Origin: Burkholderiales bacterium
Lineage (GTDB): Bacteria; Pseudomonadota; Gammaproteobacteria; Burkholderiales; SG8-41
Length of the DNA stretch: 34,261 bases
Direction: 5' to 3'
Assembly: GCA_026125585.1 (NCBI GenBank)
Contig: JAHCLD010000005.1
Location: 1-34,261, forward strand
Part shown: positions 1-34,261 of the stretch, piece by piece
Numbering within the stretch: the first letter of the stretch is position 1
Layout: each line of letters begins with the position of its first letter
The notes under the pieces: generated by a model
Seen by the model: only the letters and a program-made list of their open reading frames with translations
The model's database searches: none
Told to the model about the DNA's origin: nothing
Position numbers and translations under genes: made by a program

Positions 1-400
1 CCTCGTGCAGCGACTTGCCGGCATCCTCCTCGAGATGGGCGCGGGTCAGGCGCACCGTTTTCTCGGCATCGCCGACCTGGATCGTGATCGTGCCGCCCTC
101 GACGATCGGCCGCTCGTACTGGCTGATCTGGTAGCCCTTCGGCAGGTCGGGATAGAAGTAATTCTTGCGCGCAAAAATCGACGGCGAGTTGATTTTCGCG
201 CCCACCGCGAGCCCGAAACGGACCGCACGCTCGACGGCGCCGGTATTGAGCACCGGCAACACGCCCGGCAGCGCGATGTCGATGCCGCAGGCCTGCGTGT
301 TCGGTTCGGCGCCGAAGGCGGTGGATGCACCCGAAAAAATCTTCGACACCGTCGACAACTGCGCATGGGTCTCCAGCCCGATCACCACCTCCCACTTCAT
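1..400 (-). CDS. gatB: Aspartyl/glutamyl-tRNA amidotransferase subunit B (partial, N-terminal 133 codons)
   Basis: GatB is the tRNA-binding and kinase subunit of the GatCAB complex, which converts misacylated Glu-tRNA(Gln) and Asp-tRNA(Asn) into the amidated forms in the cytoplasm. Reading back from the ATG at 400 gives [15 protein letters not shown], the hallmark GatB N-terminus, followed by KIFSGAST and the [15 protein letters not shown] motif of the catalytic domain. The gene runs off the left edge, so about three quarters of the protein (family length near 480 aa) is missing. It follows gatA by 61 bp on the same strand, and that gap holds a heptad repeat. Identity is certain; the 3' end cannot be seen. 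Confidence 0.96.
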
Positions 401-434
401 GACAGGGCTCCGCAACCGGGGATCACCGGTTTTC

Positions 435-462
435 CACTCTGCACTCTGCACTCTGCGCTCAT
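435..462. repeat. Four-unit heptad repeat at the gatA/gatB junction
   Basis: On the plus strand this is three exact copies of CACTCTG followed by CGCTCAT. The last unit overlaps the gatA stop codon region, and the array ends 35 bp before the gatB start. CGCTCAT is the reverse complement of ATGAGCG, the unit repeated 13 times next to hslU. Slippage-prone DNA between two translationally linked genes. Confidence 0.85.
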
Positions 463-1919
463 CATTGGGCGCCTCCCGGCGCCTTCTGGTGCCAGTCGGT
501 CGCCAACTGGTACTGGTGGGCGACGTTGAGCATGCGCGCTTCGTCGAAATAGTTGCCGATGATCTGCAGGCCGACCGGCAGGCCGCCACCGTCGAAGCCG
601 CAGGGAATCGACATGCCGGGCAGGCCGGCCAGGTTCACCGCGATGGTGTAGATGTCGGACAAGTACATTTGCACCGGGTCTGCGCTTTTTTCGCCGAGCT
701 TGAACGCGGTAGTCGGGCTGGTCGGCCCCATGATCACGTCGCACTGCCCGAACGCGGCGGCGAAATCCTGCGCGATCAGCCGCCGCAGCTTCTGCGCGCG
801 GATGTAATAGGCGTCGTAATAGCCGTGCGACAGCACGTAAGTGCCGATCAGGATGCGGCGCTTGACCTCGGCGCCGAAACCCTCGGCGCGGGTGCGCTTG
901 TACATGTCGAGCAGGTCGGTGTATTCCGCGGCGCGGTGGCCGTAGCGCACGCCGTCGAAGCGTGACAGGTTGCTCGAGGCCTCCGCCGGCGCCAGCACGT
1001 AGTACACCGGCACCGACAGGCCCATGTTGGGCAGGCTGATGTCGACGACGGTGGCGCCGAGCTTCCTGTATTCGGCCACGGCCGCCTCGACCGTGCGCCG
1101 CACATCGGCCGACAGCCCCTCGGCAAAAAACTCCTTCGGCAGGCCGATGCGCAGGCCCTGCAGCGGTTTTTCCAGATCCCGGTTGTAGTCTTCGACGGGC
1201 CGTTCCAAGCTGGTCGAGTCGCGCGGGTCGTGACCGGCCATCACGTTGAGCAGCAGCCCGAGGTCTTCGGCGCTGCGCGCCATCGGTCCGGCCTGGTCGA
1301 GGCTGGAGGCAAAAGCGATCATGCCGTAACGCGACACCAGGCCATAGGTCGGCTTCAGCCCGCAGATCCCGGTCAGCGCCGCCGGCTGGCGGATCGAGCC
1401 GCCGGTGTCGGTGCCGGTCGCCGCCGGCGCCAGCCGCGCCGCCACTGCGGCAGCGGAGCCACCGGAACTGCCGCCGGGCACTGTTTCCGGATTCCACGGA
1501 TTGCGCACCGGACCGAAATGCGAAGTCTCGTTCGACGAGCCCATCGCGAACTCGTCCATGTTGGTCTTGCCCAGCGTGACCATGCCGGCGGCATTGCAGC
1601 GCTCGACCACGTGCGCGTCGTACGGCGACACGAAATTCGACAGCATCCGCGACGCGCAGGTGGTCAGCCAGCCTTCGGCGCAGAAGATGTCCTTGTGCGC
1701 CAGCGGCACCCCGGTCAGCGGCCCGGCATCGCCCGCGGCCCGGCGTGCGTCAGCCGCTTTCGCCTGCGCCAGGCTGCGTTCCGCGTCGACCGTGATGAAA
1801 CAGCCGAGCTCTTTTCCTAAGTTATTGATTTTACTGGTAAAATCTTGCGTCAGCTCGACGCTCGAACAATCACCGGCAGCAAGCCGGACAGACAGTTCTT
1901 TGAGGGTGGCGTTGGACAT
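462..1919 (-). CDS. gatA: Aspartyl/glutamyl-tRNA amidotransferase subunit A
   Basis: GatA is the amidase-signature subunit of GatCAB. It releases ammonia from glutamine for tRNA-dependent transamidation. The start chosen is the ATG at 1919 ([10 protein letters not shown]), giving 485 aa, the normal family length; an in-frame ATG 21 bases upstream adds residues unlike the family. The Ser-cisSer-Lys triad is visible as Lys76 (in LAHKD), Ser151 (in GGSSGGS) and Ser175 (in DTGGSIRQ). The gene lies between gatC, 43 bp upstream, and gatB in one minus-strand operon. No strong Shine-Dalgarno sequence is seen. Confidence 0.98.
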
Positions 1920-1962
1920 TGCGGCACGTCGGCCCCGCAAAAAGCCGGGGCCGGGGACTCCG

Positions 1963-2250
1963 TTACTCGATCACTTTCGGCACCAGGTAAAGGCCGGACT
2001 CGACTTCCGGTGCAATCGCCTGGAAGCGCTCGCGCCGGTTCTCCTCGGTGACCGCGTCCGCGCGCAGACGCAGCATCAGGTCCCGGGCATGGGCCATCGG
2101 CTCGATGCCCGACACGTCGACCGCCTGCATCTGCTCGATCAGGCCGAACACCCGCGTCAACTGGGCCAGCGCAGCCCCGGCTTCCGCGTCATCGACCGCG
2201 ATGCGCGCGAGGTGCGCGGCACGCCGTACGTCATCGAGCTGGATGGCCAT
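1963..2250 (-). CDS. gatC: Aspartyl/glutamyl-tRNA amidotransferase subunit C
   Basis: GatC is the small (95 aa) belt-like subunit that wraps around and stabilises GatA-GatB. Family features are the N-terminal helix region [13 protein letters not shown], the central [18 protein letters not shown] and the C-terminal [12 protein letters not shown]. It is the first gene of the minus-strand gatCAB operon and is divergent from mreB across a 94-bp region. A single CGCAGAGTG word, matching the heptad at the gatA/gatB junction, touches its start codon. No clear ribosome site precedes the ATG. Confidence 0.97.
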
Positions 2251-3388
<1,138 letters not shown>

Positions 3389-3474
3389 TGCGGCAACTCC
3401 CGGCCTGCGTTCGCACCCAGGCCCCCCGGGGCCGCGAATCCAGGCCCGCGCCGGGCCGCGGGCGGTAACCCGCA

Positions 3475-4362
3475 GTGGAGCACACCGCACCGCCGCTGTT
3501 CCGCACCGGGCTGACGCCGCTGGCGCGGCTGATGATTTTCGCGATGCTGTCCACGGTGCTGCTGATCGCCGACGCGCGGTTCGACTACCTGACGCCGCTG
3601 CGGCAGGTCGCCGGCGTGCTCATCTACCCGCTGCAGCGCATGGCCGCGGCGCCCGCGGTGATCGGCGCGCGCATCGCCGGCTTCTTCTCCACCCACGCCG
3701 CGCTGCGCCAGGACAACCAGCAGCTGTCGGCAAAGAATCTCGAGCTGGCGATGGCGGCCCAGCGCACCGCCGCGCTGCAGGAAGAGAATACCCGCCTGCG
3801 CGGCCTGCTCGGCGTCCGCGAAAGCGTCGGCGTGCCTTCGATCGCCGCGGAAATCCTCTACGCCGCGCGGGACCCCTTCTCGCGCAAGGTGATGATCGAC
3901 CGGGGGCTGCAGGGCGGCATCGAGGCCGGGCGTCCGGTGGCCGACCACATCGGCATCATCGGCCAGGTCACCCGGGTCTACCCCTGGCTGTCGGAAGTCA
4001 CACTGATCACCGACAAGGGCCATCTGGTCCCGGTGCTCAACGTGCGCACGGGACTGCGCACCGTGCTGGCGGGCACCGGCGACGACGGCCGGCTGGAGCT
4101 GCGCTTCATCCCGCTGACCGCGGATTTCCAGACCGGCGACCGCTTGGTGACCTCGGGCATCGACGGCAACTATCCCCCGGGGCTGCCGGTGGCCGAAGTC
4201 ACCCATGTCGAGCGCAACGCCGCCTACCTCTTCGCCAGCATCACCTGCAAGCCTCTCGCCGGACCCGGCGCCGGCACCCAGGTCCTGGTGCTGGGACCGC
4301 AACCCGGATTGCCGGAACGGCCGGCCGACTCGCCGCCGAAGAAGAAAAGGGGGAAATCCTGA
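3475..4362 (+). CDS. mreC: Rod shape-determining protein MreC
   Basis: MreC is a bitopic membrane protein that links cytoplasmic MreB to the periplasmic PBP2-RodA synthase. The 295-aa product has a short cytoplasmic N-terminus, one membrane helix at about residues 17-35 (LARLMIFAMLSTVLLIA), and a coiled-coil stretch at about 75-115. The beta-rich MreC core follows (ILYAARDPFSRKVMIDRG, GQVTRVYPW, VTLITDKGH). The C-terminal tail is basic (PPKKKRGK). Translation begins at a GTG 86 bp after mreB; the stop overlaps the mreD start as TGATG. Confidence 0.97.
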   Translation: MEHTAPPLFRTGLTPLARLMIFAMLSTVLLIADARFDYLTPLRQVAGVLIYPLQRMAAAPAVIGARIAGFFSTHAALRQDNQQLSAKNLELAMAAQRTAALQEENTRLRGLLGVRESVGVPSIAAEILYAARDPFSRKVMIDRGLQGGIEAGRPVADHIGIIGQVTRVYPWLSEVTLITDKGHLVPVLNVRTGLRTVLAGTGDDGRLELRFIPLTADFQTGDRLVTSGIDGNYPPGLPVAEVTHVERNAAYLFASITCKPLAGPGAGTQVLVLGPQPGLPERPADSPPKKKRGKS

Positions 4363-4883
4363 TGGCCGGGCGCCCGATGACCCCCCAGGAGCTGCTGCTG
4401 CCGGTCAGGCCCGGTTTCATCATCCTGACCCTGATCGGGGCGCTGCTGGCCAATCTGCTGCCCTGGTCGGGATGGGCGCTGTGGCTGGCGCCGGACTTCG
4501 TCGCGCTGGTCGTGCTCTACTGGTGCATCGAGGAACCGCGCAAGATTGGATTCCTCGCCGCGTGGAGCCTCGGACTGCTGATGGACGTCGCGGAAGGCAG
4601 CCTGCTCGGCCAGCACGCGCTGGCCTACAGCATCCTCGCCTACGCCGGCATCGCCCTGCACCGCCGCGTGCAGCGTTTCTCGCTGGCGCAGCAGATCCTG
4701 CACGTCATTCCGCTGCTGCTGTTCACCGACCTCGTCGTGCTGCTGGTGCGCGCGCTGGCCGGCGCCGACTTCCCGGGTTACGCCTATTTCCTCGGCAGCC
4801 TCACGGGCGCCGCGCTGTGGCCCGTCCTGTACTACCTGCTGAAGCTGCCGCAGCGCCCCCGGTCCGACCCCGACCGTGTCTGA
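4362..4883 (+). CDS. mreD: Rod shape-determining protein MreD
   Basis: MreD is a small polytopic inner-membrane protein of the elongation complex. The 173-aa product is almost entirely hydrophobic, with about five membrane spans beginning at FIILTLIGALLANLLPW. It carries the MreD-type segment PDFVALVVLYWCIEEPRKIG and a GLLMDVAEGSLLGQHAL motif. It starts within the mreC stop codon (1-base overlap) and ends 8 bases inside mrdA, which indicates translational coupling. Confidence 0.95.
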   Translation: MAGRPMTPQELLLPVRPGFIILTLIGALLANLLPWSGWALWLAPDFVALVVLYWCIEEPRKIGFLAAWSLGLLMDVAEGSLLGQHALAYSILAYAGIALHRRVQRFSLAQQILHVIPLLLFTDLVVLLVRALAGADFPGYAYFLGSLTGAALWPVLYYLLKLPQRPRSDPDRV

Positions 4884-6771
4884 ACTGTCGATCAACCCCG
4901 GCATCGAGATCCGGGACTCGGAACGCGAACTGCAGCGCTTCCGCCGGCGGCTCGTGCTGCTCGGCATCTTCGTGCTCGCGCTGTTCGGCCTGCTGTTCCT
5001 GCGGTTCTTCTACCTGCAGGTCGTGCAGCACGGCCATTACAGCACGCTCGCCGAAGCCAACCGCATCTCGGTGCTGCCGATCGCGCCGCACCGCGGTGTC
5101 ATCGTCGACCGCAACGGCGTGCTGCTCGCACACAACTATTCGGCGTACACGCTGGAAATCACGCCGAGCAAGACGGGCAATCTCGAAGCCACCATCGACG
5201 AACTCGCCGGAATCGTGGAAATCACGCCGCGCGACCGCCGGCGCTTCCGCAAGCTGCTCGAGGAAAGCAAGCGTTTCGAAAGCCTGCCGATCCGCACCCG
5301 GCTCTCGGACGAGGAAATCGCGCGTTTCGCCGCGCACCGCTACCGCTTCCCCGGCGTCGAAGCCAGGGCGCGGCTGTTCCGCCAGTATCCGCAAGGCGAG
5401 ATCTTTTCGCATGTCGTCGGGCACATCGGCCGCATCAACCAGCGGGAAATCGAACGGCTGGAAAAGTCCGGCCGCCTGGCGAATTACCGCGGCAGCGACT
5501 ACATCGGCAAGACCGGCCTCGAGCAGAGCTACGAGGAATTCCTGCACGGCACCACCGGCGTCGAGGAAGTGGAGGTCGACTCCGGCGGCCGCGCGGTGCG
5601 CACCCTGTCGCGCACGCCGCCGGTTTCCGGCAACAACCTGGTGCTCAACATCGACGCCGGACTGCAGGAAGTCGCCTACAACGCCTTCGGCGACCGCCGC
5701 GGCGCGCTGGTCGCGATCGATCCGCGCACCGGCGGCGTGCTGGCGCTGGTCAGCAAGCCGGGCTTCGATCCCAACCTGTTCGTCGACGGGATCGACCCGC
5801 AGAGCTGGAACGAGCTCAACGGCTCCCCCGACAAGCCGCTGCTCAATCGCGCCGCCGCCGGCACCTATCCGCCGGGATCGACCTTCAAGCCGTTCATGGC
5901 GCTGGCGGCGCTGTTCTACGGCAAGCGTCCGGCGCAGCAGGTCATCAATGATCCCGGCTACTTCATGTTCGGCGGGCACCGCTTCCGCGACGGCCGGCCG
6001 GTTCCCCTCGGCGCGGTGGACATGCACCGCTCCATCGTGGTGTCCTCCGACGTCTACTACTACACGCTCGCCAACGAGCTGGGCATCGATCCGATCGCGC
6101 GCTTCATGGAAAAGTTCGGCTTCGGCAGCCGCACCGGCATCGACATTTCCGGCGAAGCCGCCGGCGTGCTGCCTTCGACGGAATGGAAAATGCGCCGCTT
6201 CTCCCGGCCGGAACAGAAGAAATGGTACGCCGGCGAAACCATCAGCGTCGGCATCGGCCAGGGCTACAACAGCTACACGCCGCTGCAGCTCGCCTCGGCC
6301 ACTGCAACGCTGGCCAACGACGGCGTGATGTACCGGCCGCACATCGTCAACCACGTCGAGGACATCCGCACCCGCGAAAAAACGCTGATCGAGCCGGAAC
6401 CGCTGCGCGACCTGGCGCTGAAGCCGGAACACCTCAAGATCGTCAAGGACGCGATGGTCGGCGTCAACAAGGAGGGCACCTCGGCGCGAGTCTTCGCCGA
6501 CGCGCCGTACGTCGCCGCCGGCAAGACCGGCACCGCGCAGGTCATCGCCATCAAGCAGGGGGAAAAATACGTCGAAAGCCGCGTCGCCGAACGGCACCGC
6601 GACCATGCCTGGTTCATCGCCTACGCGCCCGCCGACAATCCGACCATCGCACTGGCGGTGATCGCGGAAAACTCCGGCTTCGGCGCGCGCGCCGCGGCGC
6701 CCGTGGCCCGCCAGGTGCTCGACTACCACCTGCTCGGCATACGGCCGAAGCAGCCGGCGGAGACCGACTGA
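4876..6771 (+). CDS. mrdA: Penicillin-binding protein 2 (elongation transpeptidase)
   Basis: PBP2 is the class B peptidoglycan transpeptidase of the elongasome and works with RodA. The 631-aa protein has a cytoplasmic N-terminus, one membrane helix at about 24-46, and a PBP dimerisation region containing HRGVIVDRNGVLLA. The transpeptidase domain carries all three active-site motifs: S335-T-F-K338, S390-S-D392 and K550-T-G552. It begins at a GTG inside the end of mreD; its TGA overlaps the rodA ATG by one base. Nothing is missing. Confidence 0.98.
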   Translation: MSELSINPGIEIRDSERELQRFRRRLVLLGIFVLALFGLLFLRFFYLQVVQHGHYSTLAEANRISVLPIAPHRGVIVDRNGVLLAHNYSAYTLEITPSKTGNLEATIDELAGIVEITPRDRRRFRKLLEESKRFESLPIRTRLSDEEIARFAAHRYRFPGVEARARLFRQYPQGEIFSHVVGHIGRINQREIERLEKSGRLANYRGSDYIGKTGLEQSYEEFLHGTTGVEEVEVDSGGRAVRTLSRTPPVSGNNLVLNIDAGLQEVAYNAFGDRRGALVAIDPRTGGVLALVSKPGFDPNLFVDGIDPQSWNELNGSPDKPLLNRAAAGTYPPGSTFKPFMALAALFYGKRPAQQVINDPGYFMFGGHRFRDGRPVPLGAVDMHRSIVVSSDVYYYTLANELGIDPIARFMEKFGFGSRTGIDISGEAAGVLPSTEWKMRRFSRPEQKKWYAGETISVGIGQGYNSYTPLQLASATATLANDGVMYRPHIVNHVEDIRTREKTLIEPEPLRDLALKPEHLKIVKDAMVGVNKEGTSARVFADAPYVAAGKTGTAQVIAIKQGEKYVESRVAERHRDHAWFIAYAPADNPTIALAVIAENSGFGARAAAPVARQVLDYHLLGIRPKQPAETD

Positions 6772-7874
6772 TGCCGTCCATCCTGCTGCGCCTGTCGCGC
6801 TTCATGACCCGGCACATCGACGGCGTGCTGCTGTCGGCCGTTTTCCTGCTGATGTTCACCGGGCTGCTCGCGCTGCTCAGCGCCTCCAACGGCAACTACG
6901 CCAGGGTATCCGGCCAGATGATGAACATGATGGTCGCGCTCGCCGTGATGTGGGTGTTCGCCAATATTCCGCCGCACTACCTGATGCGACTGGCGGTACC
7001 GCTGTTCGCCACTGGCTGCCTGCTGCTGATCGGTGTCGCGGTGGCCGGCGACGTGGTCAACGGCGCGCGGCGCTGGCTGGACATCGGCGTCACCCGCATC
7101 CAGCCTTCGGAGCTGATGAAAATCGCCGTGCCGCTGATGCTGGCCTGGTATTTCAACCGCAACGAGGCCTCCCTGCGGCTTCGCAACTACGCCATCGCCA
7201 CGGTCATGCTGTCCGTTCCCGTCGCCCTGATCCTGCGCCAGCCCGATCTCGGCACCGCGCTGCTGATCAGCGCCAGCGGCGGCTACCTGATCTTCCTCGC
7301 CGGGCTGCCGTGGCGGATCATCGCCGCGCTCACGGCCGCCGGCCTGGCGAGCCTGCCTTTCGCCTGGTCGGCCATGCACGACTACCAGCGGCAGCGCGTG
7401 CTGACGCTGCTCGACCCTTCGGCGGACCCTCTCGGCTCGGGCTACCACACGATCCAGTCGACCATCGCCGTCGGATCCGGCGGCCTGCTCGGCAAGGGCT
7501 GGATGAACGGCACCCAGACCCATCTCGATTTCATTCCGGAGCGCACCACCGATTTCATTTTCGCGGTCTATGCCGAGGAATTCGGCCTGCTCGGCAACGC
7601 CGTGCTGCTGGCCATGTACCTGTTCCTGCTCGGCCGCGCGATGGTGATCACCGCCAACGCGCCGACGCTGTTCGCGCGGCTGCTCGCCGGATCGATCACG
7701 CTGACCTTCTTCACCTATGCCTTCGTCAACATCGGCATGGTCTCGGGCATCCTGCCCGTGGTGGGCGTGCCGCTGCCGCTGATCAGCTACGGCGGAACTT
7801 CGCTGGTTTCGATCTGTCTCGGTTTCGGTATCCTGATGAGCATCCATACCCACAAGAAGCTGGTGCAAACATGA
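6771..7874 (+). CDS. rodA: SEDS peptidoglycan glycosyltransferase RodA
   Basis: RodA polymerises lipid II into glycan strands during elongation. The ATG at 6771 overlaps the mrdA stop and gives 367 aa, the normal size. The protein is polytopic, with SEDS-family signatures GARRWLDIGVTRIQPSELMKI, QPDLGTALLI, GSGGLLGKGWMNGTQT and a C-terminal VGVPLPLISYGGTSL. In-frame sequence upstream of 6771 is the overlapping end of mrdA in another frame and is not part of the protein. The last codons overlap the rlpA start as ATGA. Confidence 0.98.
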   Translation: MPSILLRLSRFMTRHIDGVLLSAVFLLMFTGLLALLSASNGNYARVSGQMMNMMVALAVMWVFANIPPHYLMRLAVPLFATGCLLLIGVAVAGDVVNGARRWLDIGVTRIQPSELMKIAVPLMLAWYFNRNEASLRLRNYAIATVMLSVPVALILRQPDLGTALLISASGGYLIFLAGLPWRIIAALTAAGLASLPFAWSAMHDYQRQRVLTLLDPSADPLGSGYHTIQSTIAVGSGGLLGKGWMNGTQTHLDFIPERTTDFIFAVYAEEFGLLGNAVLLAMYLFLLGRAMVITANAPTLFARLLAGSITLTFFTYAFVNIGMVSGILPVVGVPLPLISYGGTSLVSICLGFGILMSIHTHKKLVQT

Positions 7875-8902
7875 CGAACAATGCAGAGTGCAGAACGCAA
7901 ATTGCAAAGTTACCTTTGGGTGCGGACACTTTGCGTTCTGCACTTTGCACTTTGCACCAAGCCGGCGCGCCCTTGATCGTGGCACTGACGCTGCTGCTCG
8001 GCGGCTGCGGGTCTACGCCGAAACCGGGCTCATCCTCCCGCGCGCCGGCATCGCCTCCGGCGCATGGCGGCGGCTACTACCTCGACGACGGCCCCGGCGC
8101 CAATGCGCCGGCCAATATCGACGCGATTCCCGACGCGGTGCCGAGAATCGAACCCCTGCACCGCGGCACGCAGCGCCCGTACACGGTGATGGGCCGCAGC
8201 TACACGCCGATGACCCGGCTGGAACCTTACAAGGCGCGCGGCATCGCCACCTGGTACGGACGGCGCTACCACGGCAAGCCGACCTCGTCCGGCGAGCCCT
8301 ACGACATGTACGCGATGACCGCGGCGCACACCGTGCTGCCGATTCCGAGTTACGTGCGCGTCACCAGCGTCGCCAACGGCCGCTCGGTGGTGGTGCGCGT
8401 CAACGACCGCGGCCCCTTCATCGACGACCGCCTGATCGACCTCTCGTACACCGCGGCATACAAGCTCGGCATCATCGGCGCCGGCAGCGGCATGGTCGAA
8501 GTGGAAAGCATCATCCCCGGCATGACACCACCTGCTGCGGAACCGCCGGTGGCGACCGTGCCGGCACCGGCCCCCGCGGTGGAAACCGCCGCGCTGCCAC
8601 CCCCGCCTCCGGCGGCGGCAACACCGCCAGCCGCAGGCGCTGCGCCAGCCGTGACGGCACCCGCAGTCGCAGGCGGCACCTGGCTGCAGTTCGGTGCCTT
8701 CGGCGTGCAGGCCAATGCCGAGACCTATCTCGCGCGCCTGCAGAGCCAGGCCGACTGGCTGGCCGGCACGTTGCGCATCCACCACAACGACGGCATCTAC
8801 CGCGTGCAGGCGGGCCCCTATGCCAGCGATGCCGCCGCGCGCGAAGCGGCGGAACGCGCCGGCCAGGCACTGGGCGCAAAACCGGTGGTCGTCAGCCGCT
8901 GA
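7871..8902 (+). CDS. rlpA: Septal ring lytic transglycosylase-type lipoprotein RlpA (SPOR domain)
   Basis: RlpA-family lipoproteins bind, and in some species cleave, denuded glycan strands in the periplasm. The ATG at 7871 overlaps the rodA stop and gives 343 aa. The lipoprotein signal is unusual: about 32 residues precede the hydrophobic stretch APLIVALTLLLGGC with lipid Cys at 46, and those residues are encoded by an inverted heptad repeat. The double-psi beta-barrel follows (ATWYGRRYHGKPTSSGE, TAAHTVLP, NDRGPF with the putative catalytic His and Asp). A Pro/Ala linker and a C-terminal SPOR domain (WLQFGAFGVQANAE, YRVQAGPY) complete it. It ends six bases from the convergent DUF1775 gene. 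Confidence 0.93.
   Translation: MTNNAECRTQIAKLPLGADTLRSALCTLHQAGAPLIVALTLLLGGCGSTPKPGSSSRAPASPPAHGGGYYLDDGPGANAPANIDAIPDAVPRIEPLHRGTQRPYTVMGRSYTPMTRLEPYKARGIATWYGRRYHGKPTSSGEPYDMYAMTAAHTVLPIPSYVRVTSVANGRSVVVRVNDRGPFIDDRLIDLSYTAAYKLGIIGAGSGMVEVESIIPGMTPPAAEPPVATVPAPAPAVETAALPPPPPAAATPPAAGAAPAVTAPAVAGGTWLQFGAFGVQANAETYLARLQSQADWLAGTLRIHHNDGIYRVQAGPYASDAAAREAAERAGQALGAKPVVVSR
7882..7949. repeat. Inverted repeat built of heptads inside the 5' end of rlpA
   Basis: The left arm is 7882-7901 (TGCAGAGTGCAGAACGCAAA) and the right arm 7930-7949 is its reverse complement with one mismatch (19/20). The loop is 28 bases. The arms contain AGAGTGC / AAAGTGC heptad words, and the right arm continues with one more GCACTTT-type unit to about 7956. 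It lies just after the rodA/rlpA overlap and is read as rlpA codons 4-29. Confidence 0.85.
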
Positions 8903-8908
8903 CCGCCG

Positions 8909-9430
8909 TCAGTGGTGGTGATGGGCCGGCGCGGCCGGCTGCAGCTCCAGCACCGCAGCCGGCATCTCCAGCCGCCGGGCGGATCCCGCTTCGGGAACCT
9001 CGATCCAGTCGTTGCGCCCGTTCCCGCAGTGCTGGGTGATCCTGAAATACAGGCGCCCGTCGCGTTCCGGCAACCGCAGCAACACCACGAACTCGTCGTA
9101 ATGCGCGTCTTCCAGCAGGCCGCCCCGCCAGGACACGCGGGTCACCACTTCGGCCACCGTGCGGCCGTGCAGCGACATCCCGGCCGGCACCGGCGCCGAT
9201 TGCGTGGCGAGCGTCCAACCGGGCTTGGGCATCGGTTTCACGACCGCCATCGCTTCGGGCATGTCGATCTCGATGCCGGTGGTCGGTGAACCGCCGCAGC
9301 CGTGGCCGACCATGAAGGTCGCCTTGTAATAACTGCCGGCAATCGCCGATTTCTGCTCCAGCACCACGTGCGCCTGCGCCGGCGTCGCGGCCAGCAGCAG
9401 CGCCAGCGGAACGAGGACCGCGGGCCTCAT
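8909..9430 (-). CDS. YcnI-like DUF1775 periplasmic copper-binding protein
   Basis: DUF1775 (YcnI) proteins bind Cu(II) through the N-terminal His of the mature protein and occur in copper-handling operons. The 173-aa product has a signal peptide ending AQA before His21 (HVVLEQKSAI), a core with GHGCGGSPTTGIEIDMPE and MPKPGWTL, and a C-terminal HHHH that could bind further metal. The ATG at 9430 overlaps the TGA of the upstream TonB-dependent receptor gene (ATGA), so the two are coupled. Copper is inferred from the family and from the PCu(A)C neighbour. Confidence 0.9.
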   Translation of the reverse strand: MRPAVLVPLALLLAATPAQAHVVLEQKSAIAGSYYKATFMVGHGCGGSPTTGIEIDMPEAMAVVKPMPKPGWTLATQSAPVPAGMSLHGRTVAEVVTRVSWRGGLLEDAHYDEFVVLLRLPERDGRLYFRITQHCGNGRNDWIEVPEAGSARRLEMPAAVLELQPAAPAHHHH

Positions 9431-11481
9431 TGTTTCCACTCCACGCCGGCGAACAGGCTGCGCCCCAGCCCCGGATTGAACTGCGCGGCGTTTTGCCCGC
9501 CGGCGCCGGGCGAACGGGAATCGGCGATGACGCCGGTAGTCGCGGCATAACGCCGGTCGGCCAGATTGCGCGCGTCGATGAACCAGGACATGCCTTTGCT
9601 CATACGCTGCCCGATCCGGAAACCCCAGACCGCGTAACGGTCGGCATGCAGCGTGTTCGCCATGTCCACCGCATGATCCTGCGGCGACCATTCGAGGTTC
9701 GGGCCCGCGTGGAAACTGCCGGGAGTCGTGTAGAGAACCTCCAGCTTCAAGAACTGTTTCGGCAGCCCGGGCAGTTCGTTGTTGCCGTAGACCGGATGCG
9801 ATCGGAAGCGGAAATCGTTCCACAGGTACGCCGCGCGCAACCGCCAGGACTGCATCAGTTTCCAGTCGAGGCCCAGCTCGATGCCCTGGTGCAGCGTGTC
9901 CGGTGCGTTGACTGTGCCCAGCGGCGCGCCGGCGGCAACGATCAGCGCCAGCAGCTCGTCGCGCACTTCGGCGCGGTAGTACGCCGCGTCCCAGCGCAGG
10001 TCGCGGAGCGCGCCGCGCGTGCCGAACTCCGCCGTCCACGCCGACTGCTTGCGCACCTGGGTGATGCCGGGCCCGCCGGCCAGTTCGCCGAAACTCGGCG
10101 GCTCGAAACCGCGGCTGACGTTCGCGAATAATTGCAGCGAAGGCTGCGGCTCGTAGAGCAGGCCGAGCTTCGGGCTGACTTGCGAATAATCCGCATCGAA
10201 GCCGTTGTCGCCGTCGGCCAGGAAGCGGTCTTCGTACTCGCGGGTTGCGCGCGAAACCTGAGCGCCGGCGACTAGGGCCAGCCGCTTCGTCAGGTAGTGC
10301 CGGTTCTCGACGAACAGTTCGAGGCCCAGCGCCGTCTGCCGACTACCGGCCGTGCGCGCGCCCTGGCGGCCCGCGACGTTGACGTAGCGGTCGTCCCCGG
10401 CCACGCCGCGCGCGGCGCTCAGACCTGCGACCACGACGTTGCGGCGCCCCGCCACCCGCCCCTCGCCGCCGTACTGCAGGCTCAGGCCGTAGTCGTCCGA
10501 ATCGATGTCGAGCACCTGGAAAATCGGGTGCCACAGCGATTTGCGTGAATAAAAGACGCCGGCCTCGAAGCGATGGCCGTCGCCGGCCCAGACCGTCTTG
10601 TTGGAAATCCGCGTCAGCGTGAAATCGCGGTGATGGTTGCCGGCGACGTTGCCGGCATTGGCCATGCGCGGGGTATTGTTAAGTTGGGTTTTGGTCAGAT
10701 TGCCCGGCAGTTCGGAATCGGTCAGCGCATGCAGCAAGTAAAAACGCGTTTCCACCCCCGCGCCGATGCGATAACCGGCGTTGACGGACAGACGCTGGTT
10801 GGCCTGCTTCGACTGCCGCCGGTAACCGTCCTGCGAAAAGTGCGTCAACGACACGTAGTAATCGACATCGCCGTCGACGCCGGCGGCGGCCGCCTGCCCG
10901 CGCAGATGGCCGAAGCTGCCGGCTTCGCCGCGCAGCAGCAGCGGCGCCGCGTCGTAGCCGGTCGGCGACACGTAGTTCACCGCACCACCAAGAGAGGCCG
11001 TGCCGAAAACCAGTGCGTTGGCGCCGCGGTAAACCTCGATGTAACGCGCCGCCATCGGCTCCAGCGCCTGGAAATCGAAGGAACCGTCGGCGAGATTCAC
11101 CGGCACGCCGTCCTGCAGCACGCGCAGGCCGCGGCCGTGGAAGGTGCGCTGGAGGCCGGAACCGCGGATCGACAGCCGCGATTCCTCCGCGCCCGGAATG
11201 CGCGACTGCGCGAACGCGCCGGGTGCAAATGCGAAGGCATCGGCCGGCGTGACCGCGCTGCCTTTCAGATAGTCGTCGGCGTCGATCACGGCAGTCCCGC
11301 CGGTCGCCTGCGCCGCGTTGCGGCGCGCCGCTTCGATGCCGGGCTGGGTCAACGGAAAATCCGGTTCCTTCGCCGCGCTGACCGATACTTCCGGCAAGGT
11401 CGGCATTGATGCGGCGGATTGCGCCCAGGCGCAATGCCACGACAGCGCGGCACAGGCCGCGGCTGCGATTTTCGAATGCAT
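9427..11481 (-). CDS. TonB-dependent outer-membrane receptor, copper-operon type
   Basis: This is a 684-aa TonB-dependent receptor, with a signal peptide ending near residue 21, a TonB-box-like LPEVSVSAA, and a plug domain (LSIRGSGLQRTFHGRGLRVL, IEVYRGANALVFGTASLGGA). The 22-strand barrel region ends in a typical C-terminus (GRSLFAGVEWKQ). GGGAGA seven bases before the ATG is a good ribosome site. It lies between the PCu(A)C chaperone gene and the YcnI-like gene, so copper or a copper complex is the likely cargo; the sequence alone does not prove the ligand. A siderophore receptor is the main alternative. Confidence 0.9.
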   Translation of the reverse strand: MHSKIAAAACAALSWHCAWAQSAASMPTLPEVSVSAAKEPDFPLTQPGIEAARRNAAQATGGTAVIDADDYLKGSAVTPADAFAFAPGAFAQSRIPGAEESRLSIRGSGLQRTFHGRGLRVLQDGVPVNLADGSFDFQALEPMAARYIEVYRGANALVFGTASLGGAVNYVSPTGYDAAPLLLRGEAGSFGHLRGQAAAAGVDGDVDYYVSLTHFSQDGYRRQSKQANQRLSVNAGYRIGAGVETRFYLLHALTDSELPGNLTKTQLNNTPRMANAGNVAGNHHRDFTLTRISNKTVWAGDGHRFEAGVFYSRKSLWHPIFQVLDIDSDDYGLSLQYGGEGRVAGRRNVVVAGLSAARGVAGDDRYVNVAGRQGARTAGSRQTALGLELFVENRHYLTKRLALVAGAQVSRATREYEDRFLADGDNGFDADYSQVSPKLGLLYEPQPSLQLFANVSRGFEPPSFGELAGGPGITQVRKQSAWTAEFGTRGALRDLRWDAAYYRAEVRDELLALIVAAGAPLGTVNAPDTLHQGIELGLDWKLMQSWRLRAAYLWNDFRFRSHPVYGNNELPGLPKQFLKLEVLYTTPGSFHAGPNLEWSPQDHAVDMANTLHADRYAVWGFRIGQRMSKGMSWFIDARNLADRRYAATTGVIADSRSPGAGGQNAAQFNPGLGRSLFAGVEWKQ

Positions 11482-11571
11482 GTCTGTTCTCCCTGAACGC
11501 GCGGACGGCGTACGGCCGCCTTCCGCGGCGGCCCGCAGGGTCCACGCAGCAACAACCGGATTGCGGTCCAG

Positions 11572-12045
11572 TCAGTGGTTGTGATGGCCCCTGGCGGACT
11601 GCCCTTTGATGTCGCGCACTTCGACCGACAGTGAGACGGTCTCGCGCTTCTTGTCCGCCAGTTCGAAGGTCAGTTGCAGCGGGACCTTGTCGCCGGGGTT
11701 CAGGGGTTTCTGCAACTGCATCAGCATCACGTGATAACCGCCGGAAGCGAGCTTCACGCTCCTGCCGGCGGGAATGTCGATGCCGGCGACGGGAAACATT
11801 TTCATCACGCCGTTCTCCATGCGCATGTTGTGCACCTCGGAGACCTTCGCGACCGGACTGGACACGGCAACGAGGCGAGCGTCGGTTTTGGCGGTCAGTT
11901 CCATGAACGCACCGCTTGCAGTCTGGCCCTGGACGGTGCCGCGAATCCATGCGTCCCTGACCGTCACGGTCTGCGCCTGCGCGCTCGCCGCGCACAGCAA
12001 GCCCAGCAACACGCCGCAGGATTTCAGTAGAGAAGCCGAAATCAT
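11572..12045 (-). CDS. Periplasmic copper chaperone PCu(A)C
   Basis: PCu(A)C proteins carry Cu(I) in the periplasm, mainly to the CuA/CuB centres of cytochrome oxidases. The 157-aa product has a signal peptide (cleavage near SAQAQ, residue 25) and the full metal motif: His72, Met83, His105 and Met107, with the exact H-x10-M-x21-H-x-M spacing. The tail GHHNH adds further His. It is first in a minus-strand unit with the receptor and DUF1775 genes. AAAGGA precedes the ATG inside an AT-rich leader that is duplicated upstream of the DUF3299 gene. Confidence 0.94.
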   Translation of the reverse strand: MISASLLKSCGVLLGLLCAASAQAQTVTVRDAWIRGTVQGQTASGAFMELTAKTDARLVAVSSPVAKVSEVHNMRMENGVMKMFPVAGIDIPAGRSVKLASGGYHVMLMQLQKPLNPGDKVPLQLTFELADKKRETVSLSVEVRDIKGQSARGHHNH

Positions 12046-12081
12046 AAAAAATCCTTTAAAAACAAATACTTATATAATACG
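12046..12081 (-). promoter_or_regulatory. AT-rich leader of the copper operon, shared with the DUF3299 gene
   Basis: On the minus strand this 36-nt block reads a 19-base motif (GTATTATATAAGTATTTG preceded by C) followed by a T-rich ribosome-site segment and the ATG. The leader at 18585-18620 matches it at 30 of 36 positions with identical spacing to its ATG. A small hairpin (CCCGC-ATTC-GCGGG) lies just upstream, about 12082-12096. Likely a promoter or operator; no clear -35 box is found. Confidence 0.6.
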
Positions 12082-12141
12082 CCCCGCGAATGCGGGACAA
12101 GCTATCGCACGCCGGGCGCGCGAAAAAATACGGAGGAAAAA

Positions 12142-12519
12142 TCAGGCGCGCGGCGGCGCGCGCGGATTCAGCGGCTGGAGCGCCGCGGGATCATCGGCAA
12201 CGAAGGAACTGCGCGGAAAAACGACCGTCAACCCGGCAACCGTGCCGACGATGACCGGCGCAGGATTCACCGAAGCGGGCGGGGACGCGGTCCCCAGGCA
12301 CATCAGGCAATGCGCGGACTTGAGCTTCGCCTGCAGCGAGCCGGGCAGCGTGGAGCCGCCCGCCTCGCCGGGATCGACGCGGCAGATCGTCGCGAACGCG
12401 ACCGGATCGATGGCCTGGCGCGCGACGGCAATCGCCGGAACGGCAAGGCCGAACAGGAACGCCACGAGGGCGAAACCCGAAATGGCCCGGCGGTGCGCAA
12501 GCAATCGAAGCAATCGCAT
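12142..12519 (-). CDS. DUF2946 family small secreted/membrane protein
   Basis: This 125-aa protein has a basic N-terminus, a hydrophobic helix (ISGFALVAFLFGLAVPAIA), and a conserved HCLMC motif near residue 70 (SAHCLMCLG) typical of DUF2946 proteins. These are short, uncharacterised and often located beside copper or TonB-receptor genes. It sits between hslU (47 bp upstream) and the copper chaperone gene, on the same strand. The His-Cys-x2-Cys motif suggests metal or thiol chemistry; no function is established. A Pro-rich tail ends the protein. Confidence 0.75.
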   Translation of the reverse strand: MRLLRLLAHRRAISGFALVAFLFGLAVPAIAVARQAIDPVAFATICRVDPGEAGGSTLPGSLQAKLKSAHCLMCLGTASPPASVNPAPVIVGTVAGLTVVFPRSSFVADDPAALQPLNPRAPPRA

Positions 12520-12566
12520 GGCCGCGATGTTAAGGGCTGCCGCCGTGCGGCGTCAAACCCGCCCCG

Positions 12567-13880
12567 TCAGAGCACGTAACGCGCGAGATCCTCGCTCTGC
12601 GCCAGGTCCTTCAGCCGCGCGTCGACGTAGGCGGCGTCGACGGTCACCGTTTCCCTGCGCCGGCCGGCCTCGAACGATACGTCCTCGAGCAGGCGCTCCA
12701 TCACCGTGTGCAGCCGCCGCGCGCCGATGTTCTCGGTGCGCTCGTTGACCTGCCAGGCGATTTCGGCGAGCCGCTTCACCGCGTCCGGCGTGAACACCAG
12801 ATTGACGTCCTCGGTTTTGATCAGCGCCTCGTATTGCCGGATCAGGCAGGCGTCGGTGCTGGTCAGGATGCGCTCGAAATCGTCGACGGTCAGGTTCTGC
12901 AGCTCGACGCGGATCGGCAGCCGTCCCTGCAGTTCCGGGATCAGGTCCGAGGGCTTCGACAGGTGGAAGGCGCCGCTGGCGATGAACAGGATGTGATCGG
13001 TCCTGATCATGCCGTACTTGGTGGTCACCGTCGTGCCCTCGACCAGCGGCAGCAGGTCGCGTTGCACGCCCTGGCGCGAGACGTCGGCGCCCGACATTTC
13101 CGAACGCGAGGCCACCTTGTCGATCTCGTCGATGAACACAATGCCGTTCTGCTCGACGTTGGCGACCGCGGCGATTTTCAGTTCCTCGTCGTTGACGCGC
13201 TTCGCCGCCTCCTCGTCGATCAGCTGCTTCATCGCCTCGGCGATTTTCAGCTTGCGCGTCCGGCGCCGCCCGGCGCCGAGGTTCTGGAACATGCCCTGCA
13301 ACTGCGAGGTCAGGTCTTCCATGCCGGGCGGCGTCAGGATTTCCATCTGCGCCGGCGCGGCGGCGACCTCGATCTCGATTTCGCGCTCGTCGAGCGCGCC
13401 TTCGCGCAGCATCTTGCGGAATTTCTGGCGCGTCGCCGACTCGCTGTCGGCGGCGGTGTCGCGCGCCGGCGTCAGCAGCGCGTCGAGCACGCGCTCCTCG
13501 GCGCTGTCCTGCGCCTGGTGCTTGACGCGGCGCATCGCCTCGACACGCGCGTCCTTGATCGCCGCGTCGACCAGGTCGCGGATGATGGTGTCGACGTCGC
13601 GCCCGACGTAGCCCACTTCCGTGAACTTGGTCGCCTCGACCTTGATGAACGGCGCATTCGCGAGCCGCGCCAGGCGCCGCGCGATCTCGGTCTTGCCGAC
13701 GCCGGTCGGCCCGATCATCAGGATGTTCTTCGGCGTGATCTCCTGGCGCAGCGGCTCCGGCACCTGCTGCCGCCGCCAGCGGTTGCGCAGCGCGATGGCC
13801 ACCGCGCGCTTGGCGGCGTTCTGCCCGACGATGTGCTTGTCGAGCTCGTGGACGATTTCCTGCGGGGTCATGGGGGTCAT
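12567..13880 (-). CDS. hslU: ATP-dependent protease ATPase subunit HslU
   Basis: HslU (ClpY) is the AAA+ unfoldase that feeds substrates to the HslV peptidase. The 437-aa protein has [17 protein letters not shown], Walker A GPTGVGKT at 57-64, the pore loop in GYVGRDVD, the intermediate I-domain, Walker [11 protein letters not shown], and the sensor-2 region [13 protein letters not shown]. The C-terminal EDLARYVL is the tail that inserts into HslV. Two starts are possible, 13880 (MTPMTPQ) and 13871. Neither has a Shine-Dalgarno sequence, because 13 copies of a heptamer abut the first ATG, so coupling to hslV or another mechanism may start translation. Confidence 0.97.
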
Positions 13881-13881
13881 G

Positions 13882-13972
13882 ATGAGCGATGAGCGATGAG
13901 CGATGAGCGATGAGCGATGAGCGATGAGCGATGAGCGATGAGCGATGAGCGATGAGCGATGAGCGATGAGCG
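13882..13972. repeat. Perfect tandem array: 13 copies of the 7-bp unit ATGAGCG
   Basis: The plus strand reads ATGAGCG thirteen times without a mismatch over 91 bases, ending one base from the hslU start codon. In the hslU direction the unit is CGCTCAT. It fills most of the 145-bp hslV-hslU gap and removes any ribosome-binding site from its normal place. Seven is not a multiple of three, and perfect copies favour slippage, so copy number may vary between strains. Confidence 0.97.
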
Positions 13973-14025
13973 AATGGACCCCGAACGGCAGTCTTCGTTC
14001 GGTTCTACGGCTGACCGCTTGCCTT

Positions 14026-14568
14026 TTATTCCAGCACTTCGATCAGGTGCTGCTGGTTGGTATAGATGCAGAGATCGCCGGCGATTTCCAGCGATTTCTT
14101 GACGATGTCAGCCGGCGCGAGATCGGTGTTCTCGAGCAGCGCCCGCGCCGCGGACTGCGCGTAGGCGCCGCCGCTGCCGATGGCGACGAGGCCGTGCTCC
14201 GGCTCCAGCACGTCGCCGTTGCCGGTGATGACCAGCGAGTGCTCGCGGTCGGCCACCGACAGCATGGCCTCCAGCCGGCGCAGCATGCGGTCGGTGCGCC
14301 AGTCCTTCGCCAGTTCCACCGCGGAACGCATCAGGTTGCCCTGGTGTTTTTCCAGTTTCGATTCGAAACGCTCGAACAGCGTAAAGGCGTCGGCGGTACC
14401 GCCGGCGAAGCCGGCGAGGATGCGGTCCTGGTAGAGGCGGCGGATCTTGCGCGCGGTGGCCTTGATCACGATGTTGCCCAGCGTGACCTGGCCGTCGCCG
14501 CCGAGCGCCACGCGGTTGCCGCGACGGACGGAAAGAATGGTGGTGCCGTGAAACACTGCGTCGCTCAT
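14026..14568 (-). CDS. hslV: ATP-dependent protease peptidase subunit HslV
   Basis: HslV (ClpQ) is the N-terminal-threonine peptidase of the HslVU heat-shock protease. The 180-aa product starts MSDAVFHG and is expected to be processed to expose the Thr at position 9 (TTILSVRRG). Family motifs include [31 protein letters not shown] and the C-terminal [13 protein letters not shown]. It is transcribed from a sigma-32-like promoter at 14641-14668 and followed by hslU across a repeat-filled gap. Confidence 0.97.
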
Positions 14569-14640
14569 GGGATTCCAAGCTGTTGATTATTGGGAGGCAT
14601 TCAGAAAATGCGGCGAAGAGGACCCGGCCTGCACGAATCC

Positions 14641-14668
14641 AGATGAGGGCGGCGGCAGCCGTTTCAAC
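14641..14668 (-). promoter_or_regulatory. Heat-shock (sigma-32 type) promoter of hslVU
   Basis: On the minus strand GTTGAAA (14662-14668) is followed by exactly 13 bases and CCTCATCT (14641-14648). This matches the sigma-32 consensus CTTGAAA-N13-CCCCATNT at 6/7 and 6 of 7 defined positions. Transcription would start near 14634, giving a leader of about 65 nt before the hslV ATG. The regulon fit (HslVU is a classic heat-shock protease) supports it. Confidence 0.7.
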
Positions 14669-14679
14669 CCTGCCGCGAA

Positions 14680-15405
14680 TCAGGATTCCAGCCGGAACGA
14701 TACCGGCACACGCACCCAGGCTTCAATGTTTTCCGCACCGCGCCGCGCCGGGACGAAACGCCAGCCTTTCACCGCGTCCAGCGCCGCATGGTCCAGCACG
14801 TGCGATCGGCTCGACTGATCGAGTTCGACCTTCAGCGGCGTGCCGTCGCGGCCGACCAGCACGCGCAGCATCACCGTGCCCTCCTCGCCGCCGCGCCGCG
14901 CGGCCGCCGGATACACCGGTGGCGGATTGCGCAGGTATGCCGCCGTGAATGCCGGTGGCGTGACTGTCACCGGCGCCGGCGCGGCGGGTGCCGGGGTCCG
15001 CGCAGCCATTGCGGGCGGTGGCGGGGAAATGCCGTGTGCAGGCGTATCTTCGACCGGCGGGGACGGTGTGGACAGCACAGGCACTGCGGCGGCAACGGGC
15101 TCAGACCGGGCCGGCGGCAAAGAATCCGCCTGCGATTTCACGGCGGGTGGCGACGGTACGTTGCGAATTCGCGGCCACGGCGCGGCGTTTGCGACGACAT
15201 CGGCGGTGTCGGCCACCACCATCACCACGTCGAGCACCGGCGCCACTGCATGCATCGGCGGCGGCGATCGCCAGCCCGGCAACCACAGCAGCAGCATCGC
15301 ATGCAGGGCGACGCTGGCCAGCAGACAGATGAACAGGGTGCGCCGGGACAGACGCGGAAAATCGGCCATGGCGGGAATCGGCTCAGGCACAGGGAGAGCC
15401 GGCAT
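14680..15405 (-). CDS. tonB: Energy transducer TonB
   Basis: TonB spans the periplasm and transmits proton-motive energy from ExbB-ExbD to outer-membrane receptors. The 241-aa product has an N-terminal membrane anchor (LFICLLASVALHAMLLLWLP), a Pro/Ala-rich linker, and a C-terminal TonB domain (PPVYPAAARRGGEEGTVMLR, ALDAVKGWRFVPARRG). The start could be 15405 or 15369 (MADFPRLS); neither has a clear ribosome site. It lies downstream of znuD past a terminator-like hairpin, and no exbB/exbD adjoins it. A second tonB lies at 26160-26804, so the window carries two. Confidence 0.92.
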   Translation of the reverse strand: MPALPVPEPIPAMADFPRLSRRTLFICLLASVALHAMLLLWLPGWRSPPPMHAVAPVLDVVMVVADTADVVANAAPWPRIRNVPSPPAVKSQADSLPPARSEPVAAAVPVLSTPSPPVEDTPAHGISPPPPAMAARTPAPAAPAPVTVTPPAFTAAYLRNPPPVYPAAARRGGEEGTVMLRVLVGRDGTPLKVELDQSSRSHVLDHAALDAVKGWRFVPARRGAENIEAWVRVPVSFRLES

Positions 15406-15434
15406 TATCCGGCATATCCGTGAAGCGCCACAAA

Positions 15435-15470
15435 CCGCTGCCGCGGACAGGCTCTTGTCCGCAGCAGCGG
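15435..15470 (-). terminator. Strong hairpin after znuD (likely terminator)
   Basis: CCGCTGC/GCAGCGG (outer, 7 bp) and GCGGACA/TGTCCGC (inner, 7 bp) form a stem with one mismatch and a 6-base loop, beginning six bases after the znuD stop. On the minus strand it is followed by TTTGTGG, a short T run. Probable rho-independent terminator ending the zinc operon before tonB. Confidence 0.6.
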
Positions 15471-15476
15471 CTCCCG

Positions 15477-17570
15477 CTAGAACTGCCCGCGCAAACCGAC
15501 CTGCGCGCTGCGCCGGCCCAGCGGCGCAATGTCCTTCAGGAAGGACACGTGGTTACGGGCCTCTTCGTTGAGCAGGTTGACCCCGCGCAGGAAGGCCTCG
15601 AGCCGCAGGCCGTTCGCCGGCAGACGGTACGTCACCGTCGCATTGAGCATCGTGTAGCCGTCGGTGGGCAGTTCGCCGGCGGCCACGCGATTCTGCCCGT
15701 CGAACACGGTGGCATCGACGCGCGCGCTGAGGCGGTCCCGGCGGTATTCCACGCCGGCGCCATAACGCCAGGGGGCGATGCGCGGCAGCGGCTGTCCGGT
15801 GCTGTGGTCGTCGGCGCGCACGTACCCCGCGCTCAACAACAGGTCAAGCGTACCGCCGCGCTCGAACACGCGGAAGCGCCCTTCACCTTCGATGCCGCGG
15901 AAGCGCGCAGGCACCGCGCGATAGGCGAATTCCGGCAGAATTTCCTCGCCGGTGTTCAGCGACGTGCCGTCGCCGGCATCGGCCGGATTCAGCTCGCCGT
16001 CGGCGCCGCGGGTGTTGCCACTGTCGAACAGCCCGAGGTAATTGCTGAAGCGGTTGTGGAACACGCTGATGCTGCCCGAGTGTTTCCCCGATTGCAGGCG
16101 CAGGGCAATGTCGACGGCCTTCGATTTTTCCTTGCCGAAAGCGCTGTTGCCGACCTCGTAGACGCCTGTGGCGGCATGGGGCCCGTTGGCATAGAGCTCG
16201 TAATAGGTCGGCGCGCGCTCGGTGTAGCTGCCGTTGACCGCCAGCGCCAGTCCCGGCATGAAACGCCACACCGCGCCCAGCGCGCCGCTGTTGCCGCTGA
16301 ACGTGCGCGTCTGCGCCGCGCCGAAGCGCAGATCGACGGCGCCGAAGGGCACGTTGCCGCCGCCTTCGCTGCCGACCTCGGTGCGTTCGTGGCGACCGCC
16401 GAAGGTCAGCCTGAGGTTGCCCAGCGGCAGTTCCTCGAAGAAGAACATCGACTTCGCGTTGGTGCTCGTCGACGGTACGAAAGCCTCGGCGCCGAGCGCC
16501 GAGAAGTCGGAGTCCGCCAATTGCAGGCCGACCGCGCCGCGCAACGGACCGATGTCGCCGTGCACCGCCTCGACATGCAGATCCTTGCCCTTGTTGCGGA
16601 AACGCGTGGCAGGAACACCCGCATCGAGCTCGACATGCTCGTAATCGGTGCTGCCGGCCTTGAACTTCAGCGAACGGATGGCCCGTCCCAGTTCGCGCAC
16701 TTCGCCGGCGAGGTCCCAGCGGCTGCTCTGCATGTCGATGGTCACATCCGGCTCGGCGACGACGCCGTACACGGTATTGAATCCGGAACGCGAAATGCCG
16801 ATGTAACCCCGGGCCCAGGTATGCGACAGGCCGACCGCGCCGCCGTCGGAACGCGACGCGCTGTTGGGCAGCACGCCCTCCGCCTCGACCGGCTGCGGAT
16901 CGGCGGCGCGCAGCCGCGCCGAACGCGCAAACCCCTTGATGCGCAGGTCGTCGGTGTCGCGGGTATAAACATCGGCATGCAGCGCGAAGCTGCCGTTGCC
17001 GGCCTCGAGCACGAGGCCCGTCGCCTTCTCGCGCCCTGCGCCGCCGAAGCGCGTCTCCGCGCGACCGGTGACCCCGCGAACGGGCGCCTGCGGAATGCGA
17101 TTGTCGATGACGTTGACCACGCCACCGACGGCGCTGCCGCCGTAGAACAGCGCGGCCGGGCCGCGCACGACTTCGGCGCGCTCGATCACCAGCGGATCGA
17201 TGCTGACCGCATGATCGAAACTCAGCGACGACGCATCGAGGATGCCTGCGCCGTTCTGCAGGATGCGGATGCGGTCGCCGTCAAGGCCGCGGATGACCGG
17301 ACGGCTGGCGTTGGGACCGAAACCGGTGGCGGCGACGCCGGGCAGGCCGTCGAGGGTGTCGCCGAGGGTGGCACCGCGCCGCTGGAACAGTTCGGTGCCC
17401 TGCAGCACGGATGCGGGGGATGCGAGTTCGAACAGCTCGCTGCCCAGCGGGTTGCCGGTGACCACCACTTCGGGCAGCATCGCCGCCGGCGCGGCAAGCT
17501 GCGCATGCGCGGCCGCCGCGTGCACCGCGGCCGCCATGGCCGCGAGCGCGAAAGATTTGCGTTTCATCAT
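15477..17570 (-). CDS. znuD: TonB-dependent zinc receptor, ZnuD type
   Basis: ZnuD is the outer-membrane receptor first defined in Neisseria that imports zinc under Zur control. This 697-aa protein has a signal peptide (ends near AAHAQ), a TonB-box-like LPEVVVTGNP, and a plug closely matching the ZnuD family (RPVIRGLDGDRIRILQNGAG, DASSLSFDHAVSIDPL, ERAEVVRGPAALFYGGSAV). A 22-strand barrel ends QVGLRGQF. GGAG seven bases before the ATG sets the start. It is last in the zinc operon, after two His-rich genes and DUF3299. Zinc is the favoured ligand from family and context. Confidence 0.9.
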   Translation of the reverse strand: MMKRKSFALAAMAAAVHAAAAHAQLAAPAAMLPEVVVTGNPLGSELFELASPASVLQGTELFQRRGATLGDTLDGLPGVAATGFGPNASRPVIRGLDGDRIRILQNGAGILDASSLSFDHAVSIDPLVIERAEVVRGPAALFYGGSAVGGVVNVIDNRIPQAPVRGVTGRAETRFGGAGREKATGLVLEAGNGSFALHADVYTRDTDDLRIKGFARSARLRAADPQPVEAEGVLPNSASRSDGGAVGLSHTWARGYIGISRSGFNTVYGVVAEPDVTIDMQSSRWDLAGEVRELGRAIRSLKFKAGSTDYEHVELDAGVPATRFRNKGKDLHVEAVHGDIGPLRGAVGLQLADSDFSALGAEAFVPSTSTNAKSMFFFEELPLGNLRLTFGGRHERTEVGSEGGGNVPFGAVDLRFGAAQTRTFSGNSGALGAVWRFMPGLALAVNGSYTERAPTYYELYANGPHAATGVYEVGNSAFGKEKSKAVDIALRLQSGKHSGSISVFHNRFSNYLGLFDSGNTRGADGELNPADAGDGTSLNTGEEILPEFAYRAVPARFRGIEGEGRFRVFERGGTLDLLLSAGYVRADDHSTGQPLPRIAPWRYGAGVEYRRDRLSARVDATVFDGQNRVAAGELPTDGYTMLNATVTYRLPANGLRLEAFLRGVNLLNEEARNHVSFLKDIAPLGRRSAQVGLRGQF

Positions 17571-17635
17571 GATGTTTCTCCAAAGAACGGGACCGGCCGC
17601 GCGCCGCCGCGAAGGGCATGCGCGATCCGGAACAA

Positions 17636-17667
17636 CCGGGAAATCGGAAAATCAGGAAATCAGGAAA
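17636..17667. repeat. Four-unit 8-bp tandem repeat over a stop codon
   Basis: The plus strand reads CCGGGAAA, TCGGAAAA, TCAGGAAA, TCAGGAAA: two exact and two degenerate octamers in register. The array covers the stop codon of the 139-aa His-rich gene and runs into the gap before znuD. Confidence 0.75.
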
Positions 17668-18071
17668 AGGGCCGGCGTCTGCCGGCCGGGCGTCCAGGAG
17701 AACGCGGGAGGTGCGCGGGAATCGTATGGAACGGCCGCGGATTCCGCCGCGGCTGCGCCGCCGGCGGCAACCGGCACGGTGCCGGCCACGCCGGTGACGA
17801 CAGGACAGGCGCCGCCGGGAACGCCGCCGAGGACTTCGCTGTACAGCAGGTCGAAGCCGCAGTCGGCGGACCATTCACCGGAAGGCCGGTCGTCTTCATG
17901 CGCATGGCCATGCGCGGGTGCGGCACCGGCATGCACTCCGGCGTCGCCGTGAACGGCAACGTGCAGCAACGCATGATTCAGCGCACCGTGCTGGACGAAC
18001 AGCAGCAGCGCGATCAGCGCCGCATGCAGCAGGCGCAACCGCGGCAGACGCGGCAGCCGGATCCTGCTCAA
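17652..18071 (-). CDS. Uncharacterised His-rich membrane-anchored small protein
   Basis: I do not recognise a family. The 139-aa product has a basic N-terminus, one hydrophobic helix (LLHAALIALLLFVQHGAL), then a His-rich segment (NHALLHVAVHGDAGVHAG, HGHAHEDD) and two lone Cys. It would be anchored or secreted with the His region in the periplasm, so metal buffering is a reasonable inference. The start is a TTG three bases after the DUF3299 stop, with a weak AGG ribosome site; no in-frame ATG exists nearby. It lies between DUF3299 and znuD on the same strand. The C-terminal end is written by an octamer repeat. Confidence 0.7.
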   Translation of the reverse strand: MSRIRLPRLPRLRLLHAALIALLLFVQHGALNHALLHVAVHGDAGVHAGAAPAHGHAHEDDRPSGEWSADCGFDLLYSEVLGGVPGGACPVVTGVAGTVPVAAGGAAAAESAAVPYDSRAPPAFSWTPGRQTPALFLIS

Positions 18072-18074
18072 GAT

Positions 18075-18584
18075 TTACCTGCCGACGGGCGCGGCATCGG
18101 TGAGCCGGTAGTACAGCCCCATCTCGTCGTTGCGCAGCAGCGCCAGGCGTCCGGAAACGACGATCGGCTCGAAACCGTATTTCACCGGCGTCTTCGCCCG
18201 CACCTCGACCACCTGCTCGGGACCGCCCGGCATGCAGAACGCGCAGGTCGGCGGCAGGGCCACCAGCAGGAAGCGCTTCTGCCGCTCGCCCATTTCCAGC
18301 GGCATCATGAAGCCCTGCAGCTTCACTTCCTGGCGATCCAGCGCGGACACGCTCCTGCCGAAGTCCGGGATGAAGCGGTCCTTCTGCTTCAGCGTCTTGA
18401 CGTCGGCCAGCGTCTTCCACGACACCACGCCCTTCAGTTCCGGCAGCGGCTTTGCCGCGTACGGCGACGGCGGCAGGCCGGCGTCGGCGTCGCGCTTCAT
18501 CAGATCCTTCGAGCCGGGCTGAAAACCCTGGGCGCCGAGCGGAACTGCCAGCAGGAGCATCAGGGCCATCACCCAGGGTTTCAT
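18075..18584 (-). CDS. DUF3299 periplasmic protein
   Basis: DUF3299 proteins are short exported proteins of unknown biochemistry that occur beside MacB-like ABC transporters in Zur-controlled loci; the Pseudomonas aeruginosa PA4063-PA4066 group is the model I recall. The 169-aa product has a signal peptide (MKPWVMALMLLLAVPLGAQG) and the family core QEVKLQGFMMPLEMGER followed by PPTCAFCMPGGPEQ, a CxxC motif. AAGGAG precedes the ATG in an AT-rich leader that duplicates the one before the copper chaperone gene. It may thus have its own promoter inside the operon. Confidence 0.88.
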   Translation of the reverse strand: MKPWVMALMLLLAVPLGAQGFQPGSKDLMKRDADAGLPPSPYAAKPLPELKGVVSWKTLADVKTLKQKDRFIPDFGRSVSALDRQEVKLQGFMMPLEMGERQKRFLLVALPPTCAFCMPGGPEQVVEVRAKTPVKYGFEPIVVSGRLALLRNDEMGLYYRLTDAAPVGR

Positions 18585-18620
18585 AAAAACTCCTTAATAA
18601 TCAAATACTTATAAAATACC
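18585..18620 (-). promoter_or_regulatory. AT-rich leader of DUF3299, duplicate of the copper-operon leader
   Basis: The minus strand carries GTATTTTATAAGTATTTG (18602-18619) and then a 17-nt T-rich ribosome-site segment ending at the ATG. It matches 12046-12081 at 30 of 36 positions with no gaps. It fills nearly all of the 39-bp gap between the His-rich gene and DUF3299. A TTGACA lies just upstream, near 18621-18626. Probable promoter or operator. Confidence 0.6.
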
Positions 18621-18623
18621 GTG

Positions 18624-18914
18624 TCAATGGCGATGCTTCATGCCGCAGTATTTCCCGATCGCCAGCCCTTTGCAATCCTTGGCAAGCTGGGCGTGGCAGG
18701 TTTTCTCCGATTGGCCGCCCTCCAGGCATTTCGCGGCATTGAGATGGGCTTCCGCCATCGCGCGGTGATCGGCGACATCCTTCTTGATCTCGGCGGCGCT
18801 GTGCGGCTTGTTCCCCTTCTTGTGGTCATGGTCATGCGCGAACACCGGCATCGCAACCGCCAGCGCCAGGATTGCCGCCACCATCATCATGCCGCCATTT
18901 TTTTCCGGATGCAT
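18624..18914 (-). CDS. Small His/Cys-rich periplasmic protein
   Basis: No named family is recognised. The 96-aa product has a signal peptide (ends MPVFA), a metal-binding-looking start of the mature protein (HDHDHKKGNKPH), a helical middle and four Cys, ending YCGMKHRH. It could bind and pass on metal in the periplasm. Two ATGs compete: AGGAG directly abuts the ATG at 18920, while the ATG at 18914 has the usual six-base spacing and is preferred. It lies between the ABC permease gene (41 bp upstream) and DUF3299. Confidence 0.8.
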   Translation of the reverse strand: MHPEKNGGMMMVAAILALAVAMPVFAHDHDHKKGNKPHSAAEIKKDVADHRAMAEAHLNAAKCLEGGQSEKTCHAQLAKDCKGLAIGKYCGMKHRH

Positions 18915-18955
18915 CTTCATCTCCTGTTTGAACTGCGTTGAAAAAACTTCCTGCA

Positions 18956-20170
18956 TCAGCCCCGGGCCAGCGTGCCGGCGATGTCGGTGCGGTAGGCGCG
19001 CCAGGCCGGCAGCAGCGCGGCCACGATCCCGGTTCCCAGCGCCAGCGCGACGACCCACAGCTCTTCCGCCACCCAGGCGAAGCCGGTGATTTCGGCCTGC
19101 TGCGCCGCCTTCAGCGCATGGCCCAGACCTTCCGCCATCGCGTGGCCGAGCACGAGCCCCAGCGCCGCGCCCAGCAGGGCCAGCAGCAATCCCTCGAACA
19201 GCAGCAGCAACAGCAGCCGGCGCGGGCTCGCGCCCAGCGTGCGCATCACCGCGAGGTCGTAGCGCCGCTCGTTCAGCGCGTTGTAGAGCGCGATGAACAC
19301 GCTCAGCCCGGCGCTGAGGATCAGCACCAGCGCGAAGGCGCGCAGCACGTCGACGCCGACGCCGATCAGGCTGAACAGCCGCGCCGTTTCGTACGCCGGC
19401 GACGCCGCCTGCATGCCGGTGTTGCCGTTGATGTAGCGCGGCAGGATCGCCGCCGCCAGCGGTGAGGCGTACTGCAGCAGCAGCGCGGTGAATTCCTTCT
19501 CTTCGTCGCCGAGCTGCCGCTCGATGTCGGTCACGTCCCTGATGTCGTGGTGCTCGGCGTGCACCACCCACACGCTCTGGTAGGACGAGAGCACCAGGCG
19601 GTCGAGCACGGTGCCGCTGCGCTCGAGCACGCCGACGACCCGGTACGGATGATCCTCGTGGACGTGGCTGCCGCTGTCGCCGAGGCCGTGCGCGCCGTGG
19701 AATTCGGCGCCGACGCCGAATCCGGTGCGCGCGGCGACTTCGGCGCCGAGCACCGCCTCCATCGGCGCCTGCCACATCCGGCCGGCGGCGATTTTCGCGC
19801 CGTAGTGCCCGACGTAATCCGGCGTCGTGCCGACGATGCGATAGCCGCGGTAGCTGTCGCCCAGCGCCAGCGGAATGGCCTTCTTCACCGCGCGGTGGCG
19901 CGAGATCTCCTGCGCCTCCTTCCAGGCGATGTTCCCGGTCGGCACGTCGATGTGGTAGATCGCCGACAGGATGATCTGCAGCGGGCTGCCCTTGGCGCCG
20001 ACGGCGAGGTCGATGCCGCGCGCGTCGCGCTGCATGCGCTCCTCGAGCTGGTGGGTCGCCAGCAGCAGCAGCACGATGGTGCCGACGCCCAGCGCCAGCA
20101 GCAGCACGTTGAGCAGCGTCGCCAGCGGCCGCGCGCGCAGGTACGAAAGACCGACGGTCGCGATGTTCAT
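18956..20170 (-). CDS. ABC transporter permease, FtsX/MacB type, with His-rich loop
   Basis: This 404-aa permease has an N-terminal membrane helix (LATLLNVLLLALGVGTIVLLL), a large periplasmic domain, and three C-terminal helices with the FtsX-type RRYDLAVMRTLGASPRRLLL. The periplasmic domain is rich in His (HGAHGLGDSGSHVHEDHPY, VVHAEHHDIRD), which is unusual for this family and suits metal handling. The ATG overlaps the TGA of the ATPase gene. It resembles the MacB-like permease of Zur-regulated clusters. Whether it imports metal, exports a ligand or moves lipoproteins is not settled by sequence. Confidence 0.9.
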   Translation of the reverse strand: MNIATVGLSYLRARPLATLLNVLLLALGVGTIVLLLLATHQLEERMQRDARGIDLAVGAKGSPLQIILSAIYHIDVPTGNIAWKEAQEISRHRAVKKAIPLALGDSYRGYRIVGTTPDYVGHYGAKIAAGRMWQAPMEAVLGAEVAARTGFGVGAEFHGAHGLGDSGSHVHEDHPYRVVGVLERSGTVLDRLVLSSYQSVWVVHAEHHDIRDVTDIERQLGDEEKEFTALLLQYASPLAAAILPRYINGNTGMQAASPAYETARLFSLIGVGVDVLRAFALVLILSAGLSVFIALYNALNERRYDLAVMRTLGASPRRLLLLLLFEGLLLALLGAALGLVLGHAMAEGLGHALKAAQQAEITGFAWVAEELWVVALALGTGIVAALLPAWRAYRTDIAGTLARG

Positions 20171-20805
20171 GCGCGCCCCCCCAGGTCGTAATGATGCGCA
20201 ACGCGCGACTTGATGCGCCGGTCGTGGGTGGCGATCAGCAGCGTCGCGTTGCAGGCCGCCGCCTGCGCCTGCAGCAGTTCCAGCGCCTGCAGGCAGCGCG
20301 CGTCGTCGAGGTTCGAGGTCGGTTCGTCGGCCAGCAGCAGTTGCGGGCGGTTGACCACCGCGCGCGCGATGGCGACGCGCTGCGCCTGGCCGAAGGACAG
20401 CTCATGCGGCTTCGCCGCCCCCTTGCCGCCAAGGTCGAGGCCGTCGAGCACTTCATCGATCCGTCGCCGGTCCTGCGGCAGCCCGGCGAGGTACTGCGCG
20501 AGCAGCAGGTTGTGCGCCACGTCGAGGCTGGGAATCAGGTGCAGCCGCTGCAGCACGATGCCGATGTGCCGGCCGCGGAAGCGGTCCAGCGCCTGCGCGC
20601 GCAGCGCTCCGATATCCTGCCCCGCCACGGTCACCGTGCCGGCCGCGGGCCGCAAAATGCCGGCCAGCGCGTGCAGCAGCGTGGTCTTGCCGCTGCCCGA
20701 AGGCCCGAGCAGCAGCCAGTGTTCGCCCTGGGCCGCACGCCAGGCATCGACGTGCAGCACCTCGGCTCCGTCATAGGCATGGCTCACACCGTGCAATTCG
20801 AACAA
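20167..20805 (-). CDS. ABC transporter ATP-binding protein, LolD/MacB type
   Basis: This is the ATPase partner of the adjoining permease. The 212-aa product has Walker A GPSGSGKTT (34-42), the Q-loop region, a signature LSFGQAQRV (LSFGQ rather than LSGGQ), Walker B LLLADEPTSNLD and the switch His in IATHDRR. The start chosen is a TTG two bases after the CobW gene stop, with GGAGGA about seven bases upstream; no ATG fits. The end overlaps the permease start (ATGA). Coupled on both sides in the zinc operon. Confidence 0.92.
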   Translation of the reverse strand: MFELHGVSHAYDGAEVLHVDAWRAAQGEHWLLLGPSGSGKTTLLHALAGILRPAAGTVTVAGQDIGALRAQALDRFRGRHIGIVLQRLHLIPSLDVAHNLLLAQYLAGLPQDRRRIDEVLDGLDLGGKGAAKPHELSFGQAQRVAIARAVVNRPQLLLADEPTSNLDDARCLQALELLQAQAAACNATLLIATHDRRIKSRVAHHYDLGGRA

Positions 20806-20807
20806 AT

Positions 20808-22034
20808 CTATTCCTCCTCGATGCGGGTCCAGACGGGAAAAGGATCGGGATAGGAACACCAGGCCGCCGGCCCCTGCGCCATCTCGTCCGCGGTCAGCAG
20901 GCAGTCCTCCAGCGACTTTTCGATGGCCGCCCGGTCCATGCCGATCCCGATGAACACCAGTTCCTGCCGGCGGTCGCCCCAGGGTTCGACCCACTTGGTG
21001 CCGACAAGTTTGAGGTATTCGTCTTCCTTCGGCCAGTCTTCGCGGTCGACGGCGACCCACCACAGCCCCGCGGCCGCGTGGCGACAGACACCGCCGGCCT
21101 GCGACCACGACGCGGCGAAGTCCATGCGCGAGGCGAGCCAGAAATAACCTTTCGAGCGCAGCACGCCGTCCCACTCCGAGTGGATCAGGTCCCAGAAACG
21201 CTGCGGATGGAAGGGCCGGCGCGCGTGATAGACAAAGCTCGAAATGCCGTATTCCTCGGTCTCCGGCAGATGCTCGCCGCGCATCTCCTTGAGCCAGCCC
21301 GGCGCCGCGGAAGCGCGTTCGAAGTCGAAGCGGCCGGTGTCGAGGATTTTGCCCAGCGGCACTTCGCCGAACTTCGAAACCACGATCTCCGCCTCCGGAT
21401 TGAGGGTGTGCAGGATGGAAACCAGCCGTGCCATCCCGTCCACCGTCACCAGGTCGCCCTTGTTGACGACGATCACGTCGGCGAATTCGATCTGATCGAC
21501 CAGCAGGTCGACCACGGTGCGCTCGTCTTCCCCGCCGAGGCTCTCGCCGCGGTCCCGAAGGAAATCGCTCGAAGCGTAATCCTTCAGGAAATTGAAGGCA
21601 TCGACCACGGTGACCATCGTGTCCAGCCGCGCGACATCCGACAGGCTGCGGTCTTCCTCGTCGCGGAAGGTGAAGGTCTCCGCGACCGGCAGCGGTTCCG
21701 AGATACCGGTCGATTCGATCAGCAGGTAGTCGAAGCGGCCCTCGGCGGCCAGCTTGTTGATCTCGACCAGCAGGTCCTCGCGCAGCGTGCAGCAGATGCA
21801 GCCGTTGGACATCTCGACGAGTTTTTCCTCGGACCGGGACAGCGCGGCGCCGCCCTCGCGCACCAGTTGGGCGTCAATGTTCACTTCCGACATGTCGTTG
21901 ACGATCACCGCGACGCGCCGGCCTTCACGGTTGTTGAGCACGTGATTGAGCAGCGTGGTCTTGCCGGCGCCGAGAAACCCGGACAGCACCGTCACCGGCA
22001 AGCGCGCCGCATCCCCGGCCGCGTTCCTGTTCAT
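20808..22034 (-). CDS. CobW/ZigA-type zinc metallochaperone GTPase
   Basis: COG0523 GTPases of this subgroup deliver zinc to client proteins under starvation. The 408-aa product has Walker [10 protein letters not shown] (19-27), the metal motif C79-I-C81-C82 (NGCICC), the G-domain motif NKGD, and a C-terminal CobW domain with [20 protein letters not shown]. The start at 22034 is set by GGAGG eight bases upstream; a GTG at 22055 is possible but less well placed. It lies between a 93-aa gene and the ABC ATPase. Zinc rather than cobalt is inferred from neighbours (ZIP, Zur-like, DksA2-like). Confidence 0.93.
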
Positions 22035-22051
22035 CCCGGAGGCCTCCGCAA

Positions 22052-22333
22052 TCACTGGCGCGTCTGGCCGGCGCCGGTGTGCGTTTCGACGATGTGCGAG
22101 GCCAGTTGGCCGAGCACGCCGGCCACGCCGAGGGGGCCGTAGGCCTCCACCAGCCGCGGCAGCAGCTCCGCAATCAGCGCCGCGTTGACAGCGGCGCGGT
22201 CGATGCCGTGCTGCTCGCAGCGCGTGAACGCGGCGCGGAGTTCCGCCACGGCGCGGGCGTGCTGCTCGGCGGCGGCCTGCGCCCCCGCCTCCGCACCGGC
22301 CCGATCCTGGTTGAAGGTCTGCATGGGATTCAT
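22052..22333 (-). CDS. Uncharacterised 93-aa protein in the zinc operon
   Basis: No family is recognised. The protein is soluble and mostly helical with Ala-rich segments ([20 protein letters not shown]), a single Cys, and a C-terminal [20 protein letters not shown] region. The ATG lies one base after the DUF1826 stop; GAGG eleven bases upstream is a loose ribosome site. The tight spacing to DUF1826 and the CobW gene argues for a real, co-expressed gene. Confidence 0.7.
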
Positions 22334-22334
22334 T

Positions 22335-22997
22335 TCACGATACCTCGTCGAGACAGAGTCTGAGCCTGCGCGCGCCGGTGCCTTCCACCGGCGGCGAGCG
22401 ATGGACGATGCCGTTGCCGGCGTTGCCCGGATAGGATTCACCCTTCTGCAGCAGCACCCACCAGGGCCGCGCGGTGCGGATGTCCGACTGGCGCGGCACG
22501 ATCGCGCGGTTGGCGGCGTCGAAGGCGCGGCCCTGCGCCGTCAACTGGTCGCGGCGGACGTCGCCATTGCCGGCCCACTGCGTGCCGAATCCGCTGTAGG
22601 TCACCAGCATGCGCAGCCCCGCGGCATCGACATGGAACAGCCGGCATGCGTCCGTGGCGACCGTTTCCAGGTGCGCCCGGACGGCGCGCCGTCCCATGAC
22701 CACGCCGAAGCGGCGGACCAGGAAATCGATGTCGGCGGCGAGCATGTCGCGTGCCGCGCCGGCCGGGCAGCCGTCGAGGAACATCCAGACATCGGGCTCC
22801 TGCGCGTCGAGCACCGCTTCGACGTCGCAATCCTCCGCGGCATTGAATCCGTCGACAACCGAAGCCAGCGCCGGATCCTGGTTCCTGCGCCAGATCACGA
22901 GATTGATGCCCGGATTGCGGATCGCGGAGAATTCCGCGGCGCTCCGCGCGTAGCGGAAATGGATGGACAGCACGTTCGACGCAGGCTCAGTGGCCAT
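22335..22997 (-). CDS. DUF1826 family protein
   Basis: DUF1826 proteins are uncharacterised cytoplasmic proteins found in Zur-type clusters. The 220-aa product contains INLVIWRRNQDP near the start, FHVDAAGLRMLVTYSGFGTQW in the middle, and the C-terminal GNGIVHRSPPVEGTGARRL, with conserved His that may bind metal. The ATG at 22997 lies 11 bases inside the end of the DksA-like gene, so the two are coupled; an upstream in-frame ATG (23039) would lie fully within that gene. Confidence 0.88.
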   Translation of the reverse strand: MATEPASNVLSIHFRYARSAAEFSAIRNPGINLVIWRRNQDPALASVVDGFNAAEDCDVEAVLDAQEPDVWMFLDGCPAGAARDMLAADIDFLVRRFGVVMGRRAVRAHLETVATDACRLFHVDAAGLRMLVTYSGFGTQWAGNGDVRRDQLTAQGRAFDAANRAIVPRQSDIRTARPWWVLLQKGESYPGNAGNGIVHRSPPVEGTGARRLRLCLDEVS

Positions 22998-23424
22998 ACA
23001 CGCGCTCCCGCTTCTCGCGCCGTTCCTGCGCCTCGACACAGAGGGTGGCGGTCGGCCTGGCCAGCAGCCGCTGCAGGCCGATCGGCTCGCCGGTTTCCTC
23101 GCACCAGCCGTAGGTCCCTTCGTCGATCATGGCCAGCGCCCGGTCGATTTTTTTCATCAGCTTGCGCTCGCGGTCCCGGGTCCGCAGCTCGATCGCCTGC
23201 TCCTCCTCCTGCGTCGCGCGGTCGTTGGGGTCGGTGGCGACTTCCGCCTGCCGCAGATGGCTGCTGGTCATGCCGACATTGGAGATCAACTCGTCGCGCA
23301 ACCGTCGCAGACGGTCCCGGAAAAACGCCTGCTGGGCCTCGTTCATGTAAGCCCGCTCCGGCATGGCGAGCAGTGCCTGCTCGTCGGCCGGCAGCCGGGA
23401 CGGGATTGCCTTCCGCGTTTTCAT
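22987..23424 (-). CDS. dksA2: DksA2-type (zinc-independent) transcription factor
   Basis: DksA binds the RNA polymerase secondary channel and, with ppGpp, controls rRNA and biosynthetic promoters. The 145-aa product keeps the coiled-coil tip D65-x2-D68-x-A70 (DPNDRA). The zinc finger has C108 and C129, but the partner positions are T111 and A132 with the normal 17-residue spacing. This C-T-C-A pattern is that of P. aeruginosa DksA2, which works without zinc. It sits just after the ZIP gene and a 66-aa gene, as expected for a paralogue made when zinc is scarce. The ATG overlaps the preceding stop (ATGA). Confidence 0.93.
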   Translation of the reverse strand: MKTRKAIPSRLPADEQALLAMPERAYMNEAQQAFFRDRLRRLRDELISNVGMTSSHLRQAEVATDPNDRATQEEEQAIELRTRDRERKLMKKIDRALAMIDEGTYGWCEETGEPIGLQRLLARPTATLCVEAQERREKRERVYGH

Positions 23425-23621
23425 TTCCCGGGCTCCGGCGCCGGACGATCACTGTTGCCGGCCGCGCCGGATCCGCAGCCGGTCGCCGTTGTCCCGCCGC
23501 CATGCGCCGTGTCCCTGAGGACAGCGGTATCCCCGGACGCCACGGTCATCGCCGGCGCGAAACGCCCGACCACCAATCCCCGTCCGCGCTTTTCGATCCT
23601 GAGGTATCTGACGGTTTTCAT
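23421..23621 (-). CDS. Uncharacterised 66-aa protein between ZIP and dksA2
   Basis: I recognise no family. The product begins MKTVRYLRIEKRGRGLVVGR and ends with a low-complexity Gly/Thr/Pro region containing one Cys. The ATG is seven bases after the ZIP stop, with GAGAA as ribosome site, and the stop overlaps the dksA2 start. Position on both sides supports translation; function is unknown. Confidence 0.6.
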   Translation of the reverse strand: MKTVRYLRIEKRGRGLVVGRFAPAMTVASGDTAVLRDTAHGGGTTATGCGSGAAGNSDRPAPEPGK

Positions 23622-23628
23622 GGCGTTC

Positions 23629-24399
23629 TCAATGCGAATGCAGCAGCGTGTGCGACAACAGGATCGTGCCGATCCCCGCACCGATGAACACGACCTGCAC
23701 CGCGCTGCTGCGGGCATCGCTGCGGCGGTGCATCTCCGGAATCAGGTCCGCCACGGCGATATAGATGAAACTTGCGGCAGCGAGCACCAGCACGTACGGC
23801 ATCGCCTCACGCGCGTCATCCAGCGCGAAGTAGCCCAGCACGCCGCCGGCGAGCGACATCAGGCTGGACGCAAAATTGAGCAGCAGTGCCTTCCGGCGGC
23901 TGTAGCCGGCGTGCAGCAGCACCATGAAGTCACCCACCTCCTGCGGGATTTCATGGGCGATGATCGCCAGCGTGGTCGCCACACCCAGCGCAGTGTCGGT
24001 CATGAAAGCCGCGGCGATCAACACGCCATCGACGAAGTTGTGGAAACCGTCGCCGATGACGATCAGCATCCCGGTCCGGCTGTTGTGGCCGCCGCCCGAG
24101 CTGCCATGGTCGTGGCCGTGCCGCCACAGCGCCGCCTTTTCCAGCAGGAAAAAACCGAGCAGCCCGGCGAGCGTGACCGCGAACAGGCCTTCGATGCTGT
24201 CGGCCTGGGAGAACGCTTCCGGCAGCAGGTGCAGGAAGGCCGCGGCCAGCAGGACACCTGCGGCGTAGCTCACCATCGGCGCGAGCCAGCGCGACAGCAG
24301 GGCAAAGGACAACAGGCCCGCCGCGAGCAGGCTCAGCATGCCGCCGGCCAGCGTCGCAAGAATGATCCAAACGAGAACGGTGTCGATGACACTCTCCAA
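23629..24399 (-). CDS. ZIP family zinc/divalent-metal transporter
   Basis: ZIP proteins move Zn(II) and related ions into the cytoplasm. The 256-aa product has about eight membrane helices and the metal-site helices GDGFHNFVDGV (His120, Asn121, Asp124) and HEIPQEVGDF (His149, Glu150, Glu154). The loop between helices 3 and 4 is His-rich (HGHDHGSSGGGH). The start is taken as the TTG at 24399; no in-frame ATG or GTG exists nearby, and no Shine-Dalgarno precedes it. A TGCAA-N5-TTGCA site lies four bases upstream, so the mRNA may have a very short leader. Confidence 0.93.
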   Translation of the reverse strand: MESVIDTVLVWIILATLAGGMLSLLAAGLLSFALLSRWLAPMVSYAAGVLLAAAFLHLLPEAFSQADSIEGLFAVTLAGLLGFFLLEKAALWRHGHDHGSSGGGHNSRTGMLIVIGDGFHNFVDGVLIAAAFMTDTALGVATTLAIIAHEIPQEVGDFMVLLHAGYSRRKALLLNFASSLMSLAGGVLGYFALDDAREAMPYVLVLAAASFIYIAVADLIPEMHRRSDARSSAVQVVFIGAGIGTILLSHTLLHSH

Positions 24400-24402
24400 T
24401 AT

Positions 24403-24417
24403 TGCAATCTAGTTGCA
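24403..24417. promoter_or_regulatory. Candidate Zur-type operator at the ZIP promoter
   Basis: TGCAATCTAGTTGCA is a perfect TGCAA-N5-TTGCA inverted repeat. On the minus strand it lies immediately after a -10-like CATAAT (24417-24422), so it would cover the transcription start. Two similar sites lie at 29812-29826 and 29851-29865. Confidence 0.65.
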
Positions 24418-24421
24418 TTAT

Positions 24422-24440
24422 GGCGCAAAAAAAATGCGCC
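24422..24440. other. Hairpin between the Zur-like gene and ZIP
   Basis: GGCGCA (22-27 of 24400) and TGCGCC (35-40) form a perfect 6-bp stem around seven A (seven T on the minus strand). It may end the regulator transcript or fold in the ZIP promoter spacer. There is no T run after the stem, so a normal terminator is not shown. Confidence 0.45.
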
Positions 24441-24452
24441 GACCAGCATTCC

Positions 24453-24920
24453 TCAGTGGGAGTGGCGCTGGGAGCGTGTACCGGGGCGCGCGGGCACGCA
24501 GCCTGCGCAAAGTCCCTTGACCGTGAGTTCCACCTGCTGCTGCCGATAACCGGCCGGGAGTTTGACGGACGGCTTCGCCGCCACCGGCTCCAGGCACAGC
24601 ACCTGCCCGCAGTCGCTGCACTGGAAATGCGCATGCGGCCCTGGGTGGGCGTGGCCCGCCGCATTGAAACGCCAGACACGGTCGTCGCCGGCGATCTTGT
24701 GCGCCAGACCGTGCTCCGTCAGCCACTCCAGCACGCGGTAGATGGTGACCCGGTTCACTTCGCGCGAAGCCGGCAGGCGGGACTCGACTTCCGTGTGCGT
24801 CAGCGCGCGTTCGGCGGCCAGCAGCACGGCAAGCACCATGATGCGCGGCCGCGTCATCCGCGCACCGGTGCCGCGTATGGCCTCTTCCGCCGTATCGAGA
24901 TGGTCGCGTTTCATGGGCAT
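24453..24920 (-). CDS. zur: Fur-family regulator, Zur-like
   Basis: Fur-family repressors bind DNA when metal-loaded. The 155-aa product (start at 24920, MPMKRDH; 24914 also possible) has a winged helix (MTRPRIMVLAVLLAAERALT, VNRVTIYRVLEWLTEHGL) and a dimerisation domain. Structural zinc ligands are present: C101-x2-C104 and C138-x2-C141. The sensor-site segment is HAHPGPHAHFQC. Zur rather than Fur is inferred from its place between exbD and a ZIP gene and next to dksA2. It has a 114-bp gap upstream that could hold its own promoter. Confidence 0.87.
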   Translation of the reverse strand: MPMKRDHLDTAEEAIRGTGARMTRPRIMVLAVLLAAERALTHTEVESRLPASREVNRVTIYRVLEWLTEHGLAHKIAGDDRVWRFNAAGHAHPGPHAHFQCSDCGQVLCLEPVAAKPSVKLPAGYRQQQVELTVKGLCAGCVPARPGTRSQRHSH

Positions 24921-25034
24921 TTGCCGGAACTGGATACGATTAGAGCACAGACCAGACAGCCCCGCCAATGAGGGTTGAATTTACTCCATAAAAAACAACG
25001 TGTTGATAAATTTCACCGGCTCCCGGAATCCGCA

Positions 25035-25466
25035 TCACTCCCCTGCGGACAACAGCTTCGGATCTGTCACGAATCCGATCTTGCTGATGCCCGCATTCTG
25101 CGCCGTGGACATCACCCAGGCCAGTTTCTGGTAACGCGTGTCGCGGTCCGCGCGCAAATGCAGCTCCGGCTGCGGGTCGCCTGCGGCCGCCGCGGCAAAC
25201 CGTGCCGCGAGCTCGTCGTCGTCCACCGGCTGATTGTTCCAGAACGCCGCGCCTTTCGCGTCGATGGCAAGCGTGATGGCATCCGGCTTTTCCGGATTGA
25301 GCCGGCTCTGTGCCTTGGGCAGATCGATCTTCACCGCATGGGTGAACAATGGCGCAGTCACCATGAATATGATCAGCAGCACGAGCATCACGTCCACCAG
25401 CGGCGTGGTGTTGATCTCGCCCATCAATTGCTCTTCGCTGCCGCCGGAAAGTCCGCCGAAAGCCAT
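25035..25466 (-). CDS. exbD: Biopolymer transport protein ExbD
   Basis: ExbD is the proton-coupled partner of ExbB that energises TonB. The 143-aa product has one membrane helix (PLVDVMLVLLIIFMVTAPL) with the essential Asp in LVDVML, preceded by GEINTTP, and a periplasmic domain with ADRDTRYQKLAWVM. The ATG at 25466 overlaps the exbB stop, and GGAGG five bases upstream fixes the start over the GTG three bases before it. Confidence 0.95.
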   Translation of the reverse strand: MAFGGLSGGSEEQLMGEINTTPLVDVMLVLLIIFMVTAPLFTHAVKIDLPKAQSRLNPEKPDAITLAIDAKGAAFWNNQPVDDDELAARFAAAAAGDPQPELHLRADRDTRYQKLAWVMSTAQNAGISKIGFVTDPKLLSAGE

Positions 25467-26155
25467 CACGACCTCCCGGCGTCCGCCACACCCGCAGCTT
25501 CCAGCACCCGGGCATGCAGTTCCTGGGCAAAGGCATCCAGCTCGGCGGCGATGTCGCGGTTGGCGCGCACCGCGAAGTTGTACGCCAGCACCGCCGGTAT
25601 CGCGACCGCGAGGCCGAAGGCCGTCATGACCAGCGCCTCCCCGACCGGCCCGGCAACCTTGTCGATGGTAGCCTGGCCGGTGAAGCCGATCCCGACCAGC
25701 GCGTGGTAAATGCCCCAGACGGTCCCGAACAGCCCGATGAAGGGCGCGGTGGCACTGACCGATGCGAGCACGCCGAGTCCGCTTTCCAGCCCCGCCATCG
25801 AGCGGCGCGCGGAACGGCGCAGGCCGCGCGACACCCGCTCGGCCAGTCCCGATGGCCGCTTTGCGGTGGCTTCGGTCCTTGCCATATCGAGCGCAGCGCC
25901 CGCGAGACTCCGGAAAGGATCACCGCGGGAATCCGCGCCCATCGCTTTCAGCGCAGCCTCACTGTCGGCCGCGCCCCAGAAAGCCTGCAGGCTGCGGAAG
26001 CCGCGGCGGTGCACGCACCAAAGCACCCAGGACTTGGCCAGTATCAGGTACCAGGTTGCGACCGACATGATCAGCAACAGCAGCGCCGTCGTCTTTTGCA
26101 CGGCATCGGCCTGCGCCAGGATGCCCAGAATGCCGCTTGCAGCCAGTTGTTCCAC
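25466..26155 (-). CDS. exbB: Biopolymer transport protein ExbB (MotA/TolQ/ExbB proton channel)
   Basis: ExbB forms the pentameric inner-membrane channel around ExbD. The 229-aa product has three membrane helices: TTALLLLIMSVATWYLILAK, then GLGVLASVSATAPFIGLFGT, then MTAFGLAVAIPAVLAYNFA, which is the conserved proton-channel signature. It starts at a GTG with GGAGGG eight bases upstream, at the tonB stop, and overlaps exbD. Confidence 0.95.
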   Translation of the reverse strand: MEQLAASGILGILAQADAVQKTTALLLLIMSVATWYLILAKSWVLWCVHRRGFRSLQAFWGAADSEAALKAMGADSRGDPFRSLAGAALDMARTEATAKRPSGLAERVSRGLRRSARRSMAGLESGLGVLASVSATAPFIGLFGTVWGIYHALVGIGFTGQATIDKVAGPVGEALVMTAFGLAVAIPAVLAYNFAVRANRDIAAELDAFAQELHARVLEAAGVADAGRS

Positions 26156-26159
26156 GAAT

Positions 26160-26804
26160 TCAACCCTCCAGGGAAAATACGATGGGCACGATCACCCAGG
26201 CGTCAATCACTTCGTCGCCGCGGCGCGCCGGCAGGAAACGCCAGCGCTCCACGGCATGTTTCGCGGCATCGTCCAGCACAGCCGAACCGCTGGATGCGCT
26301 CACCTCGACCCGCAAGGCTCGTCCCGCTGCGCTCACCAGCACCCGCAGCTGGACACGGCCGCCTTCACCGCGCCTGCGGGCGGCCGCGGGATAGGACGGC
26401 GCAGGATTGTTCAGATAGGCCGCGTCAAACCGCGGCGGCACGACCACTGCAACCGGTTTAGCTGGTGGCGACGGGTCCGCCGCTGCCGCCGCAGGCTTGT
26501 GTGACGGTGTCGAAGGTGTATCGACAGGCAAGGCCGTCTCGGTTGTGATGGCATTCGGCAAAGGGGTTTCCGGTACCAGCGGCGCCCGGGGCTGCACCGC
26601 CGGTTGCGGGCGGGATTGCTTGGCGGCAGGCGGTGGCGGCGACTGCGGCGGCGGCGCCTGGGGCAAAGGCTGCGGCGGCGCGATCAGGCTGACCACGATC
26701 GGCTCGATCGCCTTCTTCAATTCCGGATTGGCCTGCAGCACGACATGGAACAGCAACGCGTGCACGACAACCACCAGAACCAACCGTGCTGCAATGCCTG
26801 TCAT
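26160..26804 (-). CDS. tonB: Energy transducer TonB (linked to exbBD)
   Basis: This second TonB of the window is 214 aa. It has a membrane anchor (ARLVLVVVVHALLFHVVL), a Pro/Gln-rich spacer, and a C-terminal domain (PAPSYPAAARRRGEGGRVQL, HAVERWRFLPARRGDEVIDA). It stands in the order TBDR-tonB-exbB-exbD, so it is the likely motor for the metallophore receptor just upstream and perhaps for ZnuD. Its C-terminal domain resembles the other TonB but the linkers differ. Confidence 0.94.
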   Translation of the reverse strand: MTGIAARLVLVVVVHALLFHVVLQANPELKKAIEPIVVSLIAPPQPLPQAPPPQSPPPPAAKQSRPQPAVQPRAPLVPETPLPNAITTETALPVDTPSTPSHKPAAAAADPSPPAKPVAVVVPPRFDAAYLNNPAPSYPAAARRRGEGGRVQLRVLVSAAGRALRVEVSASSGSAVLDDAAKHAVERWRFLPARRGDEVIDAWVIVPIVFSLEG

Positions 26805-26864
26805 GTATTCCGGTGGTCCTTGCCTGAGCCGGGCACGCGCCGTGCTGCCGGATTGCTTTTCCCG

Positions 26865-29012
26865 TCAGAACTTCGCCTGCACGCCCAGCGTCACCGTGCG
26901 CGGCGAGCCCGGTGCAACCCAGGTGTGCTGGAAAGACTGGGTGTAGTAGGTCTCGTCGAACAGATTGTCGATGTCGAGCGAGAAGCGCAGCTTCGGACTG
27001 ACACGGTAGTACGCCACCAGTTTGGCCAGCGTGTAGGACGGCAGCTCGAAGGCCGCGACGCCGGTGTTCGCCTGCACCTGGGTGCGCGCCTCGCCGAGAC
27101 GCTTGCCGGTATGGGTGATGCCGCCGCCCAGACCGTAACGGCCGTTGGCGGCCGCGCCTTCGTAGACCAGCAGCACGCTGCCGTTGACCTGCGGCACGTT
27201 GAGCAGACGGCCACCGACTTCCAGCGTGTTGTCTTTTTCGACCGTGGCATCGTTATAGGTCAGGCTGGCGTTGATCCGCCAGGAACGGGAAAGTTGTCCG
27301 GTCAGGTCCAGATCCAGACCCTTGCTGCGCACTTCGCCGGCGAGGACCGAGAAACCGGGATTGGCCGGATCGGCGGTCAGCACGTTTTTCTTGCGAATGT
27401 CGAAGACCGCGAAAGTCGCTCCCAGGGAACGCGCCGCGTTCTCCCATTTCGCGCCCGCCTCGAGCGCGCTGCCGGATTCCGGATCGAAAGCGGCGCCGGC
27501 CACATTCGTGCCGTTGTTGGGACGGAAGGACTTGCCGGCATTGCCGAATACCGTCCATTGGCTGTTGGGCAGGAAACTCAACCCGACGCGCGGCGATGTG
27601 GCGCTGGGACTCTGGGTGGTCAACAGGCCGGTGCGCAGGTTCAACAGCTCCTGTTCATGGCGGTCGTGACGCACCCCGGCCAGCAGCCGCCAGGACGAGC
27701 CCAGCTTGATGACATCCTGCGCGTAAAAAGCGAGATTGCGCTGGTCTTCCCGGGTCTGCGTGTTGGGGGCCGGCGCGGGCTGGGGCTGGCCATACACCGG
27801 ATTGAACACATCGATCGCGTAGGGCGAACCCGCCGTCGGATTGACACGCAGCATCAGCTGGTCGAGCCGGAAGCGGTAGGTCTCCGCGCCGAGAGTCAAT
27901 TCGTGCTCGAAACCGCCGGCGATCAGCCGTCCGACAACCTCACCCTGCAGGGTCAAATCTTCGGAGGTATAGTCGCGATAACGCCGCTGCCGGCGCAGGG
28001 TCTGATTGTCCGGCTGCAGGGTGGGCTGGGCCTCGGTCGAGAACCCCTGCATCTCACCGGCCTTGTAGGACAGCGCCAGCTTTCCGGTCCAGCGCGTGCT
28101 GAAATCATGTTCCAGCATGAACTGGTGGGTCTGGTTCTCCAGCGTGACCTTGCCGTCGGCCGGCTCGCCGAGGAACCGTTCCCGCGGAATCGCGCCGAGC
28201 CGGTTGTTGACCGCGACCACGCCGCGATCGAGCGGCGTTTTGTGGCTCAGCCACTCGCCGCTGTAATCAAGGCGCGTGTCACGGCTGATCTTCCACGTGA
28301 ACGCCGGCGCGAACAGCGAACGGTCGGTATCGACGAAATCACGGAAACCGTCGCGGCTCTCCACCGCCACGTTGAGCCGGTAGGCGAAGTTTTCGGTGAT
28401 CGGCCCCGTGGAATCGATGGTGCCGCGACGGAAACCGAAGCTGCCGACATAACCCTCGATCGCATGCGCCGACTGCCACAGCGGCCGCTTGGTCACGATG
28501 TTCAGCGTGCCGCCAGGCTCGCTGGTGCCGTAGAGCGAGGCCGCCGGACCCTTGAGGAATTCGATGCGTTCGACGTTGGCCATGTCGCGCTGGGCATTGA
28601 AGCCGCGATTGCCGGACAGGCCGTTGCGCAGCAGCGACATGCCGTTGTTCATGTCGCCGGCCAGTCCGCGGATGGCGATGTTGTCCCAGAGGCCGCCAAA
28701 ACTGTTCTGGCGCGACACGCCGCCGACATAATCCAGCGCGTCGTCCAGGCGCGTCGCGCCCAGATCGTCTAGCGTCTGCCGTGACAACACGCGCACCGCC
28801 TGCGGCACTTCGAGCAGCGGCAGGTCGGTCTTGGTACCGCTGGCTTCGTCGGCATGGTAGGTGCCGCCCTGCTGGCGGCCGACAACCTCGACCGCGGGCA
28901 GGGTGATGACACCGGCATCGCCGGCCGGCGATTTCTGGGCAAGCGCCTGCGTCGAAGCCAGCGCGGCCAGAACGGCCAGAACGGGCGACATTTGCTTGTA
29001 CTGTTGTTTCAT
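26865..29012 (-). CDS. TonB-dependent metallophore/siderophore-type receptor
   Basis: A receptor of about 715 aa with signal peptide (ends near ALAQ), a TonB-box-like TLPAVEVVGR, and a plug of the siderophore type (EVPQAVRVLSRQTLDDLG, LDYVGGVSRQNSFGG, IEFLKGPAASLYGTSEPGG). The barrel ends SPRTVTLGVQAKF. GGGGA five bases before the ATG at 29012 sets the start. The family usually imports ferric siderophores. Here, in front of tonB-exbBD and Zur-like/ZIP genes, a zinc-metallophore or zinc-cobalamin-like cargo is a possible alternative. The ligand cannot be read from the sequence. Confidence 0.9.
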   Translation of the reverse strand: MKQQYKQMSPVLAVLAALASTQALAQKSPAGDAGVITLPAVEVVGRQQGGTYHADEASGTKTDLPLLEVPQAVRVLSRQTLDDLGATRLDDALDYVGGVSRQNSFGGLWDNIAIRGLAGDMNNGMSLLRNGLSGNRGFNAQRDMANVERIEFLKGPAASLYGTSEPGGTLNIVTKRPLWQSAHAIEGYVGSFGFRRGTIDSTGPITENFAYRLNVAVESRDGFRDFVDTDRSLFAPAFTWKISRDTRLDYSGEWLSHKTPLDRGVVAVNNRLGAIPRERFLGEPADGKVTLENQTHQFMLEHDFSTRWTGKLALSYKAGEMQGFSTEAQPTLQPDNQTLRRQRRYRDYTSEDLTLQGEVVGRLIAGGFEHELTLGAETYRFRLDQLMLRVNPTAGSPYAIDVFNPVYGQPQPAPAPNTQTREDQRNLAFYAQDVIKLGSSWRLLAGVRHDRHEQELLNLRTGLLTTQSPSATSPRVGLSFLPNSQWTVFGNAGKSFRPNNGTNVAGAAFDPESGSALEAGAKWENAARSLGATFAVFDIRKKNVLTADPANPGFSVLAGEVRSKGLDLDLTGQLSRSWRINASLTYNDATVEKDNTLEVGGRLLNVPQVNGSVLLVYEGAAANGRYGLGGGITHTGKRLGEARTQVQANTGVAAFELPSYTLAKLVAYYRVSPKLRFSLDIDNLFDETYYTQSFQHTWVAPGSPRTVTLGVQAKF

Positions 29013-29060
29013 CCTGTTCCCCGGAAAATCAGTGCGCACGGCTGAAGCCCGCGGCAACGT

Positions 29061-29792
29061 TTAATGCGATTTGTGTTTGATCACAAAAGTCAGCGAAGCG
29101 AACAGTCCCCTCTTGGCGGCCTTGGCCGGATCGTCCGGCGGCGCGTCATAGGCTGCGCTGATCACGTTCAGGCCGTCATTGCGCACACGCAGCGTGACGC
29201 TGCCGTCCTTCCCGGTGACCAGCGGTTTGGCTTCGGGATCGCCGACATAATCGCGGGTGACCTTGGCGCCGGCGACCGGCTTGCCGTTGAACAGCACGCG
29301 CACGGTCATCGACTCGTCCCTGTGGTGCGGCAGTGCCGCCTTCAGCGGCACGATCTGCAGCACCTGGCCCGGCAACGGCTTCAGCGGCGCCTTCAGCGAC
29401 TCGCCCAGGAACACCGCGTACTTGACGTAGCGCCCGCTCTCCTCGGCGCCCGGCACCTCGTCGCGGCCCTTGTTGACCCACTTGCCGTCCGGCCCCTTGC
29501 TCCAGTAGCCGTTGTCGAGCATGCCAGTGATCACCGCCGGCAGCGGCTTGGCATCGACCAGCAACAAGTGGTCGGTCTTGCGCAGCGATACCGGCACCGG
29601 CGCGCCACTCGCGTCGTAACCGGCCACTTCCTTCACCTTGTCATGGCGGCGGATCATGTCGAGGTCCTCCGCACCGTGGCCGTAGATCATCGCCAGCTGC
29701 CCCGAGCGCTCGGCGAACCAGATGCCGTGCGCCTGCGCGCCCAATCCCAGGACGCACAGCAGCGCGCCTGCCCACCACTTCGCTTGTGTCAC
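29061..29792 (-). CDS. DUF4198 periplasmic protein (NikM/YcnI-like metal-associated)
   Basis: DUF4198 proteins are exported beta-rich proteins often next to metal receptors. The 243-aa product has a signal peptide ending AQA before His22 (HGIWFAERSG), so the mature protein begins with His, as in other copper/nickel/zinc proteins with an N-terminal His. The middle has MIYGHGAEDLDMIRRHDK, and the C-terminal half an Ig-like FNGKPVAGAKV. The start is a GTG with GAGG five bases upstream. It is first in the long minus-strand zinc operon. Confidence 0.88.
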   Translation of the reverse strand: MTQAKWWAGALLCVLGLGAQAHGIWFAERSGQLAMIYGHGAEDLDMIRRHDKVKEVAGYDASGAPVPVSLRKTDHLLLVDAKPLPAVITGMLDNGYWSKGPDGKWVNKGRDEVPGAEESGRYVKYAVFLGESLKAPLKPLPGQVLQIVPLKAALPHHRDESMTVRVLFNGKPVAGAKVTRDYVGDPEAKPLVTGKDGSVTLRVRNDGLNVISAAYDAPPDDPAKAAKRGLFASLTFVIKHKSH

Positions 29793-29811
29793 GATTACCT
29801 CTCCCTGTTAT

Positions 29812-29826
29812 TGCAACAAGGTTGCG
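29812..29826. promoter_or_regulatory. Candidate Zur-type operator 1 (DUF4198 promoter)
   Basis: TGCAACAAGGTTGCG matches TGCAA-N5-TTGCA with one change in the last base. It lies directly downstream of the -10 TATCAT of the DUF4198 promoter (minus strand), the same geometry as the site before ZIP. Confidence 0.65.
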
Positions 29827-29855
29827 ATGATAGCCGCGCCTGGACATTTACGCAA
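29827..29855 (-). promoter_or_regulatory. Promoter of the zinc operon (DUF4198 start)
   Basis: On the minus strand TTGCGT (29850-29855), 17 bp, TATCAT (29827-29832). The -35 matches three of six and the -10 five of six bases. Both elements touch the TGCAA-type sites. Confidence 0.55.
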
Positions 29856-29865
29856 CCCAGTTGCA
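29851..29865. promoter_or_regulatory. Candidate Zur-type operator 2 (between DUF4198 and yidD)
   Basis: CGCAACCCAGTTGCA matches the inverted repeat with one change in the first base. It overlaps the -35 of the DUF4198 promoter and is 39 bp centre to centre from operator 1. It also lies just upstream of a -10-like TATACT (29889-29894) before yidD. Confidence 0.6.
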
Positions 29866-29900
29866 ATTAAAGGCGCGGCAAGCAAGCTTATACTTCCGGC

Positions 29901-30128
29901 ATGAAACGCCTGCTGATCCTGCTGATCGACGCCTACCGCCTGCTGCTGTCACCCTTCTTCGGCACGCAGTGCCGGTTCTGGCCGACCTGCTCGGCCTATG
30001 CGCGGGAGGCCATCGACACCCACGGCGCGATCAAGGGGACTTGGTTGACGATCAAGCGGTTGGGGAAATGCCATCCGTGGCACGAGGGCGGCATCGACAA
30101 TGTGCCACCACGGCCTCCGTCAGGGTGA
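29901..30128 (+). CDS. yidD: Membrane protein insertion efficiency factor YidD
   Basis: YidD is a small membrane-associated protein thought to assist YidC in inserting proteins. The 75-aa product has the family features MKRLLILLIDAYRLLLSPFF, C-RFWPTCSAYAREAI with its Cys, and LGKCHPWHEGGIDNVP. It is usually found between rnpA and yidC; here it stands alone, divergent from the zinc operon and sharing its operator region. No Shine-Dalgarno is seen, and TATACT ends only six bases before the ATG, so the transcript may be leaderless. Confidence 0.95.
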   Translation: MKRLLILLIDAYRLLLSPFFGTQCRFWPTCSAYAREAIDTHGAIKGTWLTIKRLGKCHPWHEGGIDNVPPRPPSG

Positions 30129-30131
30129 TAG

Positions 30132-30159
30132 GCGGGCGCAGCGGGCAAGTTGCGCCCGC
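30132..30159. terminator. Terminator-like hairpin between convergent yidD and rlmI
   Basis: GCGGGCGCA and TGCGCCCGC form a perfect 9-bp stem with a 10-base loop, four bases after the yidD stop. A second small stem follows and then TTTT near 30177-30180 on the plus strand. It may serve both converging genes. Confidence 0.55.
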
Positions 30160-30181
30160 GGCCTGCAGACCGCCGGTTTTA

Positions 30182-31363
30182 TCAGGTGCTGACGCGCAAC
30201 AGCAGGCCTTTCAGATACTCCCCTTCGGGAAAATTCAGCGCCACCGGATGATCCGCTGACGCATGCAGCCAGCGTTCGATCCGCGCATCCACCCCGGCAT
30301 CCAGCGCCGCGCCGGCGACGATCTTCTGGAACAGGTCCGCGCTGACGCCGCCGGAACAGGAATAGGTCATCAGCGCGCCGCCGGGCCTGAGCAGCTTGAA
30401 GCCGAGCAGGTTGATGTCCTTGTAGGCGCGCGCGGCTTTTTCGGCATGGGCCGCGGTCGGCGCGAATTTCGGCGGGTCGAGGACGATCAGGTTGAAGCTG
30501 CGGCCAGCGTCGCGGAATCTGCGCAGGGTCTGGAACACGTCGGCCTCCAGCCATTCGGCTTCCGGCAAACCGTTGCGCGCGGCATTTGCCCGTGCCGCAG
30601 CCAGCGCCGGGCCGGAGCTGTCGATCGCAGTGACCGACTTCGCGCTGCCGGCCAGCGCGTTCAGCGCGAAGCCGCCGCAGTAGCAGAAGCAGTCGAGCAC
30701 GGTTTTGTCTTTGGATAAACCGCGCAACAGCAGGCGGTTGTCGCGCTGGTCAAGGTAGAAGCCGGTCTTGTGGCCCTGCTCTGCATCCACAACGAATTCG
30801 AGGCCGTGTTCACGCACGGTGAGCGGCACGCCCGCGGCCTCGCCGCGCAGCAGTCCGTTCTGCGGCGGCAGGCCTTCAAGCGCGCGCACGTCGGCATCCG
30901 AACGCTCGATCACCCGCACGACGCCGGGCAGCACCGCCAGCGCGTCGGCGATCGCGCCGCGCCAGCGCTCGGCGCCGGCGCTGAGCAGTTGCACGACCAC
31001 CGTGTCGCCGTAACGGTCGGCGACGACGCCGGGCAGGCCGTCGGATTCGCCGTGCACGAGGCGCAGGCTTTCGCCGGCGATGCCCTGACGCGCGGCGGCG
31101 GCCGTCGCGACGCGCCGCATGAAGAATGCGGCGTCGATGTCGCCGGCGTTCCAGGCCCAGACGCGGGCGCGGATCTGCGATTCCGGACTGTACGCGGCGA
31201 CGGCAAGGAAAGCGCCGTCGGCCGAACGCACTTCGACGGTGTCGCCGAGCTGCGGTTCGCTTTCGACTTTCGCGATGCCGCCGGAAAACACCCAGGGGTG
31301 CCGACGCTTCAGCGATTTCTCGCGGCCGGGCTTGAGGATCAATTTATGCATGGAGAAATTCAT
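30182..31363 (-). CDS. rlmI: 23S rRNA (cytosine-1962-C5)-methyltransferase RlmI
   Basis: RlmI methylates C1962 of 23S rRNA with S-adenosylmethionine. The 393-aa product has an N-terminal PUA domain (LILKPGREKSLKRRHPWVFS), a central EEHB-like region, and a Rossmann methyltransferase domain (VLDCFCYCGGFALNA, LIVLDPPKFAP, LLRPGGALMTYSCSGG). The catalytic Cys is probably the one in YSCSGG. The start is taken at 31363 (MNFSMHK); 31351 is possible. In-frame sequence further upstream runs through a repeat element and is not coding. Confidence 0.93.
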   Translation of the reverse strand: MNFSMHKLILKPGREKSLKRRHPWVFSGGIAKVESEPQLGDTVEVRSADGAFLAVAAYSPESQIRARVWAWNAGDIDAAFFMRRVATAAAARQGIAGESLRLVHGESDGLPGVVADRYGDTVVVQLLSAGAERWRGAIADALAVLPGVVRVIERSDADVRALEGLPPQNGLLRGEAAGVPLTVREHGLEFVVDAEQGHKTGFYLDQRDNRLLLRGLSKDKTVLDCFCYCGGFALNALAGSAKSVTAIDSSGPALAAARANAARNGLPEAEWLEADVFQTLRRFRDAGRSFNLIVLDPPKFAPTAAHAEKAARAYKDINLLGFKLLRPGGALMTYSCSGGVSADLFQKIVAGAALDAGVDARIERWLHASADHPVALNFPEGEYLKGLLLRVST

Positions 31364-31411
31364 CCGGTAATTGGTCAATGGCGCGGCATCGCGGGCTTTT
31401 TGGCCCTTCAT

Positions 31412-31519
31412 GCAGGGTGGGCAAAGCGCCCCCCAAGGGGACTTCCTTCGGGGCGCACCGTGCCCGCCATCTGGCGTTCGGTGTATCCGCGTGGGCACGC
31501 TACGCTTTGCCCGCCCTGC
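31412..31519. repeat. BIME/REP-like palindromic element between xerC and rlmI
   Basis: Left arm GCAGGGTGGGCAAAGCG (31412-31428) and right arm CGCTTTGCCCGCCCTGC (31503-31519) are inverted repeats with 16/17 match. Inside are two further inverted pairs: GCGCCCC/GGGGCGC (about 31426-31457) and GTGCCC/GGGCAC (about 31460-31498). The GTGGGCA...TGCCC(G/A)C core is a repeat type seen in many proteobacteria. It fills most of the 177-bp gap. Confidence 0.75.
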
Positions 31520-31540
31520 GCACTTTACCCATCCCAGGTG

Positions 31541-32476
31541 TTACTTTTTCTTTGCCCGGGGATGTGCGGCGTCGTAAATCTTCGCAAGGTGCTGGAAATC
31601 CAGCTGCGTATACACCTGTGTCGTCGAAATGCTGGCATGCCCCAGCATTTCCTGCACCGCGCGCAGGTCGCTGCTCGACTGCAGCACGTGCGAAGCGAAG
31701 GAATGGCGCAGCATGTGCGGATGGACGCGGGCGGCGACGCCCTGCTGCTGCGCGCGCTGGCGCACGCAGAGCTGCACGGCGCGCGGCCCGAGGCGCCGTC
31801 CTTTCGGGTTGACGAACAGCGCTTGCGCATCCGCCTCCGGCATCGCCGCGCGCTGCGCGAGCCAAGCCTGCAGCGCCCGCACGGCGTGGCTGCCCACCGG
31901 CACGATGCGCGTCTTGTTGCCCTTGCCGGTGACCCGCACCGTGGCGTCGGAAAAGTTGACGTCGCCGGGTGCGAGCCCGGTCAGTTCCGACAGCCGCAGC
32001 CCGGAGGAATAGAACAGCTCGAGGATCGCGCGGTCGCGCACCGCCAGCGGGGCGCTGTCCTCCAGTTCGACCAGTTGCCGCGCCTCGTCCGGCGACAGCG
32101 CCTGCGGCAGGCGTTTTGCGCTTTTCGGCGCGCGGATGCCGAGGCAGGGATTCTGCGCGCAGCCGTGGTCGCGGGCGAGATAGTGGTAGAAGCCGCGCCA
32201 GGCCGACAGCATGCGTGCAAGGCTCCTGCCGTCGAGGCCACGCCCGTGCAGTTGCGCGATGCCGCGCCGGATGTCGTGTGCGGTCAGTTGCGCCGGCGCG
32301 CGATCGGCGGCAAGGCGCAGCAAGGCCTCGATGTCGCGCCGGTAGTTCTTCGCGGTGTGCGCCGACAGCCGGCGCTCGTGGGTCAGGTGGCGGATGTAGC
32401 CGTCGAGCTGTGCGGCGGAAGCCGGGAGGATCGCCGCTGCGGGCGCTGCGGGATGTTTTCGCCCGCGGGCGGTCAC
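31541..32476 (-). CDS. xerC: Tyrosine recombinase XerC
   Basis: XerC, with XerD, resolves chromosome dimers at dif. The GTG at 32476 overlaps the DUF484 stop (GTGA) and gives 311 aa. The N-terminal SAM-like domain (LDGYIRHLTHERRLSAHT) is followed by the catalytic domain with Arg (SGLRLSEL), Lys (GKGNK), HxxR (HMLRHSFASH), His (LGHAS) and the nucleophile Tyr (TTQVYTQLD). All catalytic residues are present. Longer in-frame sequence upstream belongs to DUF484 in another frame. Confidence 0.96.
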   Translation of the reverse strand: MTARGRKHPAAPAAAILPASAAQLDGYIRHLTHERRLSAHTAKNYRRDIEALLRLAADRAPAQLTAHDIRRGIAQLHGRGLDGRSLARMLSAWRGFYHYLARDHGCAQNPCLGIRAPKSAKRLPQALSPDEARQLVELEDSAPLAVRDRAILELFYSSGLRLSELTGLAPGDVNFSDATVRVTGKGNKTRIVPVGSHAVRALQAWLAQRAAMPEADAQALFVNPKGRRLGPRAVQLCVRQRAQQQGVAARVHPHMLRHSFASHVLQSSSDLRAVQEMLGHASISTTQVYTQLDFQHLAKIYDAAHPRAKKK

Positions 32477-33114
32477 GCCGGTTCCAAGTGGCGCCGCAGG
32501 CAGGCGGCGACGATTTCGCCGATGCGCGTCAGGTACAGCGTGCCCATCTCGGGATAGAAGCGCTGGGCGTCCTCGCTCGCCAGCGCGAGCAGGCCGAAGC
32601 AGTCGGCGCCGCGCAGCGCGACGTAGGCATAGGACTTCAGCAGCGGCGCGGACTCGCCGAAAAACGCCGCGGTGTCGGCCATCGCCAGCGGCCCGCAGTG
32701 CGGATGCACCAGCCCGGCGGCGAAAACCTTCGTCGCCTCCGACACGCCGGCGTCGGCGGTGGCCGGGTGCCACAGCCTGAGCGCGACGTGCGGCACCGAG
32801 AAATCCTCGCGCAGGTTGAAATCCACGGCATGGCGCAGCGCCGCCAGGTCGCGCGCGCCGATCAGCGCCAGCGCGAGGCGGTGCACCTTTTCGCTGATCA
32901 CGTCGTTCTCCTCGCCGAACTGGATCATCTCGGTGAGCTTGCCCTCGAGCTGCTTGCCGCGCTCGCGCAGCGTCAGGATCTGGCGCTCGCTGATCGATAT
33001 CGCCCGCCCGCCGTGCGGATGGGGAATGAACACGTCGGCGACGACGTCCGCGTAATGCTCGAAAAATTCCGGGTGTTCCTTCAGGTACGCGGCTACGTCA
33101 TCGGGCTTCATCAT
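32473..33114 (-). CDS. DUF484 family (GAF-like) protein
   Basis: DUF484 proteins are conserved between dapF and xerC; their function is not established. The 213-aa product begins MKPDDVAAYLKEHPEFFEHY, has a helical segment (SISERQILTLRERGKQLEGK) typical of the family, and a GAF-like domain. AAGGA favours the ATG at 33111 over that at 33114. It is followed by xerC with a 4-base overlap. Confidence 0.92.
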   Translation of the reverse strand: MMKPDDVAAYLKEHPEFFEHYADVVADVFIPHPHGGRAISISERQILTLRERGKQLEGKLTEMIQFGEENDVISEKVHRLALALIGARDLAALRHAVDFNLREDFSVPHVALRLWHPATADAGVSEATKVFAAGLVHPHCGPLAMADTAAFFGESAPLLKSYAYVALRGADCFGLLALASEDAQRFYPEMGTLYLTRIGEIVAACLRRHLEPA

Positions 33115-33141
33115 GATCCTTGCTGGATTCGTTAAGGCTGT

Positions 33142-33978
33142 TCAGTCGGGCAGTTCGATTGCGCCGTCGAACACGGTTTCCGCCGGGCCGGTCATCAGCA
33201 CCGGCCGGCCGGCGCCGGACCATACTATAACGAGGTCGCCGCCGCGCGTCGAAACCGTGACCCGCGCGTCGAGCAGGCCGCGCTCGATGCCGGCGACCGC
33301 CGCAGCGCAGGCCCCCGTGCCGCAGGCCAGCGTTTCGCCGGCGCCGCGCTCGTACACGCGCAGGCGGATGCGCTCGCGATCGACGACCTGCATGAAGCCG
33401 GCATTGACCCGCTGCGGAAACAGCGGATGGGCTTCGATCAACGGGCCCTGCGCCGCCACCGGCGCCGCGTCGACGTCGGCCACGACCTGCATCGCATGCG
33501 GATTGCCCATCGATAAGACATTGATTTTAATGATATTTTTTTCAATCGCCAGATCGTACAGCGACTGCCGCGCCGGCACCGCGAAGGGGATTTTCGCCGG
33601 TTCGAACTCGGGCACGCCCATGTCGACCGTGACCTGGCCGTCGGCTTCGAGCCGCGGTTCGATGACGCCGGCCAGCGTGCCGACGCGGATCGCGGTTTTT
33701 TTCGTCAGCCCGCGCCCGTGCACGTAGCGCACGAAACAGCGCGCGCCGTTGCCGCATTGCTCGACCTCGCCGCCGTCGGCGTTGAAAATGCGGTAATAAA
33801 AATCGGTGTCCGCGGAGCGCGCCGGTTCGACCATCAGCAACTGGTCGCAGCCGACGCCGAAATGGCGGTCGGCGATGAAACGCAACTGCGCCGGCGTCAG
33901 CACGACCGGCGACTTCGTGGCGTCGACGACGACGAAGTCGTTGCCGAGGCCCTGCATTTTGGTGAATTCGAGGCGCAT
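33142..33978 (-). CDS. dapF: Diaminopimelate epimerase DapF
   Basis: DapF converts LL- to meso-diaminopimelate for lysine and peptidoglycan synthesis, by a two-Cys mechanism without cofactor. The ATG at 33978 ([19 protein letters not shown]) gives 278 aa. Catalytic Cys are in EQCGNGARC and in [12 protein letters not shown]. The chosen start follows family alignment; upstream in-frame residues do not fit. It leads the dapF-DUF484-xerC unit. Confidence 0.97.
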
Positions 33979-34039
33979 GTCAGGACAGTTTCCTGTTTGA
34001 CACGCAAAAGAGGAGGATCGGCCCATCCCTCACCCCCGC

Positions 34040-34062
34040 CCCCTCCCCCACAGGGGGAGGGG
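34040..34062. other. GC-only hairpin upstream of dapF
   Basis: CCCCTCCCCC and GGGGGAGGGG form a perfect 10-bp stem around the loop ACA. It looks like a common dispersed bacterial hairpin repeat and could stall transcription between the CoA-binding gene and dapF. Confidence 0.7.
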
Positions 34063-34071
34063 AGGTATCTG

Positions 34072-34099
34072 CGGCCAATGATCTGCAGATCATTGGCCG
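34072..34099. other. Perfect 28-bp palindrome over a stop codon
   Basis: CGGCCAATGATCTG joined to its reverse complement CAGATCATTGGCCG, with no loop. It covers the stop codon (34090-34092) of the CoA-binding protein. Possibly a terminator cruciform or a protein-binding site. Confidence 0.85.
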
Positions 34100-34261
34100 G
34101 AATCCGGGGACCGGCATTGGTCCCGGTAGTCGCGATAAATGCAGCGGTCCATCACGACCGTCATGCCGCCGGCGCGCGCACGTAGCGCCGCCGGCTCGTT
34201 GACGATGCCTTCCTGGATCCAGATCGCCTTGATGCCGAGCGCCAGGCACTCGTCGACCACG
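34090..34261 (-). CDS. CoA-binding domain protein, YccU type (partial, C-terminal 56 aa)
   Basis: The visible C-terminus reads LALGIKAIWIQEGIVNEPAA, then ARAGGMTVVMDRCIYRDYR. This matches the end of the CoA-binding-2 family (E. coli YccU), Rossmann proteins of unclear role. The start lies beyond the right edge. The stop codon lies in a 28-bp palindrome, and dapF follows 111 bp downstream. Confidence 0.85.
   Translation of the reverse strand, partial: VVDECLALGIKAIWIQEGIVNEPAALRARAGGMTVVMDRCIYRDYRDQCRSPDSGQ

Follow-up and report, generated by a model that had tools for sequence, protein, structure and literature searches.

A thirteen-copy heptamer array before the hslU start codon and related intercistronic inverted repeats in a Burkholderiales genome and its relatives

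Introduction

In a Burkholderiales bacterium (GenBank assembly GCA_026125585.1), the gene hslU, which follows hslV, is preceded by a flawless array of heptamers instead of a recognizable Shine-Dalgarno (SD) sequence. What is this array, how did it arise, and what does it mean for the translation of hslU? The locus lies on contig JAHCLD010000005.1, in the 34,261-nucleotide stretch of DNA that was analysed as a whole (the window, to which plain coordinates refer). Compared genomes are denoted by G or L numbers and their contigs by C numbers; G000 is the genome of the window itself.

Results

The array between hslV and hslU

Thirteen perfect ATGAGCG units occupy positions 13882-13972 of the plus strand (91 bp); TRF calls a 7-mer at 13881-13973, with 13.3 copies, 100% matches and a score of 186. 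The array lies between hslV (14026-14568, minus strand, 180 aa; NCBIfam equivalogs NF003964/TIGR03692) and hslU (12567-13880, minus strand, 437 aa; NCBIfam equivalog TIGR00390), and in the sense direction of these genes, on the minus strand, it reads CGCTCAT x13, the start-proximal or C-form arm of the element described below. A single base (13881) separates it from the ATG of hslU. There are two in-frame ATG codons, at 13880 and 13871, the former being the likely start, since M-x-x-MTP is common among relatives. Both the sequence and TRF thus confirm the thirteen flawless heptamers, one base off the start codon, that were reported in the initial annotation; its statement that they fill the hslV-hslU gap does not hold, as the array covers 91 of the 145 nt (13881-14025), or 63%, and leaves a spacer of 53 nt. 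By sequence comparison, this remainder (13973-14025, minus strand) comprises the spacer and an eroded stop-proximal arm, AAGGCAAGCGGTCAGC..., then ACCGAAC...GTTCGGGGTCCATT.

The assembly is a fragmented metagenome-assembled genome (MAG; 74% complete, 266 contigs), with the array in contig 212, and within it the triple-unit ATGAGCG pattern is unique to the hslVU array (11 overlapping registers; 0 for the reversed-pattern control). A scan of positions 13600-14760 found no promoter-like sites and one terminator-like site, on the plus strand, at chance level, and an Rfam covariance-model search of the window gave no match.

The hslV-hslU gap in related genomes

The hslV-hslU gaps of about 100 beta- and gammaproteobacterial genomes were compared, of which 97 were usable. 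A period-7 array is present in 24 of the 97 (one of them, L039, being the same genome as L011), while periods 5, 6 and 8-11 give 0-3; the median gap is 94 nt with an array and 26 nt without. Among the nearest relatives, the word of the window, CGCTCAT, recurs in a sister species, G019, in about 6 copies vs 13 in the window. G001 has about 10-11 copies of CGCTCAC, G010 a CGCTCAC array running off the contig end, and G014 a mixed ATTACCA/AGTCACC array; CACCGTT, CGCTTAT, CCAATCA and CTCACGC are the words of other family members. Recent growth or slippage, as proposed from the perfection of the copies, fits these differences in number between species (13; about 6 in G019; about 10-11, of CGCTCAC, in G001), one genome per species being compared.

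In many relatives reverse-complement heptamers also directly follow the hslV stop, so that the whole gap is an inverted repeat, and hslVU arms match their own partner better than another's (permutation p = 5e-5). The copy in the window, with its left arm eroded, has an own-arm match of 6, which is background level. The junction GTTCRGRGTCCATTYGCTCA is common to the hslVU gaps of G000 and G019, two other loci of G001 and one locus of G004; its recurrence at loci other than hslVU implies at least one transfer of spacer and array between loci, by recombination or mobility. Periodic inverted repeats of other kinds (CACAGAGGC, CGCAGATA and GACGCAAA types) were seen in the hslVU gaps of L019, L023 and L064 and at G001 C36 334265, and are apparently parallel families with other periods.

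The gene pair itself is not universal in the genus: hslU is absent from 11 of 20 genus-mates (best matches at ClpX level), ten of these being at least 93% complete. Regions syntenic to 12567-14568 were examined for hslVU in G018, G006, G020, G012, G013 and G004; in several genus-mates the flanking genes stand without hslVU between them, which suggests that the pair may have been lost in place.

The start region of hslU

No SD match of 3 nt or longer is found in the -20 to -4 region of hslU. The missing SD sequence had already been pointed out in the initial annotation, and the observation extends to other array-bearing genomes: of the 24 genomes with a period-7 array, 2 have a match of at least 4 nt ahead of hslU, vs 41 of the 73 that lack an array (Fisher p = 3e-5, a statistic that ignores kinship). 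This contrast is confounded by relatedness, because the counts in the window's own family are 0 of 15 with an array and 2 of 5 without. The further claim that the array replaced a ribosome-binding site is weakened: array-free members of the family have overlapping or 15-nt gaps, or merely a 4-nt SD match (2 of 5), and therefore the ancestral hslU may have used coupling and not an SD sequence.

Among 366 genes, hslU ranks at the 84th percentile for accessibility of the start region, which is less structured than that of about 80% of genes. This is compatible with SD-independent initiation, by which, we infer, HslU is probably translated. A hairpin function of the hslVU copy was considered and rejected, since the gap folds less than shuffled sequence (z = +1.2 and +2.6 in two computations).

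Other arrays in the window

A second, intact element lies at 7875-7972 (plus strand) between rodA (6771-7874), which directly precedes it, and an rlpA-like gene. Its G-form arm (7882-7908, plus strand; TGCAGAG/TGCAAA words of the GTGCARA type) and C-form arm (7932-7957, plus strand; CTTTGCA words) are predicted to form a hairpin (z about -4.5). A third array (435-460, minus strand; CACTCTG on the plus strand, that is, a GTGCAGA-type G-form) adjoins the stop of a minus-strand gene (462-1919), directly 3' of it.

Orthologous rodA-rlpA gaps carry the words GTGAGGA (G014), RTGAGYG (G001), RTGARCG (G019) and GGATTGA (G018, G006), and the gap is without an element, and usually shorter, in G009, G020, G012, G013, G015, G011 and G007. 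At both the hslVU and the rodA-rlpA site, then, the place is kept and the heptamer word differs between species. A joint change of word in both arms is indicated mainly by hslVU (p = 5e-5), because rodA-rlpA, tested by itself for arm matching, falls short of significance (p = 0.15, n = 7).

Two further repeats were noticed. The 26-mer GACAAGGGCACACTTGAAGCGAAGCA, in either orientation, occurs beside heptamer arrays at unrelated loci (rodA-rlpA gaps of L318, L321, L313, L315 and L288; G019 C15 ~239810) and is another dispersed repeat. The AT-rich motif CCTTTAAAAACAAATACTTA(TATAATACG), at 12053-12072 of the window (extending over about 12044-12080), recurs in 17 of the 21 genomes of the genus, with 1-6 occurrences in each and none for the reversed control; it is a dispersed conserved motif of intergenic or promoter-like kind.

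Heptamer elements genome-wide

The genome-wide counts rest on pattern searches and sampled stretches, pattern counts being overlapping registers and not elements, and gene boundaries are those of home-made gene calls. In 400 kb sampled from G019, of the same genus, 26 period-7 segments were intergenic and 7 were not, a bias that periods 5, 6 and 9-11 did not show. Most of the period-7 segments formed inverted pairs, each spanning an intergenic stretch of some 95-100 nt whose two neighbouring genes run in one direction; this genome also has strong lag-7 segments of the CCGGACTCCGG type, which are a different repeat and were set aside. Across the genus and family, pattern matches far outnumbered those of the reversed-pattern control, as in G018 (397 vs 2), G014 (92 vs 2) and G001 (93 vs 1). 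The pattern count was zero in G011, G012, G015 and G017, and in other families of the order it was nearly zero, G059 excepted. Convergent inverted pairs gave 117 matches for GTRANTG and 34 for RTGARYG (controls 0), and the pattern search found no divergent GTRANTG pairs. The class is patchy, as convergent pairs occur in 11 of 274 class-level genomes, that of the window included (two with a control match); G026 has many arrays, yet no inverted pair by the pattern used.

A first sample of the window's own genome (234 kb) held such arrays inside the window alone, possibly because most other sampled contigs were short. A targeted search added about 20 places, and the genome has three or more intact pairs written in the ATGAGCG dialect (C46, C157, C207). 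An apparently orthologous element at G000 C207 ~2669-2725, G001 C36 ~388777 and G019 C14 ~141162 has a spacer that looks inverted between species (CCCCGGGGTTGCTTG vs AAACAACCCGGGG), which is what recombination between the arms would produce. Contigs were also seen to end inside or beside CGCTCAC arrays (G001 C33 at both ends, G010 C30 at its end); array lengths in MAGs may therefore be underestimated, and heptamer elements break short-read assemblies.

Members of the class are typically convergent inverted pairs and sit where two genes of one direction are about 70-180 nt apart. In G018, 13 of 13 strong period-7 gaps lie between co-directional genes, vs 166 of 213 of all gaps; one convergent gene pair with such repeats, in G001, is an exception. 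The G-form stands ahead of the C-form in 17 of 17 gaps where both arms scored, and the match to the own arm beats that to the arms of other elements (p = 0.005 in G018, p = 0.0002 in G019), own-arm matching being also seen in ordinary gaps because of other hairpins there. Elements have a mean folding z of -3.2, and the remaining co-directional gaps one of -1.4. Some gaps have one arm alone (G001C36 329949, G018C12 68346), so a hairpin is not required. A short left and a long right arm, 0-12 nt from the ATG, as at hslU, were found at G018C11 86712, C16 69916 and C17 10509; the excess of right-arm over left-arm length is weak and suggestive (Wilcoxon p = 0.07).

Comparison with known repeats

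The closest parallels come from two known heptamer systems. The GGGAATC repeats of Xanthomonas have a like placement and form convergent pairs (Rehm et al., 2015, PMC4692102); with this class, which includes Nostoc GGGGA(C/T)T, the elements described here share the 7-nt tandem unit, the intergenic position between aligned genes and, save for the hslVU copy without a partner arm, the convergent pairs with the G-form 3' of the stop. They differ in the word: the Xanthomonas class has a G-quadruplex-capable GGGANTN, whereas ATGAGCG and its relatives are without GGG, and no G-quadruplex is expected, because the words here (RTGANNG, GTRANTG, GTGCARA) have no run of three or more G. Unlike the repeats of Rehm et al., the elements also have several words per genome, a given site can differ in word between species, and start-side arms reach 13 or more copies beside the start codon. 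The second parallel is TAACTGA, found in marine Beggiatoaceae, Cyanobacteria and Bacteroidetes directly 5' of start codons where an SD sequence would be expected, with SD sequences in about 10% of the regions bearing it and highly variable array length (MacGregor, 2015, PMC4679880). The hslU array likewise adjoins a start codon without an SD sequence; its word, however, is not TAACTGA, which is one fixed word, almost exclusively in direct repeats (one indirect in BOGUAY) of typically 2-6 copies.

Other repeats are less similar. Heptanucleotide long SSRs, for which slippage was proposed, are rich in Burkholderia and other prokaryotes (Mrazek et al., 2007, as cited in PMC4679880), and the 7-nt period is favoured there too, but as cited this is a general census and not a description of an element architecture. 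REPINs (Bertels and Rainey, 2011, PMC3116915) are likewise dispersed extragenic inverted doublets that form hairpins, but have a conserved REP core (16-mers were used there) and an associated RAYT, whereas here a 7-nt period with changing words is found, and words and spacers vary between loci. The heptanucleotides of Geobacter metallireducens (PMC2700814) also form dispersed tandem arrays, some classes of them paired, but with the fixed words GGACCGG and MTYCTGA, in four or five copies, and also within genes. SD-less heptamer leaders (Beggiatoaceae TAACTGA) and inverted heptamer pairs (Xanthomonas GGGAATC) are thus already published; new relative to known heptamer repeats are words that form no G-quadruplex, several of them per genome, sites that stay in place while their word changes, and the very long start-side arms. 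We found no earlier description of such elements in Betaproteobacteria in the open-access literature.

Discussion

Origin of the hslU array

Because period-7 arrays recur both at hslVU and genome-wide as convergent pairs, the hslU array is best read as an expanded element arm. We consider it likely that slippage expanded the start-proximal arm of a heptamer inverted-repeat element lying between the two cistrons, and that the partner arm has eroded. The architecture and orientation rule of these elements, their genome-wide occurrence, the match between the two arms of one element and a word that changes while its place stays fixed are observed. In such an element, the stop of the upstream gene is followed by G-form heptamers (RTGANNG, GTRANTG, GTGCARA, GGATTGA or similar), a spacer and the C-form, their reverse complement, which often reaches to 0-15 nt from the next start codon. 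Arrays would grow through replication slippage, and the arms would stay alike via strand switching between them or selection for an mRNA hairpin. In the lineage of the window, the start-proximal arm at hslVU presumably reached 13 perfect copies while the other decayed, and for this reason the hslVU transcript no longer folds. The outcome for hslU would be an SD-less, pyrimidine-rich and fairly unstructured leader.

The initial annotation suggested that changing copy number could tune HslU relative to HslV, as a contingency-locus-like setting for a heat-shock protease; in a reading of this kind, slippage alters array length and the variability is selected. A long, perfect, slippage-prone array does abut the hslU start codon, and related species do differ in copies (13, about 6, about 11). 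However, an identical kind of element lies between many unrelated gene pairs, roughly half of the genus is without hslVU, gaining or losing 7 nt in a leader leaves the reading frame of hslU untouched, and Rehm et al. (2015, PMC4692102) found comparable heptamers unlinked to phase-variable functions and judged phase variation unlikely. The generality of the class and the loss of hslU from 11 of 20 genus-mates leave dedicated HslU tuning unsupported, and we regard it as very unlikely. Most likely the number of copies is noise that is tolerated, altering HslU level modestly at most, and no dedicated switch.

A mobile hairpin of REPIN or MITE type, copied by a transposase, with the hslVU copy as one insertion with a degraded arm, would account for the GTTCRGRGTCCATTYGCTCA junction and array shared by hslVU (G000, G019) and other loci (two in G001, one in G004), for the presence or absence of an element, by genome, at the rodA-rlpA gap, and for hairpin-forming inverted pairs that resemble REPINs (PMC3116915). 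It is nevertheless unlikely: within one genome most loci have spacers of their own, and a single site can carry different words in different species, while a REPIN is built on a conserved REP core. It is rather improbable, too, that array RNA is a single-strand protein-binding target by which array-bearing genes are co-regulated. The position near start codons without an SD sequence, as proposed for the TAACTGA repeats of Beggiatoaceae (PMC4679880), and the recurrence of several related words within one genome agree with such a target; the words differ, however, between genomes, between loci of one genome and between species at one site, and single-strand binding needs no mirror-matched arms such as these. 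That the array is an artefact of assembling a fragmented short-read MAG is hardly credible: the genome is incomplete, and in G001 and G010 contigs break off within such arrays, whose lengths may be wrong, but independent assemblies of related species show a like array at the same place. A typical short read can span 91 bp.

Implications for the family

With the reading as an expanded element arm, the hslU array becomes a visible instance of a widespread, little-described repeat class. Its elements leave co-transcribed genes without an SD sequence, which bears on the translation of these genes, and if the arms change their word jointly at a kept site, they must be maintained by replication (strand switching) or by hairpin selection. 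As a tentative and rather doubtful generalization, heptamer hairpins that renew themselves might sit at operon junctions in the window's family: their position would be inherited, both arms would change word together, and the start-side arm could turn into a long translation leader without an SD sequence. If true, this would be a general route to adjustable non-SD leaders for co-transcribed genes, with hslU as an extreme case.

Follow-up and report, generated by a model that had tools for sequence, protein, structure and literature searches.

H96, a small four-cysteine exported protein of zinc-acquisition loci and putative periplasmic zinc chaperone

The window – the whole stretch of DNA that was analysed, 34,261 nucleotides at positions 1–34261 of contig C212 – comes from a 2.5-Mb draft genome (74% complete) of a Burkholderiales bacterium. 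It contains a zinc-acquisition island of ca. 15 kb, encoded on a single strand between 14680 and 29870 (Table 1). Two TonB-dependent receptors, two TonB genes and ExbBD are found here, as well as a Fur-family regulator, a ZIP transporter, ZigA, DUF1826 and DUF4198. Read along the minus strand, the gene order is DUF4198, TonB-dependent receptor, TonB, ExbB, ExbD, Fur-family regulator and ZIP; then a DksA-like gene, DUF1826, a 129-aa ORF without a name, ZigA and an ABC ATPase; and finally a MacB-like permease, a 96-aa exported protein (H96), DUF3299, a 139-aa protein, a ZnuD-like receptor and TonB. The permease and the ATPase were typed as ZrgB and ZrgC from their Pfam matches to FtsX, MacB_PCD and ABC_tran. 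The ATPase is a 215-aa reading within a longer ORF (20167–21174), and its end at 20814 is approximate. The ZnuD model is the best NCBIfam match of the ZnuD-like receptor, though under the cut-off. The periplasmic part of the permease has a histidine cluster of its own, HGLGDSGSHVHEDH, at residues ca. 159–174, which is weaker in the homologue from another class.

Table 1. Features of the zinc-acquisition island and its candidate regulatory sites
Feature	Position	Strand	Evidence or remark
TonB protein	14680–15405	minus	
ZnuD-like TonB-dependent receptor	15477–17570	minus	NCBIfam ZnuD NF038289, 308.7 bits, cut-off 950
DUF2946-like 139-aa protein	17652–18071	minus	ORF, TTG start
Divergent DUF3299 protein, ZrgE type, TCAFC motif	18075–18584	minus	Pfam 41.3 bits, cut-off 22
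H96, 96-aa exported protein	18624–18914, stop included	minus	ORF; no Pfam/NCBIfam family
MacB/FtsX-type ABC permease, ZrgB type	18956–20170	minus	Pfam FtsX 56.8, MacB_PCD 48.3 bits
ABC ATPase, ZrgC type	20167–20814	minus	ABC_tran 109.5 bits
ZigA zinc metallochaperone GTPase	20808–22055	minus	NCBIfam NF038288, 696.6 bits, cut-off 600
DUF1826 protein	22335–23039	minus	
DksA-like protein	22987–23424	minus	Name given by eye
ZIP zinc transporter	23629–24399	minus	Pfam Zip 134.6 bits
Zur-like palindromic box	24402–24418		Immediately upstream of ZIP gene
Fur-family regulator, presumably Zur	24453–24968	minus	Pfam FUR 44.7 bits
DUF4198 gene	29061–29792	minus	
Two more Zur-like boxes	29811–29827, 29850–29866		Upstream of DUF4198 / second receptor unit

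A first-pass annotation had singled out two small exported ORFs that flank the DUF3299 gene, between the ABC pair and ZnuD. Both ORFs were borne out by the ORF, Pfam and dN/dS analyses, as was their placement, with the ABC genes upstream and the ZnuD-like receptor downstream. Both are real proteins under purifying selection, with a dN/dS of 0.05–0.19 for H96 (8 pairs) and 0.20–0.42 for the 139-aa protein (5 pairs).

The H96 ORF has an ATG start with AGGAG upstream. The protein consists of a likely signal peptide, a variable linker, a two-helix core and the tail CGMKHRH. In the window, HDHDHKKGNKPH opens the putative mature protein and its linker (the signal peptide was judged by eye), and there are exactly four Cys, at 63, 73, 81 and 90, both as first described. 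The family alignment contains 52 sequences – the window protein and 51 of the 79 locus sequences, after fragments and near-duplicates were removed by hand – and follows the pattern HRAMAxAHxxAAKCLESGKxxxxCxxxLxxxCKGLAIGKYCGMKHxH. D46, H50, R51, A56, H57, A61, C63, C73, L77, C81, G87, K88, C90, G91, M92 and H94 are invariant, so that the core carries four invariant Cys with H50 and H57; a His is found at residue 96 in 50 of the 52 and at residue 38 in 43. The exported linker has one His in 41 sequences, two in 5, none in 4, three in one, and four in the window only. The HDHDH stretch is restricted to window H96, with HNH in one other aligned sequence. The label "His-rich" therefore holds for the linker in the window and is no feature of the family, as most linkers hold one His. 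Judged by the alignment, the hallmark of H96 is its four Cys with H50, H57, H94 and a near-invariant His at residue 96, rather than the HDHDH start.

No credible Pfam or NCBIfam match was found for window H96, and a Pfam scan of the window protein and family members found no ZnuA-type domain (PF01297). Weak Pfam matches to Conotoxin in 20 of the 52 members (best 7e-4) and to PepSY_2 in two (best 9e-4) were discounted as likely Cys or signal-peptide matches; other Pfam matches were weaker. The plasmid copies of H96 are annotated "hypothetical protein". The AF2 model is a helical hairpin (40–65/70–81) with a short helix, of moderate confidence overall (pLDDT 73.9, pTM 0.52), with block pLDDT values of 89–95 across residues 41–80. 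No distinctive fold emerged from searches with Foldseek (best E 1.3) or VIA (best Z 5.9, unrelated proteins); FrmR (Z 4.7) and CsoR (Z 4.4) scored level with unrelated rows, and no PDB entry matched by sequence at E<=1. H96 is a sharply conserved family without an entry in Pfam or NCBIfam. The statement that neither small protein fits a nameable family stands for H96; the 139-aa protein is DUF2946-like (the window member is under the cut-off). No account of the H96 family was found in the open-licence literature, nor is it described in the parts considered of PMC9817125, PMC9820375, PMC11481552, PMC4176598, PMC9431628, PMC7731109, PMC8561739, PMC10882993 and PMC6103462.

A pattern-based scan of one genome per species (84,980 species) identified 169 stretches coding an H96 relative. 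The best 80 were kept; these are the closest relatives, are not independent, and in some cases end at contig edges. Among these best 80 of 169, the arrangement permease/H96/DUF3299 is found in 63, permease/H96 in 3, H96/DUF3299/ZnuD in 2, H96 with only a ZnuD-like receptor in 7, and neither in 5. ABC/DUF3299 genes or a ZnuD-like receptor therefore adjoin H96 in 75 of the best 80 loci.

Profile searches of overlapping genome samples, with the source genome included, detected H96 in 14 of 250 genomes at order level, in 2 of 274 at class level and in 6 of 249 at phylum level. Zinc-type neighbours are present in 13 of the 14 in the order sample, and permease/H96/DUF3299 in 11 of the 14; in one of the 14 (G235) the DUF3299 gene was missed by Pfam and recovered with the window's DUF3299 protein as query. 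In G166 a ZnuD-like receptor lies downstream of H96, and in G126 a two-domain H96 follows a ZnuA gene ca. 3 kb downstream of DUF3299. The tandem H96 domains of G126 (L177, 5095–5526, minus strand) adjoin this ZnuA-type gene (PF01297) and also a barrel-type gene with a weak OmpL-like match. No zinc gene was seen around H96 in the stretch of G084 examined. Loci without a zinc neighbour are thus 5 of the best 80 and 1 of the 14, and the homologues do not lie mainly outside metal loci, the outcome named at first pass as counting against the relay.

Among 61 relatives, the set of genomes with H96 and the set with a close DUF3299 match (E<1e-60) are the same 22 genomes (Fisher 5e-17, uncorrected for relatedness). 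Eleven more of the 61 have weaker DUF3299 matches and lack H96: a 60-residue fragment in G032, three matches at 1e-30 to 1e-47 and seven at 1e-4 to 1e-9.

The two phylum-sample matches outside the class are both from one genus. In one genome of this genus, which belongs to a different class of the phylum, the genes run permease, DUF3299, H96, and identity to the window over the aligned parts is 48% for the permease, 37% for DUF3299 and 54% for H96; the second genome of this genus has DUF3299, H96. H96 is also present on three Antarctic Polaromonas plasmids, of which the two whose annotation was examined encode a zinc-binding protein, H96 and a TonB-dependent receptor in succession (4898–8305 in both L211 and L212). 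On the one plasmid scanned, the best NCBIfam match of the binding protein is AztC (266.8 bits, cut-off 350), and the receptor is ZnuD-like, 44% identical to that of the window. Toxin-antitoxin and recombinase genes are found near the plasmid cassettes. In Limnohabitans and a Comamonadaceae relative (L075, L079, L082), a gene identified by eye as msrA-like precedes H96; L075 retains H96, the DUF2946-like gene and ZnuD, while in L079 and L082 only H96 is left, which looks like a loss of the receptor.

The 139-aa protein has one N-terminal hydrophobic helix (AF2 helix 11–44) followed by HGHAHEDD, which agrees with the membrane anchor and His cluster first described. Its other features are HxxxH, a variable His-rich linker, invariant C71/D74 and RxPP. 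The AF2 model (pLDDT 64) is confident about little beyond one long helix at the N terminus. An iterated profile of this protein drew in H96 sequences from round two; these and doubtful rows were removed, leaving an alignment of 36 – the window and 35 ORFs chosen by eye from all search rounds – across which H33, H37, C71, D74, R119, P121 and P122 are kept. DUF2946 matched 11 of the 36 at E<=0.1 (best 3.8e-9), while the window member scored 13.9 bits, under the Pfam cut-off of 23.7. The type was found in 33 of the 61 relatives. The two small proteins had been presented together, and as one pair they are not supported: 7 of the 22 H96 genomes lack the 139-aa protein, and the 139-aa gene occurs at 15 loci in 14 genomes without H96 (including G032), where it directly precedes a ZnuD-like receptor in four, follows the permease or DUF3299 in three, precedes the ATPase in one and has no such neighbour in seven. 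Since each occurs without the other, the 139-aa protein is an independent module, separate from H96 and often on the receptor side. In L034, two DUF2946-like copies (3595–3951 and 6854–7240) flank the ABC/H96/DUF3299 block.

In the window, a palindrome resembling TTGCAAC-N3-GTTGCAA immediately precedes the ZIP gene. The box is found before this gene, with 1–3 mismatches, in all six of the other ZIP-holding loci. In 24 of 59 loci the 1.1 kb preceding the ATPase contains the box with up to three mismatches, relative to 2.1% of 1,180 base shuffles, a count free of matches within H96 codons. The box-like matches at ca. 6100–6230 in the loci do fall within H96 codons and are not operators; because such matches were counted, the total of 87 box-like matches in the loci is inflated. 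In the whole sequenced genome (74% complete), one-mismatch sites are found only at 24402, 29811 and 29850, and a reversed control gave 1 match. At three mismatches the window alone has five matches, no more than expected by chance, since 15 of 100 shuffles have at least that many. In 13 loci where no permease match adjoins H96, the box was not seen in front of H96; the plasmid locus has the box at chance level only, and the classic Zur box GTTATAnTATAAC gave nothing convincing across 13 scanned sequences. In nine box-bearing loci that were inspected, the ATPase is immediately preceded by a Fur-like ORF (by eye); the two that were scanned matched Pfam FUR at 0.005 and 0.018, under the cut-off. 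From its placement and recurrence, the palindromic box is probably a Zur operator.

The 250-genome order sample includes 75 genomes with DUF3299, which is canonical in 42 (99–163 bits) and divergent in 34 (22–42 bits), one genome having both. ZrgA scored above its cut-off in 31 of the 42 canonical and 0 of the 33 divergent-only genomes, and H96 was found in 0 of the 42 and 11 of the 33 (Fisher 6e-12 for ZrgA and 4e-5 for H96, uncorrected for relatedness). H96 and ZrgA never occur together in the 250 genomes, yet their avoidance alone is not significant (p=0.23). ZrgA (PF10986) was detected neither in the source genome (74% complete) nor in the same-genus genomes G001, G004, G006 and G012 (95–99% complete), of which G006 lacks H96 and DUF3299 as well. 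DUF2607 had no match in the source genome and a single match, under the cut-off, in 185 genomes. The island resembles a Zrg-type zinc system that lacks ZrgA.

H96 is absent from 23 of the 34 genomes with a divergent DUF3299, so the transporter does not require it. Of the 22 examined, five carry, in the place of H96, a protein of PepSY type that begins with a His/Cys stretch (confirmed by Pfam in two, identified by eye in the other three). Another 16 leave the H96 place empty, as the permease and DUF3299 overlap or are separated by less than ca. 150 bases, and in the remaining one (L157) DUF3299 was not recovered. A scan for small exported genes near divergent DUF3299 was insensitive, flagging 2 of the 5 known PepSY genes, and was not used against substitutes encoded elsewhere.

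H96 may be a periplasmic zinc chaperone of zinc-acquisition loci, a reading to which we give an even chance on the strength of its invariant residues, its gene neighbours and the conserved operator-like box. A signal peptide would send a protein of ca. 70 residues to the periplasm, where its four Cys could form two disulfides that hold the helical hairpin, and H50, H57, H94 and the His at residue 96 could make up one zinc site. H96 would take zinc arriving through the ZnuD-like receptor and hand it on to the inner-membrane side – to the MacB-like ABC/DUF3299 products or, elsewhere, to a ZnuA/AztC-type binding protein – and the DUF2946-like protein, as a separate module, would be a partner at the receptor end, anchored in the membrane. 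H96 is retained across loci that differ in receptor and in inner-membrane partner, a pattern that suits a carrier better than a subunit. The periplasmic relay first suggested is partly supported: both genes keep their place at zinc loci, and the plasmid cassette fits it. The H96 His cluster as the working part is not supported.

Next in rank, and rather unlikely, H96 would serve the MacB-like ABC pair as its own solute-binding protein, standing in for ZrgA without being homologous to it. The split of ZrgA and H96 between the canonical and divergent DUF3299 genomes agrees with this, as does the finding that zrg function in Vibrio cholerae needs ZrgA (PMC9820375, in part). However, H96 also adjoins ZnuD or another binding protein in loci that lack the ABC pair, the 16 divergent loci leave no room for a gene in the H96 place, and the avoidance of ZrgA by itself falls short of significance.

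It is less probable still that H96 carries no zinc and acts in redox chemistry or protein stability, with its Cys and the DUF3299 TCAFC motif exchanging disulfides or keeping a partner metallated. The H96 Cys are invariant and TCAFC is kept in DUF3299 across classes, but H50, H57 and H94 are equally constant and H96 has no CxxC motif.

Import and export by MacB-like Zrg transporters are a matter on which PMC9820375 and PMC11481552, in the parts considered, point different ways. MacB itself is described as moving the STII peptide out of the periplasm and out of the cell (PMC9820375, in part), and export has been argued for the Pseudomonas homologue of the ABC pair (PMC11481552, in part). On account of that argument, a low probability is kept for H96 as the cargo: the MacB-like pair would export a small, Cys-rich, disulfide-braced protein zincophore, linked to ABC and receptor alike, which the ZnuD-like receptor would retake loaded with zinc. 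No MacA- or TolC-like gene is among the scanned island genes, and there are loci with H96 and the receptor that lack the ABC genes. If true, it would reconcile the exporter reading of these transporters with a role in zinc uptake. That H96 is a bystander whose place was merely inherited is the least credible reading, for the five of 80 loci where it is alone (L079 and L082 adjoining msrA) are set against the matching co-occurrence, the swapped order in the other class, the plasmid cassette and strong purifying selection.

As a putative chaperone, H96 is probably an accessory protein for moving zinc between the outer and inner membranes, previously undescribed in the open-licence literature, and its family is absent from the two profile libraries searched (Pfam and NCBIfam). 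It bears on the route of zinc through the periplasm once a TonB-dependent receptor has let it in, and on the direction of transport, inward or outward, by MacB-like Zrg transporters; both become testable with a small, sharply conserved protein that is tied genetically to receptor and transporter.

The closest known system is Zrg (ZrgABCDE in Vibrio, PA4063-PA4066 in Pseudomonas). According to the relevant parts of PMC9817125 and PMC9820375, it shares with the island a MacB-like permease, a separate ATPase, a DUF3299 protein (ZrgE) and a small exported metal-related protein; its control by a zinc regulator has a putative counterpart in the conserved Zur-like box and neighbouring Fur-family gene of the island. 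Unlike Zrg, the source genome has H96 in place of ZrgA, no DUF2607 (in a genome 74% complete) and a divergent DUF3299, of 41 bits relative to 99–163 in canonical proteins, and the island is joined to a ZnuD-like receptor, TonB, ZigA and ZIP.

AztD and ZinT, the periplasmic zinc chaperones of AztC and ZnuA, are larger than H96. The role proposed for H96 is like theirs, and H96 adjoins ZnuA/AztC-type genes in G126 and on the plasmids; AztD hands zinc to AztC (PMC7731109, in part). H96 differs in having four Cys and no credible Pfam or NCBIfam model match. DUF2946 genes, for their part, are present in the Zur-controlled czr operon of Caulobacter (PMC4176598, in part), and a DUF2946 gene and a receptor gene carry consecutive numbers, PA0433/PA0434 (PMC9431628, in part). 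The window's 139-aa member differs from DUF2946 (PF11162) in its low score and its variable His linker.

The PepSY_2 proteins of other Burkholderiales are, like H96, small, exported and encoded between a MacB-like permease and DUF3299, at five loci (L158 at 3946–4284, L162, L164, L166 and L172), with starts such as HDHSPC and HDETPC. They score 55–72 bits to PF13670, which window H96 does not match, and a distant tie between the two appears unlikely from their sequences. Three apparently unrelated small exported proteins – ZrgA, H96 and PepSY_2 – go with one type of transporter.
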